Origin: Persicimonas caeni
Lineage (GTDB): Bacteria; Myxococcota_A; Bradymonadia; Bradymonadales; Bradymonadaceae
Direction: 5' to 3'
Assembly (NCBI RefSeq): GCF_006517175.1
Contig: NZ_CP041186.1
Location: 5,173,074 to 5,237,073 of the forward strand
DNA length: 64,000 nt
Shown here: positions 1 to 64,000 of the stretch, one piece after another
How the letters are laid out: each line of letters begins with the position of its first letter
Position numbering within the stretch: position 1 is the stretch's first letter
Translations under genes and position numbers: made by a program
The notes under the pieces: model-generated
The model's input: the letters and a program-made list of their open reading frames with translations, nothing else
Told to the model about the DNA's origin: nothing
Databases searched by the model: none

Positions 1-992
1 CCTGCCTGGGCGGCTGCTACGCCGGCGGTTGCTTCCCCGACCTGGCCGCCTCGAATAGCTGCGCGACCGCCCCCAATATCGGCGACGGCATCGCGGTGTA
101 CGCCGACTTCGGCGACCTGACCAACGACGTCGAGATCTCGTCGAGCGGCTGCACCGGCGATACCGGCGACGGCAACGACCTCATCTACGAGATGGATCTG
201 CTGGCCGGTGAGCTGGTCAACGCCCGCGTGGAGGCCTACGGCAACGAAGAGCCGATGGTCTACATCGTCACCGACTGCGCCGACCCGACGAACACGTGCC
301 TGAGCGGCGCCGACGAGGGCCCCGGCGATATCGCCGAGACGCGCTACCAGGCCACCACCGACGAGACGGTCTACATCGTGGCCGACTCCGACTACTCGGG
401 CGACGACGAGGCGTTCGCGCTGTTCGTCGACAAGCTGCAGCCCGAGTGTGACTCGCAGTCGCAGAACACCTGCCTCGACCCGAGTACCGCGCGCTACTGC
501 GACACCGGCCTGTGGACGGTCACGACCTGCGGGGCGGGCTGTTCGAACGGCGGATGCACCGGCGAGGACTGCAGCGCGCCCGCAGATGTGACCAACGACG
601 CTCGCCTCAGCGGCGGCACGGTCATCAGCGGGGTGTGGGGCGACTATACCAATGACATCAGCGGCAGCGGCTGCGGGCTGACCTCCACGCACACCAACGG
701 CGAGGACGTGGTGCTCACCGCCACGCTCATGGCCGGCCAGACGATCACAGCCACGGTGACCAACCCAGACGACCCGAGCACCTGGTACGGCGACCCGGGC
801 GTGGTCATCACCTCGAGCTGCGGCACGATCTCCTCGTCGACCTGCCTGGCCGCCGACGAGGGCGAAGACGCCCCGGCCACCACCAGTTACACGGCCACGA
901 CGACCGAGACGGTGTTCATCATCGCTGATCACGACGATACGACGACCAGCTCGACCAGCGAGCGGTTCGACATCAGCGTGAGCATTCAGTAG
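1..992 (+). CDS. Secreted Cys-rich repeat protein, 5' end cut by window
   Basis: The reading frame is open from base 3, upstream of the first in-window GTG (96), so the true start lies before the window; about 329 residues are visible. Two related modules can be seen, each built as a glycine/aspartate-rich beta segment ('GDLTNDVEISSSGC', 'GDYTNDISGSGC') followed by a 'TTDETVYIVAD' / 'TTTETVFIIAD' strand. A Cys-rich spacer (residues from C-x-SQSQNTC to GGCTGEDC) separates them. The module pattern resembles bacterial pre-peptidase C-terminal type beta-sandwich repeats, which is an inference from pattern only. There are no membrane segments. It is presumably exported, because paired cysteines and acidic Asp/Thr-rich composition are typical of secreted proteins here. 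No enzymatic motif is visible. A strong terminator follows 30 bases after the stop. Confidence 0.75.
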   Translation, partial: CLGGCYAGGCFPDLAASNSCATAPNIGDGIAVYADFGDLTNDVEISSSGCTGDTGDGNDLIYEMDLLAGELVNARVEAYGNEEPMVYIVTDCADPTNTCLSGADEGPGDIAETRYQATTDETVYIVADSDYSGDDEAFALFVDKLQPECDSQSQNTCLDPSTARYCDTGLWTVTTCGAGCSNGGCTGEDCSAPADVTNDARLSGGTVISGVWGDYTNDISGSGCGLTSTHTNGEDVVLTATLMAGQTITATVTNPDDPSTWYGDPGVVITSSCGTISSSTCLAADEGEDAPATTSYTATTTETVFIIADHDDTTTSSTSERFDISVSIQ

Positions 993-1021
993 CGCCGCAC
1001 ACTCGCCGACTCGGCGCACCG

Positions 1022-1059
1022 GCCGGGCTGCTCTCGTGGAGGGCAGCCCGGCTTTTTTG
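1022..1059 (+). terminator. Rho-independent terminator of the first gene
   Basis: A perfect 10-bp stem (GCCGGGCTGC at 1022-1031 with GCAGCCCGGC at 1043-1052) has an 11-base loop and is followed by TTTTTT. It sits 30 bases after the stop at 992 and points away from that gene. Confidence 0.92.
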
Positions 1060-1072
1060 TTGGTCTGCTTGG

Positions 1073-1104
1073 AAAAAAAGGGGGTTGGTTGGCCCACCAA
1101 CCCC
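1073..1104 (-). terminator. Terminator-like hairpin, minus strand
   Basis: Read on the minus strand, GGGGTTGG and CCAACCCC arms are followed by a run of seven T (the A run 1073-1079 on the plus strand). It could be the last of several stops for leftward transcription from the gene at 1390-2163. Confidence 0.6.
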
Positions 1105-1350
1105 GCGCTGGCGCACGGGTTGGCGCGCGCGCTGGAACCAAGCCGGCGCTGGTTTTCAACCTCGGGGTTGTTTGGTCAACCAACCCCGCGCCTGCGCACG
1201 GGCTGGCGTTTGTAAGCCTCACAAAGCCGAGCTGGCAAAAAAAGAGGCACCTGGTTCTGAAACCAAGTGCCTCCTGCTGCGCCAGCGCGGGGTTGTTTGG
1301 CCAACCAAGTGCCCGCTGGCGCAGCAAAACGGGGTTGTTTGGCCAACCAA
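1080..1350. repeat. Four interspersed GGGGTTGTTTGGCCAACCAA palindromic repeats
   Basis: The 397-base gap 993-1389 carries no gene. It holds four copies of a roughly 20-bp near-palindrome at about 1080-1104, 1164-1187, 1289-1308 and 1331-1350, each flanked by GCGCTGGCGCA-like sequence. The copies have small differences. Together with two T-tract hairpins they seem to form a barrier between the converging genes. Short overlapping reading frames here are compositional shadows. Confidence 0.75.
1237..1273 (-). terminator. Rho-independent terminator, minus strand
   Basis: On the minus strand a stem GAGGCACTTGGTT / AACCAGGTGCCTC (one mismatch) is followed by seven T (plus-strand A run 1237-1243). 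It lies about 120 bases past the stop of the leftward gene 1390-2163 and is its most likely terminator. Confidence 0.85.
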
Positions 1351-1389
1351 GCCCGCGCTGGAATTCTTGCGCGGCCTTGGTTGGCTCGA

Positions 1390-2163
1390 TCAGGCCTCGT
1401 CGACGATCGGCTCCGGGGTTGGTTCGTCCCCACCCGCCGGGTCGACGGTCGGGTCGTCGTTTGTGGGCGTTCCATGGCCCGCGCGGATGATGTCGTGCAG
1501 GGCGGGCACGATCTGGCCGAGCTTGTCGATCTGGCCGGTCTGGCGCAGGATGCCGCGCATATGGTCGCGGAAGCTCAAGTAGGCGTCACGCACCTGCGCA
1601 CGGCCCGCCTCCAGGCTCGCCTGCGCCTCGACCCACTTGCCCTCGGCCCGCGCCTGGCCTTCGACGGCCTGCGTGAAGTTGTCGAGCGCCGGCTGCGCCA
1701 CCGCCATCACCGGCGCGCCCAACTCGTCGGGCACCAACTTGTCGACGTAGGTGACCGCGCGCTCCAGGTTCGTGCGCGCATCGGCGTGAGACATCGACTT
1801 GAAGTCCGAGGCCTGCACCCGATCGAGGTATCCCTCGGCCTCGCGCGTCTCGCGGATGACGCCTGTTTCATTATTCGCCCGCATCAGCGCCAGGCCGGTT
1901 CCCAACGACGAGCGAATCGCGGTGAAGGCGTGGTCGGCGGTCTGTCGGGTCTCAGCCACGCTCGACTCGGCCTCGATGCGCGCGACCTCCTGAACATCCT
2001 CGCGCTCGATGATCGTCGCGAACGTGTCGACCGCCGCGCGCCCATCGGCCACGGCCGCGTCGCGAATGAGCGCGTGGTTGTCGGTAACGTCGAGTTGTTC
2101 GGCGCGCGCCAGCGCATCGCTGAATTTGTCGCGCAGGCGAGTGTCTTGCAGTGCAGCAGCCAT
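1390..2163 (-). CDS. Helical protein of unknown function, 257 aa
   Basis: Not recognised. The protein is almost entirely predicted alpha-helical, rich in Ala, Glu, Arg and Gln, with no signal peptide, membrane segment or Cys, so it is probably cytoplasmic. The last 30 residues are a Pro/Asp/Glu/Gly-rich disordered tail (PTNDDPTVDPAGG...). The ATG start at 2161-2163 is supported by a GAGGGGAA ribosome site 6 bases upstream. The helical spacing suggests a four-helix bundle or structural protein, but nothing catalytic is visible. It stands alone, transcribed leftward toward a cluster of hairpin terminators, with the IS3 element upstream. Confidence 0.7.
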   Translation of the reverse strand: MAAALQDTRLRDKFSDALARAEQLDVTDNHALIRDAAVADGRAAVDTFATIIEREDVQEVARIEAESSVAETRQTADHAFTAIRSSLGTGLALMRANNETGVIRETREAEGYLDRVQASDFKSMSHADARTNLERAVTYVDKLVPDELGAPVMAVAQPALDNFTQAVEGQARAEGKWVEAQASLEAGRAQVRDAYLSFRDHMRGILRQTGQIDKLGQIVPALHDIIRAGHGTPTNDDPTVDPAGGDEPTPEPIVDEA

Positions 2164-2399
2164 AAGCTTCCCCTCAAAGGCTTTGCGCGCACGGCTGCGC
2201 CCCGTCGATGGGGCCGGCCCGAAACGCGCGTGGACATGAACGAATTGTAAAACGTCGTGTCGACGAGATTAGCGGGTGGGGGGCGAAGGGTCAATTGGGG
2301 GGATTGGGGGGGCGGTGACGGAGGCCCCAGGTGTCAGGATAGTTGTCGCCTCTTCGATTGTTAGTTTCATGGAACGAAGGGGCAACAAGGAGATCCGAG

Positions 2400-2930
2400 A
2401 TGAGTCCATATCCTAAAGAGCTAAAAGAGCGTCTTGTTCGACGGATGCTCGACGAAAAGATCAGCCCGGAGAGCCTGGCCGAGCTGAGCGGCGTGGGCAA
2501 GACGACGCTTTGGCGGTGGAGAAAGGCGGCGCTCGATGGTGCCTTGCGTGCTGAGGCAAAGCCAGAGTCGGCACCCGAGAGACGCTCTTCGGCCGAAAAG
2601 CTGCGTCTTGTGATGGCCGCCGAGGCGCTCGAGGGCAAGGAGTTTGGCGCTTTCCTGCGCGAGGAAGGAGTGCATACAAGCGACCTTCGACGCTGGAGAG
2701 CGCAGATGTACGAGGGGCTTGATGGACGCACCAGGGCCAAGAAGGAGGCCACCCAGAAGCTGCGCCAGGCCCAACGGGACAAGCGCGAACTCGAAAGCGA
2801 GCTTCGCCGAAAGGAGGCCGCGCTGGCCGAGACGGCCGCCTTGTTGGTGCTCTCAAAAAAGGCGCGCCGGTTGTGGGGGGACGAGGACGCTCCCATGATC
2901 GGCAAGAGCGACAAGTCATCCTCGACATGA
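2400..2930 (+). CDS. IS3-family transposase OrfA
   Basis: This 176-residue protein provides the DNA-binding half of the transposase. An N-terminal helix-turn-helix (about residues 5-45, 'SPESLAELSGVGKTTLWRWRK') recognises the IS ends. A second HTH-like segment near 75-105 is followed by a long coiled coil (about 110-160), the leucine-zipper-like multimerisation region of OrfA proteins. The ATG at 2400 is chosen over in-frame positions upstream because AAGGAG lies 7 bases before it. The last 20 residues are read past the slippery site and overlap orfB. The protein made without frameshifting acts as a regulator in characterised IS3 members. Confidence 0.88.
   Translation: MSPYPKELKERLVRRMLDEKISPESLAELSGVGKTTLWRWRKAALDGALRAEAKPESAPERRSSAEKLRLVMAAEALEGKEFGAFLREEGVHTSDLRRWRAQMYEGLDGRTRAKKEATQKLRQAQRDKRELESELRRKEAALAETAALLVLSKKARRLWGDEDAPMIGKSDKSSST
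2855..2861 (+). promoter_or_regulatory. Programmed -1 frameshift site A AAA AAG
   Basis: In the orfA frame the bases read TC A AAA AAG, the canonical bacterial slippery heptamer. A -1 slip enters the orfB frame, which is open from here through 3922, producing an OrfAB fusion transposase. Both frames have intact coding on either side. Confidence 0.85.
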
Positions 2931-3922
2931 TCGCAGAGGCGGTCTCCCACGGCGCGCGTCAGGCCCAGGCCTGTCGGACCCTGGGCATCAGCGAGCGCAC
3001 CATACAGCGGTGGCGAAAAGACCCGCAGGCCGAGGACGCTCGCCAGGGACCCCACAGTCGGTGTGCGCACGCGCTCACCGACGAGGAGCGAGCACAGGTG
3101 GTCGCCATCGCCACAGGTCGTGAATTCTGTGATGTGAGCCCCCGGCAGATCGTATGCAGCCTGGCCGACCGGGGCGAGTATGTCGCCAGCGAGTCGACAT
3201 TTTACCGCGTGTTGCGCGAAGAGAAGATGATGACCCACCGCCAGCCAAGCCGGCCGCCGAAGCCCAGGCCGAAGCCCGAATTAGTGGCCGCCAGCCCCGG
3301 CCAGGTCTGGGTGTGGGATATCACATACTTGCCCACCCAGGTACGCGGCCGGTTTGTCTACCTTTACTGGATCATGGACTTGTTCAGCCGCAAGATCGTC
3401 GGCTTTAGCGTCGAAGACCAAGAATCGATGGAGCTGTCGAGCCGCCTCATTGAAAAGACGATCCTCGCCGAACAGGTCGAGGCGAGCGGACTTTGCATCC
3501 ACGCCGACAACGGGGCTGCGATGAAGGGCTCGACGCTTCTGGCGACGCTGGAGCGCCTGGAGGTGGCCGCTTCGTTTAGCCGCCCGGGCGTCTCCAACGA
3601 CAACCCTCACTGCGAATCGAGCTTTCGCACGCTCAAATACCGGCCTGGCTACCCCAAAAAGCCGCTCGACGGCGTGCATGAATGGTCTGAGTGGGTCGAG
3701 GCGTTTGTCCGCTGGTACAACACCGAGCACTATCACAGCGGGATCGGCTGGGTGACCCCCGAGCAGCGCCACGCGGGCGAAGACGTCGAGCTGCTACAAA
3801 GACGCCAAAAGCTCTATGAACAGGCGCGCCAAAAGAATCCCGCACGCTGGAGTCGAAGGCCGCGAGGATGGACGCGCCCCGAAGAGGTGCGGCTTGCGCC
3901 GCTCAATTTACAAGAGACGTAG
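2873..3922 (+). CDS. IS3-family transposase OrfB (DDE catalytic domain)
   Basis: This 349-residue catalytic half is normally made as an OrfAB fusion through the -1 frameshift at 2855-2861; the GTG at 2873 is only the first possible independent start. An N-terminal HTH_21-like region ('SERTIQRWRK') precedes an rve/integrase core: 'WVWDITYLP' carries the first Asp, 'IHADNGAAM' the second, and 'NDNPHCESSFRTLK' the Glu, the DDE triad of IS3 transposases. The C-terminal 'WYNTEHYHSGIGWVTPEQRH' segment is also typical. Length and motifs are complete. Cargo genes are absent. Confidence 0.92.
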   Translation: MGGRGRSHDRQERQVILDMIAEAVSHGARQAQACRTLGISERTIQRWRKDPQAEDARQGPHSRCAHALTDEERAQVVAIATGREFCDVSPRQIVCSLADRGEYVASESTFYRVLREEKMMTHRQPSRPPKPRPKPELVAASPGQVWVWDITYLPTQVRGRFVYLYWIMDLFSRKIVGFSVEDQESMELSSRLIEKTILAEQVEASGLCIHADNGAAMKGSTLLATLERLEVAASFSRPGVSNDNPHCESSFRTLKYRPGYPKKPLDGVHEWSEWVEAFVRWYNTEHYHSGIGWVTPEQRHAGEDVELLQRRQKLYEQARQKNPARWSRRPRGWTRPEEVRLAPLNLQET

Positions 3923-3961
3923 ATAATTCAGACGCGACAACTATCTTGACACATACCGCAA

Positions 3962-4072
3962 CCCTTCGGCGAGGATAGCGCCGCCAGCTTCGGATGCGAA
4001 CCCCGCAGGCGATGCAGCGCATCGTCGAGGAGTGAGCGCCGAAGCTGGTGGTGCTAGACCGGCGAAGGTGAA
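3962..4072. repeat. Structured palindrome, diverged copy of the dispersed repeat
   Basis: A 16-bp stem (3978-3993 with 4039-4054, two G-T wobbles) encloses an apical hairpin CGATGC-AGC-GCATCG at 4010-4024 followed by TCGAGGA. The same apical core occurs inside the large repeats near 11890 and 47835, but the outer stem sequence here is different and still pairs. This lies in the 686-base gene-free gap 3952-4637. Confidence 0.7.
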
Positions 4073-4094
4073 TCGAATCTCGGTGTCACACCAC

Positions 4095-4341
4095 TAGCTA
4101 CACAGGCTCATTCACCCGCGGGACAAGCCCGCGGGGGTCTTGGGGAGGCGGGCGTATTTTTAGCTACACAGGCTCATTCACCCGCGGGACAAGCCCGCGG
4201 GGGTCTTGGGGAGGCGGGCGTATTTTTAGCTACACAGGCTCATTCACCCGCGGGACAAGCCCGCGGGGGTCTTGGGGAGGCGGGCGTATTTTTAGCTACA
4301 CAGGCTCATTCACCCGCGGGACAAGCCCGCGGGGGTCTTGG
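4095..4341 (+). repeat. 66-bp tandem array of REP-like hairpins (3.7 copies)
   Basis: Units start at 4095, 4161, 4227 and 4293 and are essentially identical. Each begins TAGCTACACAGGCTCATTCA and contains the hairpin CCCGCGGG-ACAAG-CCCGCGGG, then GGGGTCTTGGGG and a TATTTTT tract. Related units with different stem sequence occur at 12454-12592 and, inverted, at 47162-47282. No spacers are present, so this is not a CRISPR. Confidence 0.92.
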
Positions 4342-4368
4342 ATGGGGCAGCGGCCTCTCTAGCGACAC

Positions 4369-4386
4369 CCCCAGGTGTCAGGATAG
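4369..4386 (+). repeat. Second copy of the IS3 left end and its flank
   Basis: The 18 bases CCCCAGGTGTCAGGATAG are identical to 2325-2342, which comprise seven flank bases plus the first eleven bases of the IS3 left terminal repeat. No transposase follows. It may be a remnant of an excised or deleted IS copy, or a host repeat shared by chance with the insertion site. Confidence 0.55.
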
Positions 4387-4439
4387 GGCGAGCGCCTTTC
4401 CGAGCACGGACGGCCGCGCACGCGGCACGTCTCCGTGGT

Positions 4440-4565
4440 CAGTGTTCTTCCACGCGTCCATGGTTCTCCATGTGCTCTTCCGTGATTCCATGGCTCAATG
4501 TTTCCGTGTTTCCGCGCCTCCATTTTTCCGCGCCTCCGTGTTTCCGCGCCTCCCCAAACCCACAA
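4440..4565. repeat. Low-complexity tract of degenerate CGCCTCCGTGTTTCC repeats
   Basis: Degenerate repetitions of TTCCGCGCCTCC and TTCCGTG/TTCCATG fill the region just before the TPR-protein leader. Translations in any frame are repetitive and look spurious. No gene is supported. Confidence 0.6.
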
Positions 4566-4637
4566 AGTAGACGTTTGGCCCCATCACCCATAAGATGGCC
4601 TCCGATGTGTTGTGCTCCCGCTACGAGTTGTATTGGA

Positions 4638-5513
4638 ATGAGACGGATTTCCACTGCCCTAGTTGTGATTGGCCTGCTGAGTGCGGGTCCGCTGTGGCCG
4701 GCGTCGTCGGCCTGGGCGCAGCAGCCGGAGGCGTCGGGCGACGCCGAGGCGCAGGCCTCCGACAAAGAACGCTTTCGCCAGCTCGCCGCGGCGGGGTCGA
4801 AGGCGTTCGCGGCCAAGGACTACGAGACCGCCGAGAAGGCGTTTCGCCAGGCCTACGCGATCAAGCCGGTTCCCAACCTGCTCTACAATATCGGCCGCGC
4901 CCTCGAGAAGCAGGGCGACTTCGAGGCGGCGACCGACTTCTACGAGAAGTTCGTCAATGAGCCCGACGTCGAGCTCAAGGCGCGGCGTGACGCGCTGCAG
5001 CGCCTCAAGACGCTGCGCGAGGTGCTCGCGCTTCGCGAGGAGGGTGAGGAGGTCGACCAGGAGGAGGTCGAGCAGAAGCAGGGCGACCACGAGCTCGCCG
5101 AGGCGGGCGAGGGTGAGCAGACGCAGCCCGACGCGGTCGAGGAGCCGCCGGTCGTCGTCGAGGATGACTACACGCTCGCCTACACCTTCACCGGCCTGGG
5201 CGCCGCCACGTTGGTGGGCAGCGGGGTGTTCGCCATCCTCGCCGCCGGCGAAAAGAGCAACGCCGACGACGCGGCCACCTTGGCCGAGCGGCGCGACGCC
5301 GCCGACACCGGCCAGACCTACACCACCGTCGCCGACAGCATGCTCGCCGCCGGCGCCGTGCTCACGGGCGTGGGGATCTATTTCTTTGCGTCGCCGCCGC
5401 AGGAATCCGTGTCGCAGGAATCTGTGTCGCAGCCATCGGTGTCGCAGCAGGCACGCATCGCCCCGTCCGTCGGCCCCGACGGCGCGTCGGTGACCTTTAC
5501 GCTCGATTTTTGA
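4638..5513 (+). CDS. Exported TPR protein with a central membrane segment
   Basis: This 291-residue protein starts at the ATG at 4638, chosen because it gives a clean signal peptide (MRRISTALVVIGLLSAG... ending near SAWAQQ); the frame is open further upstream through repeat DNA. After the signal, residues about 35-105 form two to three TPR-like helices ('KDYETAEKAFRQAYAIKPVPNLLYNIGRALEKQGDFEAATDFYEKFV'). A Glu/Gln-rich linker follows, then a hydrophobic segment ('LGAATLVGSGVFAILAAG') and a second ('MLAAGAVLTGVGIYFFA'). The pattern (TPR plus two C-terminal membrane helices) is common in Myxococcota exported proteins of unknown role. The next gene begins 12 bases later, so the two are probably co-transcribed. 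Confidence 0.8.
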   Translation: MRRISTALVVIGLLSAGPLWPASSAWAQQPEASGDAEAQASDKERFRQLAAAGSKAFAAKDYETAEKAFRQAYAIKPVPNLLYNIGRALEKQGDFEAATDFYEKFVNEPDVELKARRDALQRLKTLREVLALREEGEEVDQEEVEQKQGDHELAEAGEGEQTQPDAVEEPPVVVEDDYTLAYTFTGLGAATLVGSGVFAILAAGEKSNADDAATLAERRDAADTGQTYTTVADSMLAAGAVLTGVGIYFFASPPQESVSQESVSQPSVSQQARIAPSVGPDGASVTFTLDF

Positions 5514-5525
5514 GGAGTATCAGTC

Positions 5526-5798
5526 GTGATTAGACGCAGCATCAAACGCTACGCCGCCGCAGCCGTGATGGCCGGCGCGCTCGTCGCGGGGGCGGCGGGT
5601 TGTTCGTTTATCTTCGACTTCACCGAATGCGAAGCCGACGCGGACTGTCAGCAATTCGACAGCCCCGAGGCGGGCGAGTTCTTCGTCTGCTCGGCGGACG
5701 ACAAGTGCGTGCTCGAACCCGAGCGCGAATGTCGCACCGACGCACACTGCGCGGACGGGCAGACGTGCGACGTGGCGTCGGGCGTGTGCGGCGAGTGA
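5526..5798 (+). CDS. Small Cys-rich lipoprotein, 90 aa
   Basis: The GTG start at 5526 has GAGGAG 7 bases upstream. A signal peptide ends in the lipobox AAGC, so the mature protein would be lipidated at Cys26. The mature part has eight further Cys in a spaced pattern (TECEADADC, FVCSADDKC, ECRTDAHCADGQTCDVASGVC). This is the 'C-x-TD-x-HC / DADC' motif seen in many secreted myxobacterial proteins and also in the binding protein at 36723-38276. It is probably a surface lipoprotein stabilised by disulfides, with no enzymatic motif. It is translationally close to the TPR protein upstream (12-base gap). Confidence 0.8.
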   Translation: MIRRSIKRYAAAAVMAGALVAGAAGCSFIFDFTECEADADCQQFDSPEAGEFFVCSADDKCVLEPERECRTDAHCADGQTCDVASGVCGE

Positions 5799-7667
5799 TC
5801 AATCCATCGGCAACAACTGCACGTCGTCGTTCGACGGCTCCTCGGCCTCCTGCTCGCCGATAGGCAGCAGGAGATTGTCGTCGGAGGCCTTTTTCGGCTT
5901 CGAGGCGGGCTTTTCGACAGGCTTGCTGGGCTTGCTTGTCTTGCTGGGCTTGCTGGACGGGCGAGGCTTGGCAGCCGGCTTGGACTCGGCGACGGGCTCC
6001 TCCTCCACAGCCTCGGCCGCAGCTTCCTCACTTTTTTGCTCCTTCACTTCTTCTTGCTCCCTCACTTCTTCTTGCTCGCTTCGCTCTTTTTCCTCCCTTA
6101 GCTCTCTTTGCTGGCTCTGCACCTTCGCCAGCGCTGCCCGCGCCTCGTCGTGCTCCGGGTTGCGGCTCAACACCTTCCCATAGGTCGAGGCGGCCTCCTC
6201 GAGCTTGTCCTGCTCCTCGAACAGCTTCGCCTCGCTCATCAGTCGGGCGACGGCGAGCTTGTCCTGTGAGGCGGCGTAGCGCGATTTGAGCGAGGGATGA
6301 TGCTCGAGATCGGATTGCAGGAGCTCGAGCACGCTCGCGGCCTGGCCGAATTTGCCCTCGTCGACGAGGCGCTCGGCCTTGGCGAGCTCGCCCTGCACGT
6401 CCTCGACGCTCGGGCCGGTGTCGCGCAGCAGCAAGAAGGCGGCCAGGCCCCCGGCGACCACGAGCATAGCGACCATCCCGATGATCAGGGTGCGCCGGGT
6501 GCTCTGCTTTTGCAGCTCGAGCATCTGCTCGTTGGTGATGAACGTCGCCTGGCTCGGTCGCGTATCGAATTGAGTTCCACTGCCCGGCTGGTGCAGCCCG
6601 GAGGGCGACGTCCCCGGCGAGGCCTGGCCCATCGGGGTCTGAAAGCGGCCGCGCCCGAGGCGATCGCTGGGATCTTCGATGGGCGACGACCCGCTCAGCG
6701 AGCCGAACTCGCCGGTGTTCCATGGGATCTGCAGCGAGGTGGTCGCCATGATGTCGGCGAGCTCGTCGTGGATCATCGCCGCGTTCGTCGGCCGGTCCTC
6801 GGGCTCCTTGGCGAGCATGCGCTCGATGAGGCCGATGACCTCGGCGGGCACGCGGTGGCCCTCGGGGAGCTTGTCGGCCAGCGGAGGCGGCGGGTTGTGC
6901 ACGTGCTGGTAGAGCACGGTGATGTCGTCGTCGGACTGGAAGGGCTTCTCGGCGCTGAGCATATAGTAGAAGAGCACGCCCAGCGCGTAGACGTCGACGC
7001 GTTGGTCGATGTCGTTGCCCATGATCTGCTCGGGCGCCATGAACGCCGTCGAGCCCACCAACGCCTGCTCCTTGGTCACGTTCTGCGAGCCTTTGACGAG
7101 CTTGGCCAGCCCGAAGTCCAAGATCTTGGCGTAGTTTTCCTGACCGTGGCGCTCGGTCAGCATGATATTCGACGGCTTGATGTCGCGGTGGACGAGCCCC
7201 AGGGAGTGGGCCTCGCCGATGCCTTTCAAGATCTGGCCGGCGATGGGCGCGAAGGTCTCGACGTCGAGCGGGCCGTCGCGCTTGATGCGCCGGCTGAGCG
7301 TCTCGCCGTCGACGTACTCCATGCAGATATAGGCGTGGTCGTCCTCGTGGCCGAAGTCGTAGATGGCGACCACGTGCGGGTGCTGCAGCCGGCTCATGCC
7401 CACCGCTTCGCGCTCGAAGCGGCCCAGCGCCTCTTCATCGTCGACGAACGAGCTCGGCAGCACCTTGATGACGACCTTGCGGTCGAGCGCCTTCTGGCTG
7501 GCCAAGTAGACCACGCCCATGCCGCCCTTGCCGATGCACTTCTCGACGAGGTAGCGCCCGCCAATCGTCTTGCCGATGAGCTTTTCGGGATCGTAGGGCT
7601 TGCGCGCCTTCGACTGGCGGCCGGCGGTGGAGCTTCCCCCTGCAGAAGCAGAAGTCTTGTCGGACAT
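5799..7667 (-). CDS. Transmembrane Ser/Thr protein kinase (PknB-like)
   Basis: This 622-residue eukaryotic-type kinase has a complete catalytic domain (about residues 38-310): glycine loop GKGGMG (46-51), the ATP-binding Lys in VVIKV (68), catalytic loop HRDIKPSN (160-167), DFG (184-186) and APEQ (211-214). A Ser/Pro/Gly-rich juxtamembrane linker leads to one membrane helix (about 393-414). The outer part is helical with a TPR-like stretch ('LEEAASTYGKVLSRNPEHDEARAAL') and then a Glu/Lys and Lys/Pro/Ser-rich tail ending in DDVQLLPMD. It phosphorylates proteins in the cytoplasm and presumably senses something with the periplasmic tail. The upstream gene ends 5 bases before its ATG, so the pair forms an operon. 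Confidence 0.95.
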   Translation of the reverse strand: MSDKTSASAGGSSTAGRQSKARKPYDPEKLIGKTIGGRYLVEKCIGKGGMGVVYLASQKALDRKVVIKVLPSSFVDDEEALGRFEREAVGMSRLQHPHVVAIYDFGHEDDHAYICMEYVDGETLSRRIKRDGPLDVETFAPIAGQILKGIGEAHSLGLVHRDIKPSNIMLTERHGQENYAKILDFGLAKLVKGSQNVTKEQALVGSTAFMAPEQIMGNDIDQRVDVYALGVLFYYMLSAEKPFQSDDDITVLYQHVHNPPPPLADKLPEGHRVPAEVIGLIERMLAKEPEDRPTNAAMIHDELADIMATTSLQIPWNTGEFGSLSGSSPIEDPSDRLGRGRFQTPMGQASPGTSPSGLHQPGSGTQFDTRPSQATFITNEQMLELQKQSTRRTLIIGMVAMLVVAGGLAAFLLLRDTGPSVEDVQGELAKAERLVDEGKFGQAASVLELLQSDLEHHPSLKSRYAASQDKLAVARLMSEAKLFEEQDKLEEAASTYGKVLSRNPEHDEARAALAKVQSQQRELREEKERSEQEEVREQEEVKEQKSEEAAAEAVEEEPVAESKPAAKPRPSSKPSKTSKPSKPVEKPASKPKKASDDNLLLPIGEQEAEEPSNDDVQLLPMD

Positions 7668-7672
7668 CGACG

Positions 7673-8632
7673 CTACCTACGCTGCAAAAAGGAGACGAGC
7701 ATGCCCATGAGGATCAAGATGCCCACGGCGATCATCATGCCGGCGACGACCGGGTGGAGCACTCCGAGCATGTCGGAGGTGCCCAGGCGGAGTCCGCCGG
7801 CGACGATCATGGCCAGCGAGCCGAGCAGGGCGCCCACAGACAGCAGGCGCGACTCGGCGCCGCGGAAATCGTCGAGCGGCTCGTCGTCGACCGGCATGCT
7901 TGCCGGGGGCTGGGCGTCCCGAGGCTTGTCGGCCACAGGTGCCGGCGGTGCGGGCTGGGCCGGCGGTTCGGTCGGAAGGGCGGGGGCTTCGGGTTCTGCG
8001 GGCGCTTCGAGTTCTTCGGGGTCGTCGGCGGTCAACTCTTCGAGCGAGTCGAACTCGGGGTCGTCGAGCGGGTCAGCGAGAGGGTCGTCTTCGGCGCCGA
8101 AGACCACGGCGTGCAGGTCGGCGTCGCTGAGTTCGTCGAGGCCTGCGGCGGGATCTTCGTCGGCTGCCTCGTCCTCGTCGCCGAAGACGATCGCGTGAAG
8201 GTCGGCGTCGCTCAGTTCGTCGAGGCCGTCGGTAGAGAGCAAATCCCCGTCGTTCTCGTCGTCCTCGTCGTCCTCGTCGAGGACGAATTCGGTCGTGTTG
8301 GGCTCGTCGTCGCCGCGCGCCTGCTCGACGGCGGCGTTGACGATGGCGCCGTCGGCCAGATCGTCGGCCGAGGAGTGCTCCTCGAGCATGGCCGACAGCT
8401 TGCGTCGGTCGAAGGTCTGAGTCGCGTCGTCCTCTTCGTCGGCCTTGCCGCTGCGGTTGCGGTTGATCTCGCGCAGCATCTCGGGGGTCATCGACCCATT
8501 GCTCGCCGACTGGCGGATGGCGGCCAGCTCGGTCTTCGAGATCTGGACCGTCGCGTCCTCTTGCGCTGCCTCGGCGCTCTCGGCGAGCGCTTCGGCCAGC
8601 GATTTGGCTTGTTTTTCGCCGTCGTCAGACAT
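7673..8632 (-). CDS. Acidic membrane protein co-encoded with the kinase
   Basis: Not a recognised family. The start is placed at the ATG 8630-8632, with GGAG 5 bases upstream; a TTG nine bases earlier is also in frame. The 319 residues are mostly acidic and disordered, with a duplicated motif GLDELSDADLHA(I/V)VFG at about residues 137-153 and 164-180, which could be a docking site. A Pro/Ala-rich linker follows, and then two membrane helices at the C-terminus ('LLSVGALLGSLAMIVAGG', 'VVAGMMIAVGILILMGMLVSFL'). The long acidic part would be cytoplasmic. Its stop is 5 bases before the kinase start, suggesting a kinase partner or substrate; the many Ser/Thr in the linker fit that. Confidence 0.8.
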   Translation of the reverse strand: MSDDGEKQAKSLAEALAESAEAAQEDATVQISKTELAAIRQSASNGSMTPEMLREINRNRSGKADEEDDATQTFDRRKLSAMLEEHSSADDLADGAIVNAAVEQARGDDEPNTTEFVLDEDDEDDENDGDLLSTDGLDELSDADLHAIVFGDEDEAADEDPAAGLDELSDADLHAVVFGAEDDPLADPLDDPEFDSLEELTADDPEELEAPAEPEAPALPTEPPAQPAPPAPVADKPRDAQPPASMPVDDEPLDDFRGAESRLLSVGALLGSLAMIVAGGLRLGTSDMLGVLHPVVAGMMIAVGILILMGMLVSFLQRR

Positions 8633-8780
8633 CAGCTCCAATCATCGCTTGAAGGCTGGGTTGGCGCGCAAGCCGCATGAAGCATGCTGCAAGAGCGTTT
8701 GCGTCAATGGCCTCGTGTATGAGCACGTCACTAACCTAAACCGTTCACCGCAAAATGAAAACGATCGCACTGATTTCATC

Positions 8781-9698
8781 TTACTGCATCTTGCGGCCGC
8801 GCACGAGGACGATAGCCAATAAGACGTTGAAGACACTGGCCAAAACGGCTTGCCCCCAGATGAGCACCTCGAGGTGGATGGCCGCGGCGGCGATCGATGT
8901 GTAGATGAGCAACATGTGCGTGCCCAGCCCCATCCAACTGCACAGGCGCATCGTGCCGCGATGCTGCTGGCGAAACGCAGCGATCTCTTCGAGCGTGCGT
9001 CCACGGGTGTCGTCGTGCGTTTCGCCCGAGGCCAGCCGGTCCTGCACGGTCAAGTAGCCCAGGTAGACCAAGAGCAAAAACCGCTCGAGGAGGCTGCCGT
9101 CACGCTTGGCGCGCTCGTAGTCGGCGCGCACCTCCTCAGGCGTCTCGATCCCGCTTGCCTCCCCGCCGCTGGGGTTGGTGCGGGCCAGGTACAGCCGCTT
9201 CATCTTGTCGTACACAATGGTACGCGCCCAGGTCGAAAATCCAGCGACCGCGGCGATCCAAATCCACAACTGGCCGAATTCTTGGAGGATTCCGAAGCCC
9301 AAGATGACGTAGGCGGGCAAGAGCACCAGCGCGTCGACGAAGCCGTCGAGGATGCGCCCGACGCGGCTGCCACCGCCGCGGGCGCGGGCCAATTGGCCGT
9401 CGGCGCAGTCGAGGATCACCGAGGCGAACAGGAAAAAGCCCGCCAGCACGAACAGCAGGGGTCGGTCGAGGCCCATCTGCCGCCAGAGCTCGCCGAAGAA
9501 GGCCTGGTACAAGAAGAACGAGCCGGTCCAGCCGGCGACCAGGCTCGAGATGGTGATCTGGTTGGGCGTGACGGGCGTGGAGAGCGCCGCCACGGTCACC
9601 AGGGCGGCCAACGGGCGGTGAAACCGCACGTCGATCGGCTCCTCGACGTCCATGTCCTTGAACGCCAGCGCCTGGCGATACTGCTTACGAAAGCTCAT
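8781..9698 (-). CDS. CDP-alcohol phosphatidyltransferase family membrane enzyme
   Basis: This 305-residue integral membrane enzyme transfers a phosphoalcohol from a CDP-linked donor to an alcohol acceptor. The full family signature is present: D97-x2-D100-G101-x2-A104-R105-x8-G114-x3-D118-x3-D122, the metal- and CDP-binding residues. Several membrane helices are evident (about 30-70, 80-97, 120-160 and the two at the C-terminus). A charged loop around 170-250 is longer than in phosphatidylglycerol-phosphate synthases, so the substrate is not predictable. The gene just upstream (9-base gap) is a sugar-nucleotide-type cytidylyltransferase, which would supply the CDP-activated donor. The pair resembles inositol-phosphate or choline-type headgroup pathways. 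Confidence 0.9.
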   Translation of the reverse strand: MSFRKQYRQALAFKDMDVEEPIDVRFHRPLAALVTVAALSTPVTPNQITISSLVAGWTGSFFLYQAFFGELWRQMGLDRPLLFVLAGFFLFASVILDCADGQLARARGGGSRVGRILDGFVDALVLLPAYVILGFGILQEFGQLWIWIAAVAGFSTWARTIVYDKMKRLYLARTNPSGGEASGIETPEEVRADYERAKRDGSLLERFLLLVYLGYLTVQDRLASGETHDDTRGRTLEEIAAFRQQHRGTMRLCSWMGLGTHMLLIYTSIAAAAIHLEVLIWGQAVLASVFNVLLAIVLVRGRKMQ

Positions 9699-9707
9699 GG
9701 TGCGGCT

Positions 9708-10481
9708 CTACTTCTGCCAGTTCGCGAACAGCTCGCGGGCGTACTCGAGGTCCTCGACGGTGTCGATCTCGGTCCACGCGTCGACGGGCACCTCGTGGGC
9801 GTAGAACGTATGCTCGTCGCCCATCAGCTCGGCGAAGATGTCCTCGTAGTACGAGTTGGCCTTCTCGTTGGCGCTCATCCCATCGAGGCGATCCAAGAGC
9901 GGCCCGAAGAAGTCCGCGCCGATCGTCTGGACCCCGAGCGACTCACCGGCGCTCTTGGCCGGGTCGAGGCGTTTGCTCAACCCGACGACCGGGCGTTCGC
10001 CCACGGGAGCGTCGCCGTCGGCCAGCGCGATCTTCATCTCTTCGTCGCCCATCTTCTCGGGCGAAATCATCGCGAGCACGTTGTCGTGTGGGTGGGCGAG
10101 GAGATCGCCCAGCCAGCCCGACTTTTTGACCAGGATATCACCGTCGCACAGGATGAACGGATGGCCCTGCAGCGCCGGCATCGCCAGTCGCAGCGACTCG
10201 GCGTTGTTGGTCTCGGCGTAATGCGGGTTGTGACGGATGGTGATGTCGGGAATGCCCGAGTAGCCGGCCACGCAGGCACGAATCTTCGGCTCGAGATAGC
10301 CGGTGGCGAGCACGGCGTGCTCGATGCCGTGGCTGTGGAGCTGGCGAAGCAGCCGGATGAGCAGCGGCACGTCGCCGACCTCCAGCAGGCATTTGGGTAG
10401 CTCGTCGGTCAACGGTCGCAGGCGCGAGCCGACGCCGGCCACGAGCAAGATAGCGTGTTGGATTTCGTTGGGTTGGGTCAT
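9708..10481 (-). CDS. NTP-transferase (LicC/IPCT-like cytidylyltransferase)
   Basis: The 257 residues have a Rossmann-type nucleotidyltransferase fold. The N-terminal 'ILLVAGVGSRLRPLTDELPKCL' (11-32) is the nucleotide-binding G-x-G-x-R-x6-PK motif, 'FILCDGDILV' (about 109-118) contains the metal-binding Asp, and 'VDAWTEIDTVEDLEYA' near the end provides the second metal Asp. Length and C-terminus match the short MobA-like / LicC / inositol-1-phosphate cytidylyltransferase group rather than longer GlmU types. Because a CDP-alcohol transferase follows 9 bases downstream, CTP is the likely nucleotide; the phosphoalcohol (inositol, choline, glycerol or other) is unknown. Confidence 0.88.
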   Translation of the reverse strand: MTQPNEIQHAILLVAGVGSRLRPLTDELPKCLLEVGDVPLLIRLLRQLHSHGIEHAVLATGYLEPKIRACVAGYSGIPDITIRHNPHYAETNNAESLRLAMPALQGHPFILCDGDILVKKSGWLGDLLAHPHDNVLAMISPEKMGDEEMKIALADGDAPVGERPVVGLSKRLDPAKSAGESLGVQTIGADFFGPLLDRLDGMSANEKANSYYEDIFAELMGDEHTFYAHEVPVDAWTEIDTVEDLEYARELFANWQK

Positions 10482-10504
10482 CAGAGACTCGCCTCGAGAG
10501 TGGT

Positions 10505-10534
10505 GAAAGGCGCGCGGTGTTTTACGCGCCTTTC
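10505..10534. terminator. Perfect 10-bp hairpin between two leftward genes
   Basis: GAAAGGCGCG (10505-10514) pairs perfectly with CGCGCCTTTC (10525-10534) around a 10-base loop. It lies 31 bases beyond the stop of the DUF2795 gene and 23 bases before the cytidylyltransferase start. There is no T tract, so it may be an attenuator-like stem or a factor-assisted stop. Confidence 0.55.
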
Positions 10535-10565
10535 ATAGCACACGCGCGGCGAAGATGGCAGACGA

Positions 10566-11483
10566 TCATTGATTCAAGTGCTCATCGATGGCCTGCAGCA
10601 CGCTCTGGCGGCTCATATGCTTCTTCTCGAAGTCACGCAGCTCTTCGAGTTGGGTCTTCGACATGTTGTCGAGTTGCTCGATGAGTTCACCGGCTTTGAG
10701 TTCGTGGTAGTCGTCGGGCACGTGTGTGTTCTTCTTGGCGTCGATGACCTTGATGATCGTGGCGCGGTTTTTGTGGTCGCGCTCGTGGGCCTCGACGATC
10801 TCGAGGTCGTGGCCCGACAGCCCTTGGACCTTCGAGGCCGCCTCTTGGACCGACAGCTTGTCGTAGTTGTCGATGGGCAACTCTTCGGTCCTCTCACCGA
10901 TCTCCTCGGTCACGTCGGCCATACTCTTGTAGTCGCGCACCGGGAGCGTTTCGAGCTTGTCTATAACCTCCGACGGCGCCCCCTCGTCGTGGGCGTGCTC
11001 GATGAGATCTTTGGGCTTGGTCGGAAAGTCGATCCCCCCGAGGTGCTTCGTCACGTTGGCGATGGCGCCGCCGCCAGGCGTGCCCATGCGCTCCTCTCCC
11101 TCACCGCGTGGCGTGCCCCCTTCGAGGTATTTCTCGAGCTCCTCCTTGGAGATGTCGTTGTTAGTGTCGATGACCTTCTTTTGCTTGTCACTGCTCGTAG
11201 GCCACCCGTTGGGCAGCATGACCTCGTGGTACGACCCGTCGCGCTCCAAGAACAGGTGGGGTATATCCTTGAACTTCGGGTCTTGCTCGAAGTCGAGCAG
11301 CAGGAACTTGCCCTCACCCACGGTATGGTCCTTCTGGTGCTCCTCGTCTGTATCGACCAAAATCTCGCCGGCTTGTCCCTCGACCCACGCGGCCCACTTC
11401 TTCCCGTCGAGCACGAGGATACGGTTGTGGTTGGTGGTCTCGAACAATTCGTAGGTGCCTTCTTCGCGGTGTTTGATGGGCAT
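10566..11483 (-). CDS. DUF2795-containing helical protein
   Basis: The 305-residue cytoplasmic protein starts at ATG 11481-11483, with GGAGGA 5 bases upstream; an earlier in-frame start is not supported. The first 90 residues form a beta-rich region. Residues about 145-200 ('LGGIDFPTKPKDLIEHAHDEGAPSEVIDKLETLPVRDYKSMADVTEEIG') match the DUF2795 pattern, a small helical domain of unknown role. Two related C-terminal helical modules follow ('DNYDKLSVQEAASKVQGLSGHDLEIVEAHERDHKNRATIIKVID' and 'YHELKAGELIEQLDNMSKTQLEELRDFEKKHMSRQSVLQAID'), each ending H-x-(N/S)R-x(6)-ID. These modules recur in other high-GC bacteria. Function is unknown; it could be a protein-protein or nucleic-acid binding scaffold. 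Confidence 0.78.
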   Translation of the reverse strand: MPIKHREEGTYELFETTNHNRILVLDGKKWAAWVEGQAGEILVDTDEEHQKDHTVGEGKFLLLDFEQDPKFKDIPHLFLERDGSYHEVMLPNGWPTSSDKQKKVIDTNNDISKEELEKYLEGGTPRGEGEERMGTPGGGAIANVTKHLGGIDFPTKPKDLIEHAHDEGAPSEVIDKLETLPVRDYKSMADVTEEIGERTEELPIDNYDKLSVQEAASKVQGLSGHDLEIVEAHERDHKNRATIIKVIDAKKNTHVPDDYHELKAGELIEQLDNMSKTQLEELRDFEKKHMSRQSVLQAIDEHLNQ

Positions 11484-11808
11484 GGTGTCCTCCGTGGCCA
11501 AGTCTCTGGACACCAAAGATAAACGGAGGTCGCGTCGTACCAAGTTGGGCGGGGTGGGGAGCGTCAGTCGGGGCCGGCCAACCTCCGCTCAGTGACAGCG
11601 GCGTTGTTGGAACACGTCTTTAGAGAAATCCGGCTCCCGTACCCGCCACGGGTCGATCTTTCAGAAAATACGCAACGATTTTCGATTTTTGCCGAAAACC
11701 GTAATGAGGGGTGGCGGTATCGTGCGCACGAATCTCTCCTTCAAATGGGCGGGTGGGTCGAAGTTGGTCTTGGCTCGCCAGCTGGTGGCTGAGCCGGTCG
11801 GGCTCGGA

Positions 11809-11972
11809 AGGTTCTGTTCGACAACTCACTCCCGTCGCCGAAGGCGGTTGATTCGTGCATCTTCGGTGCCGTCTTTCCTCGACGATGCTCCGCATCGCCT
11901 GCGTCAGACGGCATCCGAATCTGCACCGAATCCCCTCGCCTCGGCTCGGTCCGGAGTTGTCGAACAAAACCT
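11809..11972. repeat. 164-bp palindromic element inside repeat copy 1
   Basis: AGGTTCTGTTCGACAACTC (11809-11827) pairs with 11954-11972 at 18 of 19 positions. Inside is a second long stem with GTGCCGTCT / AGACGGCAT arms and an apical CGATGC-TCC-GCATCG hairpin. The whole could fold into one long cruciform or RNA. Confidence 0.8.
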
Positions 11973-12453
11973 GGGCTGCGGCGGAACGGTTTCCCGATCC
12001 GCAAAACAGAGCTTTCGTAGCGAGCGTATCTTCGATGGGATGTTCGATGAGTAAGTCCATCTTCGACGCGCTCGGCGGAGGCCGAGCCGGCAGTTTCGTC
12101 CTTGTGGCGAAACGGTCGGATTTGCCCGGTGCGGGTTTGTTGATGCGCCGAAGTTCGGTCGTGGCGTGAAGATGGGCCTGTGCCAAGTGGAGTGCCGCAG
12201 CGGCGTCGATGTAGCTAGTAAGTTGTGGCGTCGGGGTGGGCATGTGCCTGGCGCATGACCTATCCGAGGTGGCTTGAAAACGGGGCGGGCTTTGCCCGTT
12301 GACCTGTGGACATTACAAGAAAATCCGCGACGCCCATGCCGGCGAATTTCGCCGGTAGACACACCGGTATGCCGTCGTGGAGGCGCTGTGCGCCGGTGTC
12401 GAGTCATGGGGCTCGAGCCGTGGTTTTTGAGGGAGGATGGCCGCCTGGCTTTT

Positions 12454-12592
12454 TAGCTGCACAGGCTGATTCACCGGCGGGGTGAACCCGCCGGGGTCTT
12501 GGGGCTCGTCTGGGCGCCTCGGTTAGCTGCACAGGCTGATTCACCGGCGGGGTGAACCCGCCGGGGTCTTGGGGGCCGAGTCAATGGGCGGA
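12454..12592 (+). repeat. Two REP-like hairpin units, 70-bp period
   Basis: Units begin TAGCTGCACAGGCTGATTCA at 12454 and 12524. Each has the perfect stem CCGGCGGG-GTGAA-CCCGCCGG followed by GGTCTTGGGG. They are homologous to the 4095 array, but stem position three and its partner are both changed (C-G to G-C), so pairing is kept. Confidence 0.88.
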
Positions 12593-12643
12593 TAAACCCT
12601 GAGGCACTGTGTGGCGACTGCGAGCACTCCCTCGCGTGACAGA

Positions 12644-13405
12644 TCAGAACCGAACCCCGGTACCAACTGATAAGGCGAGCAGACTCGTTTGGAGACGCAG
12701 AGGTGTATCACCATCCGCGGTCGATGCAATTTCCCATCCGTACCAGTTACTGAGTTCGATGTAGAACCTGAGGAAACGGCTAGGCTGCACGGCGACGCCC
12801 ATATTAAAACCGCCGAACAAGGTGGTGTGGAAGCTATCAACGTCAGGGGCGAGCACGACGTCGCTTCGAGCAGTCCGCTGGTCCACAGGGACGCTCAAGG
12901 CTAGGAGTGGGCCGACAAACCCGTGAATGCCCTCGTCTTTGCCGATGTGTCCCAGTAGGCCGAGGTCGGCCGTCACGTAAGTGAGGTCGTTTCTGCTGTA
13001 GTGACCGCCGCCGATGCCTCCCACCAACGCGGCCGAGGTGTCGTCGTCGACCTCTAAGTCGTATCGCAACAGAACACGCGCAGAATTGCGGCCAGCACTC
13101 ACTTCCTGCGCCTCCACACCGAAATCGCGACCGGTCATTGCGTCTATGCCGATGCGGAGTGTGTCTGTTGCTTGGTAGCTCGCTGTTCCCTCCACAAGTC
13201 CGGTGCCCCCCTCGACAAGGCCGCCGACACCACTCGCAGTTGCTGCGAGTTCGATGTCTCCCTGTTTGGCGGGTAGCGCCAGCCCGGATAGGTTCGCTGT
13301 GGGTGGTGGAGAGGTCGTTGCGCAGGACGCTAGCAGTGTAGCACAGCTCAGTAGTAGGGCGTTCGACAACCCACCGGCGGAATGAACTGTTGAAACTCGT
13401 CTCAT
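12644..13405 (-). CDS. Lipoprotein with barrel-like C-terminus, 253 aa
   Basis: The ATG at 13405 follows a G-rich ribosome site. A signal peptide ends in the lipobox LLASC (Cys about residue 28). The mature protein is rich in alternating hydrophobic strands with Gly ('AALVGGIGGGHYSRNDLTYVTADLGLLGHIG', 'FHTTLFGGFNMGVAVQPSRFLRFYIELSNWYGWEIA') and ends in Phe ('LSVGTGVRF'), the hallmark of outer-membrane beta-barrel proteins recognised by the BAM machinery. It is therefore probably a lipidated small barrel or outer-membrane-associated beta protein. It is the last of a leftward run, 46 bases after the di-haem protein gene, and the repeat element lies downstream. No known family is assigned. Confidence 0.75.
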   Translation of the reverse strand: MRRVSTVHSAGGLSNALLLSCATLLASCATTSPPPTANLSGLALPAKQGDIELAATASGVGGLVEGGTGLVEGTASYQATDTLRIGIDAMTGRDFGVEAQEVSAGRNSARVLLRYDLEVDDDTSAALVGGIGGGHYSRNDLTYVTADLGLLGHIGKDEGIHGFVGPLLALSVPVDQRTARSDVVLAPDVDSFHTTLFGGFNMGVAVQPSRFLRFYIELSNWYGWEIASTADGDTPLRLQTSLLALSVGTGVRF

Positions 13406-13451
13406 CTGGCCCCCCGTGCGTGGAGTTCGACGTGTCGTTGGGAGTCTTACC

Positions 13452-15722
13452 TTACAGGCTCTTCAAATACATCACCAGGTCGTCGATCTCCGCCTCGCTC
13501 AGGTGGCTGGTCTTCCCGTGCACCCCCCCCGCGCTGCGGGTCGTCACGACGTTGCGAAGCGTGGCGGCCGAGCCGTCATGCAGGTAGGGGGCGGAGTTCC
13601 AGATACCGTGCAGCGTGGGCGTGTCGATGCCTGTAAGCTCGCCGCCAAGTCGGTTTCCCGATGCGTCGGTCAGTGTGCCGACGTCGTGTAGCTTCGGCGA
13701 GCCCTCGGAGAGCCACGCGCTGTCGGTCAGGCGAGGGCCGCTGTGGCAGTCGGTGCAGCCGGTTTCGGCCGACTCGAAGATCGTTTTGCCGCGCGCGGCG
13801 CTGTCGGTGAGGGAGCCGTCGGGGGTGCGGTAAGGGCTTCGTGGGTAGCTGGAGAGCGACGAGACGTAGGCGGCCAAGGCGTCGAGGTCGTCGCTGAGGC
13901 CGGCTTTGGGGTCGCCCAGAGGCTCGGCGGTGCTGCCCGAGGTCCAGTCGGCCTCGTCGAGCAGTCCCAGGCCGCCGAAGTGCAGGCGGATGTCGTTTTC
14001 GAAGTCGTGGACCTCGTCGAAGTTGCCCGACCAGTGCATCGGGCCGTGGGCGGCGCCCTCGCGACCCAGAAGCGAGATCGTGTTGCGGATGCCCTCGCCG
14101 CGGTCGGTGAAGTCCCAGGTGCGCCGGTCGGCTTCGCCGTCGAGGTGGCAGTGGGCGCAGGCGATGTAGCTGTCCTTGGCGAGCCGGGGGTCGAAGGCGT
14201 CGTTGAAGAGCTGCTTGCCGCGAAGGACCTCGTCGGAGAGCGGCTCCGAACTCGGGATCTGCAGGCGCGCGTGCGGCTCGGCGAGGCTGTCGAAGGCGTC
14301 GGTTTTGTAGACGACGACTTCGCGCGACATGTAGGCGTCGACGAAGAGGTATTGGCCGTCGGGCGACAGCGCCAGGCCCTGCGGGGCGAAGCCGACGTCG
14401 AAGATGGCGCCGGCGTCGATCTCTTCGAGCATGTCGTAGCGCTCGATGGTGCGGCTTCCTCGCATGGCGACGTACAGGTAGTCGCCGCGGGGGCTGAACA
14501 CCGCCGCCGAGGCCAGGCCGCGGTCGTCGAAGAGCTTTCTGCGCTCGCGGGCCTCATCGCCGGTCTCGAGGTCGACGAATGAGACGACCGCGCGCACCAT
14601 CGACTGGTGGTCGAGGGGCTCGTCGTTCAGGTATTCGCCCTGGGCGATATTGGCCTGTAGGGAGGGGAGGGCGGCGAAGTCGCCGGTGGGCGACACGGCG
14701 ATGGGGTCGAGGTAGCTCGGCACGCCGCCGGTTTCGGTGTCCGAGGCGAGCTGGTCGTCGAATTCGAGCCACCAGCCGGTCGTCTCGCCCGAATCGAGGT
14801 CATAGATCGCCACTCTGCCCCAATCGTCGGACGATCTCCAGCGGGTCACGCCCAGGCGCTTGCCGGGGAGCACGGCGATGCCGCGAGCGTCCTCGATGAC
14901 GTGAATGCGCTCCTCGACGACGGGGACGCCCGAGTCGAGCGAGATGCGCGCGACGCCGCCGGTGCCCTGCAGCGTGACGTACAACTCGCCATCGTAGGCC
15001 ACCGCGCCGAAGGGTCGGTCGCCCCAGTCGAGGCTCAGAGTCGTCGCTTCGCCGTCGAGGGTGTAGATGCCGACCTTGTCGACCGCCGGGCAGGTCGCGA
15101 CGAGGCGCTCACCAAGCTGGGCGACCGTTCGCGGCTCGTCGCAGGTGGCGATGCGCTCGACCAACTCGAACTCGCCCGCGTCGGACCAGCCGTACACGGC
15201 GAGCTCGTCGCTGTCGGGGCTTACGATGGCCAGACGATTGTCGGGGAGTGTGATGATGGAGCTGCTCGCCTGCGGCGAAAATGTCGGTTGCTCGGTCACC
15301 GAGATGACCACACCGTCGCTGCGGCTTCGTCCGTAGGCGTCGTAGACGGTGAGCACGGCGCGGTAGCGGCCAGGCTCGTCGAAGCTGATCTCGGCGGTGG
15401 GCGTTTCACGTGGATCGTCCCAGCCGGTGCCGTCGCCGAAGTGCCACTGGTAGCTCACCGCGCCGGTCGACGCCGAGCCGTCGAGGGTGACCGACTCGCC
15501 GACGAGCGCGTAGCGCGACGCGCCGGCGTTAGCCTCGAGCGGGGCGCTGGAATCAGTGTCAGACTCGGTGTCCGACACGGTATCAGACACCGTGTCGGCC
15601 GCGTCTGCGCCGGCGTCGGGCACAAGGTCGGCGTCCGCGCCGCCGTTGCTGTCGTCGCAGGCGCCGAGACAAGTGCACAGGAGTCCGACGAGCAAGATCG
15701 TGACTGGGCGAGAATGTCTCAA
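13452..15722 (-). CDS. MauG/CcpA-like di-haem cytochrome c lipoprotein with PKD domain
   Basis: The start is set at the TTG at 15720-15722. It gives a lipoprotein signal peptide (MRHSRPVTILLVGLLCTCLGAC) and overlaps the TGA of the upstream gene as TTGA, implying coupled translation. Of 756 residues, an Asp/Ser/Thr linker comes first, then a PKD-type Ig domain (about 60-140, 'YQWHFGDGTGW'), a seven-bladed YncE/YVTN-like beta-propeller, and a C-terminal di-haem peroxidase-like domain. Two haem-binding motifs are seen: CAHCH (codons at 14145-14159) and CTDCH (13743-13757). Related proteins oxidise or carry electrons in the periplasm; the substrate is unknown. It is co-transcribed with the LVIVD lipoprotein upstream. 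Confidence 0.9.
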   Translation of the reverse strand: MRHSRPVTILLVGLLCTCLGACDDSNGGADADLVPDAGADAADTVSDTVSDTESDTDSSAPLEANAGASRYALVGESVTLDGSASTGAVSYQWHFGDGTGWDDPRETPTAEISFDEPGRYRAVLTVYDAYGRSRSDGVVISVTEQPTFSPQASSSIITLPDNRLAIVSPDSDELAVYGWSDAGEFELVERIATCDEPRTVAQLGERLVATCPAVDKVGIYTLDGEATTLSLDWGDRPFGAVAYDGELYVTLQGTGGVARISLDSGVPVVEERIHVIEDARGIAVLPGKRLGVTRWRSSDDWGRVAIYDLDSGETTGWWLEFDDQLASDTETGGVPSYLDPIAVSPTGDFAALPSLQANIAQGEYLNDEPLDHQSMVRAVVSFVDLETGDEARERRKLFDDRGLASAAVFSPRGDYLYVAMRGSRTIERYDMLEEIDAGAIFDVGFAPQGLALSPDGQYLFVDAYMSREVVVYKTDAFDSLAEPHARLQIPSSEPLSDEVLRGKQLFNDAFDPRLAKDSYIACAHCHLDGEADRRTWDFTDRGEGIRNTISLLGREGAAHGPMHWSGNFDEVHDFENDIRLHFGGLGLLDEADWTSGSTAEPLGDPKAGLSDDLDALAAYVSSLSSYPRSPYRTPDGSLTDSAARGKTIFESAETGCTDCHSGPRLTDSAWLSEGSPKLHDVGTLTDASGNRLGGELTGIDTPTLHGIWNSAPYLHDGSAATLRNVVTTRSAGGVHGKTSHLSEAEIDDLVMYLKSL

Positions 15723-17344
15723 GGCGCGTCCACCGTCGAAAAGGTCATCTCGAAGGGCTCTTCGATGGCGTTGCCGTTGTAATCGGTGATGCCACCGGCG
15801 GGGACCTCGAGCGTGTAGGTCTTGCCGGGCTCCAGGCCGTCTTCCGGCCAGAAGTTGACGATATTCTCCTGGACCGAAAGATACCCGTCGACGCGGGTTT
15901 CGGCCGGGTCGGTGCCCGTCTCGTAGACACGCACCGAGCCCGCCCAGGCGCTCTTGACCGCGATCATCTCGTTGAACGTGAGCCCGATGCGCGAGGTGAG
16001 CGGCAGATTCTGGGCGCCGTCTTCGGGCCAATTCCAGGTCACCGTGGGCGCGCCGGTGTCGGGCTCTTTGAGGTAGGGGGCGACCGCGCTGGCCTCGCCG
16101 TCGGTGGCGTCGTCGTCGCAACTGAGCACGATCGTGTTGCCGATGGGCGTAGCCGTATCGAGGTCGCCGTCGAGGTCGAGCTTGGCGACCTGCTCGATGT
16201 TGGCCAGGTCGCTGATGTCGTAGACCCCGGCAAAGCGCGACTCGCCGACGATTGCGTGGTTGTCTTTGACGAAGACGTAGCCGCCGTTGCCGTCGCTCAG
16301 GTACGAGCCGGCCAGGGTCGGGTTTTGCGGGTCGTGGATATCGTAGACGAGCAGTCCGCCGCCGCCTTCTTTGCGGGCGTAGTAGATGTAGCCGTTGGTC
16401 GTGTTCGAGAAGTAGGCCTCGCGCGGCTCTCCCTCGGGGTCTTTGACCTGGAAGTCGCCGCCGGGGATGGGCTGCGGGTTGGCCGGGTCGCTCACGTCGA
16501 GCAGGAGGCTTCGGGTCCCCTCGGAGGTGGTGACCACGAGCAGGTTACCGATGACCTGGATCTGGCCGAGTTGGACGACGGGCTCGGGCACGTAATGGCC
16601 CACCTGCACGGGATTGAGCGGGTCGCTGGCGTCGATGATGTAGATGCCGCTGAGCGAGCCGGCCGCGTAGACGTAGGGCCCTTGCCAGAAGACGCTGAAG
16701 ACGATGCGCTTGTAGGCGTCGGGGTAGCGAAACCCCTCGACTTCGAAGCGCGAGACGACCTCGGGTTGGGTCGGGTCGCTCACGTCCCAGAACTCCATGC
16801 CCCCTTTGTAGGGCGTGCGCGATTGGTTGACGACTGCCCAGCGCCCGCCGATGGACGAGAACCCGATGGAGTGCGTCTCGCGCATCTCCTCGGAGAGGCC
16901 CTCGCCGACCTTCTGCGGGTTGCACGGGTCGCTCACGTCGAAAAAGCTCAGTCCCCCGCCGCCGATGATCCCGCCTGCTTCGTGCGCCCAGGGCATCACC
17001 AGGTAGCCGTCGTACATCACCACCAGGTTGTGGTGGTTGCGGTCGTTTTCCCCGCCGTCCAAAAAGGCGCAGTTTTGGTAGAGCTGGTCGTCGGTGAAGG
17101 TGACCGCGGGGCCGCCGGGGCCGTGGTTAGCGGGCCAGGCACCCGGATCGGGGTAGGGGCGAGGGCCGTCGGGCTCGGTGTCTTGCTGGGTGTCGGAGCT
17201 GGTATCGGAGGCCGTGTCGGTGCCGGTGTCATCGCTCAGAGCCGCATCAGCGGGCGAGGAGGGGCTGTCGTCACAGGCGCTCAGCAGCGGAAAAGCGAGG
17301 CTGGCACAGACGAGACTGGCGAAGGCGGTTTTGCGGAAGGCCAC
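15719..17344 (-). CDS. LVIVD-repeat propeller lipoprotein with SbsA Ig-like domain
   Basis: The 541 residues start at GTG 17344, with GAGG 6 bases upstream. The lipobox LLSAC (Cys24) is followed by an Asp/Thr/Ser-rich linker. Residues about 85-400 contain repeated 'FFDVSDPCNPQKVG', 'FWDVSDPTQPEVVS', 'IIDASDPLNPVQVG' and 'LLDVSDPANPQPI' blades, the LVIVD-type beta-propeller. The C-terminal 110 residues ('GAPTVTWNWPEDGAQNLPLTSRIGLTF...') match the SbsA/Big_5 Ig-like fold. The protein is anchored on the cell surface or outer membrane and probably binds a partner. The partner is plausibly the di-haem protein, whose TTG start overlaps this gene's stop by four bases. Confidence 0.88.
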   Translation of the reverse strand: MAFRKTAFASLVCASLAFPLLSACDDSPSSPADAALSDDTGTDTASDTSSDTQQDTEPDGPRPYPDPGAWPANHGPGGPAVTFTDDQLYQNCAFLDGGENDRNHHNLVVMYDGYLVMPWAHEAGGIIGGGGLSFFDVSDPCNPQKVGEGLSEEMRETHSIGFSSIGGRWAVVNQSRTPYKGGMEFWDVSDPTQPEVVSRFEVEGFRYPDAYKRIVFSVFWQGPYVYAAGSLSGIYIIDASDPLNPVQVGHYVPEPVVQLGQIQVIGNLLVVTTSEGTRSLLLDVSDPANPQPIPGGDFQVKDPEGEPREAYFSNTTNGYIYYARKEGGGGLLVYDIHDPQNPTLAGSYLSDGNGGYVFVKDNHAIVGESRFAGVYDISDLANIEQVAKLDLDGDLDTATPIGNTIVLSCDDDATDGEASAVAPYLKEPDTGAPTVTWNWPEDGAQNLPLTSRIGLTFNEMIAVKSAWAGSVRVYETGTDPAETRVDGYLSVQENIVNFWPEDGLEPGKTYTLEVPAGGITDYNGNAIEEPFEMTFSTVDAP

Positions 17345-17425
17345 GGGGCACCTCGAGGCGGCAGTTGTGTGCTTGCCGCAACAAGATGCCAGCCGAGGCC
17401 TCTCGATTCAACATGCGCCGTGGGT

Positions 17426-19243
17426 TCAGTCCTCGTCGGCGTCTTCGTAGACGTCGTCGATATTGTCTTCGTAGCGCTCGTAGATCACGCGACGCTTGAG
17501 CTTGAGCGTGGGAGTGAGCACTCCGTTTTCGGGGGTCCACTCGTCGTCGACGATGATCACTTTGCGAGGCCTTTCGTAGTTCTTGAAGTCTGCCGACTGC
17601 TCTTCGATCTCGGACTCGATGAGCTCGCGCACCTCCGGGCGTTGGGTCAGGTTGTCAGTGGGCACGCCGTTCTTCTCGGCCCAATGCTGGAGCGCCTCTT
17701 TGTCGACATTGACGATGGCGACGTTGAACGGGTGGTTGTGCCCCTCGAGCATGACCTGGTCGACGTGCGGGGCGAGCTTGAGCTTTTCTTCGAGGGGGCC
17801 GGGGCTGACGTATTTGCCGTTGGAGAGTTTGAACTCCTCTTTGGCGCGCCCCTCGATCCACAGAAAGCCATCTTCGTCGATGCAGCCCAAGTCGCCGGTG
17901 TGGAACCAGCCGTCCTCGTCGATCACCTCGGCGGTCTTGTCGGGCTTTTTGTAGTAGCCCTTCATGATGTTGGGCCCGCGCACGCAGACCTCGCCGAACT
18001 CCGATTCGTGCTCCTTGTGCTTCTCGATTTTGACCTCGACGCCAGTCACCGGCTTGCCGACGCTGCCGATCTTGTGCTGGCCCGGGGCGTTGACCGATAC
18101 AATCGGCGAGGTTTCCGTGAGGCCGTAGCCTTCCATCACCGAGATGTGCATGTTGTCGATGAAGTAGGCGATCTCGGGGCTGAGCTTGGCGCCGCCGCTG
18201 ACGGCGTACTTGAGCCGGCCGCCGAAGCGCTGGCGCACCTTCTGGAAGACGAGCTTGTCGTAGAATTTGTCGAGCAGCTTGGTGGTCGTGTGCGCCTGGC
18301 CCTCCTGCTGTTGTTGGTTGCGCAGCCGATCGGAGTTTTGCAGCGCCTTCTCGAACAGCGTCTTCTTGAGGCCGCCTTCCTCCTCGAGCTTTGTTTGGAT
18401 GCCGTTGTAGATGCGGTTGAAGATACGCGGCACGCTGAACAAGAGGGTGGGGCGAATCTCCTGGAGGTTCTCGGTGATCGTCGAGATGCTCTCGACCAGC
18501 CCCATCGACGCGCCGGTGGCGAACATGCCGTGCAGCTCGGCGGTCTGCCCGAAAGAGTGCGCCCAGGGCAGAAACGACAGGCTGATATCGTCGGGGGCGA
18601 TGATATTGAAGCTGTGGATGGCCTCGACGTTCGAGGCGATGTTGTGGTGGCTGAGCAGCACTCCCTTGGGGTCGCCGGTGGTCCCCGAGGTGTAGATCAG
18701 CCCGCAGATATCGTCGCCGTCGGGCTCGACGGCCTCGACGTTGGGCTCGGAGCCTTCGAGCAGGGCGTCGAAGCTGTCTTCGCGCGGGCCGTCGAAGTGG
18801 ACGATATGATCGAGCGAGATGTCGCCGGCCTCGCACATTTCGGCGAGGGTTTGACGGATGTCGGCGTTGGCGACAAACGCGATTTTGGCGTCGCTGTCGT
18901 TGATGATATACGCCCATTCCTTCTCGGCCTGGGCTTCGTACATCGGACACCAACGCGCGCCCAGGGTGTAGGTGGCGTAGGCGCCGATGGCCCACTCCGG
19001 GCGGTTGTTGCTGATGATGGCGACGGTATCGCCATGCTCGACGCCCATGGACGCCAGGGCCGCGCGGCAGCGCTCGACGCGCTCGCCGAAGTCGGCGTAG
19101 GACATCCACTGGTACTGGCCGTCTCGTTTGACGCCGAACAGTTTTTGCTCGGCAAAATGGTCGATGCTGTGGTGATAGATCTCGACGAGGTTGCGGTACT
19201 CGAGATCCGTAAGCGATTCGTAGGTGGTGTAGTCGAGCGCCAC
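17426..19243 (-). CDS. Long-chain acyl-CoA synthetase (AMP-forming)
   Basis: The 605-residue enzyme activates long-chain fatty acids to acyl-CoA via an acyl-AMP intermediate. The GTG start at 19241-19243 is favoured over in-frame upstream codons by GGGAGG 6 bases before it and by alignment with the usual N-terminus. The AMP-binding P-loop-like motif YTSGTTGDPKG lies at about 180-190, the 'GYGLTETSP' motif near 375, and the 'GWFHTGDLG' hinge with 'IEGRAKEEFKLSNGKYVSP' near 470-500. The C-terminal Lys (in 'TLKLKRRVI') is retained. It belongs to the FadD15/FAA1-like group with a long insertion between the domains. It stands upstream of the LVIVD/di-haem operon with an 81-base gap. Confidence 0.93.
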   Translation of the reverse strand: MALDYTTYESLTDLEYRNLVEIYHHSIDHFAEQKLFGVKRDGQYQWMSYADFGERVERCRAALASMGVEHGDTVAIISNNRPEWAIGAYATYTLGARWCPMYEAQAEKEWAYIINDSDAKIAFVANADIRQTLAEMCEAGDISLDHIVHFDGPREDSFDALLEGSEPNVEAVEPDGDDICGLIYTSGTTGDPKGVLLSHHNIASNVEAIHSFNIIAPDDISLSFLPWAHSFGQTAELHGMFATGASMGLVESISTITENLQEIRPTLLFSVPRIFNRIYNGIQTKLEEEGGLKKTLFEKALQNSDRLRNQQQQEGQAHTTTKLLDKFYDKLVFQKVRQRFGGRLKYAVSGGAKLSPEIAYFIDNMHISVMEGYGLTETSPIVSVNAPGQHKIGSVGKPVTGVEVKIEKHKEHESEFGEVCVRGPNIMKGYYKKPDKTAEVIDEDGWFHTGDLGCIDEDGFLWIEGRAKEEFKLSNGKYVSPGPLEEKLKLAPHVDQVMLEGHNHPFNVAIVNVDKEALQHWAEKNGVPTDNLTQRPEVRELIESEIEEQSADFKNYERPRKVIIVDDEWTPENGVLTPTLKLKRRVIYERYEDNIDDVYEDADED

Positions 19244-19469
19244 GGTCGCCTCCCGGCTGTGGAGAGTTGTTGGCGGCCAAGCCACCTCGAAATGTGGTCG
19301 CGGCCAACGCAAAAGCAATGTCGCGGGGGGTTGCGATGCGCCCACACCGGTGGTTGAATAGGTCCACTGTCCCAAGCGTCGAACCGGCGTCGACCTCGTG
19401 TTGACTCCCCATAGACCGAGTTAAGTTTCACAGCGTATTTCTTATAGCCTCCCACTTGGAGCGGCGAAG

Positions 19470-20459
19470 ATGAACTTTGTAGATACACGCAGTTCTGGCA
19501 GTACCCAACGCGCGCTGGTGGCGCTGTTGACGACTTTCGTGCTCGCTGCGGCGGGTCTGGGCGCCAGCGGATGCGCCACGGGCACCGGCGGCGAAGTGAC
19601 CGACGCGGCGGCCGACGTGCTGTTGCCTCCGCGCGAGGAGGAGCGACTGGGTCGCCAACTCCAAAGGCAAGTGCTCGAGGAGATGACCGTTCTCGAGAAC
19701 GAGAGCGTCCAGCAGTATGTGGATCAATTGGGCGCCAAGGTGGTGCGCGCGGCCGGCGGCAAGCCCAAAGGCATCGACTACTCGTTTACCGTACTCAAAG
19801 ACGACCAGGTCAACGCCTTTGCGATGCCCGGCGGAGACATTTACGTCTACACCGGGTTGATGAAGGCCGCCAAAAGCGAGGCGGAGTTGATGAGCGTGCT
19901 CGCCCACGAGGTCGCCCACGTCACCGAGCGTCATATCGCCGAGCAACTCGTCGCCCAGTATGGTCTGCAAGCGCTCGCCGGCGCCGCGTTGGGCAACAAC
20001 CCGGGGGTGGTCTCCCAGATCTTGGCCAGTGTGGCCGGCCAAGGCTATTTGCTCAAGTTCAGCCGCTCGGCCGAATCGCAGGCCGACCGCACCGGGCTTC
20101 GCTACCTGGTGCGCGCCGGGTACGACCCGGCGGCCTTCGTCGACTTTTTCCAGACGATGGAGCAGCAGGGAGGCGCGCGGCCGCCCGAGTTCTTGTCGAG
20201 CCACCCCTCTCCGAAAAATCGAATCAGTCAACTGCGCCAACTCATCGCGCGCATCGATAATCCGCCCACCGAGATGGGCCGAGAGCGCTACCAGCAGATG
20301 CTGCAGACCTTGAACGGCCAGCCGGCGCGTACCGGCAGCGGCTCGACTGACGACACCCGGCGTCGGCGCAGCACCACCGACGACGACAGCGCGTCGGAGA
20401 CCGACGACACCACCCAAGACACCAATACCGACACGCAGAGGCGCAGGCGTCGGCGCTAA
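19470..20459 (+). CDS. M48-family metalloprotease lipoprotein (BepA/LoiP-like)
   Basis: The 329-residue periplasmic zinc protease has a signal peptide with lipobox GASGC (Cys35), so it is anchored in the membrane. The zinc motif HEVAH is at 146-150, and the third ligand is Glu202 in 'SAESQADRTG'. The surrounding helices and 'NAFAMPGGDIYVYTGLM' (about 115-131) match M48B/C peptidases that degrade misfolded outer-membrane proteins. The C-terminal 60 residues are a disordered Asp/Thr/Arg-rich tail ending in six Arg, unusual for the family. No TPR repeats follow the protease domain, unlike BepA. It is divergently transcribed from the acyl-CoA synthetase, and the small membrane-protein gene at 20545 follows. 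Confidence 0.92.
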   Translation: MNFVDTRSSGSTQRALVALLTTFVLAAAGLGASGCATGTGGEVTDAAADVLLPPREEERLGRQLQRQVLEEMTVLENESVQQYVDQLGAKVVRAAGGKPKGIDYSFTVLKDDQVNAFAMPGGDIYVYTGLMKAAKSEAELMSVLAHEVAHVTERHIAEQLVAQYGLQALAGAALGNNPGVVSQILASVAGQGYLLKFSRSAESQADRTGLRYLVRAGYDPAAFVDFFQTMEQQGGARPPEFLSSHPSPKNRISQLRQLIARIDNPPTEMGRERYQQMLQTLNGQPARTGSGSTDDTRRRRSTTDDDSASETDDTTQDTNTDTQRRRRRR

Positions 20460-20544
20460 CTGGTTGAAAGGACACCGGAATTGACCCGTTTAGGCGCGCG
20501 GCTATCTTGTCCTCGCAGGCTCCTTCAGCCGTGGAGGACGAGAT

Positions 20545-20832
20545 ATGACCGTATCGCCAGACAGACATCCTGAAGAGAAGTACTCGAATGTCACCGAAGG
20601 GGATGTCGCACAGCGCCCTGAAGAAGAGAGTAGCCAGTCGACCGCTTTGAAGATTCTCTTGGTGGTCGCGCTCATTGCCGTGGGCGTCTTAGGCATATAT
20701 GTCGCCGTGGTGCTCTTTTCAGCGGCGCTCCAAGGACCCTTCGAGGGACCGGCGCCGGAGGTCGAGCAGCGACAGCAGACTCCGGCCGAGGAGGCCAACC
20801 AGCCTCTCGAAGAGACGATCCCGGTCGACTAG
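20545..20832 (+). CDS. Small single-pass membrane protein, 95 aa
   Basis: Not recognised. The ATG at 20545 follows GAGGACGAGAT. The N-terminal 35 residues are charged and polar, one strongly hydrophobic helix spans about 36-60 ('ILLVVALIAVGVLGIYVAVVLFSAAL'), and the C-terminal 35 residues are Glu/Gln/Pro-rich and disordered. With few positive residues before the helix the orientation is unclear. It lies 85 bases after the M48 protease gene and ahead of a strong bidirectional terminator, so it could be the last gene of that transcript. Confidence 0.7.
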   Translation: MTVSPDRHPEEKYSNVTEGDVAQRPEEESSQSTALKILLVVALIAVGVLGIYVAVVLFSAALQGPFEGPAPEVEQRQQTPAEEANQPLEETIPVD

Positions 20833-20866
20833 GCGGACGTCTCGTCTCGGGTGCGCAAACACACAA

Positions 20867-20908
20867 AACCCGGCGGCTCCGCAGATGGAGCCGCCGGGTT
20901 TCTTTTTT
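20867..20908. terminator. Bidirectional rho-independent terminator
   Basis: A perfect 14-bp stem (AACCCGGCGGCTCC at 20867-20880 with GGAGCCGCCGGGTT at 20887-20900) is followed by TCTTTTTT on the plus strand and TTTTGTGTGTTT on the minus strand. It serves the converging genes that end at 20832 and 20933. Confidence 0.93.
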
Positions 20909-20932
20909 GCTTGTTTGCGGGCCTCTCGCCTC

Positions 20933-21493
20933 TCAGATGTCGACATCGCCCAGCGCTTTGACCGCGCCGGTGTCGAGCAGCACTTTGGCCAACTCAGGGC
21001 AGCCCTGCTGGCTGGCTTCGACCATCTTCTCGAGTGTAGGGATGTCTTTGAACGGGGTGGGCTCGTCGGGCAGCAAGAGTTGCTGGCAGACCTGCCGGCG
21101 CGCGCCGGGCTCGCGCATAAAGTCGATGGTGGCCTCGTAGGCCTCGCGCTCGGCGTCGGCGAGTTGCTCGTCGTCGGCGCCCAAGATCGCTTCGGTAAAT
21201 TGTTGCTGGGTGGTGCAGCGCATCACGTCTTCGACGACCTCGATGCACTGGGCCATGATGGGGCCGGTCTCCTTGGCCAACTCGCTGCCTTCGGCGCCGG
21301 CGCGCATCGTCTCGTCGGGGCGGGTGGCCTGCTCTTCGGGCGGCTCGCCCTCGACGGCCTTGGGCGTGGCGCCCGGAGTTTGTTCGGACTGGGAGCCGGC
21401 GCGAGGATGCTCGTCACAGGCGCCCTGAGGACACCCGGCGATGAGCGGGAACGATGCGACTGCCAACAACATAAACCACGGTCGGACGTTCAT
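20933..21493 (-). CDS. Lipoprotein of unknown function, 186 aa
   Basis: The start at ATG 21491-21493 has GGGAGG upstream and gives a signal peptide ending in the lipobox LIAGC. A linker of about 45 residues rich in Pro, Glu and Thr follows. The rest is helical with four Cys ('MAQCIEVVEDVMRCTTQQQF', 'ARRQVCQQLLLPDE', 'ASQQGCPELAKVLL'). The Cys spacing suggests two disulfides holding a helical bundle. No known domain is recognised. It is probably monocistronic, ending at the bidirectional terminator; the hybrid histidine kinase gene upstream (21615-23156) is transcribed the same way with a gap of 121 bases. Confidence 0.75.
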   Translation of the reverse strand: MNVRPWFMLLAVASFPLIAGCPQGACDEHPRAGSQSEQTPGATPKAVEGEPPEEQATRPDETMRAGAEGSELAKETGPIMAQCIEVVEDVMRCTTQQQFTEAILGADDEQLADAEREAYEATIDFMREPGARRQVCQQLLLPDEPTPFKDIPTLEKMVEASQQGCPELAKVLLDTGAVKALGDVDI

Positions 21494-21614
21494 CCTCGGC
21501 CTCCCTGGCCGGTTTCCCGGGCCAATATTCGATTCATGACTCCGGTTTGAAGGTCGCCACGTGGCGTGCACCGTCAACGCGGTCCGTCGACGAGTCGGGC
21601 AGGCTGCAGACAGG

Positions 21615-23156
21615 CTATTGTGGCTCGTCGAGCAGTTCGCGCACCGTGCGGGTCAGCCCGTCGGGAGTGAACGGCTTGCGCAGCACGCGGGTGTGCGGCG
21701 AGTCGGCCTCGGGGCCTCGATATCCGGCCAAGAAGAGAATTTTGATGTCCGGTTGCCCGTCGCGAAGCTGGGCGACGAGTTTTTCGACGGCGGGCCGAGG
21801 CTGGCCGGCGTCGATGATCGCCAGGGAGTAGCGAGCGACGGGGTCGAGCTGGATCGATCCCCCGTGCAGCGGCGCTTCGGTGACGCGGTAGCCCTGGGAG
21901 GCGAGGATCTGGGCGGCGAGTTCGCGCACGTCGCGGTGGTCGTCGACGAGCAGAATCTGCTCGCTGCCGACCGCCGGGAAGCCGTGCATCGGAGTCTGGC
22001 GCATGCTGTCGACGCTGCTGTCGGCGGTCGGGAAGTACAGCTCGAAGGTGGTGCCGTTGCCGGGCTCGCTCTGCACGGTGATCGCGCCGCCGTACTGGCG
22101 CACGATGCTTCGCGCCGTCGCCAGGCCCAGGCCGGTTCCCTCGCCCAGGTCTTTGGTGGTGAAGAACGGCTCGAAGATGCGCTCGGCGACCTCCGGGCTC
22201 ATGCCGATGCCGTTGTCGGCGACCGTCAATTTGACGTACGGGCCCGAGGAGAGGTGGCGAAGGCTCGGCGGTCGGCTGTTGCCCAGGTAGACGCCAGCGG
22301 TGTCAAAGAGCAGCTGGCCGCCGTCGGGCATGGCGTCGCGGGCGTTGACGGTCAAGTTCATCAACACCTGGTCGAGCTGGTTGGGGCTGATGCGGATATT
22401 CTGCAGGTCCGGGTCGAGCCGGGCGTCCAGCTCGATGTCTTCACCGATGATGCGCTGGAGCATCGACTCGAAGTCGATCAAGACCTGGTTCAAGTTCACC
22501 ACCGCCGCGCGAGGTCCGTCATCGCGGCTAAAGGCCAAGAGTTGAGCCACCAGGTCGGTGGCCTGCTTGCTGGCGCGCGCAATCTTCTGGAGGTGCTGGT
22601 GGTGGGTCGAAGTCGGGTCGGTGTCGTCGAGCAGCACCCGGCTGTAGCCGGTGATCAAGGTCAGCAGGTTGTTGAAATCATGGGCAATGCCGCTGGCCAA
22701 CTGGCCCAGCGCCTCCATCTTCTGGGAGTGCTGCAGTTGCTCTTCGAACAGCAGCTTTCGCGGGTCGGCGCTGCGCCACCGCGAGATGTCGCACATGCAC
22801 ATCAACAGGCGCTTTTCGTTGTCCACTTCGGTGGGACGGCACTGGACGAGCACGTCGATCTGTCGTCCGCTGCTCGACTCGAGCTGGAGTTCACACGTCT
22901 GCATTGTCGATTCGCGTCGGGCGCGAGCCAACAAAAGTTCGACGGTGTCTTGGCAATCATCGGGAGCGAGTTGGTCGAGCGAGAGGCCGCGCACGTCTCG
23001 AGGGTCGCGCTCTAGAAACTCGGCGGCGCGCTGGTTGGCGTCGATGATGCGCCCGTCGAGGGCGACGAGCAGGAGCGCCGCCGGGAAGTGCTCTTCGACA
23101 AGATCTGCGACCGAAGTCGAAGTCTCATCGCCGGCTTGAAACGCACTCTTGATCAT
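21615..23156 (-). CDS. PAS - histidine kinase - receiver hybrid sensor
   Basis: The 513-residue cytoplasmic sensor is started at ATG 23154-23156, where GAGGG lies 8 bases upstream; the ATG at 23201 is possible, but its GAGG is only 2 bases away. A PAS domain (about 10-120) is followed by an H-box ('[21 protein letters not shown]') containing the phospho-His, an HATPase_c domain with N-box '[12 protein letters not shown]', G1 'DNGIGM', F '[15 protein letters not shown]', and a C-terminal receiver ('[14 protein letters not shown]', phospho-acceptor Asp in 'AIIDAGQP', Lys in 'VLRKPF'). The HDFNN signature marks the NtrB-like HisKA subgroup. No membrane segment exists, so the signal is intracellular. 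No cognate regulator gene lies nearby. Confidence 0.93.
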
Positions 23157-23527
23157 CCCTTGAACCCTCTGCAGTAGGTCGACGTGCAGCGAACTGCGCA
23201 TAGCCTCTACAAGCACCGAGGCACACCATAGCACGGAGCGACGCGTAAAGGCAGCTTGCTACAAAGGCAGTGTCCCCCTAACTACGGGATGTACTACTGC
23301 AGAGCAAACGCCCGCAGGCGTTCACTTCTTGTCACATCCCCTGAGCTTTTGTAGCTAACGAGTAACAAAATAAGGGAAGCTTACGGCGCGTGTCCAGCCT
23401 AAATTTGTTCCTATGTCACCCTCCTTGCTTTTAGGCGAGGCTATGTTTGCCTTTAAGCGAGGGGATGTTGCGCTTAGGTTCGGCACGAAATTCGATCGCT
23501 GTAGCTTCGAACAAAGGGATTTGCTGT
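23157..23527. other. Divergent intergenic region, no gene seen
   Basis: This 371-base gap separates two divergent genes. A weak stem (GGGATGT near 23286 with ACATCCC near 23334) flanks a small AACGCC-CGCA-GGCGTT hairpin. Three CTTTAAGCGAGG-like motifs precede the rhomboid gene (about 23428-23475). Promoters must be here, but no confident -35/-10 pair can be called. Confidence 0.4.
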
Positions 23528-25525
23528 ATGGACCAACATGCCGACCAACCCGGGCCACCGTCGCCTCCCGAAGGTGATTTTGCGCCTGCACCGCCGGCCC
23601 AGGTCGACCGGCTCGAGCTGGTTTCTCCGTCCTTGTGGACCCGGGGGATGACAACCGCGGCCGTGATGCTGGTGGTCGCAGGGCTTTGGTTCAGCGACTT
23701 CATCTTGGCGGTCTTCCAGGCCCAACAGGTCTCCTGGCAAATCTGGGCGATGGTGTTGGGGCCGCCGTTGGCTTTTGCTGCGTATTTGGGGTGGCGATGG
23801 TGGGACAAGCCGGCCGAGTCACGCGCGATTGTCTTCGAGGACGAGCGTGTGCTGCTGCCGGTCTCGTCGAACTCCAAGCGCACCGTCGAACTCGCCTACG
23901 GGGACGTCAAAGGTGTGTTGGCGATGACGCGCGGGCGAAGCGAGTCCGTGCTCGTCGACACCGGCAGCAAGACGCTCGGTTATGCCGACGGTGAGTTCGA
24001 GCGCCCCGACGGGACGATGCTGCTGCGCCAAGAGCTCTTCCGACGCATCCACCAACTCCCCAACGCCAGCGAGGTCCTCGCCGGGATGCGCGAGCGTCAA
24101 AAACTGGCGCGCATCGCCACGTCCAAAAAGGCGACGGTGACCAAGGCGCTTTTGGGTATCTTGGCCGTCTATTTCGGTGTCGAACTGTGGATGGGCGTCT
24201 CCGAGGATCCATTCGGGCTCATCGAACTTGGGGCCAACGCGCCTGCGCTCATCGATCAGGGGCAATATTTCCGGCTGATCTCGGCTAATTTCCTGCACCA
24301 AGGCTGGATGCACATCATCTTGAACGGCATCGCGCTGCTCTTTTTGGGCACCGCCGTCGAGAAGTTGGTGGGCTCGTGGCGCATGCTACTCATCTATCTG
24401 TTGGGCGCCCTGGGCGGCTCACTGGGCTCGTACTTGGCCGGCCCCGGCATGGTGTCGGTGGGCTCGTCGACCGCGATCTTCGGGTTGTTCGGCGCCTTCC
24501 TCGCCCTGCATGTGCGCTACTGGAAGTCGCTTCCTCCGCCGTTTCGTCAATCGGTGGCGTGGTGGGTGGTCATCATCGGGATCAACGCCGGTCTTCCGGT
24601 CGTCGTGCCGATCATCGATTATGCTGCCCACGGCGCGGGCTTTGTCGTCGGCGGAGTGGCGGCGTGGCTGCTCGTCTTGCCGATGAAAGATCTCAAGCCC
24701 GACCACCGTCCGTCGATGATCACGCGGGGCATTACCGTGCTGATGAGCGCGGTGTTCGTCGCCGGCCTCGTCCAGGCCGCTGTCTACGCGTTCGAGACAC
24801 ATCCGCAAGACGAGGCGCAGGTCTTTGGAAGCATGCTCGACGAGGCTCTCGAGAGCGAGTCGGCTCCCGAACAGGTCAACTTCATCGCTTGGTCCACCGC
24901 GATCGATCCGGACGCGAGCCGCGAGCAACTCGAAGAGGCGCGTCGCGCGGTCGAGAAGGTGGTCGACGAGCAGGACGACCGCCTCGAGATTCGCGATACA
25001 CTCGCTACGCTCAATTACCGCTTGGCACGCAAGTTGTCTGGAGATAGACGCCTCGAGCTCATCGACGAGGCTATCGACATCGAAAGGGCCGTGTTCCGAG
25101 AGGCGACGCCGACTTCGGGGCTCATGGGCGACGGCAAGGTCACCTTTGCCAGCCAACTCGCCCGATTCTTGAGCTACCGCCGCGAGATTGCCGGGCCGAT
25201 CATCGAAGACAATGTGTTCGCCGAGCCGCCCACACTACGCTTCGACCCGTCTGACGACGGTTCGATGGTGATTCGTGCGCCGGGAGGCGCTGCGTCCACG
25301 TCCGTGGCCATCTACGCGTCGGCGCGTGTCGAAGGGAAGGTTCGCGGGCTGGTCTTGACCTGTCTCGAGGCGGGCAAAGAGGAGGCGACGATCGACAACC
25401 ACGATGCGCTAGCCAAGTGGCCGAATAACCTTCGGCTGGTCACCGGGCTCGTCGAGCCGGTCGACACGTGTGACACCGAGCTGCAGTTCTGGCCGATGTC
25501 GCCCGAGATCCAGAAGCTGCCGTGA
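23528..25525 (+). CDS. Rhomboid-family intramembrane protease with large soluble domains
   Basis: The 665-residue protein starts at ATG 23528 (GGGA 9 bases upstream). Two N-terminal membrane helices (about 40-95) and a PH-like beta domain precede the rhomboid core. In the core are 'HQGWMHIILNGIALLFLG' (HxxxN motif of helix 2), 'GMVSVGSSTAIFGLFGA' with the catalytic Ser in a G-S-S-T context instead of the usual GxSG, and 'DYAAHGAGFVVGG' with the catalytic His. The C-terminal 220 residues are soluble, part helical, and end in a beta-rich domain. The domain order (membrane pair - core - soluble tail) is much longer than GlpG. Substrates are unknown. It converges on the acyltransferase gene 6 bases away. 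Confidence 0.88.
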   Translation: MDQHADQPGPPSPPEGDFAPAPPAQVDRLELVSPSLWTRGMTTAAVMLVVAGLWFSDFILAVFQAQQVSWQIWAMVLGPPLAFAAYLGWRWWDKPAESRAIVFEDERVLLPVSSNSKRTVELAYGDVKGVLAMTRGRSESVLVDTGSKTLGYADGEFERPDGTMLLRQELFRRIHQLPNASEVLAGMRERQKLARIATSKKATVTKALLGILAVYFGVELWMGVSEDPFGLIELGANAPALIDQGQYFRLISANFLHQGWMHIILNGIALLFLGTAVEKLVGSWRMLLIYLLGALGGSLGSYLAGPGMVSVGSSTAIFGLFGAFLALHVRYWKSLPPPFRQSVAWWVVIIGINAGLPVVVPIIDYAAHGAGFVVGGVAAWLLVLPMKDLKPDHRPSMITRGITVLMSAVFVAGLVQAAVYAFETHPQDEAQVFGSMLDEALESESAPEQVNFIAWSTAIDPDASREQLEEARRAVEKVVDEQDDRLEIRDTLATLNYRLARKLSGDRRLELIDEAIDIERAVFREATPTSGLMGDGKVTFASQLARFLSYRREIAGPIIEDNVFAEPPTLRFDPSDDGSMVIRAPGGAASTSVAIYASARVEGKVRGLVLTCLEAGKEEATIDNHDALAKWPNNLRLVTGLVEPVDTCDTELQFWPMSPEIQKLP

Positions 25526-25531
25526 GCCCGT

Positions 25532-26317
25532 TCAGTTGGGCTTGCCCCGAAGCTCGCGGGCGAGCCGGGTGAGCACGCCCTGCATCGCGTCGGTGATGTG
25601 GCGGTAGTGCTCCTCGACGTTGTAAGCGTCGTCGACGCTGCCGTCGAGGCAGACCGGCTCGAGCACTTGGATGCGAATATCCGACGGCAGCGGCACATGG
25701 ATCGAGGCGGGGCCGAGCACGAGCCCGAACGGCGCGCCCAGCGCGATCGGAAAGACCTTGATCCGAAAGAGCTTGTCGAGCTTGAGCTTATGGGCGATCT
25801 GGTCGCCGCGAGTGATCACAAACCAGCCGTCGTGCGCTCCGGCGGAGACCACCGGCACGATGGGCACGTTGGCGCGCAGCGCGATTTTGATGAACCCGTT
25901 TCGCCCGCCGAAGTCGATCTTGTCGCGCTCCGAGCTCGGCCGGTGGGTCTCCCAGTCGCCGCCGGGATAGACGAGGACCTTCCTGCCTGCGCAGAGCGCG
26001 TCGATGGCGTGCTCGCGCGAGGCGGGCTGGGCGCCGGCACTTTCCAGAAATTGCTTCACCCCAGGCACCCGGAACAGCGCGTCGTGGGCCAGCGGCACGG
26101 GCACGTCCTGGAAGTTGGTGTGCTCGGCGAAATGGCGCAAAAAGATGAACATATCCGGCGCCATCACCCCGCCGTTGTGGTTGCCCACGAGCAACGCGGG
26201 CCCGTCGGGGATGCGGTCGAGGCCGTCGACCTGCGGGTGGAAGTAGCGCTCCAGATGCTTGATGATTGGCGTCACGCGCCGGTACAGCTTGCGATTTTTT
26301 CGTAGCGTCTCAGACAC
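25532..26317 (-). CDS. Lysophospholipid-type acyltransferase
   Basis: This 261-residue membrane-associated acyltransferase is placed at GTG 26315-26317, with AGGAAAG 4-10 bases before it; ATG 26386 is the alternative start. The PlsC/LPLAT motif I appears as 'VGNHNGGVMAPD', in which His and Asp are seven residues apart rather than the usual four. Motif III is 'LVYPGGDWETHRP', and 'NVPIVPVVSAGAHDG' gives motif IV. This variant is like the glycerol/DGAT-type acyltransferases common in myxobacteria and mycobacteria. It would transfer an acyl chain to a glycerolipid. The upstream region contains the divergent promoter shared with the EEP-fold gene. Confidence 0.87.
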   Translation of the reverse strand: MSETLRKNRKLYRRVTPIIKHLERYFHPQVDGLDRIPDGPALLVGNHNGGVMAPDMFIFLRHFAEHTNFQDVPVPLAHDALFRVPGVKQFLESAGAQPASREHAIDALCAGRKVLVYPGGDWETHRPSSERDKIDFGGRNGFIKIALRANVPIVPVVSAGAHDGWFVITRGDQIAHKLKLDKLFRIKVFPIALGAPFGLVLGPASIHVPLPSDIRIQVLEPVCLDGSVDDAYNVEEHYRHITDAMQGVLTRLARELRGKPN

Positions 26318-26465
26318 GGGCTTTCCTGGGGCGGAATCTCTTTGCACTGCGCTCAAAATGGCAATACGGTGACGTCTATGCGCCATCGCTGACAACTTGC
26401 GCACTGTGAAGTGTTGGATCAAAGGTCCAGTGGATTGAATCAACTGTAACGAAAGAGGAATGCAG

Positions 26466-27659
26466 ATGACATCGCTGAAAGTATGGAAAGGGCTATTCGT
26501 CGTCGCTGCTATCGCTGCTCTGGCGGCGTGTGGAGACGACGACGGCGAGGGAAACGGCACGCAGAATAACGGCGAGCCGCAGGGCGCCACGGCGACCTTC
26601 GAGACCTACAACGTCGGACTCGCCCGCGGCTTCGTGCCGCAGGCCGAGGCGCGCGTGCAACCGGTGGCCGACGCGATCGCGCAGTCGCCGGCGGACGTGA
26701 TGTGCCTGCAGGAGGTCTGGTTGTTCCAGGACGAGCAGGGCGAGTGGTCGACCGGCCAGATCGACGCGCTGACAAGTGGGGCGTCGGAGAGTTTCCCGTA
26801 CAACTACTTCGAGGTTACCGAGCTCGGCGAGAGCGTCAGTTGCAGCCAGGAGGAGGCCGACCCGCTCGAGACGTGCGTGCGCGCCAACTGTGACGGCGTC
26901 TCCAACGACGAGCTGAGCACCTGCGCGCTGAACAACTGCGGTGAGGAGCTCAACGGCCTGTCGAGCCCGTGCCAAGAGTGCGTCTTCGGCCAAATTGGCG
27001 GCTCGATCGACGATATCCTCAACGCGTGCACCGGCGACGGCGCCAGCGAGTTCTCGTATAACGGCCACAATGGCTTGTTGTTGCTGAGCCGCCACGAGCT
27101 GCGTGACACCGAGATCACGAGCTTCGAGAGCACCATCGTCCAGCGAAGCGCGCTGCACGCGGTGATGACGGTGCCCGAGTTCGGCGACGTCGACGTCTAC
27201 TGCACCCACCTGGCTGCGAACCTGAGCGACGTGCCTTACCCGGGCGACGCCTTCTCGGGCTACGAGGAGGAGCAGGCCGCCCAGATCGACGCGCTGCTGG
27301 CCTGGATCGACGAGACTTCGACCACCGGCAACGTCGTGTTGATGGGCGACATGAACAACGGTCCGGCCAAAGGCGAGCTCGACGCCGAGTTTGCTGCGAA
27401 CTATCAGAAATTCGTCGACGCCGAGTACGCCTCGCCGTACATCGCGCAGGACTCGCCGGAGTGCACCTTCTGCGGGACAAACACGCTGGTGGGCGGCGAC
27501 TCGAACAAGGCCATCGACCACGTCTTCTTGGACTTCACCATGCCGTACGGTCTGCTCGACGTGGCGCGTGTTTACGACGAGACGGTCGACGTGGGCGGCG
27601 AGCAGCTGCACCTGTCCGACCACTACGGGGTGCGCGTGACGGTCGAGAGCCAAGAGTAA
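26466..27659 (+). CDS. Secreted EEP-fold nuclease/phosphatase lipoprotein with Cys-rich insert
   Basis: The 397-residue lipoprotein is started at ATG 26466, 6 bases after GAGGA; an ATG at 26460 is too close. The lipobox is LAAC. The endonuclease/exonuclease/phosphatase motifs are in order: 'ETYNVGL' (Asn), 'DVMCLQEVW' (metal Glu), 'VYCTHLA' (His), 'VLMGDMNN' (Asp-x-Asn), 'DHVFL' and 'SDHYGVRV' (catalytic Asp-His). The family includes DNase I, sphingomyelinase and inositol phosphatases. Between the first and second motif pairs sits an insert of about 65 residues with nine Cys (around residues 120-190), unusual in this fold and likely disulfide-linked. The insert could set substrate choice; which ester is cut cannot be told. 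Confidence 0.9.
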   Translation: MTSLKVWKGLFVVAAIAALAACGDDDGEGNGTQNNGEPQGATATFETYNVGLARGFVPQAEARVQPVADAIAQSPADVMCLQEVWLFQDEQGEWSTGQIDALTSGASESFPYNYFEVTELGESVSCSQEEADPLETCVRANCDGVSNDELSTCALNNCGEELNGLSSPCQECVFGQIGGSIDDILNACTGDGASEFSYNGHNGLLLLSRHELRDTEITSFESTIVQRSALHAVMTVPEFGDVDVYCTHLAANLSDVPYPGDAFSGYEEEQAAQIDALLAWIDETSTTGNVVLMGDMNNGPAKGELDAEFAANYQKFVDAEYASPYIAQDSPECTFCGTNTLVGGDSNKAIDHVFLDFTMPYGLLDVARVYDETVDVGGEQLHLSDHYGVRVTVESQE

Positions 27660-27670
27660 GCAATATCGGA

Positions 27671-27691
27671 GCGAGGGCATCTCGCCCTCGC
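27671..27691. terminator. Hairpin between converging genes
   Basis: GCGAGGGC (27671-27678) pairs with GCCCTCGC (27684-27691) around a 5-base loop. It lies 12 bases after one stop and 6 bases before the next gene's end. There is no T tract, so a terminator role is only plausible. Confidence 0.45.
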
Positions 27692-27697
27692 ACCGAG

Positions 27698-28990
27698 TTA
27701 TTCGGGCACGATTCGCAGAATCTTGTCTCCGTCGGGCGGGCAACTCCCCCGCCCGTCACAATTGCTGGTGGTCACGTACAGATGGCCGTCGGGTCCCATG
27801 ATGACCTCGCGAAGCCGCCCGTATCCTTCGGGTGGATCGCCCACAAAATAGGTCTCGTGACGTTCGACCCGGCGGCTGTCGCCGTCGAAGGCGACTCGGT
27901 GCAGGTGTCTCGAGCCGAGCGTGCCCACCATCAAGCTTCCCTTCCACTCGCCGATGGCGTCGCCCGTGTAGATGGCCGCGCCTCCCGGCGGCACCGCGGT
28001 ATCCCACGTCAACGAGGGCGGGCTCATCTTCGGCTCGTCTTGGCATCCGTAGATCGTCGGCCAGCCCAGGTTCTCGCCGGGGACGGCGACGTTGATCTCG
28101 TCGTGGCCGGTACGGCCCATCTCGCCCGACGGGCCGTGGTCGCTCACCAACATCGTCGACGTGTCGCGCCAGTCGAATCCCTGCGTGTTGCGCACGCCGA
28201 TGAGGTAGACGGGGCTGTCGCCATAGGGGTTGTCAGGCGGGATGTCGCCGCCGGGAGTGACGCGCAGCACCTTGCCGGCGAGCACCTCGGGGTCTTGGGC
28301 GTAGTCCGGGTTTCGGGCGTCGCCGGTGCCGATATAGAGCATGTCGTCGGGTCCCAGGCGCATGCGTCCCCCGTTGTGGAAGCGCGCGGCGGGGATATCG
28401 TCGACGATGACCTTCTTGGGACGAGCACTGAGCGCCTCGCCGTCTTGGCTTAGCTGCCACATCTCGACGCGGTTGACCGTCGCGTCGCCTTTGTCGGCCG
28501 TGTAGAAGAGATAAAACCGGTGGTTGGACTCGAAGTCCGGATGGGCTTGAATGCCCAGCAACCCGCCCTCACCGTTGGCCGCGACCTCGACGGTGGCGAC
28601 GGGAGCGTTGACGAGTCGGCCGTCACGCACCAGTCGTAGCCGGCCGGCCCGTTCGGTCACCAACAAGTCTCCGTCTCCCATAAATAGGATGCCCCATGGG
28701 ACTTCGAGGCCGTCGACGACCTCCTCGGCGCGCACGGCGACCTCGCCGCGCGGTCCGTAACCCCGCTCGACAAGTCGGCAGTAATCCTGCGATTCCTCCC
28801 CTGTTGAACTCGGTTCGTCGCCGGTTCGGGTTGGGCGGTCGGGTGGCGGTCCGCCGCCGGTCGGGTTATCGGTGCTGCTCTGCTCGAAGTTCGATGCATC
28901 CTCCCGGGCGGCCTTACGCTCACACCCGCTAAGTATCACAGTCATGGGCAGAGCCAAGACCAAGAGCCAACTCATTGATCGACGCGTCAT
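27698..28990 (-). CDS. PQQ-type sugar dehydrogenase-like propeller lipoprotein
   Basis: The 430 residues begin with a lipoprotein signal (lipobox LSGC, Cys23), then a Gly/Pro/Thr-rich linker. A single soluble-glucose-dehydrogenase (GSDH/YliI-Asd) beta-propeller follows: 'PWGILFMGDGDLLVTERAGRL', 'NGEGGLLGIQAHPDF' with the catalytic-type His, 'HNGGRMRLGPDDMLYIGTGDARNP', 'GKVLRVTPGGDIPPDNPY' and 'RNTQGFDW'. These are the usual blade motifs of PQQ-dependent aldose dehydrogenases. It would oxidise sugars outside the cytoplasmic membrane; whether PQQ is made here is unknown, and no PQQ genes are in the window. Two extra Cys pairs (for example GCQDEP, NCDGRGSCPP) may form disulfides. Confidence 0.9.
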   Translation of the reverse strand: MTRRSMSWLLVLALPMTVILSGCERKAAREDASNFEQSSTDNPTGGGPPPDRPTRTGDEPSSTGEESQDYCRLVERGYGPRGEVAVRAEEVVDGLEVPWGILFMGDGDLLVTERAGRLRLVRDGRLVNAPVATVEVAANGEGGLLGIQAHPDFESNHRFYLFYTADKGDATVNRVEMWQLSQDGEALSARPKKVIVDDIPAARFHNGGRMRLGPDDMLYIGTGDARNPDYAQDPEVLAGKVLRVTPGGDIPPDNPYGDSPVYLIGVRNTQGFDWRDTSTMLVSDHGPSGEMGRTGHDEINVAVPGENLGWPTIYGCQDEPKMSPPSLTWDTAVPPGGAAIYTGDAIGEWKGSLMVGTLGSRHLHRVAFDGDSRRVERHETYFVGDPPEGYGRLREVIMGPDGHLYVTTSNCDGRGSCPPDGDKILRIVPE

Positions 28991-29053
28991 TCATTCCCCC
29001 CAGTCCGTCTGAGAACGCCCGACTACAATGTATTCACGTCTCCTACATTGTCG

Positions 29054-30949
29054 CTAGTCGTCACTGTTGCCCCGACTTACATGTTTCAAGTAGGGGCGGA
29101 GCGCCGGATGGCGGCCGAGGAGTCCGTCGAGCCATTGGCGATCTCGCTCATCAGGCGTCCGTCCCGGCGTGCGCTCGGTCCAGGTGGCGGAATCTTCCGG
29201 GTCGTACACGTGCAGGTGTTCGAAGTCTGTGCGCCCGTAGATGATCCGCTCGTTTCCGAATGCCGCAAAGCCGCTGCCTCCTCGTAAATTCCAACGCGCG
29301 CTGTTGACGCAAAAGGCGGCGCGATCTGCGTCGACAGGCGTGAGCAGGCTCTCTCCATCGAGCCCATCGAGGCCGGCCTGGGACGTCATGTCCTCGACAT
29401 CCCACAGGTCGAGCACGGTCGGCACGACGTCGACCGTCGAGACCCACCGGCGCTCGTTGTCTCGTAGGGCTTGTGCGCCCGCTGACGTCGTGGGCGCCCA
29501 CTTGTCGGGCACATACATAAACATCGGGATGCGGGCGATGGAAGGGTGGCACGAGCTTACGCGCAGCCCGTCTTGCCACACCTTCTGGACCTGCTCGCGA
29601 TCGTCGGCGTCGACGTCGTAGAAAAATTCGGAGTGGTCGGCTACGAACACGATCACCGTGTCCTCGAGTAGCCCGCGCTCGGAGAGCGTCTGGACCATGC
29701 GCCCGAACATCCCATCGGTTAGCGCCACCGAGGCGTCGTAGACGTCGCGAATCGACTCGAGAGGCCAGTCGACATCATCTTTGGGGAGAAACGGAAAATG
29801 CGTGGCGTTGGTCTGCACGACGCCCAAGAAGGGGCGCTCGGGGTCGAGCTTGTGGCGAAGCAAGTCGACGAGGGCGTCGGTGGCCAAGCGGTCGTGCACC
29901 CCGACGTCGTTGATGATGTCGGCCCCCAGCGTCTCGGCGGTCACCACGTGATCGGGCGGGGCGTCGAGCAACATGAAGTCGTGCAACCCCTGCCAGCTCC
30001 ACTGCTGCGGGCTGACCAAAAAAGTCTGCGCGCCTGCGGCGCGGGCGTAGTGCCAGACCAACGGGGCGCGGTGCATTGTCTGGCGGTCGCGCGCCATGTA
30101 GAGGCCACTCAGGATCATCGGCACCGACAGTTGAGTGTACGCCGAGGCGCTCAGCGCGCGGTCGAATCGATAGATTTCGTCGGGGTGGGCGTCGAAAAAA
30201 CGCGCCATCTCGGGGGTCGTGGGGCGATCGTGCCCGAAGATCTGCATGCGGTCTCGCCGGAGACTTTCGGCGACAATGATGATGACGTTGGGGCGTGGCG
30301 CGTCTCCCTCGGCCTTCGGCAGATCGACGCGGTCGGCCACGCCGAGCGGGCTCGTCGCCTCGCTGGTCATCAGCGCCTTGGCGGCGTGGGCGACGGTGTG
30401 GCTGGCGTGAAAATCGGCGGTAAACGGCGACTGGCCCACGGTCATGCCCGCCGGCCAAAAGACCGCCGCGAAGATCCACGGCACCAGCGCCAAAAGGCAG
30501 CTTCGCCGAAGCGAGGCGTCGAGCTCGCGTGGTTCGCCGGCGAGCGCGAAGGCCCACAGCCCGGCGAGCGCGCCGACGCCGCCGACGAAGAGCGGCGACA
30601 GACGTGTGCCCATCATGCGAAGCGAGGAGGCGGGTTCCTGCCAAAAGTACACGAGCACCGATGGGCTCGGCGCGTGGCCCGCGACGAGGTGGAAGCGCCA
30701 CACCGATGCACACAAAAGCGCCGCCGGCAGGGCGACCACCGTCGCCCACATCCAGCGGCGCTCGCTCGCGGAGACGAGTCGACTCACCGCCCACCAAAAG
30801 AGCCAGGAGAGTCCCGCCGAAGCAAACAGGTTCGACGGGCTCTGGGCGAGGTTGGCGGGCAGGCCCATCTCCCAGCGCACAAAAAAGTCGCCCAGGAGCA
30901 CGGACAACGGAATGGCGACCCACGCCAGTTGTCGAGCCGACTTCGCCAC
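29054..30949 (-). CDS. Membrane sulfatase-fold hydrolase/transferase (LTA synthase/EptA-like)
   Basis: The 631 residues start at GTG 30947-30949, 7 bases after the stop of the gene before it. Four to five membrane helices occupy the first 180 residues. The outer domain (from about 222, 'NVIIIVAESLRRDRMQIFGHDRPTTPEM') is an alkaline-phosphatase-superfamily fold: the nucleophile region 'ALSASAYTQLSVPMILSG', 'TNATHFPF' with metal His, and 'VFVADHSEFF' with the Asp-His pair. This layout matches lipoteichoic-acid-synthase and phosphoethanolamine-transferase enzymes that move phosphoalcohol groups onto lipids or glycans outside the inner membrane. The cysteine of true sulfatases is absent, so transferase is more likely. 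Operon partner: the 166-residue protein upstream. Confidence 0.85.
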   Translation of the reverse strand: MAKSARQLAWVAIPLSVLLGDFFVRWEMGLPANLAQSPSNLFASAGLSWLFWWAVSRLVSASERRWMWATVVALPAALLCASVWRFHLVAGHAPSPSVLVYFWQEPASSLRMMGTRLSPLFVGGVGALAGLWAFALAGEPRELDASLRRSCLLALVPWIFAAVFWPAGMTVGQSPFTADFHASHTVAHAAKALMTSEATSPLGVADRVDLPKAEGDAPRPNVIIIVAESLRRDRMQIFGHDRPTTPEMARFFDAHPDEIYRFDRALSASAYTQLSVPMILSGLYMARDRQTMHRAPLVWHYARAAGAQTFLVSPQQWSWQGLHDFMLLDAPPDHVVTAETLGADIINDVGVHDRLATDALVDLLRHKLDPERPFLGVVQTNATHFPFLPKDDVDWPLESIRDVYDASVALTDGMFGRMVQTLSERGLLEDTVIVFVADHSEFFYDVDADDREQVQKVWQDGLRVSSCHPSIARIPMFMYVPDKWAPTTSAGAQALRDNERRWVSTVDVVPTVLDLWDVEDMTSQAGLDGLDGESLLTPVDADRAAFCVNSARWNLRGGSGFAAFGNERIIYGRTDFEHLHVYDPEDSATWTERTPGRTPDERDRQWLDGLLGRHPALRPYLKHVSRGNSDD

Positions 30950-30956
30950 GGTCCGC

Positions 30957-31457
30957 TTACGCCTCGTCGAGCGCCAAAATCAGCTCGAGATAGCCGCTCT
31001 TGTCGTCTTTGACCTCGGCGATGAGCGTCTGCTGGATGGTGAACGTGTAGGTGCTTCCGTCGGGCATTTCCAGGCGCGGGCGACCGCCGCGAAGCTGGTT
31101 GACCTTGGGCGATTCGACCAGAAGCGACGCTTCCATCTGGTCTTCGTGAAGGTACTGCAGCTCGACGCCCTCGATCTCGTAATCGTCGATGAAGACCTTG
31201 GCGCCGGCCAGGTTGGCCTGCTTGGCCTGCTCGGCGACCTCTTCGAGCGGGGCGAGCGATTCGTCGGCGGCGTCGAGAAAGTCGGTGTCCGAGAGGGTGC
31301 CGTCGAGGGTGGACAGATAATTCCGGACGGCCTCTTGGTCGTAGCCGTCCGGGCTGCTCTCGATACTCTCGAGCACGTTCTGGTGGCGTTCGAGGCGCTC
31401 GAGCAGGTCGTCGAGCTTGGTTTGGACGATCGATAGCTTGTCTTGCGTGTTTGTCAT
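30957..31457 (-). CDS. Unknown cytoplasmic protein, 166 aa, operon partner
   Basis: Not recognised. The ATG at 31455-31457 begins a protein with an N-terminal coiled coil (about 1-35, 'VQTKLDDLLERLERHQNVLESIES'), a helical middle, and a C-terminal beta-strand region ('IDDYEIEGVELQYLHEDQMEASLLV', 'MPDGSTYTFTIQQTLIAEVKD'). There are no Cys, signal or membrane segments. It ends 7 bases before the membrane transferase gene, so the two are surely co-transcribed and it may be a regulator or assembly partner of that enzyme. Confidence 0.7.
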   Translation of the reverse strand: MTNTQDKLSIVQTKLDDLLERLERHQNVLESIESSPDGYDQEAVRNYLSTLDGTLSDTDFLDAADESLAPLEEVAEQAKQANLAGAKVFIDDYEIEGVELQYLHEDQMEASLLVESPKVNQLRGGRPRLEMPDGSTYTFTIQQTLIAEVKDDKSGYLELILALDEA

Positions 31458-31533
31458 GGTTGGTCGTTCAGATCGAAAGTTGGGTTAGACTCCATGTGTG
31501 TGCGCAGCCTAACAAACTCTCGGCTGAGACCAT

Positions 31534-31562
31534 AGGAGGCAGACCGTCGAGGTCTGCCTCCT
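31534..31562. terminator. Perfect 12-bp hairpin after the haem c gene
   Basis: AGGAGGCAGACC (31534-31545) pairs perfectly with GGTCTGCCTCCT (31551-31562), loop GTCGA. It begins 5 bases past the stop of the leftward gene 31568-32950. There is no T tract on the minus strand, so it might act as a stabilising 3' stem or a factor-dependent stop. Confidence 0.65.
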
Positions 31563-31567
31563 GATGC

Positions 31568-32950
31568 TCATTCGTCCATCGCGCCGTTTTCGATCCAGGT
31601 GCGGATATCGTCGAGCTCGGCCTGGGTCAGGGTGCGCGTGCCGTTGAGCGGGTCGATGGGCATGGCGCTGCCGGTGATCGACTCGTCGTCGGTGATCTTG
31701 AGCCACAGGTAGCTCTCCTCGGGGCTGCCCGGCTCGACGAGGTTGAGGTCGGGCTGCTGTTGCGAGGCGCCGAGCAAGGTGGTGTAGGCCTCGTCGTCGG
31801 TCAGGTTGAGCTCGGCGGCGGGCTGGGCGCCGCCGTGGCAGCCGCCGCAGTTGGCCTCGAGGATGCGCGAGACGCGCCCCGACCAGGTCACGCCTTCGCC
31901 CAGCAGGTTCAGGCTCTCGGGGTCCTCGCTGTACGAGCAGTCTTTGTAGTCGATGGGAGAGGTGCCGTCCGGCGGGCTGTCGGCGTTGGCGTCGAGGCCT
32001 TCGACGAAGCAGAACAGGGCGAGCATCTCGGGGATCGACAAGGGCTGGTTGGCCAGGGGCATGCGCGAGCCGGGTACCGGCTCGCCGCCCATCGTGCCGC
32101 GCAGGCGGCCGATGAGGTAGCTCTCGTCGGGCTTGCCCGGCTCGAGCAGCGTGGCGGGCTTGGCCTCACGGGCGCCGTAGGTGCCGTTTCGGTTGGTGTC
32201 GCCCTGCACGATGCCCACCGACATCAGCTCGTTGATCGTGTCGACCTGGTAGTTGCGCACCTCAGCCATCAGGTGGCGCCCGTCATCCAAGATCCACCAG
32301 CGGGTGCGGAAGTTGGCGAAGACCAGGTCTTTGACCTTGCCGTCGGCGTCGACGAACGTGCGGATAAATTGGCCGGTCGAGTACGTTTCGTTGCGGTCGA
32401 TGTTGACCGGGTCGTGCAGGTAGATGTGCAGGCCGGGTGACTCGGCGTCGGGCATATTCTCGTCGCCGTAGTCTTGCTCTTCTTCGCCCGGGATATACTC
32501 GAGCCAGCCAATCTCGATTTCGTTGAAATCGTGGTCGGACAACTTGAAGCGGTCGCCGGGGCGTTCGCAGCGGTCGTAGACCGACTCCCATTCGCCGGGC
32601 TGGACGTTGCAGGGGGCGCCGATGGTGCTGAAGAAGTTCGCCGGGGTGCGCAGATCCGGATACTCCTTCTGGTTGTGGCAGACCCCGCCGTTGGGCGTGC
32701 ATGTGCGGTAGATGACCTTTCGGTGCAGGTCCAGGCCTGTGCGAAAGCGCTGCTGGGCTTCGAGCACCAGGTCGTTGTCACCGGTATAGGGGTCGACCGC
32801 CTCTCCCTCGTCGGAGCTGGGGCGGTTAGGCTCGAACTTGATGGTCGAGCCCAGGACCTCCTCTTCGGTCGGCTCGTCGCCGCAACCCGCCAAGAGCGAC
32901 AAGGCGACGAGGAAGAGTGCTACTCGCAAATTGTGGGTCGTCTTCGTCAT
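31568..32950 (-). CDS. Haem c lipoprotein of the DUF1501-associated cluster
   Basis: The 460 residues start at ATG 32948-32950; an in-frame start 14 codons earlier would spoil the signal peptide. The lipobox is LLAGC. One clear haem c site, 'ANCGGCHGG', lies near residue 375; an N-terminal 'CTPNGGVCHNQ' resembles a decayed second site (C-x5-CH, not CxxCH). The region around it matches Planctomycete-type cytochrome c domains ('NLVEPGSPEESYLWLKI', 'AMPIDPLNGTRTLTQAELDDIRTWIENGA'). Such proteins sit at the outer surface with DUF1501 and DUF1549-like partners, both of which are encoded just upstream on the same strand. Electron transfer is likely, to an unknown acceptor. Confidence 0.88.
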   Translation of the reverse strand: MTKTTHNLRVALFLVALSLLAGCGDEPTEEEVLGSTIKFEPNRPSSDEGEAVDPYTGDNDLVLEAQQRFRTGLDLHRKVIYRTCTPNGGVCHNQKEYPDLRTPANFFSTIGAPCNVQPGEWESVYDRCERPGDRFKLSDHDFNEIEIGWLEYIPGEEEQDYGDENMPDAESPGLHIYLHDPVNIDRNETYSTGQFIRTFVDADGKVKDLVFANFRTRWWILDDGRHLMAEVRNYQVDTINELMSVGIVQGDTNRNGTYGAREAKPATLLEPGKPDESYLIGRLRGTMGGEPVPGSRMPLANQPLSIPEMLALFCFVEGLDANADSPPDGTSPIDYKDCSYSEDPESLNLLGEGVTWSGRVSRILEANCGGCHGGAQPAAELNLTDDEAYTTLLGASQQQPDLNLVEPGSPEESYLWLKITDDESITGSAMPIDPLNGTRTLTQAELDDIRTWIENGAMDE

Positions 32951-33071
32951 ATGCGTTCGTACTTCAGATAATGAAGGCCTCGGTTTTAGCAAGGCCTTCT
33001 ATTTGGGCAGTTAAGGACTTGGGGGCTGCGAATCGTCACACACGCTCATCTCGCAACCCCAAAATCCTTAA

Positions 33072-33171
33072 TTGCTTAAATAGCAGGCGCCGCGCATCTG
33101 CAGGGCCACCTCTTCTGCCAAATTTGCTTCAACAGCAGGCGCCGCGCATCTGCAGGGCCACCTCTTCCGCC
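33072..33171. repeat. 52-bp direct repeat, two copies, after the DUF1501 gene
   Basis: Units at 33072 and 33124 share AGCAGGCGCCGCGCATCTGC and AGGGCCACCTCTTC with three or four differences, directly adjoining the stop of the gene at 33172. On the minus strand both read like the same short coding tail (EEVALQMRGAC) ending at a stop, so they may be duplicated remnants of a gene's 3' end. Confidence 0.7.
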
Positions 33172-34620
33172 TCAAGCAAACAAATCTTCGAAGGGCTCGT
33201 CGGCCGGGAAGAACTCTTGGTGGTCGCAGCCGAGCACGTCCATCATGGTCTTCATGACCGAGCGGTACGAGTAGACCTTGCCGGTGGCTTTGAGGTCGGC
33301 CGGCCGGGTCTGGCCAAAGCTGCGACCGCCGTTGCCTGCGTTTTCGATGATCCCGCCCATAAACGGCATCGACATCCAGCGGGTGGCCAAGTCGCCGCCG
33401 TGGTCGCTGCCGCGCGCGCTGTTGAATTTGCTGCCACGCGCGGTGCGGCCGAACTCGCTGCCCATGACCACGAGCGTGTGGTCCCAGTAGGTGCCGCCAT
33501 CAGGGTGCTCCATCATCTTGAGGGCGACCGGAAGCCCGCTGATGATCTGGTTGAGCTCGTCGATGCGCCGCGGCAGGCCGTTTTCTTCGCCGGAGTGGTA
33601 GTCGTAGCCGCCCTGGTTCATGTAGACGGCGGCGCTGCCGAAGTGGAACAGACGAAGCGCCAGGCGCACCCGGCGCCCGGCACGTCCGTCGCCGAAGATC
33701 GTCTCCAACTCGCGGTTGCTGATGCCGTCGATCTTCTCGTCGGAGTTGTTGCGGATTTTGAGGGCTTCGCTGTTGAAGACCTCGCTGTACTGCTTGGTGG
33801 CGTCGCGCGTCTGCATGTACGCCTCGATGGGCGTCTTATCGGTCTCGTGGACCTTGTCGCGGAAGCGCTCGTCAGCCTTGTCGGACATCTGCTGGGCCCA
33901 CTCGGGCAGGGTGGAGGCGGCGTCGAAGCCGAAGCTGTCGAACCCGTCGCCACGCAGCACCGGCGGGCGGTAGCCGGCGTACTCGCCGGTGCCCACGGCC
34001 ATGCCGGAGTCGTCGAGCGAGAAGGCCGGCAGCACCACGTTGCCCTCGGCGCGCGCTTGTTCGTAGCGCTGGCGAAGGCCGTAGTTGATCATGGTGAAGA
34101 CGCTGGTGCCCGTGCCCACATAGCCTTTTTGAAAACGCTCGAGCCCTGTGCCGTGGTTGCCATCGGCGCGTCCGGCAAACGGCTCGTGGTCGACGCATGG
34201 GATCACCGCGATCTGGTTGGAGATCTCGTGGACGGGCTTCATGCCCATGTCCCGGCGCTGCTGGCCGCGCTCGCCGTCGAGGTAGCCCGACCGGGTGAGC
34301 AGCTCGCCCACGCCCCATTCGGTGCCGTCGGCGGTGGTGCTCGCCGAGCCGAACGGGTTGAACTTGGCGCCTACCTCGGCATTGAACGCCACCGGAAAGC
34401 GAAAGCCGCCGGCGAGCCGGATGTAGAGCAGGTGCTTGACGGTGTTGAACGCCGAGGTCGACGCGATTGCGTCATTGGGCGTCCAGATGGTCGGCATCGC
34501 TAACCCCGCGGCCGCGGCCACACCCAGTCCCTTGAGGAACGTGCGTCGGTCGGTGCCTTTTTTGGGTTGGGAGTCCGGGGAGCACTGGGCGTAGCGATCT
34601 CTTTTGGTATCGTCGCTCAT
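33172..34620 (-). CDS. Tat-exported DUF1501 protein (sulfatase-like fold)
   Basis: The 482 residues begin with a twin-arginine signal ('TDRRTFLKGLGVAAAAGLAMP', Arg-Arg at about 25-26), so the protein is folded before export. Typical DUF1501 motifs follow: 'VLPAFSLDDSGMAVGTG', 'GGYDYHSGEENGLPRRIDELN', and 'TLVVMGSEFGRTARGS' with 'SDHGGD', which correspond to metal-binding positions of the alkaline-phosphatase-like fold. The biochemical role of DUF1501 is not established. In many Planctomycetes and Myxococcota it is paired with DUF1549/DUF1800-type and cytochrome proteins, as here. The ATG at 34618-34620 is preceded by a simple repeat tract (AAGAACCAAGAACTAAGAACC) rather than an evident ribosome site. 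Confidence 0.9.
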   Translation of the reverse strand: MSDDTKRDRYAQCSPDSQPKKGTDRRTFLKGLGVAAAAGLAMPTIWTPNDAIASTSAFNTVKHLLYIRLAGGFRFPVAFNAEVGAKFNPFGSASTTADGTEWGVGELLTRSGYLDGERGQQRRDMGMKPVHEISNQIAVIPCVDHEPFAGRADGNHGTGLERFQKGYVGTGTSVFTMINYGLRQRYEQARAEGNVVLPAFSLDDSGMAVGTGEYAGYRPPVLRGDGFDSFGFDAASTLPEWAQQMSDKADERFRDKVHETDKTPIEAYMQTRDATKQYSEVFNSEALKIRNNSDEKIDGISNRELETIFGDGRAGRRVRLALRLFHFGSAAVYMNQGGYDYHSGEENGLPRRIDELNQIISGLPVALKMMEHPDGGTYWDHTLVVMGSEFGRTARGSKFNSARGSDHGGDLATRWMSMPFMGGIIENAGNGGRSFGQTRPADLKATGKVYSYRSVMKTMMDVLGCDHQEFFPADEPFEDLFA

Positions 34621-34672
34621 CTTTTGCGTACCATCAGGTTCTTAGTTCTTGGTTCTTGTCCTCGAACCAAAC

Positions 34673-36508
34673 TTAATAAAACAGCATCTCCGAGCTGCTC
34701 AGCAGCGCGAAACACGCCGGACGGGCGAATTCCTCGGCTGTGCACACCTGCCGCGAGCAGGCTTCGCCGTGGTCGCGGGCGTCGTCGAGCTCGCTGCCCG
34801 AGGCGCTGCGGCTGAAGAACTTCTTGGTCTGATAGCCCACGATCTTGGCGGCGAGCTCGCGGTCGACGGCCACATCGGGGTCGATGTCGGGCGGCAATAG
34901 CATCGAGGCGTCGACGCCGTCGAGATCGCCGTCGAACGACGGGTTGCAGATGCGGTTGACGAAGTTGAGCTGCTGGGCCGTCGTCAAGATGCTCACGATG
35001 CGGAAGCGTCCGCCGACGTCGTTTCGGGGGCAGCCGCCCAGCGCTTGGGCCAGCGAGCGGTAGCCGTCGTCGATGTCCCCGTCGTCTTCCAGCGGCCAGC
35101 GCGAATTCTTGAGCAGCGCGATGGTGCCCAGCCTGTCGGAGCGCTCCAGATCGCGCGTCTCGGGGATGCGATGGTCGCAATCGCCCAACTCGTAGCCGGT
35201 GGTGTGCTCGATGGTGTCGAGCCAAGTCTCGGCGTGCACTTGCTTGAGCGGGCCCCAGGTCCAGCGAAAACGGGTGTCGGTTTGTCCCTGCGCTGACTGC
35301 AGGTAGGCGGCCGAGGTGGCCACCGCGAAGTGGACGCTGCGGATGTCGGCGTCGTGCTCGAGCAGGTGGCTGACGAGCTCGTTTCGCACCTCCGGCGCCA
35401 TCCGGCCCAGGTCATAGCCCAGGTATTGCTCGAGGACGTCGTCGACGGCCTTCTCCCAGAACTCACTCTGGCCGGCCAAAATCTTGCCCGGCAGCTGCAG
35501 CTTCTCCCACTCGTGGTCTTTGAGAAGCCCGCTCCACATGACCTCGCCGTCTTCTTCGGCGCGCATGTCGGGTTTGAGGATAAGCTCGTTGTAGCCCCAG
35601 AGGACGCTCGTGCACGCGCCTTTGGTCTCGGAATTGACCTCGCCCTCGTCGGTGACGCATTCGTACTCGATGAACGCGTCGGGCAGGCGCTCGCCCAGGT
35701 GGGGGTGGTCGTAGTAGCCGTTGTGCCACAGGTTGTAGAGCCGTGCCAAATCGCTGCGCTCGCTTCCCAGCGGCGGGCGGCCCATCAGGAGCCAGAAGAG
35801 CGCCTCGGCGCGGTCTCCGGCGGTAGCATACCGACGCGTGAGCACCGGGTGGGCGCTGACGACGGCGGCAAATTGGTCGTAGGGGACCTCGCCGCGGTAG
35901 AGCTTTCCGACGAGATCGTCGGCGTCGAAGATACGCACCACGCTGACCGCCTCGTTGTTGTACAGGAGGCGATCGGCCCAGAAGCGCTGGTTGAGCTCGA
36001 CGAATTCGTCGCGGCTCATCAGGTCGTTGACGACCTCCGCCCAGGGGCGGTCCTTGCAGACGCTGGCGACCTCTTGCTCGGTGGGGAAGCGCCCGATCAT
36101 GTCGGCGAAGAGGCGTCGGCACGCCTCGGCCGTCTGGACCGGGCGAGGCTCGAGGCCGACGCCCCACAGGCTAGGACACAACCCGCGGTTGACCGGGTTT
36201 TGCAGGTCCAAGCTGTTGCAGTAGTCGAGACAGTCTTCCCCGCAGTCGGGAAGCGAGGCGTCGTCGGGTGGGTCGACCTGACGTGTCTGTGGCATGGACT
36301 GGTCGACGCCGGCAAACGGTCCGGTGTTGAGCGGACCGTCGTTGCCGACCATCTGCCCCGGTCCTTTGCCAGGATTGATGGGGTCGAAATCGCTCGGCTC
36401 TTGCTGACAGCCGCTGGCGACCCAAAGCGCGATAAGACACACCGCCATGGGTTTGACGATGTGAAGCCGGTGACCTGTCCCGGCCGTTGGCCCGGTGAGG
36501 CGGAACAT
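34673..36508 (-). CDS. Large lipoprotein of DUF1501 cluster (DUF1549-like)
   Basis: The 611 residues are started at ATG 36506-36508, 8 bases after GGGAG; the frame is open further upstream. The signal peptide ends in VASGC. A Cys cluster (about 70-100, 'DCGEDCLDYCNSL') precedes a helical region. Sequence such as 'ACRRLFADMIGRFPTEQEVASVCKDRPWAEVVNDLMSRDEFVELNQRFWADRLLYNN' and 'AEALFWLLMGRPPLGSERSDLARLYNLW' resembles the DUF1549/DUF1592-type helical domains found with DUF1501 partners. This is a weak match by pattern only. It is first of three genes on one strand (gap of 52 bases to DUF1501), probably forming a surface complex with the haem c lipoprotein. Confidence 0.75.
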   Translation of the reverse strand: MFRLTGPTAGTGHRLHIVKPMAVCLIALWVASGCQQEPSDFDPINPGKGPGQMVGNDGPLNTGPFAGVDQSMPQTRQVDPPDDASLPDCGEDCLDYCNSLDLQNPVNRGLCPSLWGVGLEPRPVQTAEACRRLFADMIGRFPTEQEVASVCKDRPWAEVVNDLMSRDEFVELNQRFWADRLLYNNEAVSVVRIFDADDLVGKLYRGEVPYDQFAAVVSAHPVLTRRYATAGDRAEALFWLLMGRPPLGSERSDLARLYNLWHNGYYDHPHLGERLPDAFIEYECVTDEGEVNSETKGACTSVLWGYNELILKPDMRAEEDGEVMWSGLLKDHEWEKLQLPGKILAGQSEFWEKAVDDVLEQYLGYDLGRMAPEVRNELVSHLLEHDADIRSVHFAVATSAAYLQSAQGQTDTRFRWTWGPLKQVHAETWLDTIEHTTGYELGDCDHRIPETRDLERSDRLGTIALLKNSRWPLEDDGDIDDGYRSLAQALGGCPRNDVGGRFRIVSILTTAQQLNFVNRICNPSFDGDLDGVDASMLLPPDIDPDVAVDRELAAKIVGYQTKKFFSRSASGSELDDARDHGEACSRQVCTAEEFARPACFALLSSSEMLFY

Positions 36509-36722
36509 GGATGGGCTCCCGAAAAAAGAGCATGAGTTTTGCGTTGCTTGAACTGTTGGCCTCATCTTAGCGGCAGCTGCATGGGCGGTCAATTACACCG
36601 CCCGATGCGGTCGTGCCTCGCGCTTTGCTCGGGCCGATGCGGTTCGACGCGCAACTTTGTGAAAAACCATAAATCTCGTATGATGCACGAGGTTGTGCCC
36701 ATTTCGTGTGTCTGAGGTTTCG

Positions 36723-38276
36723 ATGTCTCGCAGCAAGTCGTTTCTGATCCTGGTGGCGCTCAGTCTGGTCGCCTCGTCGACCGGCGCATGCACGTTCCTC
36801 GTCGACGTCGACGAGTGCGCCTCCGAGTCCGACTGTGTCTCCAACTACGGGCGCGGCTGGACGTGCGGCGGCGAGAACCTGTGTGAACGTCGTGAGATCG
36901 TCGACGAGCTCGACCAGGGGCCGTGTGACGGAAGCGCCGGGCCGGTCGAGGATCCGAATACCTTCAATATCGGCGTGCTCTTGCCGCTGAGCGGCGAGGA
37001 GGGCGGCGACGGCACCGCGATGCTCGACGCCATCAAGCTCGCCCAGGCGAACTTCAATGATCTCGCAGGTGTCGACAACCGCCAGATCGGGCTGGTCATC
37101 TGCGACACCGAGGGCAAAGACGCGGTGGCCCTCGAAGGGGCCGACCACTTGGTCAACGACGCCGGCATCGAGGCCATCATCGGCCCGAATTTCTCGAGCC
37201 AGACCGTCGACGTGGCCACCCAGTACGCCATTCCGAACGATGTGCTGCTGGTGTCGCCGTCGGCCACGGCCGTGCCGATCTCGGATCTCGACGACAAGAA
37301 CTTGGTCTGGCGGACCACGCCGAGCGACGCGCTGCAGGCCCACGCCATGGGCCTTCTTGTGTCGGACGTGCTCGATGGGCTCGCCGCCGACGATCCCGAC
37401 GTGGTCAAGTTGGCGATCCTCGCTCGCCAAGATGACGTGTACGCCCAAGGGCTGCGCGAGAGCCTCGTGCAGTACCTGCCCGACGAGGTGATCAACGGCG
37501 GCGAGCATCGCCTGCAGATCCTCAACTACCAGAACACCAGCGCAGGGCAGGGTAGCGACTATTCAGGAGTCGTCGCCGAAGTGACGACCAAGTCGGTCAA
37601 GCCCGACGTGGTCGTCATCCTCGGGTTCGCCGAGGCGTGGCAGATCTCCCGGCAACTCGACTCCGAGTTGGACGCCGACACCATCTACATCTTTGCCGAC
37701 GCCGGCCGCGTGGCCGAAGAGGCCAACGACGCCGCCTCCGATCCCCTCGAAGGCCGCGTGATGGGCACCGCGCCGGGCTCGGCGAGCAGCTCGAGCTATG
37801 TGCCCTGGCAGAGCTTCAAGTCCGCCTACCAGGCGACCTACCAGCAAAACCCCGCCGACATTCAATACGTCGCCAACGCCTACGATGCGCTCTACGCCAT
37901 CGGGTTGGCCGCCGCCGGCAGCGGGTTTACGGGCCCCGAACTCGCCCAGGGCATGGCCAAGTTGTCCGATGGCGAGACGATCAACGCCACCCAAAGCGAC
38001 CTGTCTCGCGGGTTGACCACGCGCGCCGGCGGTAGCTCCATCGATCTGCAGGGCGCCTCGGGCGAGCTCGACTGGAACGACAACGGCGACCCCACCGTCG
38101 GCGAAGTCTCCTTCTGGTGCCTGCGCAACCGTGCGGTGCCCGACCAGGGTGTGCTCTACGATCGTCAGGGCAACTTCACCAACGTCGGCTGCGCCGAAGA
38201 CTCCTGCGAGGTCGACACCGACTGTCCCGAGAGTCACGTGTGTGGCTCGAATGGGACATGTGACCCCTCCAACTGA
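36723..38276 (+). CDS. Orphan branched-chain-type binding lipoprotein with Cys-rich ends
   Basis: The 517 residues start at ATG 36723 with GAGG 6 bases upstream; lipobox STGAC. Residues about 75-440 are a periplasmic binding protein of the LivK/Peripla_BP_6 type ('NIGVLLPLSGEEGGDGTAMLDAIKLAQ', 'AIIGPNFSSQTVDVATQ', 'SPSATAVPISD', 'WRTTPSDALQAHAMG'). Cys-rich stretches flank it on both sides ('DECASESDCVSNYGRGWTC', 'CEVDTDCPESHVCGSNGTC'), the C-x-TDxDC pattern of secreted proteins in this window. No permease or ATPase gene lies nearby, so a transport role is doubtful. A sensory or sequestration role is possible. Confidence 0.88.
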   Translation: MSRSKSFLILVALSLVASSTGACTFLVDVDECASESDCVSNYGRGWTCGGENLCERREIVDELDQGPCDGSAGPVEDPNTFNIGVLLPLSGEEGGDGTAMLDAIKLAQANFNDLAGVDNRQIGLVICDTEGKDAVALEGADHLVNDAGIEAIIGPNFSSQTVDVATQYAIPNDVLLVSPSATAVPISDLDDKNLVWRTTPSDALQAHAMGLLVSDVLDGLAADDPDVVKLAILARQDDVYAQGLRESLVQYLPDEVINGGEHRLQILNYQNTSAGQGSDYSGVVAEVTTKSVKPDVVVILGFAEAWQISRQLDSELDADTIYIFADAGRVAEEANDAASDPLEGRVMGTAPGSASSSSYVPWQSFKSAYQATYQQNPADIQYVANAYDALYAIGLAAAGSGFTGPELAQGMAKLSDGETINATQSDLSRGLTTRAGGSSIDLQGASGELDWNDNGDPTVGEVSFWCLRNRAVPDQGVLYDRQGNFTNVGCAEDSCEVDTDCPESHVCGSNGTCDPSN

Positions 38277-38298
38277 CCAATCTTGGTGCGTCGAACCC

Positions 38299-39012
38299 TT
38301 AGAGAGCGATTTCCATCGCCAACCCAAACTCGTAGCGCAACGTGCTCGTGGTCCACGAGCGCTCGTACGTGACGCCCTCGACGTTGTCGTCGATGGCGAA
38401 CAGGTAGAGGTTTTCGTAGCGCACGCCCAGGTCGCCGCGCAGCGACAGGCGCTCATCGATCTCCCAGCGTCCGCCGATTTGAGGGGCGATGTTGAAGCCG
38501 ACGCGCGGGCTGTCCCAAACGTCGACGCCTTGTTCTTTGAGTTCGTCGATCGTGTCCTGGAACTCGCCGTCGGGCACGAGCAGCGAGGGGCCGGCTTGGG
38601 CGCCGAGGATCAGCGCGTAGTCGCCGCCAAAGGGGATGAGCCACTCGGCTTGGACATAAAAGTCGGTCAGTTGGCCGAGTTCGAAAGGCTGGGGCTCGTC
38701 GTCGTTGTTGTTTTCCTCTTCGGGAATCTCGACGATCTCATAGCTTCCGTAGTAGCGCAGACCGCCACCCCAGCGCACATTTTCGGAGGCGTGGCGCAGA
38801 TACCAGATGCCGCCCGCCAGGGTGCTGTGCGAGTCGAACGAGAATGACTCGTCCTCTTCACGGACCACGTCGCGGCGCTCTTCGCCGGTGAGGTCACCAT
38901 CCTCCGTGTAGAGGCCGGCGCCGGCGCCGATATACTGTTGAGCTGAGGCGACGGAGGGGGCTGCGAGGACGCCGAAAATTACGAGAAGCAACAAACGCGA
39001 GTGCTTGGACAT
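38299..39012 (-). CDS. Outer-membrane beta-barrel candidate, 237 aa
   Basis: A cleavable signal peptide (ending in 'ASAQQ') is followed by alternating hydrophobic strands rich in Gly, Tyr and Trp ('GAGAGLYTEDG', 'TLAGGIWYLRHASENVRWGGGLRYYGSYEIV', 'DFYVQAEWLIPFGGDYALILGAQAGPSLLV', 'RYEFGLAMEIAL'), consistent with a small eight-strand barrel such as OmpX/OmpW-like proteins. An Asn/Asp-rich loop (NNNDDEPQP) is predicted to face outward. There is no terminal Phe (it ends Leu). The ATG at 39010-39012 is the first codon that gives the signal. It converges with the binding protein gene (22-base gap). No specific family can be named. Confidence 0.72.
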   Translation of the reverse strand: MSKHSRLLLLVIFGVLAAPSVASAQQYIGAGAGLYTEDGDLTGEERRDVVREEDESFSFDSHSTLAGGIWYLRHASENVRWGGGLRYYGSYEIVEIPEEENNNDDEPQPFELGQLTDFYVQAEWLIPFGGDYALILGAQAGPSLLVPDGEFQDTIDELKEQGVDVWDSPRVGFNIAPQIGGRWEIDERLSLRGDLGVRYENLYLFAIDDNVEGVTYERSWTTSTLRYEFGLAMEIAL

Positions 39013-39110
39013 GAATCGTACGGGACTGAGTGTGTGAATGTGCTGGACGCACTATAGCCCCGGAGAGGGATTTTTCACAATACGCAGTCAGACATCGGCG
39101 GAGCGGGGCG

Positions 39111-39713
39111 CTACTCGCCGGTGTCCTGCTCGCCGAGCAAGTCGCGAAATCGGCGCAGGCGGTCGGCGAGTTGTTCGACCTTGGGCTTGGCGCCGGCGGT
39201 CAGCGGTTCGACGACCACGACTTTGTGCTCGAACTGGATGGCGCGCGCGGGCAGATCGGTCTTCTCCATGACCGCCTGGGCGCCGTCGTCGTCTTTGTGG
39301 CTGTGGATGGTGACCGCGATATGCTCGTCGTGGCGACGAAACTTGCGGGTGATCTGCTGCTGGGACTTCAGATCGATGACCTCAGGTTGGCCAAACTCGA
39401 CCCAGCCGCCGCTTTGCACCACCTCGAGGATGGCTTGCGAGGAGACACCGGAGCTCTCCGGTGCATTCAGGGCCTCGCGCGGCTCGACGTCGTCGGCCGG
39501 CTGCTCATCAGCGGTCGATTCGTCGGTCTCGGTAATTGTGACTTCCGCCTCATCGCTGCCAACGTCCTCTTCGTCACCCAACAGCAGCCAGCTGATCAGG
39601 GTGGTGGCGATCGCCAAGAGGACGGTGGCGGCGATGAGGGGGATAAGACAGCCGAGCGCGCCGCGACTTTCGTCTTGGCGGCTGGCGGCGTCACTTTCTT
39701 GATACGAGGTCAT
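39111..39713 (-). CDS. Single-pass membrane protein of unknown role, 200 aa
   Basis: Not recognised. The short N-terminus is polar, one membrane helix lies at about 22-46 ('LIPLIAATVLLAIATTLISWLLLG'), then a strongly acidic linker (Asp/Glu/Thr) about 50 residues long, and a small C-terminal domain with beta strands ('GGWVEFGQPEVIDLKSQQQITRKFRRHDEHIAVTIHSH') and a helix. The acidic linker would be on the far side of the membrane. It lies 14 bases after the stop of the RlmJ-like gene on the same strand, so it is likely co-transcribed. No catalytic motif is visible. Confidence 0.7.
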   Translation of the reverse strand: MTSYQESDAASRQDESRGALGCLIPLIAATVLLAIATTLISWLLLGDEEDVGSDEAEVTITETDESTADEQPADDVEPREALNAPESSGVSSQAILEVVQSGGWVEFGQPEVIDLKSQQQITRKFRRHDEHIAVTIHSHKDDDGAQAVMEKTDLPARAIQFEHKVVVVEPLTAGAKPKVEQLADRLRRFRDLLGEQDTGE

Positions 39714-39727
39714 GAGCTACGGCTCGC

Positions 39728-40513
39728 TCAGTCTTCAGGCTCTTGGACCTCAATGTCGTAGAGCTTCCAGCCGAGCAAGTCGAGGGCTTCTTGGACCTGG
39801 CCGACCATGCGGCGAGTGGCGTACACCGCATTGTGATACGGGCCGCGGTCGAGGGTGGCCACCGGGCCGTAGAAATTCTCCGGCGGCTCGGGCCACTGGG
39901 TCTCGTCGGCGTCGACGTCGAAGTCGAACACCTGAATGACCCCGTAGCTGTCTTCGGCGGTGAAGCCGGAGATGATCGAGGAGAGCTCGGCCCACTCGGC
40001 GTGCTCGAGCTCGAAGGGGTCGATGAGCGCGAAGACGGCGACGTCGTTCTTCTCGTACTCGTAGTCGTCGCCGCCGGGTGGCACGATATCGGCCAGCTTG
40101 CTGGCCTCGTCGACGATCGCGTCGCAGCGAATCGGCTCCGAGCGCACCTGCTCTTGGAGCTTCTGGCGCGACTCGTCGTCCTTTTCGGCCAGATAGACCC
40201 GGTGAGGGATGTCGTTGATGACATCGATGACCAGGCCGGCCGAGCAGCGGTAGGCTTCTTCTTCGTCGAGGCGGTCGGCCTCCAAGCGCACGTAATCCTT
40301 GTAATAAGGATGCTCGGCGAGCTCGCGGTTGACCGCCTGCTTCCACTTGAGCTTATTGTTCCACGGCGCATTCAACATGAACGCGTGGGTGTCGAAATAG
40401 AGCAGCGGGGCCTTGATGGCCTTGGTGCTCATCAACTTGGCGAGCCTGACCAGCGCGCCGTGCTTGAGGATGTCGCCGAGGTTGCCGACGTTTTCCATTT
40501 GTTTGTTCGCCAT
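39728..40513 (-). CDS. RlmJ-like methyltransferase family protein
   Basis: The 261-residue cytoplasmic protein shows the layout of 23S rRNA (adenine-2030-N6) methyltransferase RlmJ. The N-terminal 'VGNLGDILKHGALVRLAKLM' (9-28) parallels the 'GNxADVLKH' motif, 'LLYFDTHAF' (about 37-45) parallels 'DTHAGxGxY', and 'VFALIDPFE' (about 163-171) parallels the catalytic 'DPPYE' motif. Here the catalytic region reads DPFE, so either activity is altered or the substrate base differs. The family assignment is by motif order. Start at ATG 40511-40513. It is followed by the single-pass membrane protein gene. Confidence 0.62.
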   Translation of the reverse strand: MANKQMENVGNLGDILKHGALVRLAKLMSTKAIKAPLLYFDTHAFMLNAPWNNKLKWKQAVNRELAEHPYYKDYVRLEADRLDEEEAYRCSAGLVIDVINDIPHRVYLAEKDDESRQKLQEQVRSEPIRCDAIVDEASKLADIVPPGGDDYEYEKNDVAVFALIDPFELEHAEWAELSSIISGFTAEDSYGVIQVFDFDVDADETQWPEPPENFYGPVATLDRGPYHNAVYATRRMVGQVQEALDLLGWKLYDIEVQEPED

Positions 40514-40747
40514 TCCTACTCCAAAGCAAGTTGCGTGATCCCCCGCAAATCGATCGACTCACGCGATCGCAATCGTGAGGCGCAATTCTGCGATGTCTCC
40601 GTATGGGCCCCCTGCAAAGCACAACAAAGCAAAAACGTCAACCGTTCCAAGGAATTTTTTGATCCCCGCCGATTCGTTGACGCACTTGCAAGCCTGCAAG
40701 TAAGGTTGCTGCAGTTACCTTGCCCCCTTCAGTTGGCTGATTGCCTC

Positions 40748-41863
40748 ATGAGCCAGACGCACCAAGAAATCTTACAACGCGAAGTTTCTTATTCCGGCGA
40801 AGGGATCTCGGTTCGCTCGCTGGAAACTTCCATTAGCCAAGAGCGCACTCGGCAAAACCAGAACGTCGAGGCGCTCAGCCGACTTCGCCAGCGTAATTCC
40901 GAGATCCAACAGGCGCTGGGCGAAGAGGTCAAAAAGCTCAAAGACATCACCAAACATTTGAGTCAGGAGCGCGAGCGCGGCGATTTTATGAGCGGCGTGC
41001 GCGAAGTCCTGGCAAAGCTGCCCTGGTTCGGCGAGCAGATCATCACGCGGCGTTCGATCGAGGAGCTCCTTAGAAAGCAATATGAACTCAGCTCGAGGCG
41101 GGTCAAGGAGGCGGCCGAGTTCGCCGATCGCCTCGAGGCGGCCAAGTCCGACCTGTTCGACGAGATCGAGCGGCTCAACCAAAAGATCGTCGAGTCGGCC
41201 AAAAACGAAGAGGTCGCCGCCGAGCGCGTCCTCGAGTTGACCAAGCTCAAAGACAGCCTGGAGGTCGAGTTGATGGCCTCCGATCGCTCCAGCTCTACGG
41301 GACGCGAGTTGCAGGCCCAGCTCGACAGGGCGCGGCGCAAGTTGGCCAAGCACTCCACGATGCTCAAGCTGTACAGCACCGCCGAGGAGCGGCTGGCCAA
41401 GTTGCAGAAGAACACCCGCCAGCTGGCCGAGACCATCGCGCATCTGCAGAGCGACATCACCGTGTACGTGACCGCGGCCAGCGAAAAGCTCGACCTCATC
41501 GCCGGCCAGATCCAGGCCATCGGCGCCGCCGCCGACGCCTCGGTGGTCATGCTCGAGCTCAGAAACTCGCTCGAGGCGATGACCGAGTCGGTCAATCACA
41601 CCACTCGGTTCGTCTCCGAGACTCAGGCGTACTTCCGTCAGAACGTCGACACGATGCTCGACGACCTGCAGTTGTACGACGCCGAGACCGAGCACGTCTT
41701 GGAGAGCAACCTGGCGATCAACCAGGGCTACGACGACCTGCAGATCGCCGACGCGGTCTCCTCGGCGCTGTCCCAAAAGATCGAGCGCGCCGCCCAGGAG
41801 GTCACCCTCGAGGACGTCAAAGAGGCGACGATCGAAGACCTCGAGAAGATGCGGATTAAGTGA
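40748..41863 (+). CDS. Long coiled-coil protein, 371 aa
   Basis: Not recognised. The ATG at 40748 is chosen because upstream sequence in the same frame is a shadow of the opposite-strand gene. Residues about 25-80 and 120-260 are predicted coiled coil (heptad Leu/Ala, many Glu/Lys/Arg). A conserved-looking central segment ('LAKLPWFGEQIITRRSIEELLRKQYELSSRRVKEAAEFADRLEAAKSDLFDEIERLNQ') and an acidic helical tail follow. There is no membrane segment. The arrangement is reminiscent of filament or scaffold proteins and of the toxic-anion-resistance (TelA) type, but no motif proves either. The next gene, 82 bases downstream, has the same strand and may be coregulated. Confidence 0.72.
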   Translation: MSQTHQEILQREVSYSGEGISVRSLETSISQERTRQNQNVEALSRLRQRNSEIQQALGEEVKKLKDITKHLSQERERGDFMSGVREVLAKLPWFGEQIITRRSIEELLRKQYELSSRRVKEAAEFADRLEAAKSDLFDEIERLNQKIVESAKNEEVAAERVLELTKLKDSLEVELMASDRSSSTGRELQAQLDRARRKLAKHSTMLKLYSTAEERLAKLQKNTRQLAETIAHLQSDITVYVTAASEKLDLIAGQIQAIGAAADASVVMLELRNSLEAMTESVNHTTRFVSETQAYFRQNVDTMLDDLQLYDAETEHVLESNLAINQGYDDLQIADAVSSALSQKIERAAQEVTLEDVKEATIEDLEKMRIK

Positions 41864-41867
41864 GGGG

Positions 41868-41945
41868 TTTAGGGGCTAGGAGTTTAGGGTTTTAGGGTTT
41901 AGGGGTTTAGGGCGCGGATGCGCTGATGCGCGGATGCGCTGATGG
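41868..41945. repeat. Simple repeats TTTAGGG then GCGGATGCGCTGAT before a start codon
   Basis: About 45 bases of TTTAGGG/TTTAGGGG permutations are followed by two to three GCGGATGCGCTGAT units that run directly into the first ATG of the next gene. No ribosome site is recognisable. It is too short to be functional telomeric DNA. Confidence 0.7.
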
Positions 41946-42980
41946 ATGGATATGGTTGACGAACGAGAAATCCTGCCGAATACGGCGATCAAATCGGCCA
42001 CTCTCGAGGGGGAGGCCGAGGCGGCGTACGTCGAGCGCCTGTATCGCATTCTGCGCGGCGCGCGGCTCAATCTGTACTACCCCGATTCGCGCAAGCTGCA
42101 GACGCACGTGCGCTGCATGAGCCCGCAGGTCCACCGGGGGCTCTACGATGGCATCGCGATCAACCTCGACTCGGGGCTGCCGACCTACCGGGAGTGGACG
42201 CGCGTGCAGACCGACGTGAGCATCGCCGACGAGCAGCTTCACAAGCTCGGGGCTCGCCGCGAACTCGAGCGCAAGGCGCGCCGAAGCGACGAGCCGATTC
42301 ACCAGAAGCTGCTCAAAAAGCACCAGTATTACAGCGATATCCGCGGCAAGGAGTTGTCGCCGCTGGGCAATATGGACGTGGCGCTCCGTCGCGTCGAGCA
42401 CGAGAAAAACACCGCCTATTTCCATGTGGTGCTCGACAAGCTCGACGCCTCCGGCCTGTTCGTGCGCTACTCCATCGACCTGGCCCAGACCTCCGGGGCG
42501 TGGAACAAGCAGGTGGTACGCCTCGACGAGGAGACCGCCGAGCACACCGAAGAGTTCCAGTCGCTCATCTACAAGTTCACCTCCCTCGACAGCGAATTTA
42601 CCTTCGCCAAACTCGCCGGTCTGGGCGGGTTGAGCGTCGAGCGCGTCGCCAAGGGCACGGTAGGTCCGATCTATTTGGCCCGCGAGCAGGCACCGGCGGC
42701 GCTCTCCCATCTATTCGACGGCGACGACGCCTTCGTGGCGATGTTCGCGCTCGACATGGTCGCCAACGACATCGCCGAAGACCGCGATAACGACCCGCTC
42801 GACGTGGCGATGACCGAGAAGATGTCGCCCGAGGCCAAGCAAACCTTCCACACCGCACGCGAGCGGTTGGGCGTGCGCACCTTTCGAGACCGCAAATTCG
42901 TGGTGCCTCGGCGCATGGTCCCCGCGGTGCGCGAGTTTTGCGAAGCGCAAGGCACCAAAAATATCGTCTACGGGGTCTGA
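41946..42980 (+). CDS. Unknown 344-residue cytoplasmic protein
   Basis: Not recognised. The ATG at 41946 is the first of two in-frame starts (the second 41952); neither has a ribosome site. The protein is mixed alpha/beta with highly charged regions ('HKLGARRELERKARRSDEPIHQKLLKKHQYYSDIRG') and no Cys-rich, membrane or signal feature. A sequence 'TSLDSEFTFAKLAGLGGLSVERVAKGTVGPIYLA' near residue 210 may be a structured core. It lies 82 bases after the coiled-coil gene on the same strand. A partner relationship with that protein is possible but not shown. Confidence 0.68.
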   Translation: MDMVDEREILPNTAIKSATLEGEAEAAYVERLYRILRGARLNLYYPDSRKLQTHVRCMSPQVHRGLYDGIAINLDSGLPTYREWTRVQTDVSIADEQLHKLGARRELERKARRSDEPIHQKLLKKHQYYSDIRGKELSPLGNMDVALRRVEHEKNTAYFHVVLDKLDASGLFVRYSIDLAQTSGAWNKQVVRLDEETAEHTEEFQSLIYKFTSLDSEFTFAKLAGLGGLSVERVAKGTVGPIYLAREQAPAALSHLFDGDDAFVAMFALDMVANDIAEDRDNDPLDVAMTEKMSPEAKQTFHTARERLGVRTFRDRKFVVPRRMVPAVREFCEAQGTKNIVYGV

Positions 42981-43057
42981 GTTTGGGTCGCGAACCCTCC
43001 GAGGCCACTCCCCGTCGAGCGCATGGCTCCGGAGCGATCGCCCGACGAGTAACGACA

Positions 43058-43077
43058 CCGAGGCGAGCTTGCCTCGG
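43058..43077. terminator. Small terminator-like hairpin after the 344-aa gene
   Basis: CCGAGGC (43058-43064) pairs with GCCTCGG (43071-43077) around GAGCTT, 78 bases after the preceding stop. A-rich sequence follows. The strength is moderate. Confidence 0.4.
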
Positions 43078-43254
43078 CGCAAATAAAGGTAAGTTTTGCG
43101 TACGGGGCGCATCATTTTCGCGTCTTCCGTGGACAAAACCCCGTCAGACGGCCGCTATGGCAGGATCGACGATGGCCCACCTTTTGCAGCAGGTGTTTGC
43201 GAAATGGTCTCGGCGACCAGAGTGGTTCGTTCCCCAAACGAAAGGAGAGACAAG

Positions 43255-43404
43255 ATGTTCGGTTATGGTTCCCTCGAGTGGGCTGTCATCATTGGTACGG
43301 TGTTCTTTTTGATCGTCATCCCCACCGCGATTTTCGCTTGGGTGTGGTGGCTGTCGCGCAAGGCCGAGAAAGACGAGCAGGCCAAAGGCGGCTCGGCTCC
43401 CTGA
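43255..43404 (+). CDS. Small membrane protein, 49 aa
   Basis: The ATG at 43255 is preceded by AAGGAGAG at a 4-6 base distance, a strong ribosome site. The 49 residues have one membrane helix (about 8-34, 'WAVIIGTVFFLIVIPTAIFAWVWWL') and a short Lys/Glu-rich tail, so the C-terminus is cytoplasmic. Such short membrane proteins often regulate larger complexes. It stands between two converging regions, and no partner is evident. A longer reading frame starting further upstream is not supported. Confidence 0.75.
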   Translation: MFGYGSLEWAVIIGTVFFLIVIPTAIFAWVWWLSRKAEKDEQAKGGSAP

Positions 43405-43434
43405 CTCACGCATTGGGTGGTTGACGGATCACGA

Positions 43435-44583
43435 TCATCGACCGCGAGGCCGTGTTGGCGGCCGGGTTCCACGGGTTGGCTGACGAGGTCGCGTCGCAGG
43501 GCGCGTACCGCGGATACGTTGTTGCCTGGGGCGAATCTGGTGCTGGCGCGGCTGAATGCGTTGTGGCCGAACCTGCTGCGGTCGGACCTGCTGCGGTCGG
43601 ACTTGTTGTGGCCTGATTTGCTGCGGCCGGATCTGCTGCGGCCGAACTTGTCGCGGCGTGACGCGTTGAGGGTTGATCGTTGGGCGTTCGATGCGCGGCC
43701 GAGTCGGCGCACGGCGCTGGCGCTCGCGCTGCTCGACACGCGTCGGTGAGCGAAACTTCAGGTTGCGCTGGTCGGGACGTGCAGCCGGACGCGTCGGTTC
43801 ACGCCGGCGGCGCTCGACGCGGTCACGACGGTCACGCCGGTCGTAATCGCGGCGGCGGTCGTACCTGTCGCGGTAGTCTTTCCGGCGGTCGTACTTGTCG
43901 TGGCGTTTGTAGTCACGCCGGTGGTGGCGCGGATAGTAGTGGCGATACTTCCCGTAGTGGATGATCGCCCGCGGGGGATAGGGGCCGTAATAGTACCTCG
44001 GGTAATAGAACCCGTAGTACGGGTGAAACCACGGATAGCTGTAGAGACCGTAGTGAAACCCCAACGTGAAGTTCACGCGTGTGTCGTACCAGCGTACCTT
44101 CTGGCGCTTTCGAATCGTGACCCGCACCGGGTCCTCGCACACGTAGCCGTAGCCCGGCTCGAAGACTTCACCGACTCCCACCGCGACCACACACAGGCCG
44201 ACGTACGGGTAGTCGTAGTAGCGCACGTGGTTCGGAAAGAGCACTCGCCCGCGGTACGATTGCAGCGGCATGCCGTGTACGAAGACGTAGTCCCCGCCGC
44301 TGGGGGCATACAGAGTCAGCCACAGATCGTACTCGTTGTCGCGCGCCCAGCGCCAATCTCGATCCTGCAGGGTGTACTCGACCTCCAGGCGGCGAGAGCG
44401 ATCCTCGACCTCGATGTCCGAGAAGGTCAACTCGACCTCTTCATCGACGTCGTAATTGGACTCGAGGTCGTAGTCTTGGGCGGCTGCGTCGTTGGTGGCG
44501 CAGGCTGGAAGGTAGGCTACTGCGACGAAGCTCAGCGCGATTAGGAGTCGGCTCGAGCAGGTGGTACGCTTGCGTTGCTTCAT
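43435..44583 (-). CDS. Tyr/His/Arg-rich lipoprotein with repetitive C-terminus
   Basis: This 382-residue lipoprotein starts at ATG 44583 (GGAG upstream); the lipobox is LPAC. The first mature 120 residues are beta-rich ('LEVEYTLQDRDWRWARDNEYDLWLTLYA'). Residues about 170-225 are very rich in Tyr, Pro, His and Gly ('YSYPWFHPYYGFYYPRYYYGPYPP'), then an Arg/Asp/Tyr-rich section. The last 80 residues are a repeat of RPQQ(I/V) units ('RPQQIRPQQIRPQQVRPQQ'), strongly basic. The composition suggests a surface-exposed, polyanion-binding (DNA, exopolysaccharide or lipid A) structural protein. No family is known. Confidence 0.8.
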   Translation of the reverse strand: MKQRKRTTCSSRLLIALSFVAVAYLPACATNDAAAQDYDLESNYDVDEEVELTFSDIEVEDRSRRLEVEYTLQDRDWRWARDNEYDLWLTLYAPSGGDYVFVHGMPLQSYRGRVLFPNHVRYYDYPYVGLCVVAVGVGEVFEPGYGYVCEDPVRVTIRKRQKVRWYDTRVNFTLGFHYGLYSYPWFHPYYGFYYPRYYYGPYPPRAIIHYGKYRHYYPRHHRRDYKRHDKYDRRKDYRDRYDRRRDYDRRDRRDRVERRRREPTRPAARPDQRNLKFRSPTRVEQRERQRRAPTRPRIERPTINPQRVTPRQVRPQQIRPQQIRPQQVRPQQVRPQQVRPQRIQPRQHQIRPRQQRIRGTRPATRPRQPTRGTRPPTRPRGR

Positions 44584-44675
44584 GGGAGGCTCCGTCGAAT
44601 GGGGTGTCGCTACTGCCTCCTTTTGTGCTAAACGATTGGTAACGCAGAGAAATTCGAAGTATTTCAGGTGGTATT

Positions 44676-46946
44676 ATGTCGAGCTCCGATTCGCGCCCCG
44701 AACGCCGTCTTCAAGCATCTGTCCCCCTCCGCAAGGCGCTACAGCAGGTGCCTCGTCAGACGTTCGCCCTCGACGTCTCCGAGCAGCAAGTCTCGGGGCA
44801 CGGGGCGTTCAGCGGCACCTCCGACGAGCAACTCGTCTCGTTGGTACGCGCCGCGAGGCTCACTCCCGACGACCGCGTGCTCGAAATCGGCACCGGGATC
44901 GGCTACCGCGCCGCGCTCGTGTCGCGGCTCGTCTCCGAGGTCCATACGATCGACTCGGTGAAGTTTTTAGCCGACCACGCCCGCCAAAAGCTCGACGCAC
45001 TCGGTTTCGACAACGTGCACACCCACTTCGGCGACGGCCTCGCCGGATTGGCCGCCGAGGCGCCGTTCGACGCTATTTTGGTCATGGTTCCCGGCGTCGG
45101 CGTACCCGCCAAGCTCCTGTCCCAACTCGCCGACAGCGGTCGGCTCGTGGCGCTCGTGGGGACCGACACGACCCGGCGCAAGCTCTTGCGGGTCACCCGC
45201 GAGGGCGACGAGTTTCCCGAAGAGATGCTCGGCGTGGGCACCGACGCGATCCAACTGGGCGATATCGTCGTGGAGATGGGGCTCGCCGACCGCGAGCGCG
45301 TCGAGCAGGGCGCGCGTAAGGCGGCGGCCAGCGGCCAGCGCCTGGGTGAAGAGCTCATCGAAGAGGGCGTCATCGACGAGGTCGCGCTGTACCGCGCGCT
45401 CGCCGTTCAGCGCGGCATGAAGTTCGAGACCGCCCAAATACTGCTGCGGCGCATCGACCGCGAGCTATACCGCGCGGTCTCCCAGGCCTACCTCGAGCAT
45501 AGTCACGTGCTGCCCATTCGGCGCGACGGGGCGCGCCTGCAGGTGGCCACCACCGACCCGGCGGGCAATTTCGGCGGGTTGGCCGTGGCGCTGGGCGCCT
45601 CCGAGGTCGACACCTACCTGGTCACGCCGCGCGATTTCCGGCGCATCTGGGCCGCGCTGCGCTTGGGCAAAGCCGCCAGTCCCGAGCCGGACGCCGTCGA
45701 CGAGGCGACTCAGCAGGAGTCACGCGACCGCGACCTCTTTGCCGACAACGCCTTCGACGCGCGCATGGTCGCCATCTTCGAGGCGATGCTGCTCGACGCG
45801 GTCGCCGAGCGCGCCAGCGACATCCACCTGGAGGTCTACGACGAAGAGGTGCGCGTGCGCTTCCGCATCGACGGTGAGCTGCACGACATCGACCACTACG
45901 CGCTGAGCAAGCTCGAGCTTCGCGGGCTGATCAATATCCTGAAGATCAACGCCGGCCTCGACATCGCCGAGCGGCGCCTCCCGCAGGGCGGCCGCTTTCG
46001 CCGACGCGCCGGCGAGACGAGCTTCGACCTGCGTGTGCAGACCCAGCCGTCGCTGTACGGCGAGCACGGCATCATGCGCATCCTGCCGCAAGACCAGCAT
46101 GTGTTGACCATCGAGGAGCTCGGCTTCCCGCCCAAGATCGCCAGCCAATACCGCCGCCTCCTCGACAGCCCCGGCGGGCTGATCCTGGTCGTCGGCCCCA
46201 CCGGATCGGGCAAGTCGACCACGCTGTACGCCGGCCTGCAGGTCCTCGCCAAGGACGCCTCGCGCAAGGTCATCACCGTCGAAGATCCCATCGAATACTC
46301 GATGCACGGCATCCAGCAGACCCAGGTCAAACCGGAGATCGGCTTTGCCTTCCACAACGCCATGCGCGCCTTCGTGCGCGAAGACCCCGACGTCATCCTC
46401 GTCGGCGAGATTCGCGACAAGGAGACGGCGCTCGAGGCGGTGCGCGCCTCGCAGACCGGCCACCTGGTCTTGTCGACTTTGCACAGCAACGACGCAGTCG
46501 ACGCGGTCCAGCGCCTCTTCGACCTCGACATGCACGCCAACTCCATCGCCAGCGAACTCCTGGCCGTCATCGCCCAGCGCCTGGCCAAGCGCATCTGCAA
46601 AGCCTGCCGCGAGCCGGCCGAGCCGGAGCCCGAGATCTTGGCCGAGCTCTTCCCCCACGGCGACGTCCCCGCCGACTTCCAGGCCTACCGAGGCGCCGGC
46701 TGCTCGGTCTGCGGCGGCCGCGGCACCCGCGGGCGCATCGCCGTGCTCGAGTTCCTGCGCGCCGACAAATCCGTGCGCGCCGGGGTCACCCGCCGCCTGC
46801 CGGTCGACGAGCTGCGCCAAATCGCCCTCGACGCCGGCATGATCACCATGCGCGACAGCGCGCTTTGGTTGGTCAACGAGGGAATGGTGCCCCTGGCGGA
46901 GCTGCCGCGCGTGCTTCCCGCGGAGCGAATGGCTCCGGAGAAGTGA
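44676..46946 (+). CDS. GspE/PilB-type secretion ATPase fused to a PCMT-like domain
   Basis: The 756 residues have an unusual order. Residues about 20-190 look like protein-L-isoaspartate O-methyltransferase: 'VPRQTFALD', then the SAM-binding 'DDRVLEIGTGIGYRAALVSRLV' (66-86) and 'FDNVHTHFGDG'. The usual catalytic 'GHGQTISQP' is replaced by 'GHGAFSGTS', so activity is uncertain. Residues about 195-330 are the MshEN/GspE N-terminal domain. The AAA+ ATPase core follows: Walker A GPTGSGKS (508-515), 'EDPIEYSM' (Asp box), Walker B 'DPDVILVGEIRD' (570-581), His box 'LSTLHSND', and a C-x2-C ... C-x2-C zinc-like site near 641-690. It powers a pilus or type II secretion motor. No other pilus genes are in the window. 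Confidence 0.9.
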   Translation: MSSSDSRPERRLQASVPLRKALQQVPRQTFALDVSEQQVSGHGAFSGTSDEQLVSLVRAARLTPDDRVLEIGTGIGYRAALVSRLVSEVHTIDSVKFLADHARQKLDALGFDNVHTHFGDGLAGLAAEAPFDAILVMVPGVGVPAKLLSQLADSGRLVALVGTDTTRRKLLRVTREGDEFPEEMLGVGTDAIQLGDIVVEMGLADRERVEQGARKAAASGQRLGEELIEEGVIDEVALYRALAVQRGMKFETAQILLRRIDRELYRAVSQAYLEHSHVLPIRRDGARLQVATTDPAGNFGGLAVALGASEVDTYLVTPRDFRRIWAALRLGKAASPEPDAVDEATQQESRDRDLFADNAFDARMVAIFEAMLLDAVAERASDIHLEVYDEEVRVRFRIDGELHDIDHYALSKLELRGLINILKINAGLDIAERRLPQGGRFRRRAGETSFDLRVQTQPSLYGEHGIMRILPQDQHVLTIEELGFPPKIASQYRRLLDSPGGLILVVGPTGSGKSTTLYAGLQVLAKDASRKVITVEDPIEYSMHGIQQTQVKPEIGFAFHNAMRAFVREDPDVILVGEIRDKETALEAVRASQTGHLVLSTLHSNDAVDAVQRLFDLDMHANSIASELLAVIAQRLAKRICKACREPAEPEPEILAELFPHGDVPADFQAYRGAGCSVCGGRGTRGRIAVLEFLRADKSVRAGVTRRLPVDELRQIALDAGMITMRDSALWLVNEGMVPLAELPRVLPAERMAPEK

Positions 46947-46954
46947 TTGGCCAC

Positions 46955-47130
46955 GGATGCGCGGATGGACTGGATGCGCGGATGGACTGGATGCGCGAAT
47001 AGAGCGGATGACGCTGGTCGCGGATGAGGTGATGATAGGCGGATACCGGCGCTAATTCGGGTGATGATTTGCGGATACGCGGATACCCGCGTCGTGGCAG
47101 TGTCGTTATCCGCGTATCCGCTCATCATCA
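46955..47130. repeat. 17-bp tandem repeat and a 24-bp inverted repeat
   Basis: GGATGCGCGGATGGACT repeats with a 17-base period at 46955 and 46972, with a third partial unit. Further on, 47062-47085 and 47107-47130 are inverted (22 of 24 matches; arms carry CGGATACGCGGATA), forming a strong hairpin downstream of the ATPase gene. This is the start of the 1260-base gene-free stretch 46947-48206. Confidence 0.75.
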
Positions 47131-47161
47131 GTCCTATCCGCGGCTCCATCCGCCTAACCCG

Positions 47162-47282
47162 AAGACCCCGGCGGGGTTATCCCGCCCGGTGAATAAGCCT
47201 GCGAAGCTACGAGGCCGCGCCAGCGCGCCCCGAAGACCCCGGCGGGTTTATCCCGCCCGGTGAATAAGCCTGTGCAGCTAAT
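47162..47282 (-). repeat. REP-like units in inverted orientation
   Basis: Read on the minus strand these are two units of TAGCT(G/T)C..CAGGCTTATTCACC followed by a CCGGGCGGGATAAACCCGCC-type hairpin and GGGGTCTTCGGG. They belong to the same family as the 4095 and 12454 arrays, with altered but pairing stems. Confidence 0.82.
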
Positions 47283-47756
47283 GCGAGGCGCCCAACCTCC
47301 CATAAGACCCACGACTCGAGACCCACTCGCATCGAGACCCACTCGCAGCGCCCCCACGACGACATACCGGTGCGTCTACCGACGAAATTCGCCGGCATGG
47401 GCGTCGCGTGTTTGTTTGTGATTGTGATCGGTCAACGGGCTAGGCCCGCCCCGTTTTGAAGCCACCTCGGATAGGTCATGCGCTAAGCACATGCCCACCC
47501 CGACGCCACGACCTACTAGCTACATCGACGCCGCTGCGGCACTCCCATGGCACAGGCCCATCTTCACGCCACATCGCCTACATCGACGTTCCTACGAACC
47601 CGCACCGGGCAAATCCGACCGTTTCGCCACAAGGACGAAACCGCCGGCTCGGCCTCCGCCGAGCGCGTCGAAGAGGTACAGGCCGACATCTCCTCGAAGA
47701 TACGCTCGCCACGAAGGCTCTGTTTTGCGGATCGGGAAACCGTTCCGCCGCAGGCC

Positions 47757-47920
47757 AGGTTCTGTTCGACAACTCCGGACCGAGCCGAGGCGAGGGGATT
47801 CGGTGCAGATTCGGAGGCCGTCTGACGCAGGCGATGCAGCGCATCGTCGAGGACAGACGGCGCCGAAGATGCACGAATCAACCGCCTTCGGCGACGGGAG
47901 TGAGTTGTCGAACAGAACCT
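47757..47920. repeat. 164-bp palindromic element inside repeat copy 2
   Basis: AGGTTCTGTTCGACAACTC (47757-47775) pairs perfectly, all 19 bases, with 47902-47920. Inside, a further imperfect stem (GATTCGGTGC... with ...GCACGAATC) carries the apical CGATGC-AGC-GCATCG hairpin. The inner GCCGTCTG / CAGACGGC arms are perfect. Confidence 0.85.
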
Positions 47921-48206
47921 TCTGAGCCCGACCGGCTCAGCCACCAGCGTGTGAGCCAAGGCCAACTTCGACTCACCCGCCCGTTTCAAATTTGTGGGGA
48001 AATTCGTGCGCACGATACTGCCACCCCTCATTACGGTTTTCGGCAAAAAACAAAAATCGTTGCGTACTTTTTTTAGGATCGGCCCCTGACGGGGTGCACG
48101 GGCTGCATTGCTCTGATCGTCAAATCACACGGTCGAGCTCGAATCTACGGCCGAAGAGGCGCGACCGTTTGTTGAGCAAATCGATCCGATTTGCCATGGT
48201 GTCACC

Positions 48207-49883
48207 ATGAGCGAACTACAAAACATCTCTGTCAGCCTGCCCAAAGGGGGCTTCGACCGCGCCGGGGTGACCGCGGCGGTCAAAAAGTCGGGGCTCCCCG
48301 GGCAATTCGAAAAGCTCGCGCCGGGGCCGTTCGGCAAGACGGCGACGAGCCTGGGCGTGTTGGAAGGCGTCGTGGCCGCCTGTGACCTGGGCCTGGCGGC
48401 CGCCGAGGCCTTGCGCGGCGTCATCCTCGACGAGGCCGCCAGCGGCGCCTCGTTCGCCGTGCCCGAGCTCACCCGTCAGCAACGCCAGCTCGTGGCGGCT
48501 TTCCAGGTCGCCGTGACCGCCGACTCGGTCGAGCGTCATATCGCGGAGTGGGTTCACGAGCCGGCGGTCGAGGGCTCGCTCGAGATGGACGGGCTCAGCG
48601 ATCTGTTGGCGCACGACGGCCCGCCGGTCGAGCTTCTGGGGCGTGTGCTTCGCATCGCCGCGGCCTACGTGCAGATGAAGGCGCCGGCGCGCACCTCCGA
48701 CGAGGACGACGCTCCCGAGCCCGACCACGCCGTGGCCGCCACGCTCGCCGCGTTCTTCGAGTTGCTTCGCCGCGCCACGATCACCTACCTCAAGAGCAGC
48801 TCGCTCAAGCCCTTGCTCAGCGCGCTCGAGGCGCGCGAGGTGCGCGTCGCCGGCTACCCGTACGACGGGCTGGAAATCGCCGAGCGCATCGAGGTCGAGA
48901 CGGGCCTGCTACCCGTGTCGCCGAGCGATATCGTCGGCAACGACGAGTACGTCGAGGCCGGCCTCAAACTCGCCCGCGCGGTCGCCGGATACGACTTCGA
49001 GGCGGGCAAAAACCCCAAAAAGATCAACCCGGTGCTCTTCGGGCTGGGCCGCCCCGGCTCGGGCAAGACGATCACGGCGCACGCGGTCGGAAACTACTTT
49101 CTGAACTACTGCCGCGAGCGCGACGTTCCCGCCCAATTTCGCGTCATCCAGCGCACCGAGTGGGCGTCTAGCTACCAGAACGCCTCGGCGCAGAACCTCG
49201 TGCGCATCTTCCGCGAGGAGGTCTACGGCTTCGACGGCGTCAGCGGGGTGTACTGGCCCGACATCGACACCGCGTTTGCCTCGCGCAGCGCCCAGGGCCT
49301 GCGCATGGAGGAGAAGCAAAACCTGGGCGCCGTCTTCGGCGTCTTCGACGGCACGCTCCTGCCCAAAGACGGCAAGTGGTTCCTCATCTGCGACGCCAAC
49401 ACCCTGCACATGGACGAGGCGACGATCAGCCGCATCGCCCAGAACCCGATGTCGGTCGACGGGCCCACCAAACCCGCCCAATACGCCAAGATGATGCGCG
49501 AGTTGATGCTCGACGACGTCGCCCGCTTCGTCCCCGGCGACGACCTGACCTGGCAGAAGGTCGGCAAGCTATGCGTCGAGCACGACCTGTCGGGCCGCAA
49601 CGTCGAGTCGATCTGCAACAATATCCGCAGCCACATCCAAGACTTCGAGTACCCCGACGAGTACTTCCAGGCCGACGGCGCCCGCCGCAAAGAGATCATC
49701 GACGACCTGTGCAAGCCGGTCTCGTCCGCCCAGGTCCTCGAGTACGTCGAAGACTTCGTCGAGTTTCGCCAGGAGGCCGAGGACGAGGCCGAAGAGGAGA
49801 AGTTCAAACGCGAGGTCGAGTCGATCGTGCGCCAACTCAACGCCAGCCGCGCTGCGGCCGCGTTGACGGGCGAGGAAGGGTGA
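48207..49883 (+). CDS. AAA+ ATPase of unknown partner, 558 aa
   Basis: The ATG at 48207 follows the large repeat with no obvious ribosome site. The N-terminal 220 residues are helical and Ala/Leu/Glu-rich with no recognised domain. The AAA+ core has Walker A GRPGSGKT (281-288), Walker B 'GVYWPDID' (347-354), the sensor-1 like 'WFLICDANTLHMDEATISRI' with Asn398, and a likely sensor-2/arginine-containing lid to about 480. The C-terminal 60 residues are a charged coiled coil. The fold suggests a ring-forming remodelling ATPase. It is followed by a lipoprotein pair and the giant-gene cluster on the same strand, a suggestive but unproven association. Confidence 0.88.
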   Translation: MSELQNISVSLPKGGFDRAGVTAAVKKSGLPGQFEKLAPGPFGKTATSLGVLEGVVAACDLGLAAAEALRGVILDEAASGASFAVPELTRQQRQLVAAFQVAVTADSVERHIAEWVHEPAVEGSLEMDGLSDLLAHDGPPVELLGRVLRIAAAYVQMKAPARTSDEDDAPEPDHAVAATLAAFFELLRRATITYLKSSSLKPLLSALEAREVRVAGYPYDGLEIAERIEVETGLLPVSPSDIVGNDEYVEAGLKLARAVAGYDFEAGKNPKKINPVLFGLGRPGSGKTITAHAVGNYFLNYCRERDVPAQFRVIQRTEWASSYQNASAQNLVRIFREEVYGFDGVSGVYWPDIDTAFASRSAQGLRMEEKQNLGAVFGVFDGTLLPKDGKWFLICDANTLHMDEATISRIAQNPMSVDGPTKPAQYAKMMRELMLDDVARFVPGDDLTWQKVGKLCVEHDLSGRNVESICNNIRSHIQDFEYPDEYFQADGARRKEIIDDLCKPVSSAQVLEYVEDFVEFRQEAEDEAEEEKFKREVESIVRQLNASRAAAALTGEEG

Positions 49884-49901
49884 GAAGAACAAGCCGAGCC
49901 C

Positions 49902-50025
49902 GAAGGGCGGAGCGATATTTTTTGATAGCCCCCTGCGAAGCGAAGCGGAGCTGGGGGATGGTGTGAGGAAGGGCGGAGCGATATTTTTTGATAGCCCCCT
50001 GCGAAGCGAAGCGGAGCTGGGGGAT
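49902..50025. repeat. Two 58-bp direct repeats (66-bp period) with GC-rich hairpins
   Basis: The two copies (49902-49959 and 49968-50025) are identical. Each contains GGCGGAGCGATATTTTTTGA, then CCCCC and GGGGG arms around CGAAGCGAAGCGGAGC. They lie between the AAA+ gene and the lipoprotein pair. They probably represent one dispersed repeat duplicated in tandem; terminators are possible. Confidence 0.85.
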
Positions 50026-50043
50026 CTGATCGAGTGAGGGGAG

Positions 50044-51042
50044 ATGCAGCACTTACGACCGGCTCTAGTGATTCTCGCCGCGACCGCGCTCTGCGTGTCG
50101 TGCACCTCGGAGGACGAGTACACGCTCTCCTCACGTCTGTCTGTGTGGACCCACCCGACCCAGGTGGCTGCCGGGGCGGCGTTTCGCACGTCCGTTCGCG
50201 TCCCGGCGGGACCGACGAATCTCGATGACGAGGCGTTCGAGGTGCGCCGGGTGTCGGCGTCGCCGTCGCATGTCGCGCGCTTCGAGGGGGCGTTGCCCCA
50301 GGGGCGAGACGTCTCGCATGGGGTGGTGGTACGCACCTTCGAGGCGGGGACGGCGACCGTGGACGTGGCCGTCGAGACCGCCGAGGGCGAGCGGCTGCGC
50401 AACGTCTTCGACGTGCAGGTCGTGGAGGTCGCGGACGCGGTGTTCGACGATCCCTGCGCGGTCGACGGCAACCCGGCGCCGACGCGGATCTTGGATGCGA
50501 GCGCGCCCATCGAGCTCGACTTTCAGGCACGCGACGCCTCCGGGCGCATCGTCGGGGGCTTGGGCGGTGCCTTCTTTTCGATCACCCAGGACGACGAGCC
50601 CGTACGCAGCGAAGTTGACCTGGGCTTCGGTTCGATCCGGCTGTACCCCGAGCAGGCCGGCCAGATTGAGGTGCGCGCCGAGCGCTTCGGCGTCGATCAT
50701 CGCGTCGGTCTGGTCGAGCCGGGCGACGTCGATCGCATCGAGGTCGTCCAGCGCGGCGGGCTCGAGGGAACATTCGTCCTCGCGCCGCAACTCTACGCGG
50801 GCGATGCGTTGACGTGTCGACAGGGCGACACCCATACGATTTCGGCCACGATCACCACCCCGCAGGTATGTCAGTTCTGGGTGGCGGAGGAGGGCGAGGC
50901 ACGTTTCGAGCGCGAGGCCCACGACGCGTTCGACATCTGGGCGATCGGCTCGGGCGAGTGCTCGGTGACCTTCGAGTTTGCGCCTGGCGCCGGCGGCAGC
51001 GGCGTACGCCAATCCTTCACCGTCGACCTTGCCGGCGAATAA
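50044..51042 (+). CDS. Lipoprotein, first of a paralogous pair
   Basis: The 332-residue lipoprotein starts at ATG 50044 immediately after GAGGGGAG (short spacing). Lipobox CVSC (Cys20). It is almost all beta-strand, with patterns suggesting two Ig-like domains. The second half ('CAVDGNPAPTRILDASAPIELDFQARDASGRIVGG') is paralogous to 'CVVDGATRPRLFRADQAFFLDLEVADPSGRPWGG' in the next gene. There are several spaced Cys. It is probably an outer-surface binding or adhesin-like protein. It is separated by 22 bases from its paralogue, so both form an operon. No known family is recognised. Confidence 0.78.
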   Translation: MQHLRPALVILAATALCVSCTSEDEYTLSSRLSVWTHPTQVAAGAAFRTSVRVPAGPTNLDDEAFEVRRVSASPSHVARFEGALPQGRDVSHGVVVRTFEAGTATVDVAVETAEGERLRNVFDVQVVEVADAVFDDPCAVDGNPAPTRILDASAPIELDFQARDASGRIVGGLGGAFFSITQDDEPVRSEVDLGFGSIRLYPEQAGQIEVRAERFGVDHRVGLVEPGDVDRIEVVQRGGLEGTFVLAPQLYAGDALTCRQGDTHTISATITTPQVCQFWVAEEGEARFEREAHDAFDIWAIGSGECSVTFEFAPGAGGSGVRQSFTVDLAGE

Positions 51043-51064
51043 CGCGAATTTTGGGGAGCAGAGC

Positions 51065-52087
51065 ATGACACAGATTTCCTTTCGCATCGGGCTTGTCGCG
51101 GCGTTCGCCGCCTGTCTGGCCAGCGCCTGTTTGGGCGACGAATACGAGGAGTCCGAGGACATCTCGGTCGACGTCGACCACCCGCGCATCGCCGTGGGCG
51201 CGTCGGGCCACCTGATTCTCGAGGTGCGCGCCGATGAGTTTTTGCAGACGCCGCACGCCGCCAACATCGACTCCATCGACGTCTCCGGACCCGGCAAGAT
51301 CGCCATCGACCGGAGCAGCGGCCAGGAGAGCTGGCTCGACTTCGAGGCCCTCGAGCCGGGTCCGGTCGAGGTGCGCGTGAGCATCTCGCAAAATATCGAC
51401 AGGATGTTCGGCACGGACACGCGCTATATCTACGACACGGTCGAATTCGAGGTCGTCGAGCCCGGCGAGGTCACCGTCACCGACCCGTGCGTGGTCGACG
51501 GGGCTACGCGACCGCGTCTGTTCCGAGCCGACCAAGCCTTCTTTCTCGACCTCGAGGTCGCCGACCCCTCCGGGCGGCCTTGGGGCGGGCGAGACGCCCA
51601 CAACGCATGGGTTCGCGATGCGACCGGCACGGTCGTTCCGGCGATCCTGCGAGCGCGCGACGGCCGCGGCGCGCTCACCGTGTATTTGGGCCGGCTCACC
51701 CCAGGCGCGCTCACCATCGGCTCGGAGCACTACGGCTTCGAAGTCGACACCGTGGTGCACAGCCGCGGCGAAGTCGACCGCCTCGAGGTCGAGGAGGTCA
51801 CGTCGCTCACCGGCAACTTCTACGACGTCTCGTTCAACTTCTTCATGGGGGAGACGCCGCTTTGCGAAGAAGATCTCTTCGCCGGGGTGACCGGGCGCAC
51901 GCTCACCCCGGAGGTGTGTGTGTTCAGCGGCATCGGCACCGACACCCATCTCGAGCAGAGCTCGTCATATCCCTTCGAGCTGTACCGCAAAGAGGACGGC
52001 CTGTGTCGCCTCGAGTTGCTCGCACCGTGGGCCAACGAGGGCGAGGGGCTCGAGGAGATCGTCGAATTCGAAGTTCGAGCACGCTAA
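51065..52087 (+). CDS. Lipoprotein, second of a paralogous pair
   Basis: The 340 residues start at ATG 51065 (GGGGAG 7 bases upstream). Lipobox ASAC. The body is beta-strand rich and clearly homologous to the preceding gene across the 'DPCxVDGxxxPR' core, 'V.EPGxV.VTD' and the closing '(V/T)PEVCVF...' region. The Cys positions (LGD..., DPCVVDG, PLCEEDLF, PEVCVF, DGLCRLEL) differ from its partner. Both are likely two-domain Ig-like surface proteins that arose by duplication. The gene-free region 52088-52583 follows. Confidence 0.8.
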   Translation: MTQISFRIGLVAAFAACLASACLGDEYEESEDISVDVDHPRIAVGASGHLILEVRADEFLQTPHAANIDSIDVSGPGKIAIDRSSGQESWLDFEALEPGPVEVRVSISQNIDRMFGTDTRYIYDTVEFEVVEPGEVTVTDPCVVDGATRPRLFRADQAFFLDLEVADPSGRPWGGRDAHNAWVRDATGTVVPAILRARDGRGALTVYLGRLTPGALTIGSEHYGFEVDTVVHSRGEVDRLEVEEVTSLTGNFYDVSFNFFMGETPLCEEDLFAGVTGRTLTPEVCVFSGIGTDTHLEQSSSYPFELYRKEDGLCRLELLAPWANEGEGLEEIVEFEVRAR

Positions 52088-52117
52088 GCGCACTATTTGT
52101 TCGGAGCGAGAGCATCT

Positions 52118-52239
52118 TGAGGCCGTCGCAAAAGGTCGCCGTCGTTTGGAGGCAGCGCTTCCAGCGCTGGTTGCAGGAGCGTGCGGCCTTGCTCCCAGGG
52201 CAAGATGCCCTGCCTCCAAAGGCTTTTGCGACAGCCTCA
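52118..52239. repeat. 122-bp imperfect inverted repeat (MITE-like)
   Basis: The left arm (TGAGGCCGTCGCAAAAG ... TTTGGAGGCAG, 52118-52155) and the right arm (CTGCCTCCAAA ... CTTTTGCGACAGCCTCA, 52210-52239) are complementary apart from a seven-base interruption. An AGCGCT-TCC-AGCGCT hairpin sits inside. It is a candidate non-autonomous element. Confidence 0.75.
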
Positions 52240-52370
52240 TCTTGCCCTCGTGCATCGTAGAACACACGTCGTAGCCTACGACGAGGCTTCTGCCAGGCTC
52301 GAACACGCGTCGTAGCGCTCGGCGAAGCCCGCATGCACCGTAGAGCGGACACCGCAGGCTACAAGACACG

Positions 52371-52493
52371 TTCTACGCCCGCAGCTCGGCCACCGTAGCC
52401 TACGACACGCGTTCTACGCCCACAGGTCGGCCACCGCAGCCTACGACACGCGTTCTACGCCCGCAGGTCGGCCGTCGTAGCAGACGATACGCC
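52371..52493 (+). repeat. 41-bp tandem repeat, three copies
   Basis: Units begin TTCTACGCCCGCAG at 52371, 52412 and 52453 (41-base period). They end with GCCTACGACACGCG in the first two copies and diverge in the third. Decayed units occur upstream from about 52262. This gene-free region (52088-52583) contains no further gene. Confidence 0.88.
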
Positions 52494-52583
52494 TTCGAGC
52501 CCCACGCGAGGCTGGACCAAGCGCCGCGGCCCACTTATCCTGCCCCGAGAACCAAGACCCAAGCCCTCAGCCAAGAACCATCC

Positions 52584-54320
52584 ATGGCCCAATCCGACGA
52601 TCTCGGCGTACTCGACAACCTCGTCACGCAGTTCAGCTCGCCGCTCGACTGTTTTCGTGAGCTCGTCCAAAACTCCATCGACGCGGGCAGCCCCTCGGTG
52701 GAGGTGTGGACCGAGTATATCCCCGGCGACGGCCACGAGGGCACCGTGGCGCTGCACGTCGACGATTACGGCGAGGGGATGGACGAGAATATCATCGACC
52801 ACCAGTTCACCCGCTTGTTCGCGTCGACCAAAGAGGAAGATCTGACCAAGATCGGCAAGTTCGGCATCGGGTTTGTGTCGGTGTTCGCGCTCAAGCCCAA
52901 GGCGATCTTGGTGCAGACCGGCCGCGGCGGCGAGTACTGGGAGGTGTTGTTCCACGAGGATCGCTCGTTCTCCAAGTCGAAGCTCGACGTGCCCGTCGAG
53001 GGCACGCAGCTCACGCTGTTTTTGGAGGGCGACATCCACCGCTACACCGAGCTCGTCGAGGGGATCCAGAAGACGCTCAAGCACTGGTGTAATCACTCCG
53101 AGACCGAGGTGACCTTCGAGGATCGCACCCCCGTCGACGGCGGGTTCTCGGACGTGGTTGTCATCAACGAGCCGTTCGAGGTCGAGGGCAAATGCCTGAC
53201 CCGCGTGGAGCACCAGGGCACCGAGATCGTGGCTGCCTACACCCACGAGCCCGTCTACGGCTTCTACAACCGCGGACTGACGCTCGCGCTCACCCGCGCC
53301 GGCGACGACGTGCTCGGGTTTCGGGCGCACCGGTTTCGCCACATCGCCTTCAAGATCAAGTCGCGCTACCTCGAGCACACGCTCAGCCGCGAGACGGTCA
53401 TGCGCGACGAGAACTACGAGAAGGCGATGAAGCTGCTCGAAGAGGCCGTCGACAAGCAGCTCTTCGGCGCGCTCGTCGACGAGCTGGAGCGTCTGGCCCA
53501 AAAGCCCGAGTGGACGCTCCCCGAGATCGACCGCTACGGCGAGTTCGTCTCGTACCTGGAGCACGAGCCGATCGAGCTGCTCGAGGCGATCGAGAAGCGC
53601 CCCTTCATCCGCCTGCTCGACGGCAAGACGATCCACCTCGACGCGCTGTACGAGGCGTGGAAGCGCGACGGGCGCGTGCTCGTGGCCGACGGGCCGAGCG
53701 ATCTGACCGACGAGCTGTCGGCGCTCGACGTGCCGGTGGTCTACGGCCGCCCGCCGACGAGCTCGACTTACGACCACCCGCTCGAGCCGGTGCGCCGGCT
53801 CATTCGGCGCTACTTGACCCACCGCGTCGAGACGACGCTGGTCGGGCGCATCCGCAAGTTCTTCGGCCAGAACCTCAAGACGAAGACGAGCGGCTCGCTC
53901 ACTGCCCCCGAGGACGTCTACCTGCCGGTCGTCCTCGACAAAGAGGTCCCCGAGGAGGCCAAGCCGCTGGTCGAGACGGCTGCGCGACTGCTCAAAGAGA
54001 TCGACGCCGGCTACCGAAAGCTGACCACCTGCGAGCTCGGCTCGCCGGACGACGACGCGCCGCTCTTCGTGCTCGCGCGCACGCTCGGCCCGGTCATGGC
54101 ACGCCCCCCGCGAGGCGTCGCCGAAGATCGCCCCGCGAAGCGTCCCGAGGCCGCCGTAAACCGCGACCACCCGCATTTCCGACGCCTGCTGCAGCTGCAC
54201 GCGCACTCCCCGGAGATCGCGTCGTATTGCCTGGCCAAGAGCCTCTTGCTGACCGAAGACCGCCTGCTCGACGCCGACGTCGACCTGATCGCGGCGAGCA
54301 TGCCCGCCGCAGCGCAATAG
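52584..54320 (+). CDS. HSP90/GHKL-type ATPase (founder of the giant-gene cluster)
   Basis: The 578-residue protein has complete Bergerat-fold motifs: N-box E26-x3-N30-x2-D33 ('FRELVQNSIDA'), G1 D61-x-G63-x-G65 ('DDYGEGM'), G2 'IGKFGIGFVSVF' (90-101), and 'GTQLTLFLEGD' (140-150). Residues about 252-292 contain 'LEHTLSRETVMRDENYEKAMKLLEEAV', which parallels the HSP90 middle-domain 'NVSREMLQ' catalytic-loop motif. It resembles HtpG/sacsin-type proteins rather than a histidine kinase, because no H-box or receiver is present. The C-terminal half is helical with no known domain. The ATG at 52584 is preceded by a repetitive tract ('AAGAACCATCC'), not by a ribosome site. It is followed 62 bases later by the first giant. 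Confidence 0.85.
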   Translation: MAQSDDLGVLDNLVTQFSSPLDCFRELVQNSIDAGSPSVEVWTEYIPGDGHEGTVALHVDDYGEGMDENIIDHQFTRLFASTKEEDLTKIGKFGIGFVSVFALKPKAILVQTGRGGEYWEVLFHEDRSFSKSKLDVPVEGTQLTLFLEGDIHRYTELVEGIQKTLKHWCNHSETEVTFEDRTPVDGGFSDVVVINEPFEVEGKCLTRVEHQGTEIVAAYTHEPVYGFYNRGLTLALTRAGDDVLGFRAHRFRHIAFKIKSRYLEHTLSRETVMRDENYEKAMKLLEEAVDKQLFGALVDELERLAQKPEWTLPEIDRYGEFVSYLEHEPIELLEAIEKRPFIRLLDGKTIHLDALYEAWKRDGRVLVADGPSDLTDELSALDVPVVYGRPPTSSTYDHPLEPVRRLIRRYLTHRVETTLVGRIRKFFGQNLKTKTSGSLTAPEDVYLPVVLDKEVPEEAKPLVETAARLLKEIDAGYRKLTTCELGSPDDDAPLFVLARTLGPVMARPPRGVAEDRPAKRPEAAVNRDHPHFRRLLQLHAHSPEIASYCLAKSLLLTEDRLLDADVDLIAASMPAAAQ

Positions 54321-54325
54321 CATCC

Positions 54326-54380
54326 CAAACCCCCAGTTCCCCTAAACCCCCAAACCCCCAAACCCAAGCCCCTAACCCAT
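54326..54380. repeat. CCCTAAACCCCCAAACCC simple-sequence leader
   Basis: About 50 bases of C3-5/A3 permutations run almost up to the ATG at 54383 ('CCTAACCCATCCATG'), with no purine-rich ribosome site. A similar A/C-rich tract precedes 52584. Confidence 0.75.
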
Positions 54381-54382
54381 CC

Positions 54383-57300
54383 ATGTCCTCGATCGATCAA
54401 GTCATCGCCCGCTCCCGCCAACCCGGCGGCTTCAAGGAACGCAAGCGCTTCACCGTCGCTCGCCAGCGCGCGATCCGAAAGATGCGTCAGTTCGCGCTCG
54501 CCGACCCGCACTACTATGTGCTCGAGCTGATCCAGGCGGCGGTGGCCAACCGGGCGACCCACGTCGACCTGCGCATCGAGAAGAAGAGCTTCGGCCTGTC
54601 GTATATCGGCGGCGGGTTCACTCAAGAGGAGCTCGCCCAGCTCTTCGACTTCTTGTTCGCGTCCAAAGAGGACTTCGAGCACGGCGACATTCGCCAGCTC
54701 GCCCTGGGGGTCAACGCCCTGATGATCATGGAGCCCAAGCGCATCATCATCGAGTCGGGCGACGGGACGATGGGCGGGACGACGCGCATCGAGATCAAGA
54801 GCAGCGAGAATACCGTCGACGTGGGTACGCCCGACGCGGCGCTGCGGGGGACGTTCATTCGCGCCGAGGGGTTGAGGCGCTCGAAGATTCGCGGCAAGTC
54901 GAACCTGAGCTCGACCGACTACGGCCCGCCCGAGTGCTCGGCCATCGAGAATCGCTGCTTGGCCGCGCCGGTGCCGATCATCGTCAACGACGAGCCGGTC
55001 TTCGGCTACTCGAGCGTGCGCACCCCGGTCGTGTTCGGCTACCGCAACGTGGTCACCTTCGACGAGGGAGACCTGTACGGCTCCATCGGCATCGCCGAGC
55101 AGCGCCACAAGGAGATGTTCAAGCTGTTGACGTGGGGCTCCTGGATCCAGTCGCTCGAACACGATCTCATCGACGGGGCGCAACTGGGCGGGGTGGTCGC
55201 CTACGACCGGCTCAACAAGACCGCCGACCACTCGGGCATCGTCAAGGACGCCACCCTCCACGAGATGTGGGCGCGGCTCAAGCCGTACGCGCACAAGGCG
55301 CTCAGCGGGCAGACGGGCAAGGCCGTCTTCCAGATCGCGCCCCTCGGCGGCGATTTGCTCGAGCCCCGAGAGCTTCGCTCGATGCTGCACGAGCACGGTA
55401 CGGCGGTGGTCGTGCCGCCGAAGCTATCGCCCAATGGACCCGCAGGAGAGCGCGCCCAGGAGATCGGACGCGTGCTCGAGGCGCCGGTGCTCACGGTCGA
55501 CGAGGCCGAGATGCCCACGCTTCGCAACCTCGCCGGCAACGACGTGCGCCTCATCCGGCCCGACCTGAACAACCCCGGCGAGCTCGCGTTCTTCAAAAAG
55601 CCCACCGCCAAAGCGCCGCCGCGCCCGTGGCTCATCGGGGCGACCGAGCTGTCGCCGATCAGCCTGGGCAACTTCGTGGCGCATCTGTTCCACGAGGAGA
55701 TCGTCCCCTCGGAGCCGTCGGCCATCAAACAGATCTTGAGCCGACTGGGCGGGCGTCCCTCCGACGCCGAGAAGATCATCATGTACGCCGACGAGCTTCG
55801 CCAGGGCGTGAACTCCACGGAGACCTCGCTCATCGACCAGCTCGAGAGCACCAGCGAGATCACCGGCACGATCTATACGCCCGACGACGTCGGCTCCGGC
55901 GAGAATCACAATCGGCGCGAGCTGTGGGTTCGCGTGCGAAGCGTCGACCGCATCGTGTGGCAGGGCGCAGTCACGAGCGCCTATCCGGGCCACGTGCTCG
56001 ACATCGAGGTGCCGTCGGCCTCGCCCAGCGCGCTGCTCGAGCCGATCGTCGAGGGCGCCGACGCCTCGTTGGCGTGGCTCATCGCCGAGGTGATGGCGCG
56101 CTACGCCATCGACGACCTCGAGAAGACCGCCGAGCGCACCCTCGAGAGCCTCGGCCAGGCCGACCTGGAGCCGGGCTCGACCGGCGCGCGGGTCGCCCTG
56201 GCGGCCCTGGCGCGTGACGCGGTCAAGAGACTGCGCTCGACGGGTTCGCCTGAATCGGGCGGCTCGGCCGGCGAGGATAGCGGCCCGAGTGTGCGCTTCT
56301 CGCTGGTGGGCAACGAGGCGAGCCTCGACCTGCTGGACGTGCCCGTCTTTCGCACCCTCGACGGCATGGCCACGACCATGCGCGACTTGGCGTGGATGCT
56401 CGAGCAGACCGCCGGGCTGGTCTACGGGGTCATCCCGGAGGTGACGCCCGACCTCGAAGGTCTCGACCCGAGCTCGATCTTGGAGCTCGACCTCGAGACC
56501 GAGCGCCTGCTCATGCAGATCGTCGGCGAAGGCGCCTACGTACGCGTCGACTGCCGCGACGTGCTCGCCGAGGACGAGGCGTCGGGCTGGAAGGTGCGCG
56601 ACGTGGCGCTGGGGCTGCGCGAGTACCCCAACGGTGCGCTGCTCGCCGAAGGTGCGGAGGGCCGGCCCGACGAGGCGACCGTCGAAAAGCTCGTCCAACA
56701 ACTGGTGCGCCAATTCGGCGGCGCCGGGGTAGACGGCGACGACGAGGAGCTTCGCCGCCAGGCGGTGCGTCACCTGCAGTATTTTGTGTGCTACCGTGCC
56801 GTCCACGAGCCCAACAAAGAGACCTACGGCGTCGACACGATGGGGCTCTTCCTCGACGGGCACGGCCGCGTCGTCTCGCTCCGCGACATCCTGCGCGGCT
56901 TCGAGGCCCACGGCCGCATGGTGATGGTCGACGGCCGCTCGAGCGACGTGTGCGAGATGGGCTCGCTGTCGAGTCGCAAGACGGCGGGCGACGCCGAGCC
57001 GCCCGAATCGCTGATGATGAACACCTGGGTCTTCGGACTGCTGCAGCCCTTCGGCGAGCTCACCGGCGCGTTCGACTTCGACCTGACCGACGCCGAAGCC
57101 GCCGACGTCGAGATCACCCCCGAGACCGCGTTCGTCGCCAGCACGCAGATCGAAGGCGAGAATATGAGCGGCCGGTTGGGCCTGCCCGAGGTGCCCGTCG
57201 AGAACCCGTCCATCGCGGTCATCTCGGCCGACAATCAGCAGGTCTTCCAACTTCGCCAGCCGGCCATCGAGCACGGCATCGTCGGGCTCATCAAGGTCGA

Positions 57301-58303
57301 GGCGGGAGGCGTCGAGGCGCGTTGGAAGGAGATCTATTCGGCCGCTCGGCACGCCGGTTGGCGTGTGTTGAGCTCGCTGACCGAGGGCTTGGCCGAGCGC
57401 CAGGGTGACGACGATTACGAGCGCATCTTGGCGCAACTCTTCGACTTCGCCGCACGCCACATGCGCCTGGCCAAGCGCCCCGACGGCACGGTGTTCTACG
57501 AGAACAACCACGGCCTCGCCCAGCGCATCTTGGACATCCCGCTCTTTGCGACGACCCGCGGCATCCCGGTGAGCGCGCAGCGTCTCATCAACGAGTTCTG
57601 CGTCGAGCAGACCCGCGGCGGAAGCTTGCTCGAGAGCACGCGCATCGTGCTGACCGACGACGTGCCCCAGGTGCTAGTCGACTGGGTCGAGCGTCACCTT
57701 CGCCCCGAGAACGTCGCCCGACCGCCGGCCCATTCTGCCCAGCATCCTGCCGTTGCCAGACAAGCCACCGATGGACAAGCCGCCGATGGACAAGCCGACG
57801 GTCAGTTGGCCGCCGACGGCGGCGGGCCGACCGACGCCCGCGCGCTCTCCAAGGCGCTGGAGCGCTCACTCGGCGAGATGCGCCCCGACGAGCACGTCAA
57901 GGTGCTCGCCCGCGACTATTTCCGCCTCGACCCCGACGAGGAACCGTCCGCAGAGGCGCTCTCCAAGTTCAATATGCGCGTGTGGGTCGTCGACTTCGCC
58001 AACCAAAAGAAGAAGCGCACCGTCCCCAGCGACCGGGTCTACTACTTGCTCCAGGAGGCCGACGACGAAGACGCCTTCGTCTACGCCAACGGCCGCCCGC
58101 CGGTGCTCCTGATCAACTCGCAACACTGGCTCGCCCAGCAAGCCCTGCTGGCCGGAGCCGGCGACTCGCGCGCGTTCGCCTGGCTGTTGCTGAGCGCCTA
58201 CTCCCACATCAACGCCTTGCTCTCGCCGGTGACCAACGACCACGAACTCGAGTTCCAACGCCGCGTGGCCGATGCGCTCGAGCGAGGTGTTCTGACAAGA
58301 TGA
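54383..58303 (+). CDS. Giant pseudo-GHKL protein 1, 1306 aa
   Basis: This is an undescribed-looking giant protein. The N-terminal 130 residues resemble a degenerate GHKL/HSP90 domain: 'YYVLELIQAAVAN' (44-56) sits where the N-box E-x3-N-x2-D should be, but Asn and Asp are Ala (52, 55). 'YIGGGFTQEEL' replaces the G1 motif, and 'LALGVNALMIMEPKRIIIESGDGT' parallels G2. A middle region has the family motif LNKTADH (277-283) followed by 'IVKDATLHEMWARLKPYAHKAL'. A Pro/Gln/Ala-rich linker lies near 1140-1175, and the C-terminal domain ends 'VTNDHELEFQRRVADALERGVLTR'. Stop and next start overlap (ATGA). It could act as a scaffold or regulatory subunit of the preceding GHKL ATPase. Confidence 0.85.
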   Translation: MSSIDQVIARSRQPGGFKERKRFTVARQRAIRKMRQFALADPHYYVLELIQAAVANRATHVDLRIEKKSFGLSYIGGGFTQEELAQLFDFLFASKEDFEHGDIRQLALGVNALMIMEPKRIIIESGDGTMGGTTRIEIKSSENTVDVGTPDAALRGTFIRAEGLRRSKIRGKSNLSSTDYGPPECSAIENRCLAAPVPIIVNDEPVFGYSSVRTPVVFGYRNVVTFDEGDLYGSIGIAEQRHKEMFKLLTWGSWIQSLEHDLIDGAQLGGVVAYDRLNKTADHSGIVKDATLHEMWARLKPYAHKALSGQTGKAVFQIAPLGGDLLEPRELRSMLHEHGTAVVVPPKLSPNGPAGERAQEIGRVLEAPVLTVDEAEMPTLRNLAGNDVRLIRPDLNNPGELAFFKKPTAKAPPRPWLIGATELSPISLGNFVAHLFHEEIVPSEPSAIKQILSRLGGRPSDAEKIIMYADELRQGVNSTETSLIDQLESTSEITGTIYTPDDVGSGENHNRRELWVRVRSVDRIVWQGAVTSAYPGHVLDIEVPSASPSALLEPIVEGADASLAWLIAEVMARYAIDDLEKTAERTLESLGQADLEPGSTGARVALAALARDAVKRLRSTGSPESGGSAGEDSGPSVRFSLVGNEASLDLLDVPVFRTLDGMATTMRDLAWMLEQTAGLVYGVIPEVTPDLEGLDPSSILELDLETERLLMQIVGEGAYVRVDCRDVLAEDEASGWKVRDVALGLREYPNGALLAEGAEGRPDEATVEKLVQQLVRQFGGAGVDGDDEELRRQAVRHLQYFVCYRAVHEPNKETYGVDTMGLFLDGHGRVVSLRDILRGFEAHGRMVMVDGRSSDVCEMGSLSSRKTAGDAEPPESLMMNTWVFGLLQPFGELTGAFDFDLTDAEAADVEITPETAFVASTQIEGENMSGRLGLPEVPVENPSIAVISADNQQVFQLRQPAIEHGIVGLIKVEAGGVEARWKEIYSAARHAGWRVLSSLTEGLAERQGDDDYERILAQLFDFAARHMRLAKRPDGTVFYENNHGLAQRILDIPLFATTRGIPVSAQRLINEFCVEQTRGGSLLESTRIVLTDDVPQVLVDWVERHLRPENVARPPAHSAQHPAVARQATDGQAADGQADGQLAADGGGPTDARALSKALERSLGEMRPDEHVKVLARDYFRLDPDEEPSAEALSKFNMRVWVVDFANQKKKRTVPSDRVYYLLQEADDEDAFVYANGRPPVLLINSQHWLAQQALLAGAGDSRAFAWLLLSAYSHINALLSPVTNDHELEFQRRVADALERGVLTR

Positions 58304-58380
58304 ACCCCACCGACGACATCATCGCCCAACGCCGCAAAGGCGCCGCAGATGGCGAGCGCGGCGAGTTTTCGGTCGACCGG
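58232..58380 (+). repeat. 149-bp direct repeat across a gene junction, copy 1
   Basis: This stretch covers the last 24 codons of giant 1 and the first 27 codons of giant 2. It matches 61732-61880 at 145 of 149 positions. The offset between copies is 3500 bases, almost one gene length. Confidence 0.95.
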
Positions 58381-61300
58381 TCGCAGGCGCTCGAGAAGAT
58401 GCGCCGGTTCAGCCTGGGCGACCCGCGCTACTACTTGCTCGAGTTGGTGCAGGCCGCGGTGGCCAACGAGGCGGCGCAGGTCAACGTCGAGCTGTACGGC
58501 GACGGTGGGCAACGCGGTGATATGCGTATGCAGTGGGACGGGCAGGGCTTCTCCGAGCTCGAGCTCATGCGCCTGTTCGACTTTCTGTTCATCTCCGATG
58601 ACGACCCCGGGTGCGCCGACACAATCTTGCTCGCCCGCGGCCTCAACTCGATGTTGCACTTCAAGCCGGACCTGGTCAGCGTGACGAGCGGCGACGGGAC
58701 CTTGCAGGGGACTCGGCGCATCCTCTTGCGTGACGCGCAACCCAACCCCATCGATTGGATCGTGCGCGAGCCGCTCGACGGCGTGCGCATCGAAGCCGAC
58801 GGCCTCGAAGATTGGCTGCTGCCGCGCAAAAAGGGCGAGCCGCTGCGTGAGATCGGGTTGTTGGCCGATAAATGCATCTCGCCGTCGCTGGCGGTGGTGG
58901 TCAACCGCCACATTGTCTCCGATTGGAGCAGCTCTTACGGCTCGGCCCCGCAGGGCGAGGACGATTATATCGACATCGATGAGGGTGACCTGTACGGGCG
59001 GTTGTGGTTCCCGGCGCAGACCGAGCGGAGCCGCTACGACTTGATGACCTGGGGCATCAAGATCGAGCAGGTCCCGCGCATGGAGGCGCCGTTCAACCGC
59101 CTGCGCGGCGCGATCAACTACAACAAGCTCAACAAAACCGCCGACCACGCCAAGATCGTGCGTGACGCGGTGCTCGACGAGATGTGGGCGCGTGTTCGGC
59201 CGTACGCGATGGCGCTGCACGCACGCAGCGAGGGCGCGGTGCGCCACGCGGTGCGTCCGATCGATGGTGAGCGGCTCGAGCCGGCGGCGCTTCGGCGCTT
59301 TCTGGACGACGCCGGGCGCGTGGTCGTGGCCTCCCCCGAAGACGTGAGCATGCCCCAGCGGCGCGCTCGCGCCGAGCGGTTGGGCGAGGTCCTCGAGGCG
59401 CCCATTTTGGTGACCGAGAGCACCGAGCACCCCACGCTGCACGCCCTGGCGGGGCAGCGGTGCGAGGTGATCATCCCCGATTTGTCGACCCCCTACGACA
59501 CCGGCGTGCTCGCCGGTCCGCCGCGCGAGCCCCCGGCGAGGCCGTGGCTCATCGAGCCGCTGGCCGTCGAGTCGACGACGATGCGGGCCTTGGTCTCCGG
59601 TGCGGTCGCTCGCGGTTGGCTCTCCGACGAGCGTGCCGAGGGCGTGCTGCGGACGACCGGGGCCGACGAGCCGGTGCGCATGCGCGTCTACACCCCGAAG
59701 GCCGACAGCGCAGCGGGCACCGATTGGGTCAGCCTGATAGTTTGCGGCCGTGAGGTGTGGCGCGGCGATGTCCCCACATCGCATGCGGGCCACCTGCTCG
59801 TCGTGGAGCTCGCGCCCGTGTCGCCGAGGGCGATCGAGCCTTCGGCGGTGCGGCAATCTGCGGGGTGGCAACCTGATGGTGCGGCCGATTCGGTCGCCGC
59901 CGCGCTGGCCGCCTACGCGGTCGAGCATGCTCGCAACATGCTCTCGATCGCCAATCAGCGTGCGATCGAGGCGCTCACACGTGCGGAGGTCGCGCCTGGA
60001 AGCAATGGCTCGCGCTTGGCGCTGGCGGCGTTGGCCAGGCGGGTGATGTTGCGTGTGCGCAGCGGCGCCGACGGTCGACGCGATCTCACTCTGGCGGCGC
60101 TCGACATGCATGCGAGCAAGCTGCTCGAGGTCGTTCTCTTCGAAACGGCCGCCGGCCGGCCGGTGAGGGGACGAGACCTCGAGGCGTTGCTGCGACGCAA
60201 CCGGGGGCTGCTCTACGCGGTCGAGGCTGCGTCAGATGTCGAGGCTGCGCCAGAAGAGGACTTGGCGGGGCACAAACCCGACGACGTGCTCGTCGCCGAC
60301 CGAGAGCTACACACGCTTCTGGTGGACGTCTTCGGCGCCGATGCCGTCGTCCAGCTCGACAGCTGCGCTTTCGACGGCGACGCCGATGTCTCGGCGCTCG
60401 TGGCCCACCTGAGCCAGCAGGGGCAGGGCTGGGAGGTCCAGGAGCAGCGCCGCAGAGCGCGGCGTCGGCTGCTCGAGCTGGCGTTGCGAGGAGGCGCAGA
60501 GCCTGCGCACCACGAACTCGCATCGCTGCCGCTCGTCGAGCTCGCCGACGGTGGCCGCTGCAGTGTCGAGTCGCTGCGACGTTGGAGCGAAGAGGGGCAC
60601 CCGCTGGTGATGTTCGACGGCAAGAACGCCGACCTCGTCCCTTCGATGGGGGCACAGGGCGCCCAGACGAGCGAAGGTGCTGTCTCGGGGCCACCGCCCG
60701 CGCTTCGGATGGACTCGCGTCTGTTTTATCTGCTCGAAGGAGTCGCGCGTATCGAGGGCGCCTTCGACTACGACCTGTCGCATTGGGAGGCGAAGCTAAA
60801 CGCGTCGACCCCGGAGCAGGCCTTCGTCGAAGCCATCGAGATCGACGAGTCCTACGCGTCGGGCTCGATCGGCCTCGCCGTCGAGTCTGTCTCGTCGCCG
60901 GCGATTGCTGTGGTCGAACGGTCGACCCTGCGGGTTCACCAACTCCGCGAGCCGGCCCAAAAGCTCGGGCTGGTCGGCCGCGTTACGATCGACGAGACCT
61001 TCTTCGACGAGTCCGACTCACTGCACGACGCGATTTTGGAGTGGGGCACCGCGCTACTCGACCGGCTCGTCGACCAGATCGCACGGCCTCGCTCGCCAAA
61101 CCACCAAGAGCGCATCGAGCGTTGCCTTCTCGAGTACGCAGGCCGGCAACTCGAGCTCGTCGCAACGCCAGGCGGCTGGTGTTCCTGGAGCGTCGGCGAC
61201 GAACTCGCCGCGCGAATCTTGGAGCTGCCGCTCTTTCGCTTGCAGAGCGGGGCGGTCGCATCGGGAGGACAACTCGCCACGCGCTTTTCGCTGCGCCGCG

Positions 61301-61803
61301 GCCAACAGGAGGTCGTGCTCGCCGACGGCGCTCCCGCTCACCTCGAGGAGTGGAGCGCAAGTTATCTGACCGACGCACGCGTCCGCTACGACGCCCCCCG
61401 CCCGGAGCCGACGCCTCGCCCCCACTCCCCCGAGGCGACAGACGACCTCCTCCAGCTACTCGAACGCCTGCTCGAAGAGCTTCGCCCGGACGACGCCAAG
61501 CAAGCCGCGCCTCGACGCGTCCTGTGGAGCACAGGCGAGTTGTGGCCCGTCGGGACGCACCAGCCGATCTGTCACTACACCGCGCCATCGGGCTCCCAGC
61601 CGACCATCGTGCTCAACCCCAAACACTGGCTCGTCATGCGAGCCCGCCAGGCGCAGCACCTGCAGCCCGACCATATCGCGTGGCTGTTGCTCGCCATCTA
61701 CGCTCACGTCAACGCGCGCCTCGAGCCGGTTACCAACGACCACGAACTCGAGTTCCAACGCCGCGTGGCCGATGCACTCGAGCGAGGTGTTCTGACAAGA
61801 TGA
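58300..61803 (+). CDS. Giant pseudo-GHKL protein 2, 1167 aa
   Basis: This second member of the tandem family starts at ATG 58300, overlapping the stop of giant 1 by four bases (ATGA), so translation is coupled. 'YYLLELVQAAVAN' (44-56) again lacks the N-box Asn and Asp. 'WDGQGFSELELMRLFDFLF' (79-97) retains a G1-like D-G-x-G core (Asp80), and 'ILLARGLNSMLHFKPDLVSVTSGDGT' is the G2-like loop. The signature 'YNKLNKTADHAKIVRDAVLDEMWARVRPYA' is present, and the C-terminus is nearly identical to giant 1 over the last 24 residues. The middle is divergent and helix/strand mixed, with scattered Cys. ATP binding is doubtful; a structural role alongside the GHKL ATPase is likely. Confidence 0.85.
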   Translation: MNPTDDIIAQRRKGAADGERGEFSVDRSQALEKMRRFSLGDPRYYLLELVQAAVANEAAQVNVELYGDGGQRGDMRMQWDGQGFSELELMRLFDFLFISDDDPGCADTILLARGLNSMLHFKPDLVSVTSGDGTLQGTRRILLRDAQPNPIDWIVREPLDGVRIEADGLEDWLLPRKKGEPLREIGLLADKCISPSLAVVVNRHIVSDWSSSYGSAPQGEDDYIDIDEGDLYGRLWFPAQTERSRYDLMTWGIKIEQVPRMEAPFNRLRGAINYNKLNKTADHAKIVRDAVLDEMWARVRPYAMALHARSEGAVRHAVRPIDGERLEPAALRRFLDDAGRVVVASPEDVSMPQRRARAERLGEVLEAPILVTESTEHPTLHALAGQRCEVIIPDLSTPYDTGVLAGPPREPPARPWLIEPLAVESTTMRALVSGAVARGWLSDERAEGVLRTTGADEPVRMRVYTPKADSAAGTDWVSLIVCGREVWRGDVPTSHAGHLLVVELAPVSPRAIEPSAVRQSAGWQPDGAADSVAAALAAYAVEHARNMLSIANQRAIEALTRAEVAPGSNGSRLALAALARRVMLRVRSGADGRRDLTLAALDMHASKLLEVVLFETAAGRPVRGRDLEALLRRNRGLLYAVEAASDVEAAPEEDLAGHKPDDVLVADRELHTLLVDVFGADAVVQLDSCAFDGDADVSALVAHLSQQGQGWEVQEQRRRARRRLLELALRGGAEPAHHELASLPLVELADGGRCSVESLRRWSEEGHPLVMFDGKNADLVPSMGAQGAQTSEGAVSGPPPALRMDSRLFYLLEGVARIEGAFDYDLSHWEAKLNASTPEQAFVEAIEIDESYASGSIGLAVESVSSPAIAVVERSTLRVHQLREPAQKLGLVGRVTIDETFFDESDSLHDAILEWGTALLDRLVDQIARPRSPNHQERIERCLLEYAGRQLELVATPGGWCSWSVGDELAARILELPLFRLQSGAVASGGQLATRFSLRRGQQEVVLADGAPAHLEEWSASYLTDARVRYDAPRPEPTPRPHSPEATDDLLQLLERLLEELRPDDAKQAAPRRVLWSTGELWPVGTHQPICHYTAPSGSQPTIVLNPKHWLVMRARQAQHLQPDHIAWLLLAIYAHVNARLEPVTNDHELEFQRRVADALERGVLTR

Positions 61804-61880
61804 ACCCCACCGACGACATCATCGCCCAACGCCGCAAGGGCGCCGCAGATGGCGAGCGCCGCGAGTTCTCGGTCGACCGG
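61732..61880 (+). repeat. 149-bp direct repeat across a gene junction, copy 2
   Basis: This is the counterpart of 58232-58380 (four mismatches), covering the end of giant 2 and the start of giant 3. The strict conservation contrasts with the divergent bodies of the genes and invites unequal recombination that would delete or duplicate one 3.5-kb gene. Confidence 0.95.
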
Positions 61881-64000
61881 GCGCAGGCGATCGCCAAGAT
61901 GCGCCAATTCGCGTTGGCCGACCCGAGCTTCTACCTGCTCGAGCTGATTCAGGCGGCGGTCGCCAACGGCGGGGGCTATCTGAATATCGACCTGTTTCGG
62001 CTGCGCCGCGACAGCGACGACCTGAAGATGTGGTGGAGCGGGCGCGGGTTCAGCGAGTTCGAGCTCGAGCGCCTCTTCGACTTCCTGCTGATGAGTGAGG
62101 ACGAGCCGGGGTGTGCCGACACGATCTTGTTGGCGCGCGGGGTCAACGCGATGCTGCACTTCAAGCCCGCCAAGATCGTCATCGCATCGGGCGACGGCAC
62201 CCTCGACGGATCGGCGCAGGTGGTGATCTCGCGCGACGGCGACATCGTGGTCCAAGAGCCGCCCGAGCCCATCGGCGGTGTGAAGATCCACGGCGACGGA
62301 CTGTACAATTCGCTGCTCGCTCCCGAGCCCGAGCAGCAGTTGGGCGACCGCGAGGTGCAGTTGCTGCGCGAAAAGGTTATCGCTCCGGGCGTGCAGGTGA
62401 TGCTCAACGGGCATTTTATCTCCGATTGGAGCAGCGCCTACATCGAGCAGCGCGTCTGGCAGAGCGCGTATATCGCGATCGAGGAGGACGACCTGTACGG
62501 GCGGCTGTGGGAGGCGCCCCATGGCGGCCGCGGCGAGTTCGACCTGATGACCTACGGGGTCAAGGTCGAGCGCGTCGCGCGTGAGGATGCGCCGTTTTAT
62601 GCGTTGCACGGGGCGGTCAACTTCGACCGGCTCAACAAGACGGCCGACCACGCTAAGATTGTGCGCGACGAGGTGCTCGAGGAGTTGTGGGCGCGGCTTC
62701 GGCCCTACGCCGAGGCGCTGCACGCCGACCACGACCAGATCACCTACAATATTCGGCCTCTCGACGGGACCCTGTTGAGCCCGCCGGAGCTCGTCGAGCT
62801 CATCCAGACTCACGAGCGGGCGGTCGTGGTGCCTCCGCAGGTGCTTCGCGACGGTCAGGCGAAGGCGGCGCGTCGGATCGGTGAGGCGCTCGAGGCGCCG
62901 GTGTTGCTCGTGTCGCCCGACGAGCGGCCGACGTTGCGCGCGTTGGCCGGAACGAGCCTCGAGCTCGTCGAGCCGCGTCTGGACGAGCAGCGTGACGTTG
63001 ACGTGTTTACCGGACCGGTGGCGGGACCGCCGCCACGGCCCTGGCTCGTCGAGCCGGTGAGCGTCGAGTCCATCCCCGTCACCGAGTTCATCGAGCACAT
63101 GTGCGACGTCCATCACCTCGACGACGTCGACCAGCACGACAAGCAGGCGCGTGCGAGGCTGTCGCGGACGCTCGGCTCGGTGGGCGAGGTGTTCATGCGC
63201 GTCTACACCCCGGCGGGCGACACCGAGGCCGGCGTCTTGAACAAGCGCTGGGTCAAGCTGCTCGTGTGCGAGCGCGAGGTCTACAGCGCGCGGTTTCCCT
63301 CTCCCTTCGCCGGCCACGAATTGTTCATCGAGCTTCCGCCGGCGTCGCCGACGTTGCTCGATCGCAAGGTCGCCACGGACGCCGGACAGGTGTCGATCGC
63401 CGAGCTCGTCGCGCGCACTTGTGTCGAGCTGGCTCGCCATCGCCTCGAGGAGGCCAATGCCCGCGCCCTGGCCGCCCTGAGCCGCGTCGAACTCGAGCCG
63501 GGCTCGGCCAGCTCGCGCATGGCGCTGCACACGTTGAGCCGCACCGCGATGTTGCGTGTGCGCGGCGGGGTGATCGAGGTGTCGACCTTCGACGAGAAGC
63601 GCGCGCCGCTGCTCGATATGCCGTTGTTCGAGACGCTTGGAGGCGAGCCTGCTGGTCGAGCCGTCAGTGCGCGTGACCTCGCCGCTTTGCTCCGACGCAG
63701 CCGCGGTCTGCTCTTTGGCGTGCGCTCGTCGGACCCCGAGCTCCCCGCAGGACTCGAGCCGGAGGACGTCTTGGTGTTGGACGCCGAGCAAGAACAGCTG
63801 CTCGTGGCCACCCTCGGCGCCGACTGTTACGTGCGCGTCGACTTGGCCGAAGAGGCGCGCAACGCTCCAAACGCACGCTGGGTCGAGCAGGAGCGCCGGC
63901 GCCATCAGCGCCGCGCGACTTGGCGTCAGTGCCTGCAGCACTCGTTGTGTGGGCGCACAGAGGGCTTCGAGCCGGCGCAAAGGCTGGTTATCGACACGGC
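61800..64000 (+). CDS. Giant pseudo-GHKL protein 3, cut by window end
   Basis: The third family member begins at ATG 61800 in the same ATGA overlap and remains open to the window end (733 codons plus two bases). Motifs: 'FYLLELIQAAVAN' (44-56, Asn/Asp of the N-box absent), 'WWSGRGFSEFELERLFDFLL' (78-97, where Ser replaces the G1 Asp), 'ILLARGVNAMLHFKPAKIVIASGDGT', and 'FDRLNKTADHAKIVRDEVLEELWARLRPYAEAL'. The first 35 residues are almost identical to giant 2 because of the junction repeat; the rest is divergent. By comparison with its relatives about 400 more residues should follow, and a further copy may lie beyond the window. Confidence 0.85.
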   Translation, partial: MNPTDDIIAQRRKGAADGERREFSVDRAQAIAKMRQFALADPSFYLLELIQAAVANGGGYLNIDLFRLRRDSDDLKMWWSGRGFSEFELERLFDFLLMSEDEPGCADTILLARGVNAMLHFKPAKIVIASGDGTLDGSAQVVISRDGDIVVQEPPEPIGGVKIHGDGLYNSLLAPEPEQQLGDREVQLLREKVIAPGVQVMLNGHFISDWSSAYIEQRVWQSAYIAIEEDDLYGRLWEAPHGGRGEFDLMTYGVKVERVAREDAPFYALHGAVNFDRLNKTADHAKIVRDEVLEELWARLRPYAEALHADHDQITYNIRPLDGTLLSPPELVELIQTHERAVVVPPQVLRDGQAKAARRIGEALEAPVLLVSPDERPTLRALAGTSLELVEPRLDEQRDVDVFTGPVAGPPPRPWLVEPVSVESIPVTEFIEHMCDVHHLDDVDQHDKQARARLSRTLGSVGEVFMRVYTPAGDTEAGVLNKRWVKLLVCEREVYSARFPSPFAGHELFIELPPASPTLLDRKVATDAGQVSIAELVARTCVELARHRLEEANARALAALSRVELEPGSASSRMALHTLSRTAMLRVRGGVIEVSTFDEKRAPLLDMPLFETLGGEPAGRAVSARDLAALLRRSRGLLFGVRSSDPELPAGLEPEDVLVLDAEQEQLLVATLGADCYVRVDLAEEARNAPNARWVEQERRRHQRRATWRQCLQHSLCGRTEGFEPAQRLVIDT

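Follow-up and report, generated by a model that had tools for sequence, protein, structure and literature searches.

What does an apparently intact GHKL/HSP90-type ATPase do beside three giant proteins that resemble it but whose nucleotide-binding site is degenerate? This question is raised by a locus of Persicimonas caeni, at which the gene for the ATPase (H, 578 amino acids, 52584..54320, HATPase_c_3 match of 4e-9) is followed by genes for P1 (G1, 1306 amino acids, 54383..58303), P2 (G2, 1167 amino acids, 58300..61803), and P3 (G3, 61800..64000), all on the + strand and with ATGA overlaps at both the P1/P2 and P2/P3 junctions. The window, by which we mean the whole stretch of 64,000 nucleotides that was analyzed, ends within the P3 gene. 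The coordinates confirmed the arrangement of H and three same-strand giants described by a sequence-only reading of this DNA, which had credited the third giant with more than 733 amino acids; its stop codon lies 1282 nt past the window, at a position equivalent to 65282, and the protein comprises 1160 amino acids. No fourth giant was found beyond P3, the next gene being located on the opposite strand.

The catalytic residues of H were examined across the family. The N-box RELVQNSIDAG (E26, N30, D33; 52656..52688, +), the G1 box DDYGEGM (52761..52781, +), and the G2 box or lid GKFGIGF (52854..52874, +) contain the Bergerat residues (N-box E/N/D, G1 DxGxG, G2 GxxGxG), all of which were invariant in the 111 H proteins compared. 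R269, in the middle-domain loop LEHTLSR (53370..53390, +), was likewise retained in 111/111, and on the basis of the fold match and knowledge of the family it is the predicted equivalent of the catalytic Arg of HSP90. H matched PF13589 with 36.9 bits (cut-off of 25). The best PDB matches of its AlphaFold model (pLDDT of 86.8) were full-length Hsp90 proteins, with nearly the whole chain covered (Foldseek 4.5e-18, Z of 20.0), and the N domain and the middle domain with its catalytic Arg loop were both recognized. H is therefore predicted, from its intact active-site residues, to be an active ATPase.

The corresponding sites of the giants have decayed. P1 has ELIQAAVAN (54524..54550, +) in place of the N-box, with both the Asn and the Asp replaced by Ala as the earlier reading had noted, and LNKTADH is present at 55211..55231 in P1, 59128..59148 in P2, and 62631..62651 in P3 (all +), where H has LEHTLSR. 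The proposal that LNKTADH occupies the HSP90 middle-domain site was thus correct, and the motif is a degenerated Arg loop. Among 119 P proteins, the N-box Glu is retained in 97 (82%), whereas the Asn is replaced, mostly by Ala, with no Asn among the residues listed; the G1-box Asp and two of the three G2-box Gly residues have also been lost. The earlier reading had noted neither the retained Glu nor the losses in the G1 and G2 boxes. Given the loss of the Mg-binding Asn, the adenine-binding Asp, and the G2 glycines, P is by sequence a putative pseudo-ATPase, with the reservation that motif loss does not prove an absence of nucleotide binding. E48, A53, G81, and D290 are conserved in P.

Structure prediction and profile comparison both pointed to a common origin of H and P. 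The AlphaFold model of P3 (pLDDT of 85.9) matched the N and middle domains of Hsp90 over residues 16–379 (Foldseek 7.5e-12, Z of 17.9, 278 residues aligned, rmsd of 5.2), and the Bergerat fold that had been suspected at the giant NH2-termini was recovered with the model as well as with hhalign. Hsp90 ranked first for both P and H. Alignment of H with P by hhalign gave a probability of 98.5 and an E value of 3.5e-15 over 318 columns, the two families were collinear by segment (N-N, 2.5e-14; M-M, 7e-6; C-C, 5e-5), and a profile built from P only matched H proteins. Residues 560–735 of P matched residues 325–450 of H (1.3e-6) in the segment comparison, and this H module gave repeated weak matches in P segments 4 and 5. 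P is accordingly an expanded, inactivated paralog of H. It kept the N and middle domain fold but no longer has the residues that bind Mg, adenine, and phosphate, nor the middle-domain Arg, and, to judge from the segment matches, it probably grew between the middle and COOH-terminal parts through copies of a module present once in H. Conservation of the residues in H and their degeneration in P support the earlier view of an active ATPase with expanded inactive paralogs.

A survey of gene order revealed that the pairing of H and P is widespread. A contig scan with P1 as the query found no relatives, probably because P contains few short conserved peptides, whereas a scan with the H alignment did find relatives. 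H showed a patchy distribution (84 of 379 genomes), and the H-P range covered Myxococcota, Elusimicrobia, and Eremiobacterota-like genomes. Carriers are mostly predatory or large-genome bacteria, with named examples including Plesiocystis, Enhygromyxa, Nannocystis, and Archangium. Of 116 unique H loci, about 97 had P as a neighbor. For 90 of the 116 unique H genes, a same-strand P gene began no more than 500 bp downstream; the remaining H genes mostly had P upstream, P behind an IS, or a diverged P. Recurrence in about 100 loci indicates that the pairing is not due to chance. The divergence of H correlated with that of the neighboring P (r of 0.78 for 79 pairs, permutation maximum of 0.15), a value in which species history was left in and by which it is confounded. 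A clean single-ORF fusion of H and P (1886 amino acids) was present in one MAG (L207), a single case that could be an assembly artifact; a second apparent fusion, in L163, was rejected given that Ns separate H from P. In some Eremiobacterota-like genomes, H lies beside the genes b, a, and c described below and the P genes lie elsewhere, indicating that a strict 1:1 partnership of H and P is not universal. At least 45 P-like matches were scored in one such genome.

Three members of the gene set that the earlier reading did not mention lie in the same window: b (coiled-coil protein of about 371 amino acids and partner of a; 40748..41863, +; start codon picked by homology), a (344 amino acids; 41946..42980, +), and c (AAA ATPase of 558 amino acids; 48207..49883, +; profile score of 679). 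In P. caeni, unrelated genes separate b-a, c, and H-P; in other genomes, a adjoins H/P. As genome counts without phylogenetic correction, H accompanied a in 50 of 54 cases (12 expected, p of 8e-35) and b in 43 of 46, both well in excess of chance, and c was found within a and b in 14 of 14. The order b-a-c-H was contiguous in L153, L157, L166, L176, L179, L187, L227, and L230, where P mostly follows, and contiguous b-a-c-H-P, with c directly upstream of H, was found in other phyla. The genes b, a, and c thus belong to the H-P gene set. The c family is of the AAA ATPase type, with a conserved Walker A motif (G-x-P-G-x-G-K-T) and D-I-D; the window copy scored 21.1 bits with PF00004 (cut-off of 21.2), and those in L187, L153, and L125 scored above the cut-off. 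Searches of Pfam, NCBIfam, and PHROGs assigned none of P, a, and b to a named family, their PADLOC matches were weak and at chance level, and a PDB sequence search with these proteins gave no useful match, in keeping with the earlier reading, which recognized no named defense or chaperone system. Matches of b to coiled-coil proteins (ZorA, SMC, Laminin) were rejected because of their low scores.

We slightly favor the interpretation that H and P are the two unequal subunits of an HSP90-type machine, with H burning ATP and P serving as a non-hydrolyzing scaffold. HSP90 is normally a homodimer whose choice of clients is set by co-chaperones. For the present machine, we infer the ATPase activity itself, the heteromer, the direction of control, and the client role as follows. 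H, consisting of an N domain, a middle domain, and a COOH-terminal part, would bind and hydrolyze ATP, as its motifs suggest; by analogy with HSP90 and MutL, H and P may dimerize; H alone would drive opening and closing, by binding and hydrolyzing ATP; the long arm of P would be the client-binding or scaffolding part; and several P genes would confer several specificities on one ATPase. The hetero-oligomer that was previously proposed gains indirect support from the near-obligate adjacency, the correlated divergence, and the one H-P fusion. Given that a canonical HtpG is encoded elsewhere in the same genome, the H-P machine would be additional to it. In many genomes, b, a, and the AAA ATPase c may cooperate with H-P, perhaps in client delivery or remodeling. 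The gene set suggests an unstudied multi-protein chaperone-type machine, and we tentatively raise, as a possibility that we would not yet lean toward, that b, a, c, active H, and pseudo-HSP90 P form a multi-component machine with one active hub and interchangeable dead client-binding scaffolds.

Other interpretations were weighed against the same evidence. A role in defense, which the sequence-only reading had offered as a guess, would make P a sensor or effector carrier and H an ATP-dependent switch in an anti-phage or conflict system, as assumed for TmtA (Tiamat). The patchy distribution, the rapid evolution of P (mean identity of 26%, versus 40% for the H family), the expansion of P paralogs, the large genomes of carriers, and weak TmtA profile matches to H are consistent with such a role. 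The TmtA likeness is limited to the ATPase domain, however, and P has no recognized effector domain. No mobile-element association of H was found: 50,697 phage records and 72,556 plasmid records contained no match, and viral contigs yielded GHKL matches of a generic kind only. The 90 sampled neighbors were mostly housekeeping genes, with few PADLOC matches, mainly to one kinase-type family, and a defense-island context was thus not supported. The lack of H in both the phage and the plasmid collections, like the mostly housekeeping character of the sampled neighbors, weighs against defense; the guess is not supported, and we consider it unlikely. Also improbable is a machine serving a predatory or multicellular life-style, for example one that assembles a surface or secretion apparatus or controls its quality. 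P. caeni YN101 is a predator (PMC7188933), as is Bradymonas sediminis FA350 (PMC7188933, PMC7460792), and the named carriers fit this notion, but Elusimicrobia and Eremiobacterota-like MAGs also carry the set, and no operonic link to secretion or pilus genes was found.

The likeness of H and P to MORC and GyrB in fold makes a nucleic acid role conceivable, with H-P dimers clamping DNA or RNA and c acting as loader in a topology machine like MORC or MutL. The P model fits the MORC2 ATPase (Z of 16.4) and GyrB (Z of 15.2) almost as well as Hsp90, and the GHKL-S5 fold is common to all. Yet Hsp90 came first for both proteins and covered nearly all of H, the best-scoring NCBIfam models for H were of the HSP90 type and sacsin, no nuclease, CW, or DNA-binding family was found, and the sampled neighbors had no DNA-repair association, leaving this role quite unlikely. 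The loss of catalytic residues, the 34–47% identity of tandem P copies, and signs of gene conversion at their ends could also reflect a decaying or selfish expansion of P with no role in H function. Such decay is very improbable given the long open frames maintained across phyla, the conserved P motifs, the co-divergence with H, and the well-folded model. The two-subunit HSP90-type machine remains our preferred interpretation.

Among known systems, NTP-dependent ternary conflict systems (PMC7159879) are likewise large multi-gene ATPase systems of multicellular bacteria; a text search of that article for GHKL, HATPase, Bergerat, and sacsin gave no hits. MORC and MutL share GHKL plus the S5 fold with H and P, and MutL heterodimers are known, but no MutL model reached its cut-off. 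Tiamat resembles the present system in having a large protein with an NH2-terminal GHKL ATPase. TmtA is a single protein, whereas at least two are present here, and its profile (1486 positions) matched only residues 18–106 of H (E of 3e-6) and did not match P; no full-length TmtA match was obtained. The HSP90/HtpG/TRAP1 family provides the best structural match for H and for the N-M regions of P, and shares with H the fold, the N and middle domains, the Bergerat residues, and the middle-domain Arg. H differs from this family in that it scored 34.3 bits with the HtpG equivalog model (cut-off of 371), has no PF00183 match, is partnered by pseudo-HSP90 giants, and coexists with a separate HtpG; a literature search of open-licence papers found no inactive bacterial HSP90 paralogs. 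The gene set also defines protein families of culturable predatory bacteria that are missing from Pfam, NCBIfam, PHROGs, and PADLOC.

Sacsin, previously named as the nearest comparison, is a fair one for architecture, with an HSP90-like N domain followed by a long repeated region of about 1,100–1,300 amino acids per unit, its SIRPT/SRR repeats comprising at least 1,100 amino acids (PMC3629688). Sacsin-domain models gave 46.2 bits (cut-off of 50) and 30.5 bits (cut-off of 32.8) with H, and 38.4 bits (cut-off of 32.8) with the second H copy of the genome. The comparison is less apt in that these models did not match P and that sacsin has several units in one chain together with DnaJ and HEPN, whereas the active and inactive units here are encoded by separate genes, with no Pfam match to DnaJ or HEPN in H or P. 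The giant repeats of sacsin are poorly understood, and H-P would be a bacterial counterpart in which the division of labor between an active ATPase and dead paralogs provides a natural test of the separate contributions made by the Arg loop, the client arm, and the second ATP site.

The gene for the GHKL/HSP90-type ATPase H (52584-54320; 578 amino acids) stands first in a row on the + strand and is followed, on that strand, by the giant pseudo-HSP90 paralogues G1 (54383-58303), G2 (58300-61803), and G3 (61800 to the equivalent of 65282, with the end taken from the contig beyond the window). G2 overlaps G1, and G3 overlaps G2, by ATGA. The sequence-only reading had counted at least three giants; there are exactly three, a fourth not being found past G3 in the contig, which is the whole P. 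caeni genome (8,047,206 bp). Pairwise identities are 34% (G1-G2), 36% (G1-G3), and 47% (G2-G3). The last block of the giants is 80-96% identical, and the G1/G2 junction matches the G2/G3 junction at 80% DNA identity across 495 bp; such similarity suggests that the ends went through recent duplication or gene conversion. The gap 5' of H holds a short tandem repeat (52346-52502; ~41 bp offset, 84%).

The adjacency of H and a giant paralogue (P) recurs across genomes. For 90 of 116 distinct H genes, a P gene of the same strand lies no more than 500 bp downstream; at other loci P is upstream or behind an IS (L006), or the gene call was extended. Nannocystaceae partners initially scored as missing are diverged P proteins (hhalign probability 98.7, E = 1.7e-16). 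By our own count, approximately 97 to 105 of the 116 are paired once upstream, IS-split, extended, and diverged cases are allowed. In one MAG (L207), H and P share a single 1886-amino-acid frame. Distances among H proteins correlated with those among P proteins (r = 0.78, 79 pairs), with species history still included. The second pair of the P. caeni genome (L006:9559-16310; genome ~2474558-2481309) has an IS-like transposase pair between H2 and P2, and a TerB-domain gene (L006:16442-17473) lies 3' of it. Several copies of one two-gene IS-like element with transposase ORFs are present in the genome (window 2291-3922, L005:8874-10453, and L006:11733-13373), and the window also contains exact tandem copies of a ~66-bp unit (4095-4341).

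Pfam returned nothing of note for the 42 P proteins searched. P is homologous to H: hhalign gave a probability of 98.5 (E = 3.5e-15, 318 columns), and segment-wise matches were collinear, pairing N with N, middle with middle, P 560-735 with H 325-450, and C-terminus with C-terminus, with two more weak matches of the H 325-450 module within P. From these alignments we infer that P is an H lengthened by duplication of that module. A merged-alignment tree placed H and P in two separate clades, a split that merging itself favours. Residues E26, N30, D33, D61, G63, G65, M66, G91, G94, G96, and R269 are invariant across 111 distinct H proteins. Among 119 P proteins, the N-box Asn position carries Ala in 85, Ser in 14, and otherwise other residues, Asn being absent among those listed; the N-box Glu is retained in 97. 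In the giants of the window both Asn and Asp are replaced by Ala, as originally read; across the P proteins the Asp position is Ala, Leu, or Phe for the most part. The Arg loop mostly has Gln or His (Arg in 14), and in the alignment with H the G1-box Asp position is a gap and G91 and G94 are substituted.

Clustering of neighbours yielded three families: a (26 loci; 41946-42980 in the window), b, a coiled-coil protein (20 loci; 40748-41863), and c, an AAA ATPase with conserved Walker A and sensor residues (8 loci; 48207-49883). Searches for family and PDB relatives of a and b found none. At L153, L157, L166, L176, L179, L187, and L227, the genes b, a, c, and H form an uninterrupted run, usually with P next. 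Across the phylum (379 genomes), H was present in 84, a in 54, b in 46, and c in 14; a and H co-occurred in 50, b and H in 43, and a and b in 45, and c was never present without a and b. In several families H occurs but a and b do not, and the retrieved examples of these carry H-P alone, which makes the H-P pair the core and b-a-c an extension. A b-a pair lies beside H-P but convergent, on the opposite strand rather than ahead of it, at L060, L061, L063, L122, L123, and L154, and a variant arrangement at L229 (G265) has b directly upstream of P with no H nearby. Elsewhere in the window, two copies of a 0.93-kb sequence (87% identical; 11642-12574 and 47158-48093) form an inverted repeat, the second copy just 5' of c, and a 756-amino-acid protein (44676-46946) resembles, by eye, a protein-isoaspartate methyltransferase at its N-terminus joined to a GspE/PilB-type ATPase.

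Beyond the phylum, the matches listed for H include Elusimicrobia, Candidatus Eremiobacterota, and UBP9 MAGs. In each of the Eremiobacterota-like genomes (those of L151, L153, L157, and L203; loci L245-L264) the count of P-like matches runs from 31 to at least 45, in proteins that are mostly 350-750 amino acids long; several of these proteins show TPR-like tails by eye. A defence role for the H-P locus, a guess of the sequence-only reading, is possible and finds little support: tblastn of H gave no match in phages or plasmids and only four, short and generic, in viral contigs, and 90 neighbours sampled across loci were for the most part everyday genes of metabolism, transport, and replication.

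The reading with most support is an HSP90-type machine that combines an active subunit and a dead one, in which H and P would form a complex, divide the labour, and act on clients. By Pfam and NCBIfam, H falls in the GHKL/HSP90/sacsin-N group, yet below the HtpG and sacsin cut-offs; the ordinary HtpG of the same genome is a separate gene (689303-690571). In agreement with the Bergerat-like N-terminus first read for the giants, residues 16-379 of the G3 model (pLDDT 85.9) match the N and middle domains of Hsp90 (Foldseek E = 7.5e-12; Z = 17.9, 278 aligned, rmsd 5.2). The model of H, built on a 28-sequence alignment (pLDDT 86.8), has full-length Hsp90 as its structural match, at a Foldseek E of 4.5e-18 and a Z of 20.0 (rmsd 10.1 over 459 aligned).
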